Shown here one piece after another: positions 1 to 50,468 of a stretch of 50,468 nt of DNA. Position 1 is the stretch's first letter, and every line of letters starts with the position of its first letter. This DNA comes from Mogibacterium sp. GTDB taxonomy: Bacteria > Bacillota > Clostridia > Peptostreptococcales > Anaerovoracaceae. Position numbers and translations under genes: made by a program. Under the pieces are notes generated by a model. That model saw only the letters and a program-made list of their open reading frames with translations, searched no databases and was not told where the DNA came from. The DNA is taken from contig JAKSSP010000009.1 in assembly GCA_024403035.1 (NCBI GenBank), forward strand, positions 1 through 50,468. Direction: 5' to 3'.

Positions 1-13
1 ATTTGGCATTGGC

Positions 14-244
14 TTACTTCCACGAAAAATTCAGATGCCGGTCGTTTTCCGCGCAATCTGTTAAATACAGATTGATCAGGGTCTGATAGGGGATGCCTGT
101 GCGCTCAGACTCTGTTTTAAAATAATCTATCGTAGAAGTATTGATGTTGATGGTGATCTGCTTTTTCAACATCTTTGTATACGGGTTCTTTTTTGCCTTG
201 CTGAAATCAAATTCCTTATCCAGGACATCATTCTTATCTGCCAT
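14..244 (-). CDS. brnA: BrnA-type antitoxin
   Basis: Short basic protein (76 residues from the chosen start) that fits the BrnA family. These are ribbon-helix-helix DNA-binding antitoxins that neutralise the BrnT ribonuclease and repress their own operon. The region with LKKQITININ followed by a helix-turn-helix stretch (YFKTESERTGIPYQTLINLYL) is the typical BrnA core. The ATG at 244 has AAAGGAG seven bases upstream; an upstream in-frame ATG at 277 has no comparable site and would lie deeper inside brnT. It overlaps the end of brnT by 11 bases, so the two are probably translationally coupled. The toxin-first, antitoxin-second order is usual for BrnTA. Assignment rests on family resemblance and on the partner gene. 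Confidence 0.85.
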   Translation of the reverse strand: MADKNDVLDKEFDFSKAKKNPYTKMLKKQITININTSTIDYFKTESERTGIPYQTLINLYLTDCAENDRHLNFSWK

Positions 245-527
245 TTCGCAAACTCCTTTCATAGCCTTTCCGCTCATTCAGCGTCGCTTTTCGTGACGAT
301 ATTATTCTGATCAAGGATTCCCCTCTGAAGCAGTGGACAACGATCAAAATGTTTCCGTGACTGCTGCGACCGAGAATACGAAAGCGTTCCTCATCATCGG
401 AATGCAGTTCATCAAATTCCAACAATGCTTCTTCATCAAAGAACACCGTCATAGCTTCTTCAAATGAGACGCCATGCTTTCTTTGATTCAGTATGTTTTT
501 GACTGGATCCCAGGCTAATTCAATCAT
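234..527 (-). CDS. brnT: BrnT-type toxin
   Basis: About 97 residues matching BrnT, a RelE-fold endoribonuclease toxin that inhibits translation. Family hallmarks are visible: an N-terminal WDP-x-K-N-x-x-N-x-x-K-H-G-V-S-F-E-E-A stretch and a C-terminal IRIISSRKATLNERKGYE segment. The ATG at 527 has GGAGG six bases upstream; a TTG four codons further up lies across that site and is unlikely. A promoter-like pair (TTGACT and TATAAA, 16 bases apart) precedes it. It forms an operon with brnA at the very edge of the window, next to 190 bases of noncoding DNA. Such pairs are common on mobile elements and as chromosomal addiction modules; nothing else mobile is visible on this side. Confidence 0.86.
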   Translation of the reverse strand: MIELAWDPVKNILNQRKHGVSFEEAMTVFFDEEALLEFDELHSDDEERFRILGRSSHGNILIVVHCFRGESLIRIISSRKATLNERKGYERSLRNGR

Positions 528-542
528 CTTGTCCTCCAATAT

Positions 543-570
543 TTTATAATTATTTAATACTTATAGTCAA
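543..570 (-). promoter_or_regulatory. Putative brnTA promoter
   Basis: On the minus strand, TTGACT (570-565) and TATAAA (548-543) are separated by 16 bases, just ahead of the brnT ribosome site. Sequence match only. BrnA proteins autoregulate, so an operator is expected here, but I cannot delimit one. Confidence 0.5.
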
Positions 571-692
571 GTATGCAGCTACGCACATTCAATAGCCGGA
601 ATATCTTCTGTTGATTTAAACTATAACGAATAATCGGAAAGGAAACTGTACACAATTAGATGTGTGAAAAATGCTGATTCTCGTGGCTTAAA

Positions 693-701
693 TGGTATAA
701 T
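693..701 (+). promoter_or_regulatory. Extended -10 promoter for the ornithine cyclodeaminase-like gene
   Basis: TGGTATAAT (TGn plus a perfect TATAAT) lies 30 bases before the ATG. No good -35 element is visible, which is typical for extended -10 promoters. The same TGGTATAAT recurs at 2191-2199. Confidence 0.55.
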
Positions 702-730
702 GAAGCATATTGGACTGAGGAGGAAGACAT

Positions 731-1714
731 ATGCTTTTACTTAGAGAGAAAGAAATAAAAAGCGCAGTCTCGATGAAGGATATAGTCGAGGCCGATAAGA
801 CCGCTTTCCGGATGATCGCGGATGGAACAGTAGAAGTCCCGCTTCGGACGGGCATCAAAGCTCCGGCGCATGAAGGGACATTCCTCTTTATGCCGTCTTA
901 TGCCGCTTCTGAAGAAGCGGCAGCCGTGAAGATCATCAGCGTATTTCCTCACAACCCTGAGATGGGACTCGAAGCATGCCCCGCCCAGGTGCTTCTGCTT
1001 GACGGAAAGACAGGCTGCGTAATAGCTATGCTGGACGGATCTACAGTCACCCGCATGAGGACAGGCGCGGCATCAGGCGCAGCCTTTGATATACTCGCGA
1101 AAAAGGAATGCAAGGTAGGGGCACTCATCGGTACAGGCGGACAGGCTCCTGAGCAGCTAGAAGCTATGCTGTGTGTGAGAGATCTCGAAAAGGTATGGGT
1201 ATACTCCCGCAACCGTGAGAGATTAGAGGCATTCTGCAAGATAATGCAGCAGGAACTCGGACATTACGGCGCGCAGATATTGCCGGCGGAAAGCGCTGAT
1301 CAGGCAGTAGAGGACGCAGACCTCGTGATCACGGTAACGACTTCATCGGTTCCGGTATTCGACGGGACAAAGATCAAGCCGGGCTGCACCATAAGCTGTG
1401 TCGGCACGTACGAGCCTGAGAAGCACGAGCTAGATCCGGCTGTGCTGCCGCGCGCTTCGAAGATCATATGCGACTTCAAGGACGCGGTGCTCTCGGAGTC
1501 GGGAGACCTTCTAATACCTTTGGCTGATGGAACGATAAAGGACAGCGACATCCAGGGAAGCCTGGGCGACGTCATGGACGGACGTATCAAGGGGCGTGAG
1601 AGCGATGATGAGATCATCGTGTTCGAATCAGTGGGAGTAGCCTCGCAGGATCTGGTGGCGGCAAAGCTGATATATGAAAAAGCGCTCGCGGCAGGCGCGG
1701 GCACTGAGTGGTAA
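731..1714 (+). CDS. Ornithine cyclodeaminase / mu-crystallin family protein
   Basis: This 327-residue protein belongs to the ornithine cyclodeaminase/mu-crystallin family, NAD(P)-dependent enzymes that include ornithine cyclodeaminase, alanine dehydrogenase (archaeal type) and imine reductases. Visible features are the N-terminal VPLRTGIKAP and FMPSY segments, the MLDGSTVTRMRTGAASG substrate-site region with its conserved TxxRTxAxS pattern, the GTGGQAPEQLEA nucleotide-binding loop around residue 137, and a C-terminal VFESVGVASQDLVAA motif. The start has GAGGAGG upstream. It appears to be a single-gene unit: its stop lies only four bases from the end of the convergent gene. The exact substrate cannot be read from the sequence. 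Confidence 0.85.
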   Translation: MLLLREKEIKSAVSMKDIVEADKTAFRMIADGTVEVPLRTGIKAPAHEGTFLFMPSYAASEEAAAVKIISVFPHNPEMGLEACPAQVLLLDGKTGCVIAMLDGSTVTRMRTGAASGAAFDILAKKECKVGALIGTGGQAPEQLEAMLCVRDLEKVWVYSRNRERLEAFCKIMQQELGHYGAQILPAESADQAVEDADLVITVTTSSVPVFDGTKIKPGCTISCVGTYEPEKHELDPAVLPRASKIICDFKDAVLSESGDLLIPLADGTIKDSDIQGSLGDVMDGRIKGRESDDEIIVFESVGVASQDLVAAKLIYEKALAAGAGTEW

Positions 1715-1718
1715 AAGC

Positions 1719-2159
1719 TTAATGGTCATGCCTGTGCCTGGCCTTTGAAGCAAGGCGGTTGGCAGAACTTTCAAACGGAGCGGAATAGTATGACTTTCCG
1801 GTCCGTTTTCTTTTGCGCTTGAAGTGCGGGAGCCGGTTCCAGAGAATGGAAGGCGCTCCGACAAAGATAAGGTAGAACGGTCCGAGGATAAGCGACTGGA
1901 GTGTATGGCCGTACTCGTGATCGAGCAGGAAATCGTCCGCTCTGCCGTTTATGCTGCGCGGCACAAAAATATACCTGCCGAGAGAGACTCCTGCGTCTTT
2001 ATCCCATACTGTTGCGCGAGCGCCGTTGTAGTCGAAGTGTTCGTCTTTCCTGTGTGTCATGAAGAGGGCAGCTCCGATCAATGTCTGAGGAAGGCCCCAT
2101 GTCCACTGCGCTGCTGTATACGCGCTTATTTTCAGTTCTATCCTGTCAGGCATTTTCAT
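1719..2159 (-). CDS. Conserved hypothetical protein with HEYGH zinc-protease-like motif
   Basis: A protein of about 146 residues whose most telling feature is DHEYGHTLQSL near residue 80, an HExxH-type metal site followed by a hydrophobic segment (LILGPFYLIFVGAPS). Just before it is VSLGRYIFVP. I recognise this as a recurring small family in Firmicutes with no assigned function. A single HExxH suggests zinc binding, but no third ligand can be assigned with confidence, so protease activity is not established. The C terminus is basic. No good ribosome site is visible at any of the ATGs at 2177, 2159 and 2153; 2159 is a compromise. It converges on the ornithine cyclodeaminase-like gene and is divergent from the promoter at 2191. 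Confidence 0.65.
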   Translation of the reverse strand: MKMPDRIELKISAYTAAQWTWGLPQTLIGAALFMTHRKDEHFDYNGARATVWDKDAGVSLGRYIFVPRSINGRADDFLLDHEYGHTLQSLILGPFYLIFVGAPSILWNRLPHFKRKRKRTGKSYYSAPFESSANRLASKARHRHDH

Positions 2160-2190
2160 GTCTTTATGATAGCACATCGGCGCGCATGCG

Positions 2191-2199
2191 TGGTATAAT
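2191..2199 (+). promoter_or_regulatory. Extended -10 promoter upstream of the small membrane protein and metG
   Basis: TGGTATAAT, identical to the element at 693-701, lies 44 bases before the ATG of the small membrane protein. It probably drives the 2243-6399 run of genes. Match by eye; no clear -35. Confidence 0.5.
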
Positions 2200-2242
2200 C
2201 TTAATGTTAACTTTCAGGGCGGGACTGAAAAAGGAGAACAAC

Positions 2243-2413
2243 ATGAAACTAAACCGGAAAATCGAGATATCCGTATTCGGGGCTCTGGTCATCAGCGCTG
2301 CCATCTGCGCGCTCGCGGTCGCAACGTCGAGACTCGTGGATTCATTCGTGTTTGAAAAAGAACCGGAGAGCGGCGACTGGAGCATCGACGAGAAAGAATA
2401 CGGAACATACTAG
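2243..2413 (+). CDS. Small single-span membrane protein
   Basis: A 56-residue protein with a basic N terminus (MKLNRKIE), one hydrophobic span of about 20 residues (VFGALVISAAICALAVAT) and an acidic tail rich in Glu and Asp. The ATG has AAAAAGGAG nine bases upstream, a strong reason to think it is translated. It sits between an extended -10 promoter and metG, 31 bases from the metG start, so it is probably co-transcribed. I recognise no family. The topology, basic side in and acidic tail outside, is inferred from the positive-inside rule. Confidence 0.6.
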   Translation: MKLNRKIEISVFGALVISAAICALAVATSRLVDSFVFEKEPESGDWSIDEKEYGTY

Positions 2414-2444
2414 AAGCTCTCATTCGAGCGGAAAGAAGGAAACA

Positions 2445-4025
2445 ATGGAAAACAAAGGCACTTACTACATTTCGACACCGATCTATTATCCGAGTTCGAA
2501 CCTGCACATCGGACATACATATTGCACTGTAATGGCGGATGCCATGGCGCGCTTCAAGAGACTGCAGGGATATGACGTCATGTTCCTTACGGGCACTGAC
2601 GAGCACGGACAGAAGATCCAGACCAAGGCGATAGAAAAAGGCGTCACTCCTCAGGAGTACGTCGACGAGATAGTCGCCGGCATCAAGGACCTGTGGGCAA
2701 CCATGGAGATCTCATATGATGACTTCATCAGGACTACGGAAGAGAGACACATGAGCAGAGTCCAGAAGATCTGGCAGAGGATGTACGATAAGGGCGATAT
2801 TTATAAAGGAACATATGAAGGTCTGTACTGCACGCCTTGCGAATCGTTCTGGACCGAAAGCCAGCTGGTGGACGGGAAATGCCCTGACTGCGGCAGACCT
2901 GTCGTGAAGGCTCAGGAGGAGGCGTATTTCTTCAAGATGAGCAAGTACGCCGACAAGCTCCTTGAGATGTTCAGGGAAAATCCGGACTTTCTCGTGCCGG
3001 AGTCAAGACGCAATGAGATGATCGCTTTCGTTGAGCAGGGTATGGAAGACCTCTGTGTATCGCGTTCGTCTTTCGACTGGGGCATTCCTGTACCGAACGA
3101 TCCTAAACACGTCATGTACGTATGGGTCGACGCGCTGTCCAACTATGTCACGGCGCTGGGCGGACCGGATGACTGCGAGAAATACAACAAGTACTGGCCG
3201 GCCGATGTCCACCTGGTAGGAAAGGAGATCGTGAGATTCCACTCGCTCATATGGCCTGCGATGCTGATGAGCGCTGATCTGCCTCTGCCAAAGCAGGTAA
3301 GGGGACACGGATGGCTGCTTCTCGGTGGAGAGAAGGTATCTAAATCCAAAGCGGCAAAGGGACGGGACGTTATCGATCCTGTGGTCCTGATCGACCGCTA
3401 CGGCATCGACGCTCTCAAGTACTTCCTGCTCCGTGAGTATACATTCGGACAGGACGGAATATTCACCAACGAGGTTATGCTGAGGAGAATGAACTTCGAC
3501 CTCGCCAACGACCTCGGAAACCTCCTCTCAAGGACGGTCTCCATGATAGTCAAGTACTGCGGCGGAGAGGTTCCTGCAGCAACTACAAGGGACGCCATAG
3601 ATGATGAACTCATTTCGCTCGCGACATCGGCAGCTGACAGAGTCGCGGAAAAGATGGATGAGTTCCAGTTCAACATGGCACTCGAGGAGATATGGATCCT
3701 CATCAGACGCGCCAACAAATACATTGATGAAAAGACGCCTTGGGTCCTCGCGAAAGACGAGACAAAGAAGGCCGAGCTCGACACAGTCATGAGGAACCTC
3801 GCTGAGGCACTCCGCATCGTATCGATCCTCATCGAGCCATACATGCATACGACAACAGACCGCATGAGAGTCCAGCTGGGACTCGCTGATGTACCGGTCG
3901 CCTGGGAGGACGCGTTCGAGTTCTATCAGATGGACGGCTGCAAGGTGGAGAAGGGCGATATGCTCTTCCCGAGGCTCGACATCGACAAGGAGCTTGAAGA
4001 ACTGTACGCGCTTGGAGCGAAGTAA
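2445..4025 (+). CDS. metG: Methionyl-tRNA synthetase, short form
   Basis: Class I aminoacyl-tRNA synthetase that charges tRNA-Met. The protein starts MENKGTYYIS at the ATG at 2445, with AGAAGGA upstream; reading further upstream in the same frame would run through the preceding small gene. The HIGH signature is at residues 21-24 (SNLHIGH) and the KMSKS equivalent is KVSKS at 297-301. A CTPC...CPDC zinc-knuckle region lies near residues 128-150. At 526 residues it stops after the anticodon-binding helical domain and lacks the C-terminal EMAP/Trbp111-like tRNA-binding domain that lengthens many bacterial MetG proteins to about 650. The gene overlaps tatD in TAATG, a coupling common in Firmicutes (metG-tatD). 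Confidence 0.95.
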   Translation: MENKGTYYISTPIYYPSSNLHIGHTYCTVMADAMARFKRLQGYDVMFLTGTDEHGQKIQTKAIEKGVTPQEYVDEIVAGIKDLWATMEISYDDFIRTTEERHMSRVQKIWQRMYDKGDIYKGTYEGLYCTPCESFWTESQLVDGKCPDCGRPVVKAQEEAYFFKMSKYADKLLEMFRENPDFLVPESRRNEMIAFVEQGMEDLCVSRSSFDWGIPVPNDPKHVMYVWVDALSNYVTALGGPDDCEKYNKYWPADVHLVGKEIVRFHSLIWPAMLMSADLPLPKQVRGHGWLLLGGEKVSKSKAAKGRDVIDPVVLIDRYGIDALKYFLLREYTFGQDGIFTNEVMLRRMNFDLANDLGNLLSRTVSMIVKYCGGEVPAATTRDAIDDELISLATSAADRVAEKMDEFQFNMALEEIWILIRRANKYIDEKTPWVLAKDETKKAELDTVMRNLAEALRIVSILIEPYMHTTTDRMRVQLGLADVPVAWEDAFEFYQMDGCKVEKGDMLFPRLDIDKELEELYALGAK

Positions 4026-4954
4026 TGCTGTTTGACGCACATACACATCTGAATTTCGAGAAATATACTGATGAAGAGCGGCGATCTCTGGCGGCCGGGA
4101 TAGAGGCGTCGGAGGTCGCCTTCATAATTGACGTGGCGGATTATGTGGAATCGGCTAAGCAGGCGCTTGCCGACGCGGACACGTATCCGTGGTGCTTTGC
4201 GGCCGTCGGGATACATCCCGACCACGCGTCCGACTATGCGGGGATCGCCGGGGACGATCCGGATAAATGCCGCGAGGCAGAAGAACGACTTGAGGCGGAT
4301 CTTGATGAGATAAGAAAGCTGGCTGCTGATCCTAAGGCTGTTGCCATCGGTGAGATAGGACTCGACTATTACTACGGCACGGATGACAGAGAAGAACAGC
4401 AGGAGCTGTTCAGACGACAGATAAGGCTGGCCAACGAACTCAGGATGCCTATCATGATACACTCACGCGACGCGCATCAGCTGACGATGGACATCCTCAA
4501 AGAAGAGGGCGCGTTTTCAGATGAGCGTAAGACCTGGTTTGCGGGGAGACCTGCGCCGGGGAGCATGTCATCTGAGGCGAGCGGACATGAGGTGATGATC
4601 CCGGGAGAAAGCAATGGACTTGTACCGGATGCCAGGGTGCAGATGCACTGTTTCTCAGGCTCGCCTGAGCTTGCTCTGGAGTATGTGAAGCTTGGAGCCA
4701 CTATCTCGCTCGGCGGTCCGGTCACTTTCAAAAACGGCAAGAAGGCAGCCGAGGTAGTCAGACAGGTGCCTATAGAATACCTGCTGTCTGAGACAGACGC
4801 GCCGTACATGGCGCCTGAGCCTCTGCGCGGCCGTCCAAACAGATCCGAATATATCGAGCACATAGTGCGCCGCATGGCAGTCCTGAAAGGACTTGAATAT
4901 GAAGAGGCCGCGCGCATCCTGACAGAAAACGGAAAGAGATTCTTCGGGATATAG
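4025..4954 (+). CDS. tatD: TatD-family metal-dependent hydrolase
   Basis: A 309-residue TIM-barrel hydrolase of the TatD/YcfH family (metal-dependent DNases and related phosphoesterases). Metal-site motifs are in order: DAHTHL with His6 and His8, GEIGLDYYY with its glutamate, IMIHSRDA, MHCFSGS, and SETDAPYMAPEP near the C terminus. Between IMIHSRDA and MHCFSG there is a segment of roughly 45 residues, rich in Gly, Ser and Pro, where the family normally has only a short helix and loop. The protein is therefore longer than the usual 255-260 residues. It is translationally coupled to metG and followed after 17 bases by tilS. Confidence 0.92.
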   Translation: MLFDAHTHLNFEKYTDEERRSLAAGIEASEVAFIIDVADYVESAKQALADADTYPWCFAAVGIHPDHASDYAGIAGDDPDKCREAEERLEADLDEIRKLAADPKAVAIGEIGLDYYYGTDDREEQQELFRRQIRLANELRMPIMIHSRDAHQLTMDILKEEGAFSDERKTWFAGRPAPGSMSSEASGHEVMIPGESNGLVPDARVQMHCFSGSPELALEYVKLGATISLGGPVTFKNGKKAAEVVRQVPIEYLLSETDAPYMAPEPLRGRPNRSEYIEHIVRRMAVLKGLEYEEAARILTENGKRFFGI

Positions 4955-4971
4955 CGGTATATATAAAGGGA

Positions 4972-6399
4972 ATGAAACGAAACTACATCATCGACACTAT
5001 CATAGATAACGGTCTCATCGCTCCCGGCTCCGCCGTCATCATCGGCGTTTCCGGCGGGCCTGATTCGCTGTGCCTTCTGCATGCTCTATCAAGCATCGCG
5101 GATATGTATGACCTCGTATTAGTGCCGGTCCACGTCAATCACATGCTGAGACCTGAAGCTTACGAGGAAGCCGATCATTTGGCGGACATCTGCGAGCGCC
5201 TTGATCTGGACCTTCGCATATACGAAGCGTCATGCAAGGATCTTGCGGAGGAGCTTGGCATCTCCCATGAGGAAGCAGGCCGTGAGATCAGATATCAGAT
5301 CTTCGATGAAGTCGCGGCAGAGCTCGAGGAGAACGGCGTGCCTTCGGACAAGATCGTGATCACGGTCGCTCATAACGCGGATGATCAGGCGGAGACAGTG
5401 CTCTTCAGACTGATACGCGGGACCGGGCCTCACGGACTGGCAGGCATCCCGGCGGTCAGAGTTTCCGAAGGTGGCTATCTAATAGTGCGCCCGCTCCTCA
5501 ACGTAGAGCGCAAGGACATCGAGGCATATATCAAAGAGAACAAACTGAAACCGAACATCGATAAATCGAACGATGAGAATACATACACGAGAAACAAGAT
5601 CAGAAACGAACTGATCCCGTATCTTGAGAAGAATTACAATCCGAAGATAAAGGACAACCTGAGACGCTATGCCGGACTTGCCTACATGGATGATACTCTG
5701 CTGAGAGATATAGCGCTGACAGACTACATCGACTGCGTCGATATCAACAGCGAGAAAGAAGAGGCCGTCCTGGATATCACCAAGCTCAAGGACAATCCGC
5801 CTTCGATCAACAGCCGCGTGGTAAGCATGGTATTTGGCCTTTTAAGGCTGGAGTCCTGCGCTACATACGAAAACGTGACGGCTATAGTCAGTCTCATTTA
5901 CAGCGAGCATCCGTCAACGGGCATCGATCTGCCGTACGGAATCAGAGCCCGCCGCGAATACGACAAAATCATATTTTCAGCGACAGAAGAGGTCATTCTT
6001 CCGGATGACAGCATCGCTATCTATCCTCAGGTGATTATGGCAAAGGAATTTGCCCCTGACGAGGACGCTCCTTATGCTGCCTTCGATTTTGATGAATTCA
6101 ACAGGGAGTACCCCGGCAGACTGGGTGGCATCGAACTCCGCACAAGGCGCGAGGGCGATTATCTTCCGATGAAAAACGGAAGCAAAAAGATACAGGATCT
6201 CCTGGTCGATTCCAAGGTCAGAAAAGCCGCCAGAGACAGCATCCTCATGGTCTGCATAGACAGTGAAGTGCTGTGGGTCCTGCCGAGCGATCATTTCGCC
6301 GGTGAACGCGAAAGGACAAAAGGCAGGTTTTCACCAAAATTTCATATTACAGACACAACGAAGCGTGTTCTTTTGATTGAACTCGATGAGACAATATGA
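4972..6399 (+). CDS. tilS: tRNA(Ile)-lysidine synthetase
   Basis: TilS modifies the wobble C of the CAU anticodon in tRNA-Ile2 to lysidine, using ATP and lysine, and so converts its specificity from Met to Ile. The N-terminal PP-loop SGGPDS is at residues 27-32, followed by VPVHVNHMLRPEA and the HNADDQAET motif. The C-terminal domain (about residues 380-470) carries LRTRREGDYL and KKIQDLLVDSKV, typical of the TilS tRNA-binding part. The length of 475 is normal. AAAGGGA precedes the ATG. It ends the metG-tatD-tilS run; a new promoter for ftsH seems to overlap its last codons. tilS upstream of ftsH is a conserved arrangement in Firmicutes. Confidence 0.95.
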   Translation: MKRNYIIDTIIDNGLIAPGSAVIIGVSGGPDSLCLLHALSSIADMYDLVLVPVHVNHMLRPEAYEEADHLADICERLDLDLRIYEASCKDLAEELGISHEEAGREIRYQIFDEVAAELEENGVPSDKIVITVAHNADDQAETVLFRLIRGTGPHGLAGIPAVRVSEGGYLIVRPLLNVERKDIEAYIKENKLKPNIDKSNDENTYTRNKIRNELIPYLEKNYNPKIKDNLRRYAGLAYMDDTLLRDIALTDYIDCVDINSEKEEAVLDITKLKDNPPSINSRVVSMVFGLLRLESCATYENVTAIVSLIYSEHPSTGIDLPYGIRARREYDKIIFSATEEVILPDDSIAIYPQVIMAKEFAPDEDAPYAAFDFDEFNREYPGRLGGIELRTRREGDYLPMKNGSKKIQDLLVDSKVRKAARDSILMVCIDSEVLWVLPSDHFAGERERTKGRFSPKFHITDTTKRVLLIELDETI

Positions 6400-6400
6400 T
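6373..6400 (+). promoter_or_regulatory. Putative ftsH promoter inside the end of tilS
   Basis: TTGATT (6373-6378) and TATGAT (6395-6400) are spaced by 16 bases and lie over the tilS stop codon. A small inverted repeat, TTTGTG/CACAAA (6405-6410 and 6418-6423), follows directly in what would be the start of the transcript. It lacks an adjacent T-run, so I do not call it a terminator. Confidence 0.45.
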
Positions 6401-6474
6401 AAAATTTGTGCTCGGGACACAAAAGAAGAGGCTTTTTTAGTGCCACTTTTTAGATAGAGAAAGGAAAACAAGAA

Positions 6475-8502
6475 TTGAAGAATATCGGACGCAGCATAGG
6501 TACATACCTAATAATCTTTGTGGTCGTGCTCGCGCTCTCCATGATGGTCCGCGGACTGTCAGACAGCACCGAAGTCAAGGAAGTGAAGTTCTCGCAGTTC
6601 AGCACACATCTTGAGAGGGGCGATTTTGAGAGCGTAAACATCACCGACAGAAGGCTGATGGGCACAAAGAAAGACGGGACAAAGGAAGTGACATACTCTC
6701 CGTCTCTGGTGGAGATCAGCTACCTTGAAGAGAAAACGATCAACCCGATGCTTGAACAGGGCAAGCTGGAGCTCGACAGCGACCCGCCAAAGAGCGAGTA
6801 CACTCTGCTCAGCATACTGCCGACCATACTCATGGTAGCCGCCATGGGCTTCCTCTTCTATTTCATGATGAGCCAGGGAGGCAACAAGCAGGCCTTCCAG
6901 TTCGGAAAGAACCGGGCAAGGCTCTACAAGAGCGACGCCAAGTCCATCACGTTCAAGGATGTCGCCGGACTCGAAGAGGAGAAGATAGAACTTTCAGAAA
7001 TAGTAGATTTCCTGAAAAACCCGGGAAAGTACACCAAACTTGGAGCGCGTATTCCTAAGGGCGTGCTGCTGGTAGGCCAGCCGGGTACAGGTAAGACATA
7101 TATCTCGCGCGCCTGCGCAGGTGAGGCGGGTGTGCCGTTCTTCACGATCTCCGGTTCGGACTTTGTGGAGATGTTCGTAGGTGTCGGAGCTTCCAGAGTA
7201 AGAGATCTCTTTAACGAGGCCAAGAAGAACGCTCCGTGCATCGTGTTCATCGATGAGATCGACGCTGTCGGAAGACGCAGAGGTGCGGGTCTAGGCGGCG
7301 GCAACGACGAAAGAGAGCAGACCCTCAACCAGCTGCTCGTTGAGATGGATGGATTTGACGGTAACCTCGGCATCATAATCCTGGCCGCGACCAACAGACC
7401 TGACGTACTCGACCCGGCTCTTCTGAGACCCGGCAGATTCGACAGGCAGGTCGTTATCGGCATGCCTGACATCAAGGCAAGGGAAGAGATCTTCAGACTC
7501 TATACAAAGAACAAGCCGCTCGATGAAGACGTTTCGCCGGAAGTCCTCGCCAAGAGGACACCGGGATTCTCGCCTGCGGATATCGAGAACCTCATAAACG
7601 AGGCAGCTCTTCTGACAGCCAGACGCAACGGAACAAAGATCAGGATGGATGAGATCGAAGAGGCTACCACAAAGGTAATGGCGGGACCTCAGAAGAAGTC
7701 CAGAGTCATTTCCGACGCAGAGAAGAAGCTGACCGCTTATCACGAGGCGGGACACGCCATCGTCATGAGAGCGACTCCGGGATCGGACCCTGTACACCAG
7801 ATCACCATCATTCCGAGAGGAATGGCCGGCGGTTTCACGATGTGGCTGCCTGAAGAGGACAGGTTTTTCGAGACTAAAGGCCACATGATCAACACGATCA
7901 AGCATCTGCTGGGCGGACGTGTCGCTGAAGAACTCAAGCTCGACGATATCTCGACGGGCGCCAGCAACGACCTGGAGCGCGCGACTGAGATCGCGAGGCA
8001 GATGATCACCAAATACGGATTCAGCGAGAAACTCGGACCTGTGTCATTCAGCACAAGTGATGAGGTATTCCTGGGAAGAGACTTCTCGACACGCCAGAAC
8101 TACTCTGAGGAAGTCGCGTCCGAAGTCGACCACGAGATCCGTGCGCTGCTCAGCCAGTGCTATGCTGAAACAAAAGAACTCCTGAAGGAGTACGACGCGG
8201 CATTCGAAAGAGTCGCGCAGGCGCTACTCCTGATAGAGACTCTAGACGGAGATCAGTTTGAGAGACTCTTCACGGGCGAGTCCGATCCTGAAACGATCAA
8301 AGAGGAATTCGACAGCGAGATGAAGGACATCGAGCGCCGCAACAAGGAGGAAGCCGAAGAGGCCAGACGCATCGCCAAGGAGCAGGAAGAAGAACAGCGC
8401 AGAAAGATGAAGGAAGAGCTCGAGAAGCTCAAAGCTGCAGCTGACGAAAAGAATGACCGCGAAGTCGTAAGCTTCGACAACAACGACAAGGATCCTCAGT
8501 AA
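6475..8502 (+). CDS. ftsH: ATP-dependent zinc metalloprotease FtsH
   Basis: Membrane-anchored AAA+ protease that removes misfolded or unassembled membrane proteins. Translation most likely starts at TTG 6475, with GAAAGGAAAA upstream. The N terminus has a first membrane span (about residues 7-25), an extracytoplasmic domain, and a second span near residues 108-126. The AAA domain has Walker A GQPGTGKT at 201-208 (usually GPPGTGKT; here Gln replaces the first Pro) and Walker B IVFIDEID. The zinc site is HEAGH at 423-427 with the third ligand Asp499 in ASNDLERAT. The C-terminal 60 residues are a charged coiled coil rich in Glu, Lys and Arg. The length of 675 is normal. Confidence 0.96.
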
Positions 8503-8526
8503 GAGGGTCCGTCACGGAGAAAAGAT

Positions 8527-10104
8527 ATGAAGATATGTTTAAATGACTGCCTCAAACTGGATGCGTTCAGACTGAGCCGCGTGGTAGCCTGCGCGGACGA
8601 GCTGGACAGACGCGTAAGATCCGTTTCGGTATTTGATGAGCAGGACGTGGACAGGGGCGTAGAGCGCAACGGCAAAGAAGCCCAGATGGTAATAACCCAT
8701 TTCTGGTCCATCAAGGATGACATTGATGCTCAAAAGAAGATCGTCTCGGGACTTGGCAGAAAGGGCATCAGCGCTCTTGTCATCTACCTCAACGAGGACG
8801 GCCTCGCAAAAGTGGATGACGGAGTCGTAAAAGCCGCTGAAGAGGTCAAGCTTCCTATCATCACTATAGATGACAACGGAACCATTACCTACAGCATGCT
8901 CATCGAGCATGTAATGGACAAGATACTCTACGACGAAAACTATTCCGACAACGTATTAAACAGCACAATGTTCCACCTCCTCAACTTCGAGAACTACAGC
9001 AGTTTTCCTGAAGCACTGAGAGAGGCGGCGCTGCAGAACAACTACCAGGTCGTTCTGATGACCGAGGAGTTCAACACGATCCTTACCGTCGAGACAAGAC
9101 ACCTTGTCAAGATCGAGGACGCGGTACATGCTGCGCGCAAGCTGGACGCTTTCACTATGACCGGCTTCACGCGTGTAGATATCGAAAGCGTTGTCACATA
9201 CTGGGGTTTCATAAACATCAAAGACAGCAGATACATACTTGTCATCGTCGATAACAACGACGATTACTCGGCTGCCGAAATGACAAAACTCGCCAGGTCG
9301 ATAGAGCTCGCCATAGGCATGTGGAAATACACGCCTGACAGAGACTCCAGGGCAGAATTCATCAAGTCCGCTGTGCGCGGGGATATCTCATTCTGCCACA
9401 CCCTGCTTGATGAATCAGGCCTGCGCGGCATGCAGTTCACCTGTGCTTTTTATATAAAGAACGCGGGCGAGGACGCTCCGGCTTTCCTGGAGATCATCTC
9501 GGACTACAAGATGAAAGCCGATTTCGGATTGCTTACGACCATAGAGTCCGGCGAGATCTACGGCATCGTGTATACGGAAGGCGGTCAGGACAGAGGCATA
9601 GAGGTCAAGAACGCCTGCCTCGAGATGTTCGACAGACTCAAATCCGTCAAAAAGGACGAAAGGGTATTCCATGTGACCGGTCTTGAGAGACTCGAGAGCT
9701 GCGTCGACGGATTCAAGATGATAAATAAGACCGCCAGATACATGGAGAAGGTCTTCCCGTTCAAGAGAGTTTTCTCTAAGTACGAGATCTCGATGGTGAG
9801 CGACTGCGTTTACATGCAGAGCGGTTCGCAGATGCAGCGCAAAATGTATCTCGACCTGCTTGAGCCATTCGAACGCGAAGTCTCGCAGAACAAGGGCAGG
9901 ATGCTCATCGATACGCTCTCTACATTCGTTCTCGACGCGGGAATGAACTCCGGCAGAACAGCCGAGTTCATGAACATCCACAACAACACGGTTCAGTACA
10001 GGCTCAAGAAGGCCAACGAGATACTCGGAGCAGAGATGACCGGAAACCGCGTTATCCCGGGACTGACTCTCGCGCTTGCTCTCAAGAGACTGGAGGAGGA
10101 TTGA
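8527..10104 (+). CDS. PucR-family transcriptional regulator
   Basis: A 525-residue protein with the layout of PucR/CdaR-type regulators: an N-terminal PucR ligand-sensing region (about residues 1-125), a central domain, and a C-terminal PucR-type helix-turn-helix (about residues 460-525). The motif AEFMNIHNNTVQYRLKKANEILG is the classic family signature. Relatives act as activators of purine catabolism or of other nutrient pathways; the effector here is unknown. GTCACGGAGAAAAG lies before the ATG. It follows ftsH by 24 bases and its stop is one base from the start of coaX, with which it is surely co-transcribed. This raises the possibility that it responds to pantothenate or CoA status. Confidence 0.85.
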   Translation: MKICLNDCLKLDAFRLSRVVACADELDRRVRSVSVFDEQDVDRGVERNGKEAQMVITHFWSIKDDIDAQKKIVSGLGRKGISALVIYLNEDGLAKVDDGVVKAAEEVKLPIITIDDNGTITYSMLIEHVMDKILYDENYSDNVLNSTMFHLLNFENYSSFPEALREAALQNNYQVVLMTEEFNTILTVETRHLVKIEDAVHAARKLDAFTMTGFTRVDIESVVTYWGFINIKDSRYILVIVDNNDDYSAAEMTKLARSIELAIGMWKYTPDRDSRAEFIKSAVRGDISFCHTLLDESGLRGMQFTCAFYIKNAGEDAPAFLEIISDYKMKADFGLLTTIESGEIYGIVYTEGGQDRGIEVKNACLEMFDRLKSVKKDERVFHVTGLERLESCVDGFKMINKTARYMEKVFPFKRVFSKYEISMVSDCVYMQSGSQMQRKMYLDLLEPFEREVSQNKGRMLIDTLSTFVLDAGMNSGRTAEFMNIHNNTVQYRLKKANEILGAEMTGNRVIPGLTLALALKRLEED

Positions 10105-10105
10105 T

Positions 10106-10921
10106 ATGCTGCTTGCAATAGACGTTGGCAACACAAACATCGTTCTGGGTGTATTTGAGGGCGATAAGCTGGTCGAGAGCTGGAGACTTGCTACAGACAA
10201 CAGGCGCTCAGCCGATGAGTACGGCACAATAATCGGATCGATGTTCAGACGCATCGATATAACCGAAAAGGACATCGATGACATCATCATCGCGTCCGTA
10301 GTACCTTCGCTGCTGTTCACGCTCGAGCACATGTGCCTGAAGTTCTACGACAAGAACCCTATAGTCGTGGAGCAGGGCATCAAGACCGGAATCAAGATAA
10401 AATACGAGAATCCGCGCGCTCTGGGAGCCGACCGTCTGGTAAACTCGGTCGCTGCTCACATAAGATACGGCGGCAACCTCATCGTCGTGGACTTCGGTAC
10501 GGCAACTACATTCGACTGCGTATCCGCTGACGGCACATTCCTGGGCGGAGCTATCGCGCCGGGCATGAAGACACAGGCGGCTGCTCTGTTTGATCACACC
10601 GCTAAACTGCCTAATGTAGACCTCGAGATCCCGGGTAAGTTCATTGCCAAAAACACATCCGAGGGCATGCAGTCCGGCCTTATCTACGGACATCAGGGCT
10701 TCACTGAGCACATGATCAGAGGCATGAAGAAGGAGATGAGCGAAGAGCTCGGCTGCAAGCCTGAAGACATCAAGGTCATCGCTACCGGCGGTATGGCTAC
10801 GATGGTCGAAAGCGGTGTCGACTGCATCGACGTGATCGACAGGAGGCTTACGCTGGACGGGCTGCAGATGCTGCACGAAAAGAACAAGGGCCTGAATAAA
10901 AAGAGGGTATTACAAGACTAG
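10106..10921 (+). CDS. coaX: Type III pantothenate kinase
   Basis: CoaX carries out the first step of coenzyme A synthesis (pantothenate to 4'-phosphopantothenate) and belongs to the ASKHA fold. The N terminus MLLAIDVGNTNIVLG carries the phosphate-1 loop (DVGNTN, residues 6-11). GADRLVN and VVDFGTATTFD are the family's further ATP and substrate motifs. ATGGMAT near the C terminus is the adenosine motif. The ATG at 10106 has GGAGGAGG in the end of the upstream gene; a longer in-frame extension inside pucR lacks family similarity. The length of 271 is a little above the typical 255-260. CoaX enzymes are feedback-resistant and need a monovalent cation. Confidence 0.95.
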   Translation: MLLAIDVGNTNIVLGVFEGDKLVESWRLATDNRRSADEYGTIIGSMFRRIDITEKDIDDIIIASVVPSLLFTLEHMCLKFYDKNPIVVEQGIKTGIKIKYENPRALGADRLVNSVAAHIRYGGNLIVVDFGTATTFDCVSADGTFLGGAIAPGMKTQAAALFDHTAKLPNVDLEIPGKFIAKNTSEGMQSGLIYGHQGFTEHMIRGMKKEMSEELGCKPEDIKVIATGGMATMVESGVDCIDVIDRRLTLDGLQMLHEKNKGLNKKRVLQD

Positions 10922-10925
10922 AAAT

Positions 10926-10974
10926 GTGCTTTTATAAGTCTGCCAGGCCCGCTCGGGCCGGACATATAAAACAC
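10926..10974 (+). other. Long imperfect hairpin between coaX and dus
   Basis: The 66-base gap folds into one extended stem. GTGCTTTTATA (10926-10936) pairs with TATAAAACAC with one bulge, then GTC pairs with GAC, and the tip is a perfect GGCCCG/CGGGCC (10946-10951 and 10954-10959) with a CT loop. No T-run follows, so it is a poor intrinsic terminator. dus begins 13 bases later without an obvious ribosome site, so the structure may affect dus translation or mRNA processing. Confidence 0.5.
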
Positions 10975-10987
10975 CACACATAACTAT

Positions 10988-11950
10988 ATGAATATAGGTA
11001 ATATTTCTTTTAATAATCCCTGGTTTCTCGCGCCGCTGGCTGGTTTTACGGATGCCGTCATGCGCACTCTGTGCGAAGAGCAGGGAGCCGCGCTGACATA
11101 TACCGAGATGGTCAGTGCCAAGGGCCTCTATTACGGAGGCAAAGGCACAAATGAACTCACGTATATCCCGGAAGGCGCGGGACCGACGGCCATCCAGATT
11201 TTCGGCAGCGAGCCGGATGTCATGGCATTTGCCGCGCGCGAGCTTGAAAGCCATCCAAACGTGATATTGGACATAAACATGGGTTGTCCGGTACCTAAAG
11301 TCGTAAGAAACGGCGACGGGTCGGCACTCATGAAGGATCCCGGTCTGGTACATGACATAGTAAAGGCGGTCACTGCCGCCACTAATAAACCTGTTACCAT
11401 CAAGATCCGCAAAGGATTCGATGAAAGCAGGACGAACGCCGTAGAAGTAGCTCTGGCAGCCCAGGAGGGCGGAGCCTCAGCCGTGTGTGTACACGGCAGG
11501 ACGCGAAGCCAGTACTACAGCGGAACAGTTGACAGAGGAATCATAAAGGACGTAAAAGACGCCCTTACGATACCTGTTATAGCAAGCGGCGACGTCACGG
11601 ACGCCGCATCCGGCATGAGTATGCTGGAAGAAACCGGCTGCGACATGGTCATGATAGGCCGCGGAGCGCTGGGCAATCCGTGGATATTCAGAGAACTCGA
11701 AGCCGCGTTCAAAGGCGAAGAGATACTGTCTCCTCCGACCGATGAAGAGCGCATCGCCATGATGATCAGGCATCTTGAGATGCTGTGCGGTCTCAAAGGC
11801 GAGCCTATAGGTGTCAAAGAGTTCAGAAAGTATATCGTTCGTTATACCAAGGGCATGCACGGCGCCGCTTCCATGAGGAGAAGGGCAAACGATACCGCAA
11901 GCCTTAAAGATATGAAGGAAGTCATAGAGATTGGCTGCAAGAAGGAATAA
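10988..11950 (+). CDS. dus: tRNA-dihydrouridine synthase
   Basis: Flavin-dependent enzyme that reduces uridines in tRNA D-loops. The family markers are LAPLAGFTD near the N terminus (FMN-binding), the catalytic loop NMGCPVPKV with Cys100 as general acid, KIRKG, VHGRTRSQYY, IASGDV and MIGRGALGNPWIF. It most resembles the DusB group, and at 320 residues it is of normal length. The first ATG at 10988 is used because the family's N-terminal motif follows directly, although there is no clear ribosome site; the preceding 60 bases form a long hairpin. The 3' end overlaps the start of the next gene by 20 bases. Confidence 0.94.
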   Translation: MNIGNISFNNPWFLAPLAGFTDAVMRTLCEEQGAALTYTEMVSAKGLYYGGKGTNELTYIPEGAGPTAIQIFGSEPDVMAFAARELESHPNVILDINMGCPVPKVVRNGDGSALMKDPGLVHDIVKAVTAATNKPVTIKIRKGFDESRTNAVEVALAAQEGGASAVCVHGRTRSQYYSGTVDRGIIKDVKDALTIPVIASGDVTDAASGMSMLEETGCDMVMIGRGALGNPWIFRELEAAFKGEEILSPPTDEERIAMMIRHLEMLCGLKGEPIGVKEFRKYIVRYTKGMHGAASMRRRANDTASLKDMKEVIEIGCKKE

Positions 11951-13256
11951 AAAAAGATCAATAAAGAGACTGCTGCTGACGGCTGTGCTTGTCATGGCGG
12001 TCTTTGTTTTGTCCGCATGTTCTACCTGGGACAGCTTCAGGGAGACATTCATAACGAAGCCGCAGAATGAATCCGTACCGACCATAACCATAGGTGTTAT
12101 AGAGCCTCAGACCGGAAGATACGAAGGCAAGGGCAGGGATGAGATCAAAGGCATAGAGCTGGCCAACAGCATATACAACAACGTCGATGGATATGATGTC
12201 AAACTGGTAAAGGTAGACACGCAGTCCACCGTAGCCGGCACTGAGACCGCCATACAGGCCCTCATAGAGATGCAGCCTGTTGCCATCATAGGCGCGGCAG
12301 GAGAGGCATCATCACTTACCATAAGTGACTACGTCGACAAGCCGCAGATACCGACTATCACTCCTTCAGCATCCAACCCGCTGATCACACAGAGAAGCAG
12401 GTACTACTTCAGGGCCAGCCTTACGGAATCCCAGATGGGAGAGGGCCTTGCGGAGTATGCCGCTGAGGAGCTGGGCTCCAGGAATATCGCGGTCATAAGC
12501 ATCAAGAATGACACATCCGCCTCCGTGCTGATCGACGGATTCGATGAGAGGATCAAGAAGATCGCCGGGAAGCGCAGCAATGCGATCGTCATGAATGAGG
12601 AGATACTGCCTAATGAAGAGGAGATGAAGCGGGCTCTGATGAAACTGAGATACAACGCTGCGGATGTGTGCTTCGTATCGATGGGCGCAGAGGAGATGGA
12701 CACGTTCTTCACGCTGGCTGAAGACATGGGCCTCGACGGCATAACATATCTCGGAACCAGAAGCTGGGGATACGAAGCGTTCATTTCCATGATGGACAGG
12801 CACAGGAATATAAAGGTGGTATTCCCTTACGAGTCCGTGCTGACAAAGAACGACGACACTTCAGACACATATACTGAAGAGGCGCAGAGATTCCAGATAG
12901 AGTATGCCAACAGATACGGCGCGGATGACGTCCCTAGCGGAAACGCCGCGCTCGGATACGACTCCTATCTGATCCTCATAAACGCGTTCCATAACGCTAA
13001 ATCCACAGAAGGCGCAGCGATCAGGACAGCGCTCATGGAGCTTGACGAACTTAAGTGCGCTACGGGTCTGTTCAGCTTCGACGATAACGGAAACGTAAAA
13101 AGAGCGGTCACGCTGTCGACCATAAAAAGCGGCAAGCCTGTAACAGAATATGTTACCAAAATAGAGGCTAAGGCCAAGGTCATCGAAGACATCGAGACCC
13201 TGAAGGAAGAAGAAAACAACAATAACGACTATGGAGCAAAAAATGGGTTACCTTGA
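11931..13256 (+). CDS. ABC-type substrate-binding lipoprotein (branched-chain amino acid type)
   Basis: Secreted lipoprotein of the periplasmic-binding-protein type I fold, resembling LivJ/LivK receptors. The start is TTG at 11931, with AAGGAAG about ten bases upstream inside dus; no ATG exists before the signal peptide. A basic N terminus (ARRNKKRSIKR), a hydrophobic core and the lipobox LSAC near residue 30 mark it for lipid anchoring. The mature part begins ITIGVIEPQTGRYEGKGRDEIKGIELA, the family's usual opening. No permease or ATPase genes of an ABC importer lie nearby, so it may serve a distant transporter or act as a sensor. It overlaps the following peptidase gene. Confidence 0.85.
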   Translation: MAARRNKKRSIKRLLLTAVLVMAVFVLSACSTWDSFRETFITKPQNESVPTITIGVIEPQTGRYEGKGRDEIKGIELANSIYNNVDGYDVKLVKVDTQSTVAGTETAIQALIEMQPVAIIGAAGEASSLTISDYVDKPQIPTITPSASNPLITQRSRYYFRASLTESQMGEGLAEYAAEELGSRNIAVISIKNDTSASVLIDGFDERIKKIAGKRSNAIVMNEEILPNEEEMKRALMKLRYNAADVCFVSMGAEEMDTFFTLAEDMGLDGITYLGTRSWGYEAFISMMDRHRNIKVVFPYESVLTKNDDTSDTYTEEAQRFQIEYANRYGADDVPSGNAALGYDSYLILINAFHNAKSTEGAAIRTALMELDELKCATGLFSFDDNGNVKRAVTLSTIKSGKPVTEYVTKIEAKAKVIEDIETLKEEENNNNDYGAKNGLP

Positions 13257-14676
13257 AAGGATAGACGCATATAAGGATGACATGCTGAAGACGCTGGCCG
13301 AGATCGTATCCAAGCCTAGCGTGAACGCGGAACCGGTAAAGACGGCGGACGGAGAAGTCTATCCGTTCGGACGGGGCGTGCAGGAAGCTCTCGAGTGCAT
13401 GCTGAAGATCGGCAAGGAAGAGGGCTTTGATGTCTACAATGATGAAAACTACGCCGGTCACATCGAATGGAAGTCGGAAAACGGCGGCAATGACTATTTC
13501 GGCATAGTAGGACACCTGGATGTTGTGCCTGTAGGCACAGACTGGACGACAGATCCGTTCACCATGGTGGATAAAGGAGACGGCTTTGTATACGGAAGGG
13601 GCACATCTGATGACAAGGGCCCGGTGGTAGCATGTCTTTATGCCATGAAGGCTCTGAAGTATGAAGGACTTGAGCCAAAGATGAACATCCGCCTCGTTCT
13701 GGGTCTCGATGAAGAGACGGGGCATATAAGTGCGGACCACTATACAGAGCACTGTGGACAGCCTTCGCTCGGATTCACTCCGGACGCGGATTTCCCGCTC
13801 GTCAACGGAGAACTTGGCATCATGATCTTTGAGCTCGCTCAGAAATTCAAGACAAAGCCGGCCAAGGACGAGATGCGTCTCACAAAGCTTGAGGGAGGCG
13901 TTGCTCCTAACGCGGTGCCGGCTTACGCAAAAGCCGTGGTGGCAGGCAGCAAAGAACATTATGATCTCATCAGCGACAGGGCCAAACTGTACGCTGAAGA
14001 AACAGGCTATAAACTGAAGACAAAAAAGCAAGGCACATCCCTCGTGATCGAGGCATTTGGACAGGCCGCTCACGGAGCGCATCCGGATCTCGGTCTCAAT
14101 GCCGTGAGCATACTCATGGACTTCCTCGGAAGGATCAGTTTCGCGAGCGAAGAGCTCAACGAGTTCATCGATTTCTATAACGAACACATAGGTTTTGACC
14201 TTCACGGTGAACGAATCGGGTGCTTCTTTGAGGATGAACCTTCCGGACCATTGATTTTTAACGTCGGAATGGCTAATATTAACGAGGACCTCGCGACATT
14301 GTCGATCAACATACGCTATCCGATCAAGTCGACGGATGAGCAGGTGATCTCAGGCATCGAGACCGTGCTTGAAGGCACGCGCATCGGGCTCGTGATGAGG
14401 GCGGTCCAGAAACCTATCCACTGCCACCGCGCAGATCCTATATGCCAGACATACATGAAGGCGTACAGGGACGAAACGGGTGACATGGAAACAGACGCCA
14501 TGATCATCGGCGGCGGTACTTACGCCAAGATGTTCAACAATATACTCGCTTTCGGGGCTGCGTTCCCTGATGACGAGAACACGATGCACCAGGCGGATGA
14601 GAAGTTCAGCATAGACTCGTTCATGAAGATGACCAGAATCTACGCCAGAGCGATCAAAGCCTTCTGCTTCGAATAA
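13243..14676 (+). CDS. pepV: M20-family dipeptidase (PepV/Sapep type)
   Basis: Zinc aminopeptidase of family M20 that fits PepV/Sapep, which cleave dipeptides with an N-terminal L- or beta-amino acid. The metal site is seen in VGHLDVVPVG (His and the catalytic Asp two residues on), GRGTSDDKGP (bridging Asp) and LGLDEETGHISADHY (general base and ligand glutamates), with a C-terminal HQADEKF histidine. ATG 13243 has GGAG six bases upstream and is preferred over the in-frame ATG at 13231, which has none. Either start overlaps the lipoprotein gene, so peptide or amino-acid uptake and dipeptide cleavage may be linked. The length of about 477 matches the family. Confidence 0.88.
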   Translation: MGYLERIDAYKDDMLKTLAEIVSKPSVNAEPVKTADGEVYPFGRGVQEALECMLKIGKEEGFDVYNDENYAGHIEWKSENGGNDYFGIVGHLDVVPVGTDWTTDPFTMVDKGDGFVYGRGTSDDKGPVVACLYAMKALKYEGLEPKMNIRLVLGLDEETGHISADHYTEHCGQPSLGFTPDADFPLVNGELGIMIFELAQKFKTKPAKDEMRLTKLEGGVAPNAVPAYAKAVVAGSKEHYDLISDRAKLYAEETGYKLKTKKQGTSLVIEAFGQAAHGAHPDLGLNAVSILMDFLGRISFASEELNEFIDFYNEHIGFDLHGERIGCFFEDEPSGPLIFNVGMANINEDLATLSINIRYPIKSTDEQVISGIETVLEGTRIGLVMRAVQKPIHCHRADPICQTYMKAYRDETGDMETDAMIIGGGTYAKMFNNILAFGAAFPDDENTMHQADEKFSIDSFMKMTRIYARAIKAFCFE

Positions 14677-14678
14677 GC

Positions 14679-14699
14679 GCCGCGTTGCGGCAATCTACA
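14679..14699 (+). repeat. Small hairpin repeat, copy 1
   Basis: GCCGC-GTT-GCGGC followed by AATCTACA, right after pepV and seven bases before the FMN riboswitch. A second copy at 16764-16784 has the same loop and a matching tail, while the stem bases differ in a pairing-preserving way. Function unknown. Confidence 0.45.
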
Positions 14700-14705
14700 A
14701 TAATC

Positions 14706-14830
14706 TGTTTCAGGGCGTGGTGAAAGTCCACACCGGCGGTGATCGCAGCCAGATCTGCGTAAGTCCGCGAGCCTCACGGCCGAACCGGTGAGAATCCGGT
14801 ACCGACGGTATAGTCCGGATGAGAGAAACA
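14706..14830 (+). promoter_or_regulatory. FMN riboswitch (RFN element)
   Basis: All conserved blocks of the RFN element are present in order: CAGGGCG-TGG-TGAAAGTCC, CACCGGCGGT, GTCCGCGAGCC, GAACCGGTG, AATCCGGTACCGACGGTATAGTC and GGATGAGAGAA. The closing P1 stem is TGTTTC (14706-14711) with GAAACA (14825-14830). FMN binding is known to switch off downstream riboflavin synthesis or uptake genes. Here the downstream gene is the riboflavin importer ribU, which fits. Confidence 0.96.
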
Positions 14831-14851
14831 TTGCAAGCTGTAATTGTGATG

Positions 14852-14879
14852 AATGGCCTTGACTCGTATCAGGGCCATT
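14852..14879 (+). terminator. Riboswitch expression-platform hairpin
   Basis: AATGGCCTTGA (14852-14862) pairs with TCAGGGCCATT (14869-14879), 11 bp with one G-U pair and a CTCGTA loop. It sits between the FMN aptamer and ribU. The bases after it (ATTAATG) are only partly T-rich, so termination may be weak. The ribU ribosome site is further on and not in the stem, so transcription control is more likely than direct blocking of translation. Confidence 0.65.
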
Positions 14880-14925
14880 ATTAATGCCTGACAGATTCCA
14901 CCAAAACACAAAGGAGGAATGTGTT

Positions 14926-15495
14926 ATGAACGAAAACAAAATGACAACAGCAAAGCTGGCAAAACTCGCGATGATGACGGCAGCATCTATAGTACTGGTA
15001 CTCCTCATCAATATCCCTTGGCCTGCGGCACCTTTCCTGGAATATGATCCGGCGGATCTGCCTATATATATAACGGCATTCGCTTTCGGACCATATGAGG
15101 GACTCATAGTGACGCTGATCGTATGCCTCATCCAGGCGTTCGGACTCGGCGGCAGCGGCCTCTACGGATTCATCATGCACTTTATCGCGACAGGCATAGT
15201 CGCCGTAGCCATCGGCACCATGTACAAGCGCAATAGAACAAAGAAGACTGCGATCAAGGCTCTTATAACAGGAGTGATAGTAACTACCGTTGTGATGTGC
15301 ATAATGAACATCCTTGTTACACCGGCATTCATGGGAGCTCCGAGATCAGCGGTCATCGCCATGATCCCGACTGTTATCATTCCGTTCAACCTGGTCAAGG
15401 CAGGCGTCAACTCGCTGCTTACGTTCATACTGTACAAGCGCATATCCGGATTGCTTCACGGAAGCGCTGAGACCGTTAAGAAAGAAGAGAATTGA
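14926..15495 (+). CDS. ribU: Riboflavin ECF transporter, S component
   Basis: Substrate-binding membrane subunit of an energy-coupling-factor importer for riboflavin. The 189-residue protein has about six hydrophobic spans. KLAKLAMMTAASIVLVLL at the N terminus contains the AxxxA-type helix of S components, followed by FLEYDPADLPIYITAFAFGP, a signature of RibU. The ATG at 14926 follows AAAGGAGGAATGTGTT, a strong site. The FMN riboswitch directly upstream supports the substrate assignment. The shared ATPase and T subunits (EcfA, EcfA', EcfT) are not in this window, as expected for group II ECF systems. It overlaps tsaE by four bases. Confidence 0.95.
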   Translation: MNENKMTTAKLAKLAMMTAASIVLVLLINIPWPAAPFLEYDPADLPIYITAFAFGPYEGLIVTLIVCLIQAFGLGGSGLYGFIMHFIATGIVAVAIGTMYKRNRTKKTAIKALITGVIVTTVVMCIMNILVTPAFMGAPRSAVIAMIPTVIIPFNLVKAGVNSLLTFILYKRISGLLHGSAETVKKEEN

Positions 15496-15926
15496 AGGAT
15501 TTCGGACACAGAAAACTGATCCTGAATAGTGAAGAAGACACACGGAAGCTGGGACATGAGATAGCGGAAGCGCTCGAACCCGGTGATGTCGTGGCTCTCA
15601 TAGGAGATCTTGGCACAGGCAAGACCGCGCTGACCAAATACATCGCGGAAGGACTCGGGATAACCGGGGAGATAAACAGCCCGACTTTCACCATCGTTAA
15701 AGAATACAGAAGCGGCAGGCTGCCTCTGTATCACTTTGACGTTTACAGACTGGGAAGCGGCGAGGAGCTTCTGGACATAGGCGCGGAAGAGATGCTTGAA
15801 GGTAACGGAGTCTGCGTTATAGAGTGGGCGGACATCGTCGCTGATGTTCTTCCTGATGACGCGTTTGCCGTGTGCCTTGAATACGGCGAAAATGAAGGCG
15901 AAAGGATAGCGGAGATACTGGAGTGA
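15492..15926 (+). CDS. tsaE: tRNA t6A biosynthesis ATPase TsaE
   Basis: P-loop ATPase that, with TsaB and TsaD, completes N6-threonylcarbamoyladenosine at A37 of ANN-decoding tRNAs. Walker A is GDLGTGKT at residues 38-45, followed by SPTFTIVKEY and LYHFDVYRL, both TsaE signatures, and VIEWAD near the C terminus. The start is TTG 15492 inside the last codons of ribU (TTGA overlap). At 144 residues it is of normal length. It begins a tsaE-tsaB-rimI-tsaD run in the order seen in Bacillus (ydiB-ydiC-ydiD-ydiE). Confidence 0.95.
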   Translation: MKDFGHRKLILNSEEDTRKLGHEIAEALEPGDVVALIGDLGTGKTALTKYIAEGLGITGEINSPTFTIVKEYRSGRLPLYHFDVYRLGSGEELLDIGAEEMLEGNGVCVIEWADIVADVLPDDAFAVCLEYGENEGERIAEILE

Positions 15927-16747
15927 ATATACTTGCTATCGAGACAACAGGTAAATACGGATCGGCATCTGTCATAAACGAGGCGGGCGAGGTATTCAGC
16001 GCGATATCGACTGAAGAGATGAACCACCTCAAAGGCATGATGATACTGATCGATGAAGCGATACGCGAAGCCGGCATCGATAAGAGCGAGCTTACGCATA
16101 TCGCCGCTTCTGTTGGCCCGGGATCGTTCACGGGCATAAGGATAGGCGTTGTTACAGCAAGAGTAATGGCTCAGATGCTTGGTCTGCCTTGCATTTCCGT
16201 TTCATCACTTGAAGCGATGGCTGAGAGAGTGCTTGATGCCGCGGTATCCGCAGGATCACTTTATGTTGTGCCTGTAATCAACGCCAGAAGGCATCAGACT
16301 TACGCAGGTGTCTGGGAGGCAGAGTTCACCTCGGATTATGAGCATAAGGCTCTCTGTCTTGTCATGGAAGAGAAGCAGTACATGATAGAAGAGCTGCTTG
16401 CGGAACTGTCATCTAAGATCGCGAAACTTGAAGCTGAGGCTTCCGGAAGAGCGCAGTCCTTAAAGGACCTGCTGGGCAGCGCAGTCTTTTTTACAGGTGA
16501 CGGGATCGATGCGTATATGGAAATAATCGAAAGTTCGCTGCCTGAGGGTATATATGCGTTCGCAGGCGAAGATCTTAGATATCAGCATGCTGAGAGCGTC
16601 GCAAGAATAGCGCTCAGAAAAGCCAAAGCAGGCAAGGTGCTCGGATACAACGAGCTGATGCCGGAATACATGAGGCTTGCTGAGGCCGAGCAGCGTCTCA
16701 AGGCGGGCACGCTGAGCGACAGGATCAGAAAACCGGTGCAGATATAA
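15923..16747 (+). CDS. tsaB: tRNA t6A biosynthesis protein TsaB
   Basis: TsaB is the ASKHA-fold scaffold that pairs with TsaD in the t6A synthase. The opening ILAIETTGKYGSASVINEAGE and the block SVGPGSFTGIRIGVVTAR are its trademark motifs. The GTG start at 15923 overlaps the tsaE stop (GTGA). At 274 residues it is slightly longer than the 230-residue Bacillus and E. coli proteins; the extra length is in the C-terminal half (about residues 150-205), which is poorly conserved in the family. It is separated from rimI by 39 bases that carry a small hairpin repeat. Confidence 0.94.
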   Translation: MNILAIETTGKYGSASVINEAGEVFSAISTEEMNHLKGMMILIDEAIREAGIDKSELTHIAASVGPGSFTGIRIGVVTARVMAQMLGLPCISVSSLEAMAERVLDAAVSAGSLYVVPVINARRHQTYAGVWEAEFTSDYEHKALCLVMEEKQYMIEELLAELSSKIAKLEAEASGRAQSLKDLLGSAVFFTGDGIDAYMEIIESSLPEGIYAFAGEDLRYQHAESVARIALRKAKAGKVLGYNELMPEYMRLAEAEQRLKAGTLSDRIRKPVQI

Positions 16748-16763
16748 GGCTTTCTGTGAAATA

Positions 16764-16784
16764 GCGGCGTTGCCGCAATGTAGA
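16764..16784 (+). repeat. Small hairpin repeat, copy 2
   Basis: GCGGC-GTT-GCCGC followed by AATGTAGA, ending two bases before the rimI ATG. It shares loop and tail pattern with the copy at 14679-14699. rimI has no visible ribosome site between this hairpin and its start. Confidence 0.45.
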
Positions 16785-16786
16785 CT

Positions 16787-17257
16787 ATGGATATTACTAT
16801 CAGACAAGCAAAAATATACGACGTACCGGCCTTGGCGCGCATAGAGCGTGACTCGTTCGAAGCCCCATGGAGCGCCGATGAGATAACCAAAGACGTCACC
16901 GCGGGAGGCAATGCATATGTAGCTGTTGCCCTGGCAGATGAAGAAAGGGCAGGCTACGCCGAGATCAGGATGATAGCCGGAGAGGGCCAAATCTACAACA
17001 TCGTCATAGCACCGGAATTCAGGCGCGAGGGGATAGGTGAGGCACTGCTCCGCCACCTCATAGACAAGGCTGACGCGGACGGCTGCAAGCTGGTGACACT
17101 TGAAGTCCGTAGCGGCAACGGGGCGGCGATGGAACTCTACAAAAAGCTGGGCTTCCGTGAAGTCGGCAGACGCAAAGGATATTACGCTAAGGGCGGCGAG
17201 GATGCCGTTCTGATGGATCTTGACCTCGGAAAGGTCGAAGTAGAAGTGGTTTTATAG
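16787..17257 (+). CDS. rimI: Ribosomal-protein-alanine N-acetyltransferase (RimI-like)
   Basis: GNAT acetyltransferase of 156 residues, of the RimI group that acetylates the N-terminal alanine of ribosomal protein S18 or other proteins. It opens ITIRQAKIYDVPALARIERDSFEAPWS, a typical RimI N terminus. The acetyl-CoA loop is seen in IAPEFRREGIGEALL (RxxGxG/A, about residues 79-92), and LEVRSGNGAAMELYKKLGF is the conserved beta5-alpha4 segment. The final ten residues (LGKVEVEVVL) run past the usual end. There is no clear ribosome site. Its place between tsaB and tsaD matches other Firmicutes. Confidence 0.93.
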   Translation: MDITIRQAKIYDVPALARIERDSFEAPWSADEITKDVTAGGNAYVAVALADEERAGYAEIRMIAGEGQIYNIVIAPEFRREGIGEALLRHLIDKADADGCKLVTLEVRSGNGAAMELYKKLGFREVGRRKGYYAKGGEDAVLMDLDLGKVEVEVVL

Positions 17258-17259
17258 AT

Positions 17260-18276
17260 ATGAAAGACGGGAGATTCCTTACACTCGGAATAGAGACAAG
17301 CTGTGACGAGACAGCAGCCTCGGTGGTAGCCGACGGCCGCTTTGTCATGAGCAATGTCATAAGCTCCCAGATAGACATACACACGGCTTACGGCGGAGTC
17401 GTGCCGGAGATAGCGTCCAGAAAACACCTTGAGCGCGTCAACGATGTCATCGGCAAGGCGCTTTCCGACGCGGATGTCACAGCAAAGGACATAGATCTCA
17501 TAGGTGTGACCTACGGTCCGGGCCTGGTCGGAGCGCTTCTGATAGGGGTAGCCGCGGCAAAGGCCATGGCTTACGCCTGCGATATCCCTCTTGTGGGAGT
17601 CAATCACATGCACGGTCATATAGCCGCAAACTATCTTGAGCATCACGAGCTTGAGCCGCCTTTCATGGCACTCATAGTCTCAGGAGGCCACACAGAGATC
17701 GTGAATGTTCCGGCATACAATCAATGCGAGAAACTCGGCGGCACCAGAGACGACGCGGCAGGCGAGGCATTCGATAAGATCGCGAGAGTCATAGGCCTGG
17801 GATATCCGGGCGGACCTAAGATCGACAGGGCGGCAAAGGAAGGCGATCCTGAGAGCATAGCTTTCAAGCGCGTTTATCTTGAGCCGGGCAGCCTCGACTT
17901 CAGTTTCTCGGGCCTTAAGACACAGGCCCTCAATTACCTTAATCAGGAGAGACAGGCGGGCCGTGAGATAAGGGTCAACGACGTCGCGGCGAGCTTTCAG
18001 GAGGCCGTGGTGGAAGTCATAGCGGACAAGGCTGTGGCGGCTGCCGGCAAATATGGTCAGAAGCAGATAGTCATGGCGGGCGGAGTCGCGTCCAACACCA
18101 GACTAAGAGCGCTGATGGAAGAGAAGGCAGGAGCTAAGGGCATAACGGTCCTGAAACCAAGTCCTATCTTGTGCACGGACAACGGAGCCATGATAGCGTC
18201 CGCCGCGTATTACGCATACAAAACAGGGGAGGAGCCGACACTCGAACTTGACGCGGTGCCGGGTCTGGAATTCTAA
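17260..18276 (+). CDS. tsaD: tRNA t6A transferase TsaD
   Basis: Catalytic subunit that moves the threonylcarbamoyl group onto A37 of tRNA. The N terminus LTLGIETSCDETAASVV, the metal-binding HMHGH at residues 116-120, the IVSGGHTEIV block, the GEAFDKIARVIGLGYPGGP block and the C-terminal CTDNGAMIASAAY are all diagnostic. At 338 residues it is of normal length. It starts two bases after rimI and is followed directly by the ABC-F gene. Confidence 0.97.
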   Translation: MKDGRFLTLGIETSCDETAASVVADGRFVMSNVISSQIDIHTAYGGVVPEIASRKHLERVNDVIGKALSDADVTAKDIDLIGVTYGPGLVGALLIGVAAAKAMAYACDIPLVGVNHMHGHIAANYLEHHELEPPFMALIVSGGHTEIVNVPAYNQCEKLGGTRDDAAGEAFDKIARVIGLGYPGGPKIDRAAKEGDPESIAFKRVYLEPGSLDFSFSGLKTQALNYLNQERQAGREIRVNDVAASFQEAVVEVIADKAVAAAGKYGQKQIVMAGGVASNTRLRALMEEKAGAKGITVLKPSPILCTDNGAMIASAAYYAYKTGEEPTLELDAVPGLEF

Positions 18277-18277
18277 G

Positions 18278-20212
18278 ATGATAATCATTTCGGGCAAGGA
18301 CATAAGCAAGGCGTACGGAACAGACATCATTTTTGAGGATGTCTGTTTTGGCGTTGATAAAGGCGACCGTATAGGCATAGTCGGTGCCAACGGGACCGGC
18401 AAGTCGACCCTGCTCGGGATAATCGCAGGAGATATAGAAGCGGCATCCGGCGATCTGTATATCCGAAGTGATGTAAGTATCGGATACCTCCGCCAGCAGA
18501 ACCATTTCGGAGGCAGCGGCACAGTACGCGAGCAGGCTGAGAAAAGCCTCAGGCATATGTTCGAGATGGAAAAGAAGCTTGAGAGTCTGCAGCTTGCGAT
18601 CTCTGATCACGAAAGCGACAGCTTTGACAAAGATCTGGAAGAATACACCGCCCTTATGGAAGAGTACGAGCAGAAAGGCGGATATACATATAAGAGCGAG
18701 CTTGGAGCGATGCTTATGCACATGGGCTTCAGCGAAGAGGCTCAGAGCAAGGAGATAAGCAAGCTGTCAGGAGGCGAACGCACAAGGCTGGCGCTCAGCT
18801 GCCTGCTGCTCAGCAAGCCTGACGTACTGATACTTGACGAACCGACCAACCACCTGGATCTTCACATGCTGGAGTGGCTCGAATCATACCTTGAAGGCTA
18901 CAAAGGCACTCTGATGGTAGTATCTCACGACAGGTACTTCCTTGACAAGATCACAAACCGCATATTCGACATGGGCGGAGGCACTCTCGAAGCATACACG
19001 GGAAACTATTCGGAGTTTCTCATTAAGAGAGAAGAGCGTCTTGAGGCCATGCGCCGCGAATACGAAAAGCAGCAGGCCGAGATAGCGAAACAGGAGGAGA
19101 TGATCCGCCGCTTCAGGCAGCACGGGACCGAACACCTTGCAAAGAGAGCCGCTTCCCGAGAGAAACGTCTGGCCATGCTTGAGATAAAGGAAAAGCCTAA
19201 GCTGAAGCAGAGCAAAATGAAGCTCAGCTTCGAAGCCGACTTCAAGAGCGGCGGCGAGGTGCTGGAGGCGGAGGGTCTTTCGAAAAGCTTTGGCGACAGA
19301 AAGCTCTTTGATCATGTGGACCTCATGATAAGAAAAGGCGAAAAGGTCTGCATAATAGGCGATAACGGCATAGGAAAGACCACTCTCATCAAGATACTGA
19401 TGGGGCTTGAGAAGCCTGACGACGGTTATCTCAGGACAGGCTACAATGTTGAATTCGGATATTACGACCAGGGTCAGCTGCTCCTGGATGATAACGAGAC
19501 GGTGCTGGGAGAGATGAAGAACGCATATCATTTGTATTCTGACACCGGGATGAGATCGCTTCTGGGACGCTTCCTCTTCTTTGGGGACGACGTGTTCAAA
19601 CAGGTGAAAGACCTCTCGGGAGGCGAGAAGGCAAAGCTCTCGCTCCTTAAGCTGATGCTGTCGGGAGCAAATACACTGGTGCTGGACGAGCCGACAAACC
19701 ACCTCGATATAGAGTCGAAGGAGGTCGTCGAAGAAGCACTGATGGAATTTGAGGGCACAATGATCATAGTCTCGCACGACAGATATCTGCTTAATCTGAT
19801 ACCTGACCGCATACTTGAGCTGACAGAGCACGGCCTTGTCGAATACAAGGGCAAGTTCGATTACTATCTTGAGAAGACCGGCAGGTCTGCACCGGCAGCC
19901 GCGGAAGAAAAGAAGCAGGGCAGGACAGCTGACGAAGAGCTTGAACTTACGCGCAGGCTCGTTACGGATTCCGAAGCGCGCCGCAAGGCCGGCAAACAGC
20001 AGGAAGCCGAGCAGAGAAGAAGAGAACGCAGGGCAGAGGCCTGTGAAAACAGGATCCATGAGATAGAAGGAGAGATAGCGGACATCCAGGATGAGATGTC
20101 GCTTCCGGAGAACTCCACTGATGTCGCCTGGATGCACGAGAAGTCAGCGCTTCTTGCAGAACTGGAAGCTGAAGTCACAAAACTTTACGACGAGTGGATG
20201 GAGCTCCAGTAA
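18278..20212 (+). CDS. ABC-F family ATP-binding protein
   Basis: Soluble protein with two ABC ATPase domains and no membrane part, as in the ABC-F translation factors. Domain 1 has Walker A GANGTGKST at residues 36-44, the signature KLSGGERTRL and DEPTNHLDLH. Domain 2 has GDNGIGKTT at 361-369, DLSGGEKAKL and DEPTNHLD. Between them is the charged P-site linker that reaches the ribosomal peptidyl-transferase centre. A charged coiled coil (about residues 560-640) forms the C terminus. The layout and its place after tsaD match YdiF of Bacillus. ATG 18278 follows the tsaD stop by one base. Whether it protects against an antibiotic or has a housekeeping role cannot be told. Confidence 0.93.
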   Translation: MIIISGKDISKAYGTDIIFEDVCFGVDKGDRIGIVGANGTGKSTLLGIIAGDIEAASGDLYIRSDVSIGYLRQQNHFGGSGTVREQAEKSLRHMFEMEKKLESLQLAISDHESDSFDKDLEEYTALMEEYEQKGGYTYKSELGAMLMHMGFSEEAQSKEISKLSGGERTRLALSCLLLSKPDVLILDEPTNHLDLHMLEWLESYLEGYKGTLMVVSHDRYFLDKITNRIFDMGGGTLEAYTGNYSEFLIKREERLEAMRREYEKQQAEIAKQEEMIRRFRQHGTEHLAKRAASREKRLAMLEIKEKPKLKQSKMKLSFEADFKSGGEVLEAEGLSKSFGDRKLFDHVDLMIRKGEKVCIIGDNGIGKTTLIKILMGLEKPDDGYLRTGYNVEFGYYDQGQLLLDDNETVLGEMKNAYHLYSDTGMRSLLGRFLFFGDDVFKQVKDLSGGEKAKLSLLKLMLSGANTLVLDEPTNHLDIESKEVVEEALMEFEGTMIIVSHDRYLLNLIPDRILELTEHGLVEYKGKFDYYLEKTGRSAPAAAEEKKQGRTADEELELTRRLVTDSEARRKAGKQQEAEQRRRERRAEACENRIHEIEGEIADIQDEMSLPENSTDVAWMHEKSALLAELEAEVTKLYDEWMELQ

Positions 20213-20221
20213 GCGCGAAGA

Positions 20222-20240
20222 TTGTGAAAAACATTTACAA
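20222..20240 (+). promoter_or_regulatory. Possible degenerate Rex operator
   Basis: TTGTGAA (20222-20228) and TTTACAA (20234-20240) form an inverted repeat resembling Rex half-sites (TTGTTAA/TTAACAA), but the spacer is five bases where Rex sites have four. It lies upstream of the acpP-rex promoter. Autoregulation is common for rex, so the site is worth noting, but the spacing is wrong for a canonical site. Confidence 0.3.
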
Positions 20241-20266
20241 TTTCGTTAAATTTTCTACGAAAATCA

Positions 20267-20296
20267 TTGAAAAGGTTTACAAAACTATTCTATAAT
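20267..20296 (+). promoter_or_regulatory. acpP-rex promoter
   Basis: TTGAAA (20267-20272) and a perfect TATAAT (20291-20296) with 18 bases between, 36 bases before the acpP ATG. The upstream DNA is A+T rich and carries inverted repeats, including TTTCGT/ACGAAA. Confidence 0.7.
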
Positions 20297-20332
20297 TCAT
20301 TTAGGAAGTATTGATAACAAAGGAGAAATGAT

Positions 20333-20560
20333 ATGGTATTTGATACAATTCAGAAGCTCATCATGGAGCAGCTCGATGTCGACGCATCGCTCGTTACGAT
20401 GGACACCGATTTCATGAAGGACCTTGAGGCAGACTCGCTCGACGCAGTAGAGATCATCCTCGGAGTAGAGGAAGAGTACGGGATCGAGATCCCTGATGAT
20501 GTAGCTGAGAACTTCACCAAGGTAGGAGACATCGTTAAATACGTAGAGGCAAACAAGTAG
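20333..20560 (+). CDS. acpP: Acyl carrier protein
   Basis: A 75-residue acidic four-helix protein that carries fatty-acyl intermediates on a 4'-phosphopantetheine arm. The attachment serine is Ser35 in EADSLDAVEI. AAAGGAGAAATG precedes the ATG. It lies apart from any fatty-acid synthesis gene in this window and instead shares a transcription unit with the redox repressor rex, 15 bases downstream. A second acpP may exist with the fab genes elsewhere. The function is certain from sequence; its partners are not known. Confidence 0.95.
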   Translation: MVFDTIQKLIMEQLDVDASLVTMDTDFMKDLEADSLDAVEIILGVEEEYGIEIPDDVAENFTKVGDIVKYVEANK

Positions 20561-20575
20561 TCTTGGAGGGTAAAA

Positions 20576-21220
20576 ATGGGCAAGACGAAAGTTTCGAATG
20601 CGATCATACGCCGCCTGCCCCGCTACAGGAGATACCTTGGATACCTTCAGACAAAGGGCATCAAAAAGATATCATCAAATGAACTCAGCGAGATGATAGG
20701 CTACACAGCCTCACAGATCAGACAGGACCTCAACACCTTCGGTGAGTTCGGCCAGCAGGGATATGGCTACGAGGTCGACAGACTGTACAAAGAGATCAAT
20801 AAGATCCTCGGACTCGACAGAGAGTACAAAACGGTAGTCGTGGGATGCGGAAACCTAGGTCAGGCGATCACGAACTACACCTATTACTATAAGATCGGAT
20901 TCAATATCATCGGACTCTTTGACGCCAACCCTAAGATCGTAGGCAATGTCATCAATGACGTTGAAGTCATGGACAGCGCTGATCTTGAGGAATACGTAAG
21001 AAGAGAAAAGATCGATATCGGCATCATATGCGTCAACAGAGAGAATGCGCAGAAAGTGGCGGACGAGCTGGTTTTGGGCGGTGTAAAGGGCATATGGAAC
21101 TTTGCGCCGATCGATCTTAACATCCCTGAGAACGTCGCACTTGAATCAGTGCACCTCTCAGACAGTCTGCATGCGCTTTCATTCATGATAAAGAGGATGA
21201 ATGATGAGGGCAGGGACTGA
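20576..21220 (+). CDS. rex: Redox-sensing transcriptional repressor Rex
   Basis: Rex binds DNA when NADH is low and releases it when NADH rises, controlling fermentation and respiration genes. The N-terminal winged helix (residues 1-80) includes ISSNELSEMIGYTASQIRQDLNTFGEFGQQGYGY, the most conserved Rex block. The Rossmann domain starts VVVGCGNLGQAI (GCGNLGQ, residues 90-96), with NADH-binding DANPKIVG after it and the C-terminal swapped helix near SDSLHALSFMIKRM. At 214 residues it is of normal length. GGAGGG lies before the ATG. It is followed by a strong bidirectional terminator facing the ferredoxin gene, itself a plausible Rex-responsive type of gene. Confidence 0.96.
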   Translation: MGKTKVSNAIIRRLPRYRRYLGYLQTKGIKKISSNELSEMIGYTASQIRQDLNTFGEFGQQGYGYEVDRLYKEINKILGLDREYKTVVVGCGNLGQAITNYTYYYKIGFNIIGLFDANPKIVGNVINDVEVMDSADLEEYVRREKIDIGIICVNRENAQKVADELVLGGVKGIWNFAPIDLNIPENVALESVHLSDSLHALSFMIKRMNDEGRD

Positions 21221-21243
21221 CGGACAAATACCCGGAGCAAAAT

Positions 21244-21273
21244 AAAATCCCGTAGCCTCAGCTACGGGATTTT
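21244..21273. terminator. Bidirectional terminator between rex and ferredoxin
   Basis: AAAATCCCGTAGC and GCTACGGGATTTT form a perfect 13-bp stem with a CTCA loop. The A and T runs at both ends let it serve both strands, ending rex from the left and the ferredoxin gene from the right. Confidence 0.93.
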
Positions 21274-21294
21274 GATGCTTTTCAGCTGTGATTA

Positions 21295-21462
21295 CTAAGC
21301 CTCTACAGGAGCTCCTACAGGGCAGTTAGCAGCACAAGCACCGCAGTCGATGCAAGCGCTCTCGTCGATGACGAAAGGTGTTCCCTCTGTAATAGCTTCT
21401 ACTGGGCAGTTGGATGCACACAGTCCGCAAGCGATGCACTCGTCAGTGATCTTAAAAGCCAT
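21295..21462 (-). CDS. 2[4Fe-4S] ferredoxin
   Basis: A clostridial-type ferredoxin of 55 residues, a soluble low-potential electron carrier for anaerobic metabolism. Two cluster motifs are complete: CIACGLCASNCP and CIDCGACAANCP. The start MAFKITDECI has AAGGAGG upstream on the minus strand; longer readings lack a site. It has its own promoter and shares a bidirectional terminator with rex. Its monocistronic set-up and small size are usual for highly expressed ferredoxins. Confidence 0.97.
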   Translation of the reverse strand: MAFKITDECIACGLCASNCPVEAITEGTPFVIDESACIDCGACAANCPVGAPVEA

Positions 21463-21503
21463 AGTGTTTCCTCCTTCTTGCAAGAAATAATATCTACGGC
21501 TTG

Positions 21504-21532
21504 AGTATAACACCAAGGTCAAAACTTGTAAA
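21504..21532 (-). promoter_or_regulatory. Ferredoxin promoter
   Basis: On the minus strand, TTTACA (21532-21527) and TATACT (21509-21504) are 17 bases apart, 42 bases before the ATG. Both hexamers match the consensus at five of six positions. Confidence 0.7.
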
Positions 21533-21627
21533 TAACAAAAAAAACAAAACAAAACAATCCTACCAAAGCGGTGGGAATTAGTGAATACAAGGGTTACAGA
21601 GAATAATACATTAAGGGAGAAGGCCGG

Positions 21628-22500
21628 ATGAAGGTCGCGTCATTTACCGGAAAAAGCGGAACGGGCAAAAGTTTCCAGGCCACTGCGCTGGCGCAGAGGC
21701 GCGGTTTTGATGCCATAATAGACGACGGCCTGCTCATTTATAAAGGACAGATCGTTGCCGGAAGATCAGCCAAGAAGTGTGCTTCAAAGGCGGCTGCCAT
21801 GAGGACGGCTCTCTTCAATTACGAGGATCACCGCGAAGAGGTGAAAGACGCTCTTGAGAGGTATGCGCCGGAAGCTCTCCTGATAATCGGCACATCCGAC
21901 AGGATGACAGACATAGTCGCCACGCAGCTGGGACTTCAGACCCCGGAGGAGCGCATATATATCGAGGATGTTACGACAGAAGAGGAAAGGCAGATAGCTT
22001 ACCATTTCAGAAACGATGAGGGCGAACACGTCATACCTGCACCTGTAGGGCAGCTGAGACGTGACTTTGCCGGCTATTTCATGGACCCGATAAAGAAGTT
22101 CATCGACAAGGCTCGCGGAAACGCAGTCGAAGGGAATAATGAGGATGAGGAAGCAGGGAATGATGACCGCACTGTCTTAAGGCCTACATTCAGTTACTTT
22201 GGCAGCTTCTCCATCAGCGAGCAGGTAATAAGAGACATCGTCAGGATAGCGGCAGAGAAATACGATACACACCTGGTGGTAGTCGACAGGATGAACAACG
22301 GAAAACAGACCAACATGTCGGTCACCATAGACGTGATGGCCATCAGAGATCCCGCTTCCGTAGACAAGTGCATAGAGCTGCAGCGCGACGTGTTCGACGC
22401 TCTGGCTACCATGACGGCGTTCACCATAGAAAGTGTGAACGTCAGGATAAGGGACATAGTAAAAGACAGAGAGGAGATGCTCTCGAGGAAACTCCACTGA
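21628..22500 (+). CDS. P-loop protein with C-terminal Asp23/Gls24-like domain
   Basis: A 290-residue protein with two parts. The N terminus (1-160) opens MKVASFTGKSGTGKSFQATALA, a Walker A loop at residues 8-15, followed by IIDDGLLIYKG; it looks like a small nucleoside-triphosphatase or kinase fold. The C terminus (about 185-285) reads like an Asp23/Gls24 (alkaline-shock) domain: SYFGSFSISEQVIRDIVRIAAEK and then an amphipathic strand-helix pattern ending VNVRIRDIV. A loop rich in Asp, Glu and Asn links them (about 165-182). Asp23 proteins are envelope-stress proteins of Firmicutes; a P-loop fusion is unusual. GGGAGAAGG precedes the ATG, and the gene is one base from the next, an OGG1-like glycosylase. 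Confidence 0.7.
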   Translation: MKVASFTGKSGTGKSFQATALAQRRGFDAIIDDGLLIYKGQIVAGRSAKKCASKAAAMRTALFNYEDHREEVKDALERYAPEALLIIGTSDRMTDIVATQLGLQTPEERIYIEDVTTEEERQIAYHFRNDEGEHVIPAPVGQLRRDFAGYFMDPIKKFIDKARGNAVEGNNEDEEAGNDDRTVLRPTFSYFGSFSISEQVIRDIVRIAAEKYDTHLVVVDRMNNGKQTNMSVTIDVMAIRDPASVDKCIELQRDVFDALATMTAFTIESVNVRIRDIVKDREEMLSRKLH

Positions 22501-22501
22501 T

Positions 22502-23311
22502 ATGCAGAAGATCATTTTCAGAGACATGCGCGATCTGGATCTCACTCACATATTCGAGTGCGGCCAGTGCTTCAGATGGGTGCCTGACGGCGAAGGTGCG
22601 TACACCGGAGCCGCGGGCTCTTTTGCGGCGCGGGCAAGTTTTGACGGAAGAACTTTGACAGTGGAAGCGACCGGTGGAGACGAGGCGTTCTGGAGGCATT
22701 ACTTTGACCTCGATACCGATTACGGCAGCATAAAAAAGAGACTCACGGAATCGGAACCGCTCATAAGACCCGCGACCGAATACGGGCAGGGCATACGCAT
22801 ACTAAATCAGGATCCGTTCGAGATGATCATCTCGTTCATCATATCCCAGAACAACAACATCCCGCGTATAAGAAAGAATATAGAGACGCTGTGTGATAAG
22901 TACGGCGAGCCGATAGAAGGAAGCGACAGGCACGCCTTTCCGAAGCCGGAGGCTCTCGCCGCGGCAGATGAGGCGGATCTTGCCGCCATGAGGCTCGGCT
23001 ACAGAGGACCGTACATCATCGCCGCCGCAAGGAAATACCTCGAATGCGGATGCCCAGGGTGCCGCGAAGAACTGCTCAGCTATTACGGCATAGGCCCTAA
23101 GGTAGCAAACTGCATAATGCTGTTTGGTTTGAGAGACACAGCGGCGTTCCCGGTAGATACATGGGTGAAGCAGATCATGAACGACATGTACGGGCTCGAT
23201 ATGAAAGACGCAAGGGGAATGCAGAAGTTTGCTGCAGAAAAATACGGAGATCTCGCGGGCTACGCGCAGCAATATCTCTTCTACTATTACAGGGACAGAT
23301 CACAAAAATAA
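22502..23311 (+). CDS. OGG1-type 8-oxoguanine DNA glycosylase
   Basis: Base-excision repair enzyme of the HhH-GPD superfamily that removes 8-oxoguanine and nicks the abasic site. The N-terminal domain carries FECGQCFRW, a signature of OGG1-type proteins. The catalytic helix-hairpin-helix reads LLSYYGIGPKVANCIMLFGL with the Schiff-base Lys200, and the conserved Asp219 follows in FPVDTWV. At 269 residues it fits the clostridial OGG group (Clostridium acetobutylicum Ogg type) rather than the longer eukaryotic one. It starts one base after the P-loop gene and is followed by the groESL control region. Protection from oxidation damage would suit an anaerobe. Confidence 0.9.
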   Translation: MQKIIFRDMRDLDLTHIFECGQCFRWVPDGEGAYTGAAGSFAARASFDGRTLTVEATGGDEAFWRHYFDLDTDYGSIKKRLTESEPLIRPATEYGQGIRILNQDPFEMIISFIISQNNNIPRIRKNIETLCDKYGEPIEGSDRHAFPKPEALAAADEADLAAMRLGYRGPYIIAAARKYLECGCPGCREELLSYYGIGPKVANCIMLFGLRDTAAFPVDTWVKQIMNDMYGLDMKDARGMQKFAAEKYGDLAGYAQQYLFYYYRDRSQK

Positions 23312-23338
23312 ATGTGTTGAATTCTTCACCCGGAAGTG

Positions 23339-23367
23339 TTGACACTCACGTCCCCCGTGAGTACAAT
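23339..23367 (+). promoter_or_regulatory. groESL promoter
   Basis: A perfect TTGACA (23339-23344) and TACAAT (23362-23367) with a 17-base spacer. The spacer holds an inverted repeat, ACTCACG/CGTGAGT (23344-23350 and 23356-23362), between the two hexamers. CIRCE follows 13 bases downstream. Confidence 0.88.
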
Positions 23368-23379
23368 AGGTTTTGGAAA

Positions 23380-23406
23380 TTGGCACTCTAACGATAAGAG
23401 TGCTAA
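23380..23406 (+). promoter_or_regulatory. CIRCE operator (HrcA site)
   Basis: TTGGCACTC-N9-GAGTGCTAA, matching the CIRCE consensus TTAGCACTC-N9-GAGTGCTAA at 17 of 18 arm positions. HrcA, helped by GroEL, represses here until heat shock. hrcA is not in this window. Confidence 0.97.
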
Positions 23407-23433
23407 CAAATAGGACAAATCAGGAGGCAAAAA

Positions 23434-23715
23434 ATGAGCATCGGAATCAAGCCACTCGGAGCAAGAGTAGTGATCAAGAAAATGGAAGCCGAAGAAAAGA
23501 CAGAGGCCGGCCTGCTTCTCAGCGGAAGCGCCAAGGAAAAGCCTCAGCAGGCTGAAGTACTGGCAGTAGGTCCGGGAACAGAAGATGAGCCTATGGAACT
23601 CAAGGTAGGCGACATCGTTATCTTCAGCAGATACGGCGGAAGCGATCTCAAGTACAAGGGCACCGAGTACACTATCATAAATCAGAAAGACATCCTCGCT
23701 ACTATCGAAAAATAG
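23434..23715 (+). CDS. groES: Co-chaperonin GroES
   Basis: The 93-residue lid of the GroEL folding chamber. IKPLGARVVIKK at the N terminus, the mobile loop around TEAGLLLSGSAKEKPQQ and the C-terminal KYKGTEYTIINQKDILATIE are typical. AGGAGGCAAAAA precedes the ATG. It is the first gene of a two-gene operon under CIRCE control. Confidence 0.97.
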   Translation: MSIGIKPLGARVVIKKMEAEEKTEAGLLLSGSAKEKPQQAEVLAVGPGTEDEPMELKVGDIVIFSRYGGSDLKYKGTEYTIINQKDILATIEK

Positions 23716-23731
23716 CGGCGGGCAGATATAA

Positions 23732-25363
<1,632 letters not shown>

Positions 25364-25373
25364 TCGGCTCGTC

Positions 25374-25473
25374 TTTTCGCCCATGACTTTGTCTGCTACA
25401 CTGCCTCGGTGCTCACGTACAAGCAAAGTACGCTCCGCTCCTCGGTAGCTTGCATCCTCGTCATGAACGAAAA
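25374..25473. repeat. Large three-tier hairpin downstream of groEL
   Basis: The outer stem TTTTCG-cc-CATGAC / GTCATG-aa-CGAAAA closes at 25374 and 25473. A middle stem GCTAC/GTAGC lies at 25395-25399 and 25445-25449, and an apical stem CGTAC/GTACG (25416-25420 and 25428-25432) has an AAGCAAA loop. It is separate from the terminator after it. The size and symmetry look like a palindromic interspersed element or a structured small RNA. I recall similar GTAC-rich palindromes in other Firmicutes genomes but cannot verify this here. Confidence 0.5.
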
Positions 25474-25499
25474 TACTTCGCGATTTAAAAATGACATAA

Positions 25500-25535
25500 A
25501 AAAGACACTTGCTTATGCTTATGCAAGTGTCTTTT
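25500..25535. terminator. Bidirectional terminator between groEL and the MATE gene
   Basis: AAAAGACACTTGC and GCAAGTGTCTTTT form a perfect 13-bp stem with a TTATGCTTAT loop, with A and T runs on both sides. It serves groEL on the plus strand and the MATE gene, whose stop is four bases away, on the minus strand. Confidence 0.92.
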
Positions 25536-25538
25536 CTA

Positions 25539-26888
25539 TTATAGTTTTTTCAACTTGTGAATGAAGATAATATTCAGGATGATTCCTTTCAATATGCTTG
25601 AGATGGATACAGCCCACCAGACCCCGTTTATGCCAAAGTACGGCATTAGCAGATAACAGGCAGGGATCCTGGCGATTGTAAGCGCGAGACCGATGGCTGC
25701 AGGCATCTTAGTCTGGCCGATGCCGTTGAACGCGCCGGTCGTTGAAAGCTCATAACACATGAAGAGCTGTGATAGTCCCACTATCCTCAGATAATCCGCT
25801 CCGCCCGCAATGATATCCGGTTCGCGGATGAAGATGCTGAATATAGGAGCGGCACAAAGCACCAGAAGGGCAGTAACAGCAATGCCGTACGCGGTGATCA
25901 TGGCTGTTCCTGTGCTGAACCCCTTTCTTACACGTTCGTGGTTTTCCGCGCCGTAATTCTGAGATGTGAAAGCGGTCATCGAATAGGCGAATCCGTCAGC
26001 GGTCATCCATGAGACCGATTCTATCTGCGCGCCTACCCTCTGGACTGCTATCGCTGCATCGCCGAATGTTACGATGATCCTCGAGATGACCATCGATATG
26101 AACGCGTAGCCTATGTTGAAAACAGCAGGCGGCGCGCCCAGCTTGATGATGCGGACAATTTCCTTGCTTCTGAATCCGCCAACCAGATCGAACCCTTCAA
26201 AAAGATAATCATCTTTGTGGATGAAGCGCGCAAACATGAAAGCTACCATACACTCTGAGAAGACCGTTGCGACAGCTGCGCCATTGACTCCCATTTCAGG
26301 GAAGGGGCCGATGCCGAATATAAGGAGAGGATCCAGAAGTATGTTAAGGACCGCTCCTGATGCGTTGTACTTGAACGGTGTCTTGCTGTCTCCCGCGGCA
26401 GTAAGAAGTCCTGTCATAACGAGATTCAGTCCCATGACAATATCGGCAGCGGAGATGATCGCGAGATAAGAAGCCGATGCCGCAGCCGTATCAGCGTTAT
26501 GAAGCCTATAAAAAGATATGAAAGGGTGTCTGAAAATTATGCACATCGCTCCGTAGATGAGCATTATGAGGAACATCAGCTGGATGGATTCACGGGCATA
26601 GCGGCGGGCTTTTTCCATGTCGCCTTCGCCTATGGACTGCCCGGTCATTACCTGACCGCCTATCTGTGGTATCATGGCTATGCCGGATCCGATCCACATA
26701 AAAATACCCGCGGCGCCAACTGCGGTCACGGCCTGGTTTCCTATCCGGCCCACCCACAAGGTGTCGAACAGATTGTATGCCATCTCAATGAACTGGGTGC
26801 CCATGATAGGCAGCGAGAGCCAGAACAGAGCCTTGGCGATGTGTCCGTTCAGCAGGTCTATTCTCTTTTCGATCCTGTTTTCTTCCAC
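25539..26888 (-). CDS. MATE-family efflux transporter
   Basis: A multidrug and toxin extrusion-type transporter with about twelve membrane spans in two homologous halves. Typical motifs are LSLPIMGTQFIEMAYNLFDTLWVGR at the N terminus, the PQIGGQVMTGQSIGEGD loop, and ASGAVLNILLDPLLIFGIGP in the first half. The likely start is GTG 26888, with AAAAGAGG six bases upstream; a TTG seven codons earlier (26909) has no such site. The protein of about 449 residues is of normal size. The substrate is unknown. It is divergent from guaB, and their shared 220-base gap holds two matching palindromes. Confidence 0.9.
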   Translation of the reverse strand: MEENRIEKRIDLLNGHIAKALFWLSLPIMGTQFIEMAYNLFDTLWVGRIGNQAVTAVGAAGIFMWIGSGIAMIPQIGGQVMTGQSIGEGDMEKARRYARESIQLMFLIMLIYGAMCIIFRHPFISFYRLHNADTAAASASYLAIISAADIVMGLNLVMTGLLTAAGDSKTPFKYNASGAVLNILLDPLLIFGIGPFPEMGVNGAAVATVFSECMVAFMFARFIHKDDYLFEGFDLVGGFRSKEIVRIIKLGAPPAVFNIGYAFISMVISRIIVTFGDAAIAVQRVGAQIESVSWMTADGFAYSMTAFTSQNYGAENHERVRKGFSTGTAMITAYGIAVTALLVLCAAPIFSIFIREPDIIAGGADYLRIVGLSQLFMCYELSTTGAFNGIGQTKMPAAIGLALTIARIPACYLLMPYFGINGVWWAVSISSILKGIILNIIFIHKLKKL

Positions 26889-26914
26889 TAAATACCTCTT
26901 TTCAGTCAACGCCT

Positions 26915-26943
26915 ATTGTACATCAGGGGAAAGCGCATAACAA
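26915..26943 (-). promoter_or_regulatory. MATE gene promoter
   Basis: On the minus strand TTGTTA (26943-26938) and TACAAT (26920-26915) are 17 bases apart. A 14-base palindrome at 26964-26977 lies about 20 bases upstream of the -35. Confidence 0.6.
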
Positions 26944-26963
26944 GGTCAGCAGAAATCAATAAA

Positions 26964-26977
26964 TTAGTAATTTCTAA
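26964..26977. promoter_or_regulatory. Palindromic operator candidate, copy 1 (MATE-guaB gap)
   Basis: TTAGTAATTTCTAA, matching copy 2 (TTAGAAATATCTAA) at 12 of 14 positions. It lies between the divergent MATE and guaB promoters. The regulator is unknown. Confidence 0.55.
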
Positions 26978-26991
26978 CTTCTCGAAAACGC

Positions 26992-27020
26992 TTTAAACGA
27001 GCCTTTTTTAGTGATATATT
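26992..27020 (+). promoter_or_regulatory. Putative guaB promoter
   Basis: TTTAAA (26992-26997) and TATATT (27015-27020) with a 17-base spacer. It is bracketed by the two palindromes at 26964-26977 and 27048-27061. The -35 match is only moderate. Confidence 0.45.
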
Positions 27021-27047
27021 AGAAAAAAGATGAAAAATGTGCAAAAG

Positions 27048-27061
27048 TTAGAAATATCTAA
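27048..27061. promoter_or_regulatory. Palindromic operator candidate, copy 2 (guaB leader)
   Basis: TTAGAAATATCTAA, the core of a perfect 16-base palindrome GTTAGAAATATCTAAC. It begins exactly 84 bases after copy 1, eight turns of B-DNA, and lies downstream of the guaB promoter where a bound repressor would block transcription. Confidence 0.6.
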
Positions 27062-27112
27062 CTAATTGTTAACCGCAAATCGCTCTTATTTGATAGCAGA
27101 AAGAGGTGCAAA

Positions 27113-28630
27113 ATGGCAACAGTCCTCAAGGAACCTTCAAGGACTTTCAATGAATACCTTCTCATACCGGGCTACTCCGGAATGGATGCCCGCCCGGAGA
27201 ATGTTTCACTTAAAACACCGGTAGTAAAATTCAAGAAGGGAGAAGAACCTGCACTGTCGATGAACATACCGCTGACTTCCGCGGTAATGCAGGCCGTCTC
27301 TGATCACAACATGGCGGTCGCGCTCGCAAAAGAAGGGGGCATCTCGTTTATCTTCGGATCACAGTCGATCGAGAGCCAGGCAGACATGGTCAGAAAGGCA
27401 AAGTCGTATAAAGCCGGATTCGTTCCGAGCGACTCTAACCTGAAACCTGACGCCACGCTGCAGGATGTGCTCGATCTTAAGGCGGCAAAAGGACATTCTA
27501 CTATAGCGATCACTGAGGACGGCACCGCAGCAGGCAAGCTTCTGGGCATCGTTACCAGCAAGGACTACCGCATCTCGCGCATGAGTCTCGATACTCCGGT
27601 GTCAGAATTCATGACACCGTTCGACAAGATGGTATGGGGACGTGACGGCATCACGCTTTCGGAAGCCAATGATATCATCTGGGATAACAAGGTCAATCAG
27701 CTGCCTATAATCGATGACAATCAGAGACTCAAGGCGTTCGTGTTCCGCAAAGACTACGATTCGCATAAAGAACATCCGGATGAACTGCTGGACAAGGACA
27801 AGAGATTCATAGTCGGAGCAGGCATCAATACCAGAGACTATAAGGAAAGAGTCCCGGCTCTGCTTGATGCCGGCGTCGATGTCATGACGATAGACTCTTC
27901 TGAGGGATACTCCGAGTGGCAGGCTGCCACCCTCAAGTGGATCAGAGACAATTACGGAGACAGCGTAAAAGTCGGCGCAGGTAATGTAGTGGATGCTGAC
28001 GGATTCAACTTCCTGGCGGAATGCGGAGCTGACTTCGTTAAGGTAGGCATAGGCGGCGGATCCATTTGCATCACAAGAGAGCAGAAGGGTATCGGCCGCG
28101 GCCAGGCTTCGGCGGTCATAGAGGTAGCTCAGGCCAGAGACGATTACTACAAGAAGACGGGCGTTTACGTGCCGATCTGCTCGGACGGCGGAATCGTATA
28201 TGATTATCATATGACGCTTGCTCTCGCCATGGGTGCTGACTTCATCATGCTTGGCAGATACTTCGCGAGATTCGATGAATCGCCTTCGGCAAAGCTGATG
28301 CTGAACGGCAGCTACGTCAAGGAGTACTGGGGCGAAGGTTCTGCAAGGGCCCGCAACTGGCAGAGATATGACCTGGGAGGAGATCCGAGCCTCAAGTTCG
28401 AGGAGGGTGTTGACTCCTACGTACCGTATGCCGGACCGCTGCACGATAATGTACAGGTGTCGCTTGGCAAGGTGAAATCCACGATGTGCAACTGCGGCGC
28501 GCTCAATATCGCAGATTTCCACAAGAACGCAAAACTGACACTCGTATCGGCCGTCAGCATAGTTGAGGGCGGTGCTCACGACGTAATACTGAAAGAGGTA
28601 TCCGGCCGCACATCAGGCGGCGGACGCTAG
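27113..28630 (+). CDS. guaB: IMP dehydrogenase
   Basis: Oxidises IMP to XMP with NAD+, the committed step to guanine nucleotides. The TIM barrel is interrupted by two CBS domains (about residues 95-215, including [21 protein letters not shown] and [19 protein letters not shown]). The catalytic loop is [20 protein letters not shown] with Cys319 as nucleophile. [30 protein letters not shown] follows, which binds phosphate. At 505 residues it is of normal size, with the variant C-terminal flap typical of a clostridial branch. AAAGAGGTG precedes the ATG. guaA lies 52 bases downstream, so XMP and GMP formation are linked. Confidence 0.95.
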
Positions 28631-28682
28631 ACATAAACGATCAAACCAATAACACTCATCTGAGTTTCACGGAGGTACAGAA

Positions 28683-29654
28683 ATGAGTGACAAGAGACCG
28701 GAAACAATGGAACGTATCACAACACGTGCACTCGCTGACAAGTTCATCGAGGAGCAGCTCGCTGAGATCAAGGCGCAGGTAGGGGACAAGAAGGTTCTTC
28801 TTGCTCTGTCCGGCGGCGTTGACTCAAGTGTTGTAGCTGCACTGCTGATCAGGGCCATAGGCGATAACCTGACATGCGTCCATGTAAATCACGGTCTGCT
28901 GCGCAAGGGCGAGCCTGAGATGGTCATCAAGGTGTTCAAGGAGCAGCTCGGCGCAAACCTTATTTATGTTGACGCTGTTGACAGATTCCTCGACAAGCTG
29001 GCAGGCGTTGATGATCCTGAAACAAAGCGTAAGATAATCGGCAAGGAGTTCATCGATGTATTCGCGGAGGAAGCTTCGAAGCTCGAGGGCATCGAATTCC
29101 TGGGACAGGGCACCATCTATCCTGACATCCTCGAGTCCGATGGAGTAAAGGCTCACCACAATGTGGGCGGACTCCCTGAAGATCTTCAGTTTGAGCTCGT
29201 TGAGCCGGTAAAGCTTCTTTACAAGGATGAAGTCAGAGTCGTAGGTTCTGCTCTCGGACTTCCTGACAGCATGGTCTACAGACAGCCGTTCCCGGGACCT
29301 GGACTCGGAGTCAGATGTACAGGCGCCATCACAAGAGACAGACTTGAAGCTCTCAGAGAAGCTGATGCCATCGTAAGAGAAGAGATCGGCAAGATGGAGA
29401 ACGTACCTTGGCAGTACTTCGCGGTCATTCCGGACATGAAGTCGACCGGCATCAAGGACGGCAAAAGATACATGGGCTGGCCTGTCATCATCAGAGCCAT
29501 CAACACTGTAGACGCCGTAACAGCCGAGGCCGTTGAGATCCCTTGGGAAATGCTCAAGACCATGCGCGACCGTATCATCGCGACGGTGCCGGGAGTCAAC
29601 AGAGTAATGTGGGACTTCTCGGACAAGCCGGTCTCAACTATTGAGTGGGAATGA
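28683..29654 (+). CDS. guaA: GMP synthase, ATP pyrophosphatase subunit without amidotransferase domain
   Basis: Converts XMP to GMP using ATP and ammonia. The 323-residue protein has the PP-loop SGGVDSS at residues 43-49, the [14 protein letters not shown] motif, [10 protein letters not shown], and the dimerisation domain ending VMWDFSDKPVSTIEWE. It begins directly with an N-terminal helix and lacks the roughly 190-residue glutamine amidotransferase domain of standard bacterial GuaA. Archaeal and some clostridial enzymes have this split form and need a separate GATase subunit; none is recognisable here. The ATG has CGGAGG upstream. A second, full-length GMP synthase is at 46372-47916. The 3' end of this gene resembles a scrap at 43954. 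Confidence 0.93.
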   Translation: MSDKRPETMERITTRALADKFIEEQLAEIKAQVGDKKVLLALSGGVDSSVVAALLIRAIGDNLTCVHVNHGLLRKGEPEMVIKVFKEQLGANLIYVDAVDRFLDKLAGVDDPETKRKIIGKEFIDVFAEEASKLEGIEFLGQGTIYPDILESDGVKAHHNVGGLPEDLQFELVEPVKLLYKDEVRVVGSALGLPDSMVYRQPFPGPGLGVRCTGAITRDRLEALREADAIVREEIGKMENVPWQYFAVIPDMKSTGIKDGKRYMGWPVIIRAINTVDAVTAEAVEIPWEMLKTMRDRIIATVPGVNRVMWDFSDKPVSTIEWE

Positions 29655-29696
29655 CATCAACAATGACTGGACTGGGGAACACAAAAAGGGTAAAAG

Positions 29697-30584
29697 ATGG
29701 ACTTAAGAACTCTGCAGTATTTCGTTACTGTCGCGGAAGAACTCAATATAACAAGGGCTGCTGAAAAGCTTCACATGAGCCAGCCGCCTCTCAGCGCACA
29801 GATAAAGAGTCTTGAGAGAGAGCTTGATACAGAGCTGTTTATCAGAGGAAAGAGAAGGCTCAAACTTACTGAGTCAGGACAGCTTCTGTACAGGCGGGCC
29901 AAGGAGATCATCAAACTCACCGACAAGACAAAGTCAGAGATCCTTTCGATGGGAGAGGGCATGCGCGGAACCATAGCTCTGGGGCTGGTGGAAGGTATGG
30001 CCCCTGACATTGCGGCAGAATGGTTTGCCGGGTTCAGGGTCATACATCCGAATGTCAGATTCAGGATACTGGACGGAAGTACCGACGACCTACTCGAGAA
30101 GCTCAGAACGGGACTGATAAGCCTGGCAGTGATAACATCTCCGTGTGACAATTCACTCCTGCACAGTTTCCATGTCGGGGAAGAGAAGATGGCAGCGCTT
30201 ATGAGCAGGCAGCATCCGCTTGCCCAGAACAACGGACGTAAGGTCCGGGTCGCTGATCTTGTCGGGGAAAATCTGATAGTTCCGAGCAGAAAAGCCCTTA
30301 TCGAGACTATCTACAGGTGGTTCCGGGAGATAAATGCCGAGCCGCAGATAGTATGCGAGATGGACAGCTATCTTGACGCGGCCGCTCTCGCGGGCAGACA
30401 GGTCGGGATAAGCATATATCCCAGGACAGCGTATATCCCAAATGATTCTCTTGTGTTCAAAGAGATCGCCGGTGAGGACAAAAAGATGGAATACCTGTTT
30501 GTATGGCGCAAAGGCCATCCGCTTCCTGCCATCGAGGAGAGGTTCATAGACTTTGTTAAGGCAAGTGTGGCCGGGAGTCGATAA
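29697..30584 (+). CDS. LysR-family transcriptional regulator
   Basis: A 295-residue LysR-type regulator. The winged helix-turn-helix is at residues 3-60 (LRTLQYFVTVAEELNITRAAEKLHMSQPPLSAQIKSLERELDTELF in the usual form), and the effector-binding domain fills about 90-290. GAAAAGGG precedes the ATG. It sits between guaA and glnN on the same strand, with a terminator-like hairpin after it and about 190 bases before glnN. LysR proteins usually act on adjacent promoters, so control of glnN or guaBA is plausible but unproven. The inducer is unknown. Confidence 0.92.
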   Translation: MDLRTLQYFVTVAEELNITRAAEKLHMSQPPLSAQIKSLERELDTELFIRGKRRLKLTESGQLLYRRAKEIIKLTDKTKSEILSMGEGMRGTIALGLVEGMAPDIAAEWFAGFRVIHPNVRFRILDGSTDDLLEKLRTGLISLAVITSPCDNSLLHSFHVGEEKMAALMSRQHPLAQNNGRKVRVADLVGENLIVPSRKALIETIYRWFREINAEPQIVCEMDSYLDAAALAGRQVGISIYPRTAYIPNDSLVFKEIAGEDKKMEYLFVWRKGHPLPAIEERFIDFVKASVAGSR

Positions 30585-30610
30585 AGAAAAGTGAGACACG
30601 CTTATGCATG

Positions 30611-30639
30611 AAAGGATCCGTATATCCGGGCCCTTTTTT
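30611..30639 (+). terminator. Probable terminator after the LysR gene
   Basis: AAAGGATCC and the GG-GCCC-TTTTTT segment form an imperfect hairpin with a run of six T after it. The stem has a mismatch, so strength is uncertain. The following 130 bases up to glnN are A+T rich and hold no gene. Confidence 0.5.
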
Positions 30640-30778
30640 CATACGCAAAAAATATGATAACTCCAACAATATATATATTTCAGTTTGAAAAACAACAAGG
30701 TTATTTTTAAAGAAATTATTTTATTCCGGCAATTAATAAATATTACAGGAGATTCGCATCAGGAAAGGAGGGTCGACC

Positions 30779-32869
30779 ATGAGTACTGTATCTGACTATT
30801 TCGGTTCAATGGTATTCGACGACAAAATCATGAGATCAATGCTGCCAGCTGATATCTACCGTTCACTCCGCAGAACGATAAACCAGGGCAACCCTCTGAA
30901 TCCGGATGTAGCGAATGCTGTTGCCCAGGCCATGAAAAACTGGGCGGTTTCCAAGGGAGCCACACATTATACACACTGGTTCCAGCCACTCAACGGGGTG
31001 ACCGCGGAAAAGCATGACAGCTTTATCCAGGCATCTCCCGATGGAGGGGTGATCATGGATTTCTCCGGAAAGGAACTCATCAAGGGTGAGCCGGACGCAT
31101 CCTCTTTTCCATCAGGCGGTCTTAGAGCAACGTTTGAGGCAAGGGGCTATACGGCCTGGGATCCGACCTCCTTTGCTTTCATAAAAGGCAAGACACTATG
31201 CATTCCTACGGCATTCTGCTCGTATAGCGGGGAAGCGATGGATGAAAAGACGTCCCTGCTGAGATCGATGGACGCGCTCAACAGACAGGCGATCAGGGTG
31301 CTCCGCATCCTGGGCAATGATACTGTCAGGAGAGTACACGCAGTCGTAGGAGTTGAGCAGGAATACTTCCTTGTACCGCGCGAGCTTTATGAACAGAGAC
31401 CGGATCTGAGATTCACCGGCAGGACACTGTTCGGGATCATGCCGCCGAAAGGGCAGGAGCTCGACGATCACTATTTCGGCCCTATCAAGCCGGAAATATC
31501 GAGGTTCATGGAAGAGCTGAATGAAGAACTTTGGAAACTCGGAGTGTATGCCAAGACGGAACATAACGAGGTCGCACCTTCGCAGCACGAACTTGCTTGC
31601 ATATATACAAAGGTCAATGTGACCACCGACCAGAACCAGCTGGTCATGGAAATGATAAAAAAAGTTGCAGAGCGGCACGGATTCGTCGCGCTTCTTCACG
31701 AGAAGCCTTTTGAGGGTGTCAATGGCAGCGGTAAGCACAATAACTGGTCGCTGTCGACCGATATGGGTATCAATCTGATGTCGCCCGGGGATACGCCTCA
31801 CGATAACGAGCAGTTCCTGCTGTTTCTCTGTTCGGTCATAAGGGCTGTGGATAAGTTTCAGGACCTTCTCAGGATATCCGTCGCATCAGCAAGTAACGAT
31901 CACAGACTGGGAGCAAATGAAGCACCGCCTGCCGTGATTTCGATTTTCCTTGGTGATGAACTCACAGAGGTCCTTAGATCCATTGAAGAGGATGCACCTT
32001 ATGAGAAGAGCGGAGATGTATTGATGAAACTGGGGACGGTTGTGCTCCCGGGGTTCAGCAGAGACAACACTGACAGAAACAGGACATCGCCGTTCGCCTT
32101 TACAGGCAACAAGTTTGAGTTCAGGATGCCGGGTTCGATGAGCAGCATCGCGTTCCCGAATGTCATAATAAACAGCTCGGTCGCGGATTCGCTTGAATAC
32201 TTCGCAGACAGACTTGAAGGGTCTGATGATGTAAACCGTGACATTTACTCATTGGTGAGAGAAACACTGAAGGAACACGGAAGGATCGTATTCAACGGGG
32301 ATGGCTACAGGGATGAATGGGTCAGTGAAGCGCAGAAACGCGGCTTGTCTAACTACAAGACAACAGCGGACTGTGTGCCGCACCTTCTGGATGAAAAGAA
32401 CGTGGAGATGCTCCTGCATCAGGAGGTTTTTTCAAGATCAGAGCTTGAGTCGAGATGCGAGATAATGCTTGAAACATACTGCAAGACTATATGCATAGAG
32501 GCGAGGACCATGAGATCCATGGCAGTGAAGAGGATCGCCCCGGCAATAGAGAGGTACACTGCCGAACTTGCACGGAATACGGCAGACAAGCGGAAAGTGT
32601 TTCCTGACCTCAGCTGCACCTTTGAAGAAAAGACTGTGGGACTGCTGTCCCGTCAGACTGACAGAATATACGAGGATGTAGCCGCGATGCAGGAAGTGCT
32701 CGATGATCTGAGCGGAACTGACCCCTGCTCTTATTCAAAGATCATCAGAGACAGACTGCTGCCTGCGATGGAGCAGCTGAGATATGACAGCGATATCGCG
32801 GAGGCAGCGACATCCAAGACTTACTGGCCTCTTCCTAACTACGGACTCTTGCTGTTCGGAGAGAAGTAA
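30779..32869 (+). CDS. glnN: Glutamine synthetase type III
   Basis: Makes glutamine from glutamate, ammonia and ATP. At 696 residues, with the GSIII-specific N terminus (FGSMVFDDKIMRSMLP) and C-terminal helical extension, it is clearly the type III (GlnN) enzyme of Bacteroides and Clostridia, not GlnA. Key blocks are THWFQPLNGVTAEKHDSFI, GVEQEYFLV, TEHNEVAPSQHELA and GSGKHNNWSLSTD, which contribute to the metal, glutamate and ammonia sites. AGGAAAGGAGGG precedes the ATG. asnB begins 13 bases after its stop. This type of enzyme is normally induced when nitrogen is limiting; the upstream gene is a LysR regulator. Confidence 0.96.
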   Translation: MSTVSDYFGSMVFDDKIMRSMLPADIYRSLRRTINQGNPLNPDVANAVAQAMKNWAVSKGATHYTHWFQPLNGVTAEKHDSFIQASPDGGVIMDFSGKELIKGEPDASSFPSGGLRATFEARGYTAWDPTSFAFIKGKTLCIPTAFCSYSGEAMDEKTSLLRSMDALNRQAIRVLRILGNDTVRRVHAVVGVEQEYFLVPRELYEQRPDLRFTGRTLFGIMPPKGQELDDHYFGPIKPEISRFMEELNEELWKLGVYAKTEHNEVAPSQHELACIYTKVNVTTDQNQLVMEMIKKVAERHGFVALLHEKPFEGVNGSGKHNNWSLSTDMGINLMSPGDTPHDNEQFLLFLCSVIRAVDKFQDLLRISVASASNDHRLGANEAPPAVISIFLGDELTEVLRSIEEDAPYEKSGDVLMKLGTVVLPGFSRDNTDRNRTSPFAFTGNKFEFRMPGSMSSIAFPNVIINSSVADSLEYFADRLEGSDDVNRDIYSLVRETLKEHGRIVFNGDGYRDEWVSEAQKRGLSNYKTTADCVPHLLDEKNVEMLLHQEVFSRSELESRCEIMLETYCKTICIEARTMRSMAVKRIAPAIERYTAELARNTADKRKVFPDLSCTFEEKTVGLLSRQTDRIYEDVAAMQEVLDDLSGTDPCSYSKIIRDRLLPAMEQLRYDSDIAEAATSKTYWPLPNYGLLLFGEK

Positions 32870-32882
32870 GGAGGTAGAAAAA

Positions 32883-34520
32883 ATGTGTACGATAATGACG
32901 ACTACCGGAGGCGCAGCCTCCGTTTACGAATTTGAGAAAGCTTTTTCACTTACAAAATACAGAGGCCCTGATGATACAAGAATCATCGATATCGAACGGA
33001 TGACGGAGATAACCGGCACATTCAGCGAGATAGATATTACACCTCCATGCCGAAAGGGGATCATGGGCTTCCACCGTCTGTCCATCATGGGACTCACTCC
33101 GGAAGGCATGCAGCCGTTCATCCGTAAAGGATGCGCTGTTGTATGCAACGGAGAACTGTACGGCTTTGAAAAAATACAAAAGGAGCTGGAACTGAAAGGT
33201 TATTCGTTCAAATCCGGCTCGGACTGCGAACTTCTGCTGCCGCTTTACTTTGAGTACGGCACGGAAATGTTCAAAGAGTTGGACGCCGAATTCGCCTGTG
33301 TCATCTATGATGACAGGACGGATGAATTCATAGCGGCAAGAGATCCGATCGGCATCAGACCGCTTTACTACGGATATGACATGGAAGGCTGCATTGCTTT
33401 CGCGAGCGAGCCTAAGAGTTTGCTTGGCATTTGTGAAAAAGTGATGCCTTTCCCACCGGGGTACTACTGGCGCAAAGGGGAGTTCACAGAATACTGTGAT
33501 CTGACAGAGACCGATGAATATGTAAGCGGGGATCTTGACGAGATCTGCGGGAACATAAAGATGCTGCTGACAGAAGGGGTCAGAAAGCGTCTTGTGGCTG
33601 ATGCCAAGGTCGGGTTTCTGCTTTCGGGCGGACTCGACTCTTCGCTGGTGTGCTCGATCGCCGCAGCGGAAACTGATGCCCCTATAAAGACCTTTGCCAT
33701 TGGCATGGATAAGGATGCCATTGACCTCAAGTACGCAAAAATAGTCGCTGATCATATCGGGAGCGATCACACCGAGGTCATCATAAACAGGCAGGATGTG
33801 CTTGACGCGCTTGAAGAAGTGGTATATCTGCTCGGCACCTATGATATCACTACTATAAGGGCATCGATAGGGATGCATCTTGTCTGCAAGGCCATCCATG
33901 AACAGACTGACATACGCGTCATCCTGACCGGAGAGATATCTGATGAACTGTTCGGATATAAGTATACGGACTTTGCGCCGTCGGCAGAGGCTTTCCAGGA
34001 TGAAGCCGCAAAGCGTGTGAGAGAACTGCATATGTATGATGTCCTTCGAGCTGACCGCTGTATTTCCGGAAACAGCCTGGAGGGCAGAGTACCTTTCGGT
34101 GACCTAGAGTTCGTGCGCTATGTCATGTCCATAGATCCGGAGATGAAGCTGAACAGATACGGCAAAGGAAAGTACCTTCTCAGAAAAGCATTTGAAGGGG
34201 ATTATCTTCCGGACGAGATACTCTGGAGGGAAAAAGCGGCCTTTTCGGATGCGGTTGGGCATTCCATGGTGGAAGACCTTAAGGAATATGCCGCAACGCA
34301 GTATTCAGATGAGGAGTTTGAGGAAGGCCGCAAAAGGTATGACCATGCGAGGCCTTTCACAAAGGAGTCGCTGCTGTTCAGGGACATATTCGAAAAGTAC
34401 TATCCGGGACAGGCTGAAATGGTCGTAGACTTCTGGATGCCTAACAAGGAATGGGAAGGCTGTGACGTCGATGATCCGTCAGCCAGGGTGCTTTCAAACT
34501 ACGGAGACAGCGGAAAATAA
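32883..34520 (+). CDS. asnB: Asparagine synthetase (glutamine-hydrolysing), AsnB type
   Basis: Turns aspartate, glutamine and ATP into asparagine. The N-terminal class II glutamine amidotransferase begins MCTIM, so Cys2 becomes the N-terminal nucleophile; GFHRLSIMG and CNGELYG are its other motifs. The synthetase domain has the PP-loop SGGLDSS at residues 248-254. At 545 residues it resembles E. coli AsnB in size. The ATG follows AAGGAGG by eight bases; a longer reading would run into glnN. It shares an operon with glnN and pyrG: one enzyme makes glutamine and two consume it. Confidence 0.95.
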   Translation: MCTIMTTTGGAASVYEFEKAFSLTKYRGPDDTRIIDIERMTEITGTFSEIDITPPCRKGIMGFHRLSIMGLTPEGMQPFIRKGCAVVCNGELYGFEKIQKELELKGYSFKSGSDCELLLPLYFEYGTEMFKELDAEFACVIYDDRTDEFIAARDPIGIRPLYYGYDMEGCIAFASEPKSLLGICEKVMPFPPGYYWRKGEFTEYCDLTETDEYVSGDLDEICGNIKMLLTEGVRKRLVADAKVGFLLSGGLDSSLVCSIAAAETDAPIKTFAIGMDKDAIDLKYAKIVADHIGSDHTEVIINRQDVLDALEEVVYLLGTYDITTIRASIGMHLVCKAIHEQTDIRVILTGEISDELFGYKYTDFAPSAEAFQDEAAKRVRELHMYDVLRADRCISGNSLEGRVPFGDLEFVRYVMSIDPEMKLNRYGKGKYLLRKAFEGDYLPDEILWREKAAFSDAVGHSMVEDLKEYAATQYSDEEFEEGRKRYDHARPFTKESLLFRDIFEKYYPGQAEMVVDFWMPNKEWEGCDVDDPSARVLSNYGDSGK

Positions 34521-36173
<1,653 letters not shown>

Positions 36174-36220
36174 TTAAAAATCGCTAAAGGCGGTTTTGAT
36201 TATAGAATTCGAATAGTGAT

Positions 36221-36466
36221 TTAAAACCGTAACGCTTTGAAAATACGAGCGTTGCGGCTTTTTATTTGTGCTGCTGATGCTCTTTTGCGATAAAGGGCTG
36301 AAGAGATCAAAGCGGTCAGCGGTATTGTCATGATCATCCCTATGTTGGATGAAAGACCGCTTATAGTTTCAAGCGCGATAAAGGCTGTTGAGAGCAGGTG
36401 CCTGAAAGTGAGGCCTCGCGCATACATGGATATAGTCAGTGTGAATTCGACCTCGACGATAGAAGG
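36221..36466 (-). pseudogene. Relic of a YibE/F-like membrane protein
   Basis: On the minus strand, an open stretch contains ALETISGLSSNIGMIMTIPLTALISSAL, which resembles the C-terminal end of YibE/F family membrane proteins (typically a VxxIxGSIGLVLTIPITA-type run). A stop codon (TGA at 36469-36467) lies directly upstream in the same frame, and no full-length gene precedes it. It overlaps the pyrG terminator. I read it as a 3' remnant of a lost gene. The family match is by eye and could be wrong. Confidence 0.4.
36227..36263 (+). terminator. Terminator after pyrG
   Basis: CCGTAACGCT (36227-36236) and AGCGTTGCGG (36248-36257) form a 10-bp stem with one G-U pair, followed by CTTTTTATTT. It closes the glnN-asnB-pyrG unit. 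Confidence 0.85.
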
Positions 36467-36645
36467 TCAATAGTTGTAATAAATGCATCAATTATCCTTT
36501 GGATTCCAAAGGCTATAAGGTAAAATATAAGGAAATATAAAAATTGAGATAAATAAGATATAAATAGGAAAACACAGAGACGATTCAGTACAGATAATAA
36601 AGTATTGGTTTCGCGGTAATGATATAAAACCGGGAGAAACTAAGA

Positions 36646-36801
36646 TGATATTCATGAAGAAACAACAACAGTTGAATATCAAAAGGCAGAAGTGGAGATA
36701 GGCCTTTTTCCTTACTGTTATTCTTGCTTTTGCAGTTTTTGCGTCGCCTGCTCATGTACACGCCACCTATTATGATGAAACGTCCGGTCACTGGTATATG
36801 A
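36646..36801 (+). pseudogene. Relic of a small secreted protein
   Basis: ATG 36646, with GGGAG upstream, begins MIFMKKQQQLNIKRQKWR and meets TAG at 36700-36702. The same frame then reads AFFLTVILAFAVFASPAHVHA, a convincing signal peptide core and cleavage region. Soon after, the sense seems to shift by one base (YYDE continues as TSGHWYMTGT in another frame). A stop plus a frameshift inside a signal-peptide gene suggests decay. The rest of the 760-base gap between pyrG and the giant gene is A+T rich and shows no other gene. Confidence 0.4.
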
Positions 36802-36936
36802 CCGGGACAGCAGAAGCGGTATTTGAAGGGAATATAGCGATTTGACACGAAGCTTTGCACAACACTCCGACAGATGTATTATTAAAGGCAAAACATACGA
36901 AGAAACTGACAGGAACTGCAAAAGGAGATCTGAAAC

Positions 36937-39900
36937 ATGGAAAACCGCGAACGGCTGCAGCAGGAACTTATAAAATCCTATTGTGACAGAAGCTGGCTGA
37001 GACTGGCTGATATCAGCAGTGACGAAATAAAGAAAGCCGCACCGGTATTTGCTGAGGCAGCCGGCGGTATTATTGAGCGTGCAGATAAAGACGGGAGGAT
37101 CGATTCAGCGGATATCCTGGAAGTATGGAGCAAAACTGCGAGTATCTGCTTTGGTGATGCTGAATGCGGAGAGCCGGCGGATGGATGGCTCATGCACACA
37201 TATGCCTGGCTGAGGAACATACTGTTTCCACATATAGAAGCACCTGCGGACAGTGAGAAATATGAGGTGAAGAGACTCAGCCTGCTGAGATTCATGCACG
37301 GTGTATACGAGTATGAAAGAAAGTGCTGCCGGTTCGAACCGACAAGGGATATACCTCTCCTCAGCGACAAAGAGATACTCGATAACGGATTCACGCGCGA
37401 GTATCTGAAAATGAAAGATCTGGCCGGCGATCTCTATGTTTATGAGTTCATGCGCATAGGAGCCGAGATCACGCCTTTCAATACGCTGGGACATATCAGC
37501 GGTGTGCATTATGTTGCCATGTATGTGGCAAAGCAGCTTCACAGATCAGGCATCCCTGTCGATCTCGGACTCATTTCGGCAGCCGCAGCTACCCATGATA
37601 TCGGCAAATACGGGTGCCGTAAGCACGAGGAGAGACGGGTACCATACCTGCATTATTACTATACAGACCGCTGTCTTGCGCAGTTCGGATTAAACAAGAT
37701 AGCTCATATCGCCGCCAATCACTCCACATGGGATCTTGAGCTCGACAATCTGTCTGTCGAGGCACTGTTGCTTATCTATGCAGATTTCAGGACCAAGAGC
37801 ACCCGCGAGGACGGAAAGGAGATCATCCATTTCTACAGCCTTGCAGAGGCGTTCGAAATAATACTCAGCAAGCTCGATAACGTGGATGAGGCCAAGCGGC
37901 ACAGATACGAGAGGGTATACGGAAAACTCAGGGACTTCGAAGACTACATGATCGAGCACGGAGTGAGCACAGATATTGAGGATCTTGCTGACGATTATCC
38001 GTCTGAGTATGAAGGCGCGGTCACCCCAGTTAAGCGTGAAGCAGCATTTCTCCCGGAAGATGAGGTAGTAAGCCAGCTTTCATACAGAGCAATAGATCAT
38101 AACATAAGGGTCATGAGCAGATTCGGTGACGACAGGCAGTTCGGAAGCCTTCTTGAATCAGCGCGCAGTGAGCCCGATTTCAAAAATGTACGCACATATA
38201 TAAAGATCCTCAGGAGATATTCCACATATATGACGGATGAGCAGAAAGGAATGACCCTGAGATTCATGTATGAGATGCTGGCCCATCATGAGAGCGACAT
38301 ACGCGAGCATTCAGCTGATGCAATGGGATACATAGTGGCCAGATACCGCAAAGAGTACAAGAAGGAACTGCCGGCTGACATACCTGCTCCTGATGATAAT
38401 GTGACCAATCTGAGCATGTTCAGGCAGTATATCGAATTGCTGCTCGATCCGGACCATAAGTATACAGACATACATCGCATGAGGATCTCTGCCAGCACGG
38501 ATTTCTTTGTTCGCTCGGTAGTGGAAAACTGCAGAGCATCCTGCAGGCATAAATATCTGGACATCCTTTCAGCTTATCTCACACTCGATAACTGTGATGA
38601 AGAGAGGCTGACAGTCCTGCTGGTGACAGCCCTGAGCGTAGCCGTTGAAAACCGTACTCCGGATTTTTCTGAAGCTGTCATAGAATTCTGCGGCAAGGCC
38701 GCGGGCGGGTTCGGAAATGCTGCCGATCTCTTGACTCTGGAGGTTCAGAGGGCATACGGCGTTCTTGGCGATAAGGAATATGAGTCCGAAAAAAGAAGAC
38801 TGCTGGGTATAGGCAAAGCTGCGCTTACAGACGAGCAGCTGTCATCGCTGTTCCTTGATGACCTCAAGTACCACATACCATGGGTCGTCAAGGCCGCAAA
38901 CATTTCAGTTCTGAGGCAGACTGCTGAACGCACTTCCGGCCATGGCACCCTGATGCAGATAGCGACTCACTATTCCAATATGATAAAAGTAAGCGAAACT
39001 GTCACGGTACGTAAAGCAGCCGGCGAGGCGCTTCTGGAGATCGTCAGGAAAATGAGCCCCGATCAGATAAACGAGCTCGTTATCGAGCTGTTCAAGGGCC
39101 TTGAGATAGAGGATTATCAGTTTTCGGGCTATATCCCGGACTATCTCGGAGTCATCATGCTGTGCCTGCCGCCCGAAGAACTTGATGAGACCATAGGAGA
39201 GTTTGAGCGGATATTTGATTCGGGAAGCGAGAGAACTGCCGCCGCTGCTCTTGAGACCATCGCTGTTCTGACCGAGAATTACGAAACGTATGGTTTTGAA
39301 GAAGACATAAAGGCATGGGCCGGAAGGAGAGACCGTATACTCGGTTTACTGGTGAAGGGATTTGCATATTACAAAAAGAGTATAGCCAGAGAAGCTGTCA
39401 GGACTGCCTCTGAGCACCTCTTTGCCAGCAGCATGCTTTCTCCTGAAGAAAAGGCTGATATGGCAGCCGTTTGCTTCAAAAGGATGCTGACGTTCCTTCC
39501 GGAGGCAGCGGGAGCCGATGAGCTGGATTTCTACAACAATGCCTCGGCTTTGGGAGACATATACGGCTTCATATCGGAATACAGGGCAGAATTCGGGGAA
39601 TTCGAGACCGGACCTGAAAAGCCCGCGGCATTCTTCCCGGGCACTTTTGACCCGTTCAGCCTCGGACATAAGGCGATAGCGACAACGATACGCGACATGG
39701 GCTTCGACGTTTATCTGGCTATTGATGAATTCTCCTGGTCCAAGAAGACGCTGCCTCACATGGTTCGGAGGAACATCCTTGCCATGTCCGCTGCTGACGA
39801 AGCGGGGTTATACATATTCCCTGATGGTATTTCTGTAAACATAGCAAATCCTGAAGACCTCGGACATCTCAGAGAGGTCTTCGGCGGCAGAGAGATATAT

Positions 39901-41811
39901 ATAGCAGTCGGATCGGATGTAGTAAAGAATGCATCTGCATATAAGGCAAAACCTCAGAAGAACTCGATCCATTCTTTCAACCATATCATCTTCGCCCGCG
40001 AGGCCGGGAACCTTGATGCTGACGGAGAGGGTTTCCCGGTAACAGCTGATGTGCTTCAGCTTCAGCTGGATAAATACTATGAGGATATCAGCTCTACCAA
40101 GATACGTGAAAACGTCGATCTGGGCATTGACGTATCGAGCCTCGTGGATCCAGTCGTACAGAATTACATATATGATATGAACCTGTATGTCAGGGAGCCT
40201 GCTGATAAATATGTGATGCAGGCAAGAGAAATGATAATAAGGGCTTACGAACAGGGCGAGATGGTCTCGCCTGAGTACTTCAGATCTGCGCTCGGAGACC
40301 GAGGCGATTCGTCTGAAGAGCTGGTAAATTATCTGTCGCGGCCTGATCTGAGAAAAGTGATCATAGAAACAGCTGATCACAGACTGTCAGCTGCAGCCGG
40401 GGCAAGAAGACTTAAGACGAGCGATCTGCTTGAAGAATTCGGAGATATCGAGATCGCATCTTACATAAGGAGCCATGCAGGCGGAGAGATAGCCATTATA
40501 GGGGCGTTCTATGTTGCAGGAGGAGATAAGGTATCCAATATACATCAGATACTGCTGACAGAGCTTCTTACTGCACTCGTGGCAAAGGACTACACATATG
40601 CTGTATTTCACCCGGTATGCGGCATGGCAGAAGATCCGCATGCGGTGCCTACGATGGTGAACCAGGGATTCATCAACATTGCTTCCGGCAGTGAAAAACC
40701 GGTATATGCAGTTGACATGAGGAATCCTATAACCATATTCCGTGATGCAGATACTGTTGTCAAAGCGCCTTTCAATAAGAACCCAAGAGTGCAGAGGGCT
40801 TTTGATAAGGCTCACAACAACCTTCTCAGCACATTCAGAGAAATATACCCGGGCAAGCTGCTGCTTTCATTCAACACCAGCGCTGTATACAGCAAAATAT
40901 TAGACCTTGTAGTAGAAGAGAATGGTGTTTCGACAAAGCCTGATCCGGAAAGAAGACGCGGACCTTACATGGCTGTACCATTCGGTAAAGCTCTGTCAGA
41001 CATCGTGGTGCCAAATACTGTTACAAAAGCCATGAGGACGGAAAAGTATTTCCGCAACGATCTCAGAGGTTTCGACGTAAGGGAATCCATAGGATACCAG
41101 ACACTGGATGACCAGGCGCGCACTATAAAGTCATTCGCGAGGCCGGTCATCCTGATAGATGATCTGCTTCACTCGGGACAGAGACTGAATAAGATCGATC
41201 CCATATTCAGGAGACACGGGGTCGATGTGCACAAGATCATTGTCGGACTGCTTACCGGCAGGGGCTTCGACAGCATGCGCCTGGCCGTAAGGGAAGTAAG
41301 GGGGGCATATTTCATTCCGTCAATAAGCATGTGGCTGAATGAGCGCGACTGCTATCCGTTCATCGGCGGCGACAGCATAGATAACCCTGAGAACGACAGA
41401 GATAACAATCAGAGCGGTAGCGGATACAGATCTGCGGGAGCTGCGGCTGCAGGCTGGTGTGCCATGAAGAGAAGGCCGGATGCACCGGCTAAGGAAGGAA
41501 ATGCTTCTGTTAATCTTATTCTTCCTTATTCGGGATTCAGCTTCATCGGAGAGGGCGACCCCGAGAATATTTACAAGTATTCTGTCACATGCCTCGAGAA
41601 TGCTGCAGATATACTGCATGTTCTCGAACAGGAATATCAGAAGACTTTTGAAAAGAAACTGACCATAAGGAGGCTTGGCGCAGTCATCACCAATCCGCGC
41701 AGACCTGTGCTTGGCTTTGGACTTCAGTATGACGATCATATAGCGCCGTCAGTATACATAGAAAACGAACTGCGAAGAACAAAGAGAATGTTCCTGTTCA
41801 AGACAAGATGA
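36937..41811 (+). CDS. Giant multidomain protein: HD domain, helical repeats, NadD-like adenylyltransferase, phosphoribosyltransferase
   Basis: A single intact frame of 1624 residues, with AAAAGGAG before its ATG. In order: an N-terminal region; an HD-type hydrolase core (His186 or His191, HD at 220-221, His257/His262, Asp283); about 500 residues of helical repeat character (380-885); a cytidylyltransferase-fold domain with GTFDPFSLGH at 902-911 and ISSTKIR at 1051-1057, which are NadD/NMN-adenylyltransferase hallmarks, although Ser908 stands where NadD has the first His of HxGH; a possible acetyltransferase-like segment (about 1165-1265); and a phosphoribosyltransferase PRPP loop VILIDDLLHSGQR at 1404-1416. 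A low-complexity Asn/Ser/Gly stretch follows near 1485-1515. NadD beside the HD enzyme YqeK is a known pairing; fusion of both with a PRPP site is not one I know. Two oxidoreductase-like genes follow closely. Confidence 0.85.
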   Translation: MENRERLQQELIKSYCDRSWLRLADISSDEIKKAAPVFAEAAGGIIERADKDGRIDSADILEVWSKTASICFGDAECGEPADGWLMHTYAWLRNILFPHIEAPADSEKYEVKRLSLLRFMHGVYEYERKCCRFEPTRDIPLLSDKEILDNGFTREYLKMKDLAGDLYVYEFMRIGAEITPFNTLGHISGVHYVAMYVAKQLHRSGIPVDLGLISAAAATHDIGKYGCRKHEERRVPYLHYYYTDRCLAQFGLNKIAHIAANHSTWDLELDNLSVEALLLIYADFRTKSTREDGKEIIHFYSLAEAFEIILSKLDNVDEAKRHRYERVYGKLRDFEDYMIEHGVSTDIEDLADDYPSEYEGAVTPVKREAAFLPEDEVVSQLSYRAIDHNIRVMSRFGDDRQFGSLLESARSEPDFKNVRTYIKILRRYSTYMTDEQKGMTLRFMYEMLAHHESDIREHSADAMGYIVARYRKEYKKELPADIPAPDDNVTNLSMFRQYIELLLDPDHKYTDIHRMRISASTDFFVRSVVENCRASCRHKYLDILSAYLTLDNCDEERLTVLLVTALSVAVENRTPDFSEAVIEFCGKAAGGFGNAADLLTLEVQRAYGVLGDKEYESEKRRLLGIGKAALTDEQLSSLFLDDLKYHIPWVVKAANISVLRQTAERTSGHGTLMQIATHYSNMIKVSETVTVRKAAGEALLEIVRKMSPDQINELVIELFKGLEIEDYQFSGYIPDYLGVIMLCLPPEELDETIGEFERIFDSGSERTAAAALETIAVLTENYETYGFEEDIKAWAGRRDRILGLLVKGFAYYKKSIAREAVRTASEHLFASSMLSPEEKADMAAVCFKRMLTFLPEAAGADELDFYNNASALGDIYGFISEYRAEFGEFETGPEKPAAFFPGTFDPFSLGHKAIATTIRDMGFDVYLAIDEFSWSKKTLPHMVRRNILAMSAADEAGLYIFPDGISVNIANPEDLGHLREVFGGREIYIAVGSDVVKNASAYKAKPQKNSIHSFNHIIFAREAGNLDADGEGFPVTADVLQLQLDKYYEDISSTKIRENVDLGIDVSSLVDPVVQNYIYDMNLYVREPADKYVMQAREMIIRAYEQGEMVSPEYFRSALGDRGDSSEELVNYLSRPDLRKVIIETADHRLSAAAGARRLKTSDLLEEFGDIEIASYIRSHAGGEIAIIGAFYVAGGDKVSNIHQILLTELLTALVAKDYTYAVFHPVCGMAEDPHAVPTMVNQGFINIASGSEKPVYAVDMRNPITIFRDADTVVKAPFNKNPRVQRAFDKAHNNLLSTFREIYPGKLLLSFNTSAVYSKILDLVVEENGVSTKPDPERRRGPYMAVPFGKALSDIVVPNTVTKAMRTEKYFRNDLRGFDVRESIGYQTLDDQARTIKSFARPVILIDDLLHSGQRLNKIDPIFRRHGVDVHKIIVGLLTGRGFDSMRLAVREVRGAYFIPSISMWLNERDCYPFIGGDSIDNPENDRDNNQSGSGYRSAGAAAAGWCAMKRRPDAPAKEGNASVNLILPYSGFSFIGEGDPENIYKYSVTCLENAADILHVLEQEYQKTFEKKLTIRRLGAVITNPRRPVLGFGLQYDDHIAPSVYIENELRRTKRMFLFKTR

Positions 41812-41833
41812 CGCGCACGAGAGGAACGGTGAA

Positions 41834-42823
41834 ATGAGATACATACACGAACTTATAGAAGATGCCGGCATTAAATACATACTGCCGCTGAACGGATGCC
41901 CGGTCAGACTGCATGAAAAAAACAGAGTGAATATTATTGCACTGGGCGATGTAGGCACTACCATGCTGACAGGTCTCAGGCTGCTCGGCAGCGATCTGAT
42001 CCGGGAGATGGGAATAATCGACCTGAACAGGAATAATCTTGAGCGGCTTGAGATGGAGATCAACCAGATCGGATATCCGTTCGGCATGAAGGATCTGCCG
42101 CCTGTTAGCATAGTGAATGAGGATGCTCTGTTCGCCTGCGATATAGTGATTTTCTGTGCAAGCAAGGGCGTTCCTGCGGTGCAGTCAGGAGAGACCGATG
42201 TGCGTATGGCGCAGCTTGAAGCCAACAGGGAGATAATAGCGCATTATGCCGGACTTGCACGGAAAGCGGAATTCAGGGGAATGGTCGCCATAGTCAGCGA
42301 TCCTGTTGATAACCTTGCAGCAGCTTTTCTTGATGCTTCGGGACTGGAGCCGTGGCAGATACAAGGCTACGGACTTGGCGTCATGAACAAAAGAGCTGAG
42401 TATCATGCCGCAAAACTGGCTTCCGAGGGTAATGGAAAAGCCGCTCTGTACATGAGCGAGGGCAGAGCCTTTGGTCCTCATGGCAAGGACCTGGTCATTG
42501 CCAACAGCATAGAGCATTATGACGATGATGTATCAAGGCTGCTCACCGATCTTACAGTCGACTCGAACGTAAGAGTAAGGGAACTGGGATTCAAACCATA
42601 CATAGCACCTGCGATGTCATCCGCAGCCATATCGATACTCCTGACTCTCAGCGGAGACTGGCACTATGGATCCTTATATATCGGTACAAGAAAGAAAGGT
42701 GCCTTCCTCGGAGTCAAAAACCGGCTTACCCGGAGAGGATTCGAGTATGAAGACCTGCCATTGCCGGAACCGCTGTATGAGAGAATACTCAATGCTTATA
42801 AGGGCTTGTGTGGTATAAGGTGA
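41834..42823 (+). CDS. Lactate/malate dehydrogenase-like protein
   Basis: A 329-residue protein with a Rossmann fold of the lactate/malate dehydrogenase type. IIALGDVGTTMLTGLRLLG (G38-D-V-G41) is the dinucleotide loop and GIIDLN the acidic end of strand 2. VAIVSDPVDN (156-160) stands for the NPVD motif, and His216 in FGPHGKDLVI fits the catalytic histidine. A 30-residue N-terminal extension and a diverged substrate loop set it apart from true LDH or MDH, so its substrate may differ. GAGGAACGG lies before the ATG. It starts 22 bases after the giant gene and precedes the flavoprotein by 32 bases. Confidence 0.75.
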   Translation: MRYIHELIEDAGIKYILPLNGCPVRLHEKNRVNIIALGDVGTTMLTGLRLLGSDLIREMGIIDLNRNNLERLEMEINQIGYPFGMKDLPPVSIVNEDALFACDIVIFCASKGVPAVQSGETDVRMAQLEANREIIAHYAGLARKAEFRGMVAIVSDPVDNLAAAFLDASGLEPWQIQGYGLGVMNKRAEYHAAKLASEGNGKAALYMSEGRAFGPHGKDLVIANSIEHYDDDVSRLLTDLTVDSNVRVRELGFKPYIAPAMSSAAISILLTLSGDWHYGSLYIGTRKKGAFLGVKNRLTRRGFEYEDLPLPEPLYERILNAYKGLCGIR

Positions 42824-42855
42824 CAGTGATCGATCAGGGATAAGGGGCAGAGAGA

Positions 42856-43938
42856 ATGAAAAAACTTGTTGTGATACGGCCGCTTAATGAACTGCAGAGC
42901 AGTGGGAGAATGGAAAGAATACTTGCGGATCTGTTTGGCATGCTTGAGAACGAAGGAGTCATAATAGAAACAGTAATAAGAGCAGCTGAACTGGAAACCA
43001 TGAACATTAAAAACAGGCATGTTCTGTTTGCTGTGAGCCTGACAGAAGCCGGCATCAACATGGAGTACTACCGGATGCTGGAATACTTCAGATCCAGTCC
43101 TGACTGCCTTGAAGGATCTATAGGCGGGATCATCGTAGACGGACAAGGTGAGCTGTTTACAAAAGCGCTTGCGAGGAGACTGGCTTTCTCGGCAAATGCC
43201 GCGGGCTGCATATTCCCCGGCAAGCCGCTTGTTGAAGCTACGGGTGATCTCGGAAACTTCCACGTTCTGTCGGGCGTAAGGGGAGTAGAACCGATGACTG
43301 TTTATGTGCAGCAGGTCGAGGACCTTGTACGGAGAGTGATCGAATCACAGATCCGTGATGAGATTTCTGAAAAGAGAAATCTGAATATACTGGCCGTCCA
43401 TGCGAGTTCAAGAAAGACATCCAATACACTTCTACTGTGGGACAAGGTCAGAAAGAATCTTGATGACAAGGCAGAGGTCAGAGAGATATCACTCAGGGAC
43501 GGCGCCATAAAGGAATGCATAGGATGCCGGTATGAGGACTGCCTGCATTACGGAGAGCAGGGCAGGTGTTTCTACGGCGGAATAATCACTGAACAGGTGT
43601 ATCCTGCCATTCTCGACTGCGATGTGATCGTCATGATATGCCCGAATTACAATGATGCGCTGAATGCCAATTTTACGGCTTTCATAAACAGGCTCACTGC
43701 TCTCTTCAGGGTGCATGATTTCAGCAAAAAAAGGGTATATGCCATAGTTGTTTCAGGATACAGCGGAGGAGATCTGGTATCGGAACAGATCATCGGTGCG
43801 CTGAACTTCAACAAGGGATTCATCCTGCCGGGAAGATTCGCGATGGTCGAGACGGCAAATGATCCATTCAGCATACTGAAAGTTCCGGATATTGACAGCA
43901 GGGCCGGATCGTTTGCGGAGGGAATATTATGCAATTGA
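42856..43938 (+). CDS. NADPH-dependent FMN reductase-like flavoprotein with cysteine motif
   Basis: A 360-residue protein of two parts. The first about 170 residues have no recognised fold. From residue 175 it reads NILAVHASSRKTSNTLLLWDKV, the FMN-phosphate loop of the flavodoxin/FMN-reductase family (GSPRKxSNT type). Cys221, Cys224, Cys229 and Cys238 form a C-x2-C-x4-C-x8-C motif resembling that of iron-sulfur flavoproteins. VMICPNYNDALNANFTAFINRL matches the helix that binds the isoalloxazine ring. TAAGGGGCAGAG precedes the ATG. As third gene after the giant protein, it suggests the set carries out a redox step. Confidence 0.75.
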   Translation: MKKLVVIRPLNELQSSGRMERILADLFGMLENEGVIIETVIRAAELETMNIKNRHVLFAVSLTEAGINMEYYRMLEYFRSSPDCLEGSIGGIIVDGQGELFTKALARRLAFSANAAGCIFPGKPLVEATGDLGNFHVLSGVRGVEPMTVYVQQVEDLVRRVIESQIRDEISEKRNLNILAVHASSRKTSNTLLLWDKVRKNLDDKAEVREISLRDGAIKECIGCRYEDCLHYGEQGRCFYGGIITEQVYPAILDCDVIVMICPNYNDALNANFTAFINRLTALFRVHDFSKKRVYAIVVSGYSGGDLVSEQIIGALNFNKGFILPGRFAMVETANDPFSILKVPDIDSRAGSFAEGILCN

Positions 43939-43953
43939 TTTAGCAGGCTTTTT

Positions 43954-44235
43954 ATGTGGGATATCTCGGATAAGCCTGTAAGTTGGTCAGAGCTTGGGAA
44001 AAATTTTATGCGGGAAATAGAGCGTATGGCATTATTAAAAACAATAGATAATCATTGGGTTGAGCATATAGATGCCATGGAGCAGCTAGAGGAAGGAATC
44101 GGACTTCGCAGTATCGGTCAACAGAATCCTGCTGATGCATACGCACAGGAAGGAATTGAGATGTTTGAAGAAATGATAAATGATATCAAAAAAGAGACCA
44201 TTTCGATTTGTTATAATGCCGGATTGAGGCATTAA
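43954..44235 (+). pseudogene. Chimeric scrap: guaA 3' end joined to secA 3' end
   Basis: The 93-codon frame begins MWDISDKPVS, matching the end of the split GMP synthase (MWDFSDKPVS at 29606-29635), with 22 of 26 bases identical at the start. It then reads MREIERMALLKTIDNHWVEHIDAMEQLEEGIGLRSIGQ and FEEMINDIKKET, plainly the C-terminal helical part of SecA. Neither gene is complete and no other SecA sequence is near. No ribosome site is visible. The 3' end of guaA is a known integration site for genomic islands, so this may be an attachment-site scar. The junction marks a drop in G+C. Confidence 0.75.
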
Positions 44236-44304
44236 GAATTTGAAACCTTATCTCAACAATAAAAGGATGCAATAATATTCCCCAAAACTTCAGATGTCAT
44301 TGAT

Positions 44305-44333
44305 TTGACTTTGATCGCAAGAATAGATATAAT
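44305..44333 (+). promoter_or_regulatory. abiE promoter
   Basis: TTGACT (44305-44310) and a perfect TATAAT (44328-44333) with a 17-base spacer, 57 bases upstream of abiEi. Confidence 0.82.
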
Positions 44334-44365
44334 GTATGCGTATTTAATTTACTAATTACGCATAC
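44334..44365 (+). promoter_or_regulatory. abiE operator (inverted repeat)
   Basis: GTATGCGTA (44334-44342) and TACGCATAC (44357-44365) are perfect 9-base arms 14 bases apart, directly after the -10 hexamer and across the expected start of transcription. AbiEi antitoxins are known to bind inverted repeats in their own promoter and repress it. Confidence 0.75.
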
Positions 44366-44389
44366 AATATATCAAGCGGAAAGATTGCT

Positions 44390-45037
44390 ATGACCTATAT
44401 GGATTTCGTCGAAAACAGAATACAGGACTACGATTTCGGTGCTCCTGTCTATACAAGCAGTTTGGCGCAGAGCATGGCGGAGGAATTCCAACTTTCTCAA
44501 AAGGAAGCGTCTGCAGCTGTTGCCGTTGCTGTGAAGCGCCTGATGGACGGGAAGGGGATGAGCGAGCTCCGTTTTTTTCAAAAGGGTATTTATTACCGGG
44601 CGAAGATGACACCATTCGGAGAAACCGGTATCAATAAGGATGCTCTGATTGCGGATAAATATCTTGCAGGGGACAATGGATATGAAACCGGGCTTGCACT
44701 TCTACACCGAATGGGATTGACTACACAGATTCCTGCGCAGAGAGTTTTTGCTACTAATAAAGCTGCAAACTGTATTCGTGCAGACAAAGCTTTGGGTATC
44801 TTAATTTGCCCTCCAAAGGTCAAAATCAGCGCAAAGAATAAGCGCTATTTACAGATGCTTGACGCGATCGACACAATAGGAAAGGCCCCTGTGGATGCAG
44901 AAAACCCCTATCGTCTGATTGCAAGTCATATCCAAAATATCGGATTGGACTACGGCGAGCTTTTATCCATTGCCGGGAAATACTACAATAGAAATACCGT
45001 GTTTACACTCGCTCAAATCGCTGGAGAAAGGAACTGA
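44390..45037 (+). CDS. abiEi: AbiEi-family antitoxin
   Basis: A 215-residue protein of the DUF6088/AbiEi type, antitoxin of type IV toxin-antitoxin systems and transcriptional repressor. The N-terminal 80 residues look like a winged helix (AEEFQLSQKEASAAVAVAVKRLMDGKGMSELRFFQKGIYYRAK), and the rest resembles the AbiEi C-terminal domain (YLAGDNGYETGLALLHRMGLTTQIP). AAGATTGCT precedes the ATG, only a weak site. Base composition and codon use are more A+T rich than the backbone, pointing to transfer. It lies one base from the toxin gene, whose frame is interrupted. Confidence 0.82.
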   Translation: MTYMDFVENRIQDYDFGAPVYTSSLAQSMAEEFQLSQKEASAAVAVAVKRLMDGKGMSELRFFQKGIYYRAKMTPFGETGINKDALIADKYLAGDNGYETGLALLHRMGLTTQIPAQRVFATNKAANCIRADKALGILICPPKVKISAKNKRYLQMLDAIDTIGKAPVDAENPYRLIASHIQNIGLDYGELLSIAGKYYNRNTVFTLAQIAGERN

Positions 45038-45038
45038 A

Positions 45039-46121
45039 ATGAACCTGCATTTGGATAAGGACGCTTTTCGTGTTCTAATTGAGGATATTCATATTAAGAC
45101 AGGATACCGCACCGATGTTCTAGAAAAGGATTACTATGTGGCACTTATTTTGAGGGAACTGGCAGATAAGCAATCCGCAGGTCTTCCTGCCTATTTCAAG
45201 GGAGGTACGGCACTGTATAAAGCACTCAAGACGACGAATCGTTTTTCGGAGGATATTGACCTTTCGGTGGATACCCGTGAATGTAGCAGAACACAGAATG
45301 ATAAGCGGCTGGAAGGCGCAACAAAGAAGTATGCTGCATTGTAGCGAGATTCCTCTATGGGAAAGACAAACCGTAGCGAGGTTATTTCTGTATATCGCTA
45401 TGATCCGTTGACTGACTATGATGCTGACGATGCCTTGCAACGTTTTGGGCTTTTGAAAATCGAAGCGACCTCATTCACCACCAGTGAACCTGTGGAGAGT
45501 TTGGAAATCGCACCTTTGCTCTATGACCTTGCAACAGAAGAACAAAAAACAATTCTGGAAACGCAATACGATGTCAGACCGTTTTCGGTTATGACGATTA
45601 CTATGGAGCGTGTCTTTATCGACAAGCTGTTTGCTGCGGAAAGCTATGTGCGGAAGTCAGAGGATTCGCACCGCGCATTTGAAGCTGCTAAGCACATTTA
45701 CGATCTTGCTGTGATTGAGCAGCATCCGAAGATTGTTGCTCTTGTCTTCGATACACAAAAGATGAAACAACTTTTAGACATTCGTATGACGGAGGAACAG
45801 GAGCGTCTGGATGGAATACCGGGTGTTATCCCCAATGAGTTCACATTTTTTATCGATGCTGCGAATTGTGCGGCTGTGCGAACTGCTTATGAAATCATGC
45901 AGCGGCAGTATGTGTTACGAGCATCAGACCGCATTACATTTGATGCTGCCTGTGAGAGCTTAAATCGGCTACAAGGGAGCCTGCTTCAAAATACGGCTTG
46001 GAAAAACTATGCACCGGAAAAGCAGAGTGTTCTTTCAAAGCTTCAGGATGCAAAAATACAACTTAACACTGTAACAGCTTCCAAGTCATTGAAGAAAAAC
46101 AGGGACGACCTGGAACGTTGA
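45039..46121 (+). pseudogene. abiEii: AbiEii-family nucleotidyltransferase toxin, interrupted by an in-frame stop
   Basis: The toxin of the AbiE pair, a nucleotidyltransferase-fold protein. The active-site motif is visible: FKGGTALYKAL (GG at 55-56) and SEDIDLSV (residues 70-77). After codon 101 a TAG at 45342-45344 stops the frame, yet the same frame runs on past it to 46121 with good toxin character (DDALQRFGLLKIEATSFTTSEP and ITMERVFIDKLFAAESYVRKS). It also offers an internal ATG at 45357. The gene therefore looks whole but for one nonsense codon. GAAAGGAACTGAA precedes the start. Other genes here use TAG as a real stop, so recoding is unlikely; sequencing error cannot be excluded. Confidence 0.8.
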
Positions 46122-46371
46122 CAGAAATCATATTTTGACGGAGATAAGAAATCGTTATGACCGCCAAATGACCGCATTTTTTCTGAAAAATATATTCAGA
46201 ATGATACATTTGTTCGATTGCATGCAGGAAATAAGCATGATTTCAATGACTGTAAAGCATATAAAAACACAATTCATCGAGTGGGAATAGTGAATAGTTC
46301 AAAATCTTGAAGATAAAAAAGGCCTGATCGGGGATATCAGACAGGCACTTGATTTAGGCAGGAGGGACTCT

Positions 46372-47916
46372 ATGGCAGAGAACAGGATACTCATAGTGGA
46401 TTTTGGCGGACAGTACAATCAGCTGATCGCCAGAAGAGTGAGAGAATGTGGTGTTTATTCAGAGATAATGGGATATGAATCTATTGATCCGGACAGGATA
46501 CGCAGATTCGATCCAAAGGGCATCATCTTTACCGGCGGACCGCAGAGCGCATATGGCGAGAATGCTCCGTCAATAGATGACGGGATATTCGAGCTGGGCA
46601 TTCCGATTCTGGGTATCTGCTACGGGGCACAGCTTATGGCATACAGACTCGGAGGAAGAATAGAGTCTGCGCCTACCAGCGAATACGGACGCACTGAAGT
46701 TGTCGTAGACGGCAAGACCGGCATCCTGCGTTCTGCTGACGATGTCAATATATGCTGGATGAGCCACACGGATTACATCAGCGAGCCGCCGCAGGGCTTC
46801 ACTGTCACAGCTCGTACCGATGACTGCCCCGTAGCTGCCATGGAAGACCGTTCGAGAGGTTTCTATGCCGTGCAGTTCCATCCTGAAGTCGATCATACGG
46901 AGCACGGGGCTGAGTTCATAAGGGACTTCGTGCTTGATGTATGCGGGTGTGACCGTGACTGGCAGATGGATTCGTTTGCTGTGACGCAGATCGCCGCTAT
47001 CAGGGAAAAGGTCGGAGACGGAAAAGTTCTGCTCGCGCTGTCCGGAGGAGTTGACTCATCTGTGGTAGCGGCTTTGCTCGCAAAAGCAATCGGTCCTCAG
47101 CTTACCTGCGTATTCGTCGACCATGGCCTCATGAGAAAGAACGAAGCTGATGAAGTGTCCGCTATATTCGGAAAGGAAGGGCAGTTCGATCTCAATTTCG
47201 TAAGAGTAGATGCGGCTGAACGGTTCTATGCCGTACTCGCAGGAGTGACAGAGCCTGAGAAAAAGCGCAAGATCATCGGCGAAGAGTTCATCAGAGTATT
47301 CGAAGAGGAATCAAAGAAGATAGGTGCGGTCGATTTCCTGGCGCAGGGAACCATCTATCCGGATATCATTGAAAGCGGGCTCGGAAAGTCCGCGGTCATC
47401 AAGTCTCACCACAATGTGGGAGGTCTTCCTGACTACGTTGACTTCAAGGAAATAATCGAACCGCTGAGGATGCTGTTCAAGGATGAGGTAAGGCAGCTCG
47501 GGCGCGAGCTTGGTCTGCCGGAGTATCTTGTGAGCAGGCAGCCTTTCCCGGGACCGGGCCTCGGGGTCAGGATCATAGGAGACGTTACAGCCGAGAAGGT
47601 ACGCATCGTACAGGACGCAGACGCTATTTACAGAGAAGAAATAGACAGGGCAGGACTTGCCGGAGAGATCAGTCAGTACTATGCCGCTCTCACAAACATG
47701 CAGACGGTCGGAGTCATGGGAGACTTCAGGACATATGATCATGCCATAGCCTTGAGAGCAGTAATAACATCTGATTTCATGACGGCTACGGCTGCTGAGA
47801 TCCCATGGAATGTACTTCAGAGAGTTATGACAAGGATCGTCAATGAGGTCGATCACGTTAACAGAGTATTCTACGATCTCACCAGCAAACCGCCGGGAAC
47901 GGTAGAGATGGAGTAA
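46372..47916 (+). CDS. guaA: GMP synthase (glutamine-hydrolysing), full length
   Basis: The complete two-domain enzyme of 514 residues, which amidates XMP to GMP. The amidotransferase domain has Cys83 in GICYGAQLM and the His170/Glu172 pair in QFHPEVDH. The ATP pyrophosphatase part has SGGVDSS at residues 224-230, [11 protein letters not shown] and [12 protein letters not shown], and it ends [25 protein letters not shown] precedes the ATG. The 250 bases upstream hold no gene; just before the start, GCCTG/CAGGC (46322-46326 and 46342-46346) can form a small hairpin after a run of six A. It is the second GMP synthase in the window, and a decayed integrative element follows its 3' end. Confidence 0.96.
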
Positions 47917-47923
47917 ATACAAT

Positions 47924-47965
47924 AAATCCCACAACCCTTGAAAACACTGGGTTGTGGGATTTTTT
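47924..47965 (+). terminator. Terminator after full-length guaA
   Basis: TCCCACAACCC (47927-47937) and GGGTTGTGGGA (47949-47959) form a perfect 11-bp stem, followed by TTTTTT. A-rich bases on the left may let it also stop minus-strand transcription from the XRE gene. Confidence 0.93.
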
Positions 47966-48012
47966 AGTGCTGAAAAAGTAATACAAAAGTAATAATAATT
48001 TAGAATAATCGC

Positions 48013-48441
48013 TTATTTGTTTGCAAGAACTTTTTCTGGATACGTTGATTTCCATTTATGGTATTCTTCTTCGGTCATTTCTCCTGACTTGTATTTTTCA
48101 AATGCATCGAACCAATCTAACATTCTTTCATATAATGGAGACTTATCTGTAGCCAAGTAAACTACTCCATTTTCTTTTACAACGTTTATGTTGAAATTCT
48201 CTTCTAAATAAAAGAGCGAATGCATTACTCCAAGTTCTGAGTCTAAAGATGGATCTGAAAGGGCATACACGCTGATTTCCATAGCGTCAGCAAGAGCCTG
48301 CAGTTGCTTAGGTCCTGGGGTTCTGTTTCCTAGCTCATAATTTCTGATGGCGGATTCTCCGAGTCCACTAATTTTAGCCAGATCTTTCTGAAAAAGCCCC
48401 TTTTCTGTTCTATATTTTCTTATTTTTTCGCCAATAGTCAT
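48013..48441 (-). CDS. XRE-family repressor of the integrative element
   Basis: A protein of about 142 residues with a Cro/cI-type helix-turn-helix at its N terminus (IGEKIRKYRTEKGLFQKDLAKISGLGESAIRNYELGNRTPGPKQLQALADAM). The C terminus (about 75-142) is acidic and of unknown fold. The ATG at 48441 has AAAGGT about ten bases upstream; ATGs at 48447 and 48459 are alternatives. Its promoter and the divergent one both carry the same operator in the spacer, so it likely represses itself and the excisionase-like gene. This is the set-up of element immunity repressors. Confidence 0.85.
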   Translation of the reverse strand: MTIGEKIRKYRTEKGLFQKDLAKISGLGESAIRNYELGNRTPGPKQLQALADAMEISVYALSDPSLDSELGVMHSLFYLEENFNINVVKENGVVYLATDKSPLYERMLDWFDAFEKYKSGEMTEEEYHKWKSTYPEKVLANK

Positions 48442-48478
48442 ATCCATATTACCTTTCATTAATTAACTACGTACTCCT

Positions 48479-48506
48479 ATTATAGCACGAAAGTGTGATG
48501 TGTAAA
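48479..48506 (-). promoter_or_regulatory. XRE gene promoter with operator in the spacer
   Basis: On the minus strand TTTACA (48506-48501) and a perfect TATAAT (48484-48479) are 16 bases apart. The whole spacer is the plus-strand sequence GCACGAAAGTGTGATG (48485-48500), which matches the operator of the divergent promoter. Confidence 0.75.
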
Positions 48507-48608
48507 GCACTGCGTTCAATATTGAAATGCTAGTTTTAAGGTCATAACCAGGTAGTGTATTGCTGACAATCAATGCAATAAATAATTAAATATAAAAAAT
48601 GTATCACA

Positions 48609-48675
48609 AAAATGAACGGTGAGGGTTGACATCACATTTTCGTGATGTTATTATTACATTACGAAAATGAACGGT
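48609..48675 (+). repeat. Direct repeats flanking the excisionase-like gene promoter
   Basis: AAAATGAACGGT occurs at 48609-48620 and 48664-48675, 55 bases apart, one before and one after the promoter at 48626-48654. Both sit beside partial copies of the CACGAAAATG operator core, so they may be extra binding sites for a regulator or recombination protein. Confidence 0.6.
48626..48654 (+). promoter_or_regulatory. Excisionase-like gene promoter with operator in the spacer
   Basis: A perfect TTGACA (48626-48631) and TATTAT (48649-48654) with a 17-base spacer. The palindrome CATCAC-ATTTTC-GTGATG (48630-48647) fills the spacer. Read on the other strand it is CATCACGAAAATGTGATG, matching the XRE promoter operator core CACGAAA(A/G)TGTGATG. 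Confidence 0.8.
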
Positions 48676-48761
48676 CTGGCTGAGACCGAGTAATAACAAG
48701 GAGGTTAATAATGAAAATGAATAGTACAGCGAATCTAATAACAGCAAAGGAGGGTTATGTA

Positions 48762-48971
48762 ATGGCAAGGAATACTAGCGAATCATTTTTAAGAGTAGAA
48801 GATGTTATGGAAATCCTCGGGGTTAAACAGTCTAGCGCATATAAGGTGATAAGAACCTTAAACAAGGAACTTGAGGCAAAGAAATTCATGACATTCAACG
48901 GGAGAGTCAGCAGGGATTATTTTTTCGAAAGATTTCATATTCCGGACAAAGCAGAAGAGCAGATATCGTAA
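48762..48971 (+). CDS. Excisionase-like helix-turn-helix protein
   Basis: About 69 residues with a MerR/excisionase-type helix-turn-helix (FLRVEDVMEILGVKQSSAYKVIRTLNKEL) followed by a short basic wing. Small proteins of this type in Firmicutes elements sit between the repressor and the integrase and aid excision. Two starts are possible: ATG 48762 with AAAGGAGGG upstream, and ATG 48711, 17 codons earlier, with AAGGAGG. The family usually begins near MARNTSESFLRV, which favours 48762. The integrase stub follows 12 bases later. Confidence 0.72.
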   Translation: MARNTSESFLRVEDVMEILGVKQSSAYKVIRTLNKELEAKKFMTFNGRVSRDYFFERFHIPDKAEEQIS

Positions 48972-48983
48972 GGAGGAAAGTAA

Positions 48984-49127
48984 ATGGCAATAAAACATAA
49001 TGAAAAAACAAAGAGATGGGAAGTTAGAGTCTACTATAAAGATGTTTACGGAAAAAGAAAGCAGAAGCATAAAGTTTTTAAAAAGCAAGCAGATGCTGTG
49101 AAATGGCAAAGTGAGTTTCTACTATGA
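48984..49127 (+). pseudogene. Truncated integrase (N-terminal arm-binding domain only)
   Basis: The 47-codon frame, with AAGGAGG upstream, reads MAIKHNEKTKRWEVRVYYKD, then GKRKQKHKVFKKQADAVKWQSEFLL and a stop. This is the arm-type DNA-binding N terminus of tyrosine integrases of Firmicutes elements, normally followed by about 330 more residues with the catalytic Arg, His and Tyr. These are absent. The stop overlaps the ATG of the next small gene, so the truncation looks like a deletion junction. Without a catalytic domain the element cannot move by itself. Confidence 0.7.
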
Positions 49128-49360
49128 AAACACTAACACCAATAAAGGCAATTAGAGAGAAATGCATTGACTGTTGCTGCGGGGAAAAGAAAGAAGTAAG
49201 AGAATGTATCCTTACAAAATGCCCGCTATGGCCGTATAGAATGGGGAAAAGACCTAAAGATGTATAAAGTGTCGATGCAATAAAAATGATTCAAAAAAGT
49301 CGAGATAGCGATCACTTTTTTACGAAAAACTATCCGAATAACAACAGTAAAGATGCCTAA
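49124..49360 (+). pseudogene. Cysteine-rich small element protein with premature stop
   Basis: From ATG 49124 the frame reads MKTLTPIKAIREKCIDCCCGEKK, then VRECILTKCPLWPYRMGKRPKDV and TAA at 49265-49267. The C-x2-CC-C and C-x4-C-P-L-x-P-x-R-x-G pattern recurs in small phage and element proteins and probably binds zinc. The same frame runs on after the stop (SVDAIKMIQKSRDSDHFFTKN, ending in TAA at 49358-49360) and there overlaps the ATG of the next frame, so the original gene was probably 78 codons. It could still make the 47-residue part. Confidence 0.5.
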
Positions 49361-49597
49361 TGAAGGCAAGAGGCTCTGTATAAATTGCAGAGCATTACAT
49401 TATGAAACTGAAAAATATGATTCAGTGCAGATGATTATCCTGAAAGGATGAGTCAATAGAATTAGAGAAGAAAACGATTCTTTGGAGGATCAAACGAAGA
49501 ATTTATATATAGAGTGAATGCGACTGAAGTAATAACAAGCATCGCGGAACTACTCCGTGTTCCACATTTCAGCCTGCAGACATTCGTGGCAAGCTGA
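49353..49597 (+). pseudogene. Frameshifted small element gene with CxxC motif
   Basis: ATG 49353 overlaps the end of the preceding frame and reads MPNEGKRLCINCRALHYETE to a TGA at 49449. In another frame, from 49466 to a TGA at 49595, the sequence reads RFFGGSNEEFIYRVNATEVI and continues TSIAELLRVPHFSLQTFVAS. The two look like parts of one broken gene. I do not recognise the family. The last part abuts the hairpin cluster. Confidence 0.35.
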
Positions 49598-49705
49598 CCC
49601 TGTTCACTCCTAATAAAGTGAGCAGGGCGTTGCCCTTGCGAGCAACACATTTAGGGAGCACCCTAATACCCCTGCAACAGTCTAGTTGTGGTTAGCAGTG
49701 TTGCA
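49598..49705. other. Hairpin cluster resembling a transfer origin
   Basis: Four inverted repeats lie in about 110 bases: CCCTGTTCACT/AGTGAGCAGGG (49598-49608 and 49617-49627), AGGGC/GCCCT (49624-49628 and 49632-49636), TTAGGG/CCCTAA (49651-49656 and 49661-49666) and TGCAACA/TGTTGCA (49673-49679 and 49699-49705). Tandem hairpins next to a run such as CCCTAATACCCC are typical of relaxase nick regions. No relaxase gene is present, so the assignment is inference. Confidence 0.45.
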
Positions 49706-49759
49706 TATATGGGAAACGTGAATTATGATAGATGTATAAATTAGAATTTGCGGGTCTGT

Positions 49760-49771
49760 TTTCTTAAGAAA
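49760..49771. repeat. Perfect palindrome TTTCTTAAGAAA, copy 1
   Basis: A 12-base perfect palindrome. A second identical copy is at 49922-49933, and two terminator hairpins lie between them. Confidence 0.55.
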
Positions 49772-49831
49772 TGCTACGGATAAACCCCAGTTTGTCGAGA
49801 TGATGGAAAATCAGGATTTCTTTACAAAATG

Positions 49832-49858
49832 CAGTAGTTCAATACTACTGTATTTTTA
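49832..49858 (+). terminator. Terminator hairpin in the element's right part
   Basis: CAGTAGT (49832-49838) and ACTACTG (49844-49850) form a 7-bp stem with a TCAAT loop, followed by TATTTTTA. It is the first of two in the stretch before the 40-residue gene. Confidence 0.65.
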
Positions 49859-49883
49859 TATGAGCTAATAAGAGAATTACATC

Positions 49884-49910
49884 GCCGGAACAATCGTGCT
49901 CCGGCTTTTT
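49884..49910 (+). terminator. Terminator hairpin, second
   Basis: GCCGGA (49884-49889) and TCCGGC (49900-49905), extendable by CA/TG past one mismatch, followed by TTTTT. A clear intrinsic terminator that insulates the downstream gene. Confidence 0.8.
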
Positions 49911-49921
49911 ATATACCAAAA

Positions 49922-49933
49922 TTTCTTAAGAAA
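49922..49933. repeat. Perfect palindrome TTTCTTAAGAAA, copy 2
   Basis: Identical to 49760-49771. It abuts the GGAG ribosome site of the 40-residue gene, so a protein bound here, or the folded RNA, could affect that gene's expression. Confidence 0.55.
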
Positions 49934-49945
49934 GGAGAAATAATC

Positions 49946-50068
49946 ATGGCAGATATTGTTATTAAAACCACGAGTGAACTGAAGGACATCATCCTTAGTG
50001 AACTCAAAGAAGGAATCATTGTATCTGTAACACTTGTTGAAAGAGGTGATGAAGTCCTTGTTCTTTAG
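49946..50068 (+). CDS. Small protein, 40 residues
   Basis: The frame begins MADIVIKTTSELKDIILSEL and ends GDEVLVL, with AAGAAAGGAG and a seven-base gap before its ATG, a strong ribosome site. It is acidic, with an alternating hydrophobic pattern suggesting two strands and a helix. No signal peptide or membrane span is seen. I recognise no family. It lies between two terminators upstream and the promoter of the surface-protein gene downstream. Confidence 0.55.
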   Translation: MADIVIKTTSELKDIILSELKEGIIVSVTLVERGDEVLVL

Positions 50069-50148
50069 GCTGGAAGCGGTGCTGTCATTCTCCGTGTGCT
50101 TTGCGGCCGAACTCAGATGTATATATTATTTCAAGAGCAGATGCTGTG

Positions 50149-50157
50149 TGATATAAT
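50149..50157 (+). promoter_or_regulatory. Extended -10 promoter for the surface protein gene
   Basis: TGATATAAT (TGn plus perfect TATAAT) about 50 bases before the ATG. No convincing -35 is visible. Confidence 0.5.
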
Positions 50158-50205
50158 ATTACAGAAAAACATAGATAAGATATATCAATATTATGGAGGA
50201 ATAAA

Positions 50206-50468
50206 ATGAAGAAACAGATATTGGGAGTGCTTTTATGTCTGGCACTGGTGCTATCGTTTGCACCACAAACGGCATTTGCCGCCGACGAAATAGCTCGCGG
50301 CACATGCGGAGATAATATCACGTGGACGCTGGATGATGAAGGCACGCTGACGATCGACGGATGGGGAGAAATGAATGCCTATCCGAATTACTGTGCTGAG
50401 AAGTATATCCAGGAAATCAAAAAAGCTGTAATCAGTGGCGGAATAACGAATATAGGCGAGGCTGCGTT
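50206..50468 (+). CDS. Secreted BspA-like surface protein, N-terminal part
   Basis: The gene runs off the right end after 87 codons. It begins with a clear Sec signal peptide (MKKQILGVLLCLALVLSFAP, cleavage probably after AFA), followed by a mature start ADEIARGTCGDNITWTLDDEGTLTIDGWGEM. This G-x-x-W-x-L-x-x-x-G-T-L-T-I-x-G pattern is characteristic of BspA-like leucine-rich surface proteins of gut and oral bacteria, and IQEIKKAVISGGITNIGEAA is the beginning of the first repeat. TGGAGGA precedes the ATG. Adhesion or host contact is usual for the family; the full architecture is outside the window. Confidence 0.85.
   Translation, partial: MKKQILGVLLCLALVLSFAPQTAFAADEIARGTCGDNITWTLDDEGTLTIDGWGEMNAYPNYCAEKYIQEIKKAVISGGITNIGEAA

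Follow-up and report, generated by a model that had tools for sequence, protein, structure and literature searches.

What does a protein of 1624 residues do that carries motifs of an HD hydrolase, a NadD-like nucleotidyltransferase and a PRPP loop in one chain, and whose gene is followed at short distance by those of an LDH/MDH-like protein and a flavoprotein? The locus lies in a window of 50,468 nucleotides from Mogibacterium sp., the whole stretch of DNA analysed here. A first-pass annotation had read the three genes as a possible system for handling a nucleotide or NAD-type cofactor. The single intact frame and the two close followers that it described were confirmed (Table 1), and its motifs were found where it had placed them: HD at residues 220–221, GTFDPFSLGH at 902–911, ISSTKIR at 1051–1057 and VILIDDLLHSGQR at 1404–1416.

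Three genes inherited together

Each of the three proteins was found in 23 of 293 sampled genomes of the class, and the 23 carriers of the giant, of the LDH-like protein and of the flavoprotein were the same genomes. Among the 59 giant loci that we read, the LDH-like gene lay directly downstream of the giant in 51, and both partner genes followed in a row in 50, as expected from the proposal that the three form one unit; in this neighbourhood survey it was thus not the case that homologues of the giant never adjoin the other two. The pair was present elsewhere in the genome, not adjacent to the giant, in G078, G175, G632 and G192, and two genomes (G007 and G025) had two copies of each of the three genes. 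Of 60 relatives, counting the Mogibacterium genome, 25 had a strong match to the giant; exactly these 25 had the LDH-like protein, and 24 of them the flavoprotein. Mirror-tree correlations among the three proteins over 39 loci were 0.92, 0.87 and 0.80, for part of which shared ancestry accounts. Carriers are scattered across Clostridia and relatives, and in the genus itself the giant was found in nine of 36 genomes, the present one included, many of these assemblies being incomplete. At least one carrier, Acetoanaerobium noterae strain DSL2, is a named strain, so that a cultured organism could be asked the question.

In alignments the giant was conserved from end to end in relatives down to ~33% identity, with two divergent copies at 26–28%, and dN/dS between the window and L001 was 0.04–0.18 depending on the region, with synonymous sites close to saturation. 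Judged by these comparisons, the three genes are genuine and conserved, are inherited together and mostly lie side by side; the conservation of the giant exceeds chance, and several of its enzyme-type sites are under purifying selection. Regulation by RNA was rejected, as Rfam gave no matches at gathering scores within positions 30000–50468. Within 36100–44500, promoter-like sites numbered 13 against 13.7 in shuffles, and terminator-like sites 11 against 6.1, with 10 of the 11 inside the three genes.

Table 1. Features of the three-gene locus (positions in the window; residues numbered within each protein)
Feature	Residues	Positions	Strand	Basis
Giant multidomain protein (HD, HEAT-like, NadD-like, middle, PRPP-loop and C-terminal regions)	1624 aa	36937..41811	+	One open frame; homologues
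HD domain; ligand-type H186, H220, D221, H239, H262, D283	184–283	37486..37785	+	Pfam HD
Long helical region, partly HEAT-like	380–885	38074..39591	+	Pfam HEAT
NadD-like nucleotidyltransferase domain	892–1092	39610..40212	+	Pfam, NCBIfam, hhalign, motif counts
Middle region	1092–1275	40210..40761	+	Pfam and PDB searches
PRPP-loop region, possible type I phosphoribosyltransferase fold	1275–1482	40759..41382	+	Weak Pfam/PDB matches
PRPP-type loop VILIDDLLHSGQR	1404–1416	41146..41184	+	Motif; conservation counts
Linker, missing in most relatives	about 1487–1516	41395..41484	+	Alignment
Conserved C-terminal region	1520–1624	41494..41808	+	Alignment; dN/dS 0.037 against L001
LDH/MDH-like protein	329 aa	41834..42823	+	Pfam Ldh_1_N; starts 22 bases after giant
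Flavoprotein-type protein	360 aa	42856..43938	+	Pfam FMN_red; starts 32 bases after LDH-like gene
Four cysteines of flavoprotein	C221, C224, C229, C238	43516..43569	+	Invariant in 28/28 aligned

NadD-like and HD sites

Pfam CTP_transf_like matched residues 899–1059 of the giant at E 1e-7 (32.7 bits, cut-off 21), and hhalign aligned the domain with the genome's own NadD-type gene at probability 96.7 and E 3.4e-10, so that at the level of sequence the NadD-like assignment of the first-pass annotation is well founded. The score against the NadD model TIGR00482 was 37.4 bits, under the curated cut-off of 112.45, and that against NF005519 (PRK07152), which we take to be the model for the NadD–YqeK fusion, was 28.6 bits, under its cut-off of 315, the match covering the NadD part only. 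The NadD-type motif residues were kept in 43 of 46 copies, if Ser is accepted in place of Thr, and Arg once in place of the first Ser. In HxGH, the second His was present in all 46 copies and the first in none (S in 36, T in 9, N in 1); E931 and W934 were likewise kept in 46/46. Y1002, kept in 45/46, aligns by hhalign with a Trp of the genome's own NadD that presumably has a stacking role. Decay of the NadD site was seen in three of the 46 copies (L048, L083 and, partly, L080), none of which adjoins the pair; L049, which is without HD and has an intact NadD site, adjoins it. One genome has its functions divided, the lone copy having HD with a dead NadD site and the other, beside the pair, a NadD site without HD. 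The link between NadD site and pair is not absolute, because an extra giant copy distant from the pair (L034) keeps its NadD motif intact.

Pfam HD matched the giant at E 3e-4 and 21.5 bits, slightly under the cut-off of 22, and scored 22.6 when the N-terminal half was searched alone. All six ligand residues were kept in the 44 of 44 copies that possess the region, and they match the order H, HD, H, H, D of dinuclear YqeK given in PMC8177086; the HD hydrolase core read at first sight thus has a YqeK-type ligand set. Alignment of the domain with the genome's own YqeK-type gene by hhalign brought the HD columns together, at probability 23 and E 8.8e-4. None of the 11 NCBIfam models that the giant matched with E no higher than 1 was a YqeK model, the HD part being matched by NF045665 (E 4.2e-7), and the likeness to solved HD proteins was weak (two PDB matches within E 0.1, the better at 0.037). 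Across the aligned set, almost all copies that we read retain the NadD-type and HD residues.

PRPP loop, helical and middle regions

Phosphoribosyl transfer, as first proposed, found only partial support: the loop is conserved, and a phosphoribosyltransferase fold around it is possible. D1408 was kept in 46/46 copies, D1409 in 42/46, and G1414 and R1416 in 45/46 each. The paired acids and the glycine are thus present, with Lys or Ser and Arg mostly replacing the Thr/Ser usual in a type I PRPP loop. With the PDB threshold at E 5, 16 of 17 matches were PRT-fold proteins, but the best E was 0.043; Pfam Pribosyltran (PF00156) matched residues 1346–1436 of the window's protein at E 0.036 and 13.8–15.8 bits, far under its cut-off of 26.3, and matched 7 of 12 members at E up to 10 (best 1.5e-4). 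Comparison by hhalign with two PyrE-type proteins aligned the PRPP loop itself, yet at probability <1% and with E 0.11 and 0.072, barely better than an unrelated control (E 0.52). Type I phosphoribosyltransferases have purines and pyrimidines as substrates and are not known to use nicotinate; a NAD-like product would therefore need another base.

The helical repeats proposed between the HD and NadD-like domains are HEAT-like, though only in part: Pfam HEAT matched 5 of 12 members (best E 1.1e-4), with E 0.11 for the window's own match. This region is possibly a scaffold. In the middle region, LytR_C matched 3 of 29 members (best E 5.1e-6) and other Pfam families one or two each, and a PDB search gave a single, unrelated match at E 0.24. 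A GNAT domain suspected there by eye was rejected, Pfam Acetyltransf_1 matching only 1 of 29 members (E 0.028).

LDH-like protein and flavoprotein

The LDH-like protein scored 34.2 bits against Ldh_1_N (PF00056, cut-off 27) and had 22 PDB matches at E up to 1e-6, the best being 4q3n (named MGS-M5; 7e-11) and the remainder being named LDH, MDH or hydroxyisocaproate dehydrogenase; against the L-LDH model it reached 43.9 bits, under the cut-off of 303.55. The catalytic pair of LDH/MDH is Asp-His. Here His216 is kept and Met184 takes the place of the Asp, both being invariant in 28 sequences, and because of this Met the redox chemistry of the protein is unproven. Many relatives have a ~95-residue N-terminal extension that the window's protein lacks.

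FMN_red (PF03358) matched residues 177–334 of the flavoprotein at 67.8 bits (cut-off 24), and a PDB search gave zero matches at E up to 1e-6. The four spaced cysteines picked out by the first-pass annotation proved invariant in all 28 flavoproteins aligned, and they possibly form an Fe-S site.

Genomic context

A housekeeping NadD role for the giant was rejected because genes reading as ordinary nadD, yqeK and rsfS (names by reading) lie elsewhere in the same genome. A kinase, found in six of the 293 class genomes, all six of which carry the giant, may be an optional fourth part of the system; in G078 it lies inside an apparent pyrimidine operon. A wider operon was also rejected: among the listed clusters of at least three loci, the largest beyond the three genes comprised six loci, and no further neighbour among them was common enough to name a pathway. 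The window also encodes a type III glutamine synthetase, AsnB, PyrG and GuaA. Neighbours elsewhere include GlmS (L006), a glutamate-synthase-like gene (L071) and pyrimidine-type genes beside the giant (L037, L043 and L047; names by reading and BLAST), a nitrogen or pyrimidine theme that is suggestive and not general. An AbiE-type pair lies downstream in the window. Searched against PADLOC-DB 2.0.0, all three proteins were without a family match at E up to 1, and residues 876–1624 of the giant found nothing in a phage collection (E up to 1e-6); a defence system and a phage origin were rejected on these respective grounds.

What the system may do

A unit that co-occurs without exception in the 293-genome sample, with enzyme-type sites under purifying selection, likely does something specific, and the recurrence of the giant beside one constant pair of redox-type partners suggests a nucleotide or cofactor system not yet described. 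We tentatively favour a three-protein system that would make, edit and use a nucleotide-type metabolite, most likely a NAD-like adenine dinucleotide. This is close to the cofactor-handling role first suggested, for which the gene unit, the NadD-like domain and the HD ligand set speak; the phosphoribosyl transfer that it included is supported only in part. The presence of genes reading as ordinary nadD and yqeK in the same genome also favours it. Against it count the weak fold matches and altered loop of the PRPP region, the lost first His of HxGH, the intact NadD motif of the isolated copy L034, the Met of the LDH-like protein, the low likeness of the HD domain to solved HD proteins and to the genome's YqeK, and the want of a widely shared further neighbour. 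The PRPP-loop region would make or sense a phosphoribosylated precursor, and the NadD-like site would join the precursor mononucleotide to AMP from ATP. The dinuclear-type HD site could cleave pyrophosphate-linked products, for editing or recycling, and the NadD–YqeK fusion offers a precedent for an HD site that acts on NadD products (PMC9426524). The HEAT-like region would keep the sites together; the LDH-like protein, which keeps the dinucleotide-binding motif and has an altered active site, and the FMN_red protein with its four cysteines would use or modify the product. It is a bolder and rather doubtful step to suppose that the giant builds an undescribed NAD-like dinucleotide from another-base mononucleotide and AMP, edited by HD, for a dedicated dehydrogenase-like and flavoprotein pair, with a kinase feeding the mononucleotide in some genomes.

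The same sites could instead serve cofactor or nucleotide repair, the HD site cleaving faulty dinucleotides, the NadD-like site rebuilding them, and the LDH-like protein and flavoprotein undoing redox damage to nicotinamide or flavin. The proofreading of NAD synthesis reported for the NadD–YqeK fusion (PMC9426524) agrees with this, as do the three copies away from the pair that retain HD while their NadD motifs decay; a need for repair would be general, however, whereas the system occurs in only 23 of 293 class genomes and genes reading as ordinary nadD and yqeK are present alongside it, and we consider repair unlikely. Equally unlikely is a regulatory role, in which the system would report on nucleotide or nitrogen status, its enzyme-like sites chiefly sensing PRPP, ATP or a dinucleotide while the partners relay redox state: the unusual Lys/Arg of the PRPP loop, the scaffold-like HEAT region, the kinase within the apparent pyrimidine operon of G078 and the glutamine-amidotransferase, glutamate-synthase-like or pyrimidine-type genes beside the unit would suit it, but these neighbours are limited to few lineages and catalytic-type residues are retained in nearly all of the 46 copies, which leaves it improbable. 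Maker and breaker sites in a single chain and the patchy distribution in the genus might also suggest a second-messenger system or a conflict (defence-like) one, in which a signalling dinucleotide is both produced and broken down; the empty PADLOC and phage searches and identified neighbours that are mostly housekeeping genes, the AbiE-type pair excepted, make it highly improbable.

None of the papers listed by the literature searches, PMC7824862 among them, describes the three-gene system, bioRxiv preprints and most subscription papers being outside their scope. Its chemistry is testable in principle. If a new dinucleotide is made, biochemistry gains a cofactor; if NAD-type nucleotides are edited, the repair principle reported for the NadD–YqeK fusion is extended.

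Comparison with known systems

The flavoprotein shares the FMN_red domain, in 28/28 sequences, with NADPH-dependent FMN reductases (PF03358) and resembles iron-sulfur flavoproteins in its four invariant cysteines; it differs from both in an extra N-terminal part and, in the window, CX2CX4CX8C spacing. Like the LDH/MDH family (PF00056), the LDH-like protein has the Rossmann glycine motif (its first Gly being Ala in the window), an Asp near the end of strand 2, conserved Arg residues and the His in GPHG, but it has SDPVD for NPVD and the invariant Met at the expected catalytic Asp. With NadD (TIGR00482) the giant has in common the GTFDPxxxxH, GSD and SSTxIR motifs, and the hhalign alignment spans the whole domain; it differs in the replaced first His of HxGH, the invariant E931 and W934 and a score below the TIGR00482 cut-off. 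The NadD–YqeK fusion of mycoplasmas likewise combines, within a single polypeptide, an HD hydrolase-type domain with a nucleotidyltransferase of NadD type (PMC9426524), whereas the giant has the reverse domain order and an altered NadD motif, adds HEAT-like, middle, PRPP-loop and C-terminal regions, and co-occurs with its LDH-like and flavoprotein partners.

The giant gene and its two downstream neighbours form one unit

In the Mogibacterium sp. window, the gene for a 1624-residue protein (hereafter the giant), comprising HD, HEAT-like, NadD-like, middle, PRPP-loop and C-terminal regions, forms one unit with the genes for an LDH-like protein (329 aa) and a flavoprotein (360 aa). The order of the three genes and their spacing within about 30 bases of each other, both described in the first-pass annotation, agree with the measured values, and each motif named there was found at the residue assigned to it. 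In family searches, the nucleotidyltransferase, LDH and FMN_red assignments all exceeded the curated cut-offs, with HD marginally under its cut-off of 22 when the entire giant was searched (21.5) and marginally over it with the N-terminal half only (22.6).

A neighbourhood survey, the check proposed for co-occurrence of the three genes, bore it out: at 59 giant loci with flanks, the LDH-like gene came next in 51 and both partners followed in 50 (49 and 48, respectively, for 57 distinct giant sequences). By ORF calls, the flavoprotein gene lay immediately after the LDH-like gene at 51 places, with a four-base overlap in 18 of these. The nine loci without the adjacent pair include one whose contig stops after the LDH-like gene (L021), one whose contig stops within an apparent LDH-like N-terminus, with the genome's pair on a different contig (L082), two with the pair ~6 kb downstream on the same contig (L071, L081) and one with it on a different contig (L090); the remaining four (L034, L048, L080, L083) are extra copies in genomes where another giant, and the pair, are also present.

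The giant is carried by 23 of 293 class genomes (E 1e-15), and the flavoprotein query matched exactly these 23 (E 1e-20). The LDH-like query matched 26 (E 1e-10), including all 23 carriers (E 8.6e-71 or better) and three non-carriers of one genus (~1e-11) whose matches look like ordinary LDH/MDH. For one pair of genes, the chance of such overlap is ~1e-34 under independent draws, the true figure being larger because the genomes are related. Within the window's genus, the giant and each partner occur in the identical nine of 36 genomes, many of them incomplete. Among 60 relatives (the window's own genome included), the giant query matched 39 at E 1e-3, a count to which ordinary NadD genes contribute, and 25 strongly; these 25 all have the LDH-like protein, and 24 of them the flavoprotein, the exception (G057) being an assembly of 370 contigs. 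In another genome (G027), the in-frame TGA in a split LDH-like match reflects decay or an assembly error.

Features of the three-gene module, its surroundings and related loci
Feature	Sequence	Position	Strand	Remark
guaB to pyrG	window	27113-36173		guaB, lone guaA C-terminal half, LysR-type regulator, type III glutamine synthetase, asnB, pyrG
giant	window	36937-41811	+	single 1624-residue frame
LDH-like gene	window			starts 22 bases after giant
flavoprotein-type gene	window			starts 32 bases after LDH-like gene
93-aa frame	window	43954-44235		15 bases past flavoprotein gene
DUF6088 and AbiEii-like nucleotidyltransferase genes	window	44390-46121		DUF6088 at cut-off
guaA, complete	window	46372-47916		past three-gene module
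APH-family kinase	L034	5539-6471		
APH-family kinase	L080	11905-12840		
APH-family kinase	L083	6020-6946		
APH-family kinase	L097	5847-6773		
LDH-like match	G027, contig C67	9528-10516		two pieces, one in-frame TGA

Around the module, the 93-aa frame, which matches only the SecA terminus (SecA_SW, E 1e-26), is a stranded secA remnant and a possible sign of a rearrangement, and the two genes beyond it resemble an AbiE-type toxin–antitoxin pair. At three loci of related lineages (L037, L043, L047), genes reading as pyrimidine biosynthesis adjoin the giant.

Distribution of the giant

Scanning the contigs of named bacterial genomes yielded 12 giant loci, 11 of them substantial. Clostridiales, Mogibacterium, Lachnospiraceae, Eubacterium and Bacillota appear in the record titles, and several records come from the gut of sheep or goats. 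One short hit (L012), a 74-residue piece with 97% identity, ends at the edge of a contig that bears a Bacteroidetes label, perhaps through a binning error. In a phylum sample, seven of 299 genomes matched: one (G375) through a 203-residue frame with the NadD-like region only, and six, four of them from outside the class, through frames of 1573–1667 residues. Acetoanaerobium noterae is a named carrier in which the three genes are consecutive. One 2.63-Mb record of this species (NZ_CP154629.1, L096), although filed as a plasmid, has a size that suggests a chromosome.

Conserved sites of the giant and the LDH-like protein

The six HD ligand-type residues are complete in all 44 giant copies possessing the region, a count outside which stand a fragment (L011) and a copy without the HD domain (L049). 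Their order agrees with the dinuclear set of YqeK (H, HD, H, H, D) described in PMC8177086, but as a whole the domain resembles solved HD proteins and the genome's own YqeK-type protein only weakly. Within the NadD-like domain, all 46 copies have F904, D905, P906, H911, E931 and W934, 45 have Y1002 and 45 have I1056, and 44 have R1057; in every copy, Ser, Thr or Asn takes the place of the first His of the classic NadD HxGH. Profile comparison with the genome's own NadD-type protein covered the entire domain and aligned Y1002 with Trp. Between the window and L001, with synonymous sites close to saturation, dN/dS reached minima of 0.037 (C-terminal), 0.038 (NadD-like), 0.050 (PRPP) and 0.060 (HD).

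Most copies have D-D-x-x-(H/N)-(K/S)-G-x-R as their PRPP loop. A phosphoribosyltransferase fold around it is possible: 16 of 17 PDB matches of the region were PRT-fold proteins, but every one was weak, the family score was far under cut-off (13.8 vs 26.3), and hhalign against two PyrE-type proteins did scarcely better than against an unrelated control. By alignment, the LDH-like protein retains the LDH residues R124, R187 and H216 but carries Met (M184) at the position of the catalytic Asp of LDH; all four residues are invariant in 28 sequences.

Extra copies and an associated kinase

One genome (G058) has two giant copies. The first (L048), apart from the pair, has the HD set, reads SANFDPMNLSH at the NadD motif and is devoid of SSTxIR; the second (L049), which adjoins the pair, is devoid of the HD and middle regions and has intact NadD motifs. 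HD is also intact in two further extra copies, with NadD motifs clearly decayed in L083 and decay confined to the SST motif, Arg being kept, in L080. A strict rule of NadD decay away from the pair has a counter-example in the fourth extra copy (L034), where both sites are intact.

An APH-family kinase gene adjoins the giant at L034, L080 and L083. With the L080 kinase as query, six of 293 class genomes matched (E 1e-15; the query's own among them, the two weakest at 27% and 33% identity), all giant carriers, an overlap with a chance of 1.2e-7 under independent draws or 1.5e-6 excluding the query's genome. In G078, the kinase sits between genes reading as pyrD and pyrE in an apparent pyrimidine operon. 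The kinase is a possible optional fourth component.

Proposed function and relation to known systems

On sequence evidence, the simplest explanation of the combination is that the giant would both make and break a pyrophosphate-linked nucleotide, with one scaffold holding the two sites, and that the two redox-type proteins would need this nucleotide. Among the literature matches listed, no system had the architecture and co-occurring partners of the three-gene system, most of whose assignable parts are members of known superfamilies. The nearest described logic to the maker–breaker pairing is a NadD–YqeK fusion whose YqeK domain is reported to act on NaAD and NaAD analogues (PMC9426524), and the giant, taken by itself, might be regarded as distantly related to that idea.
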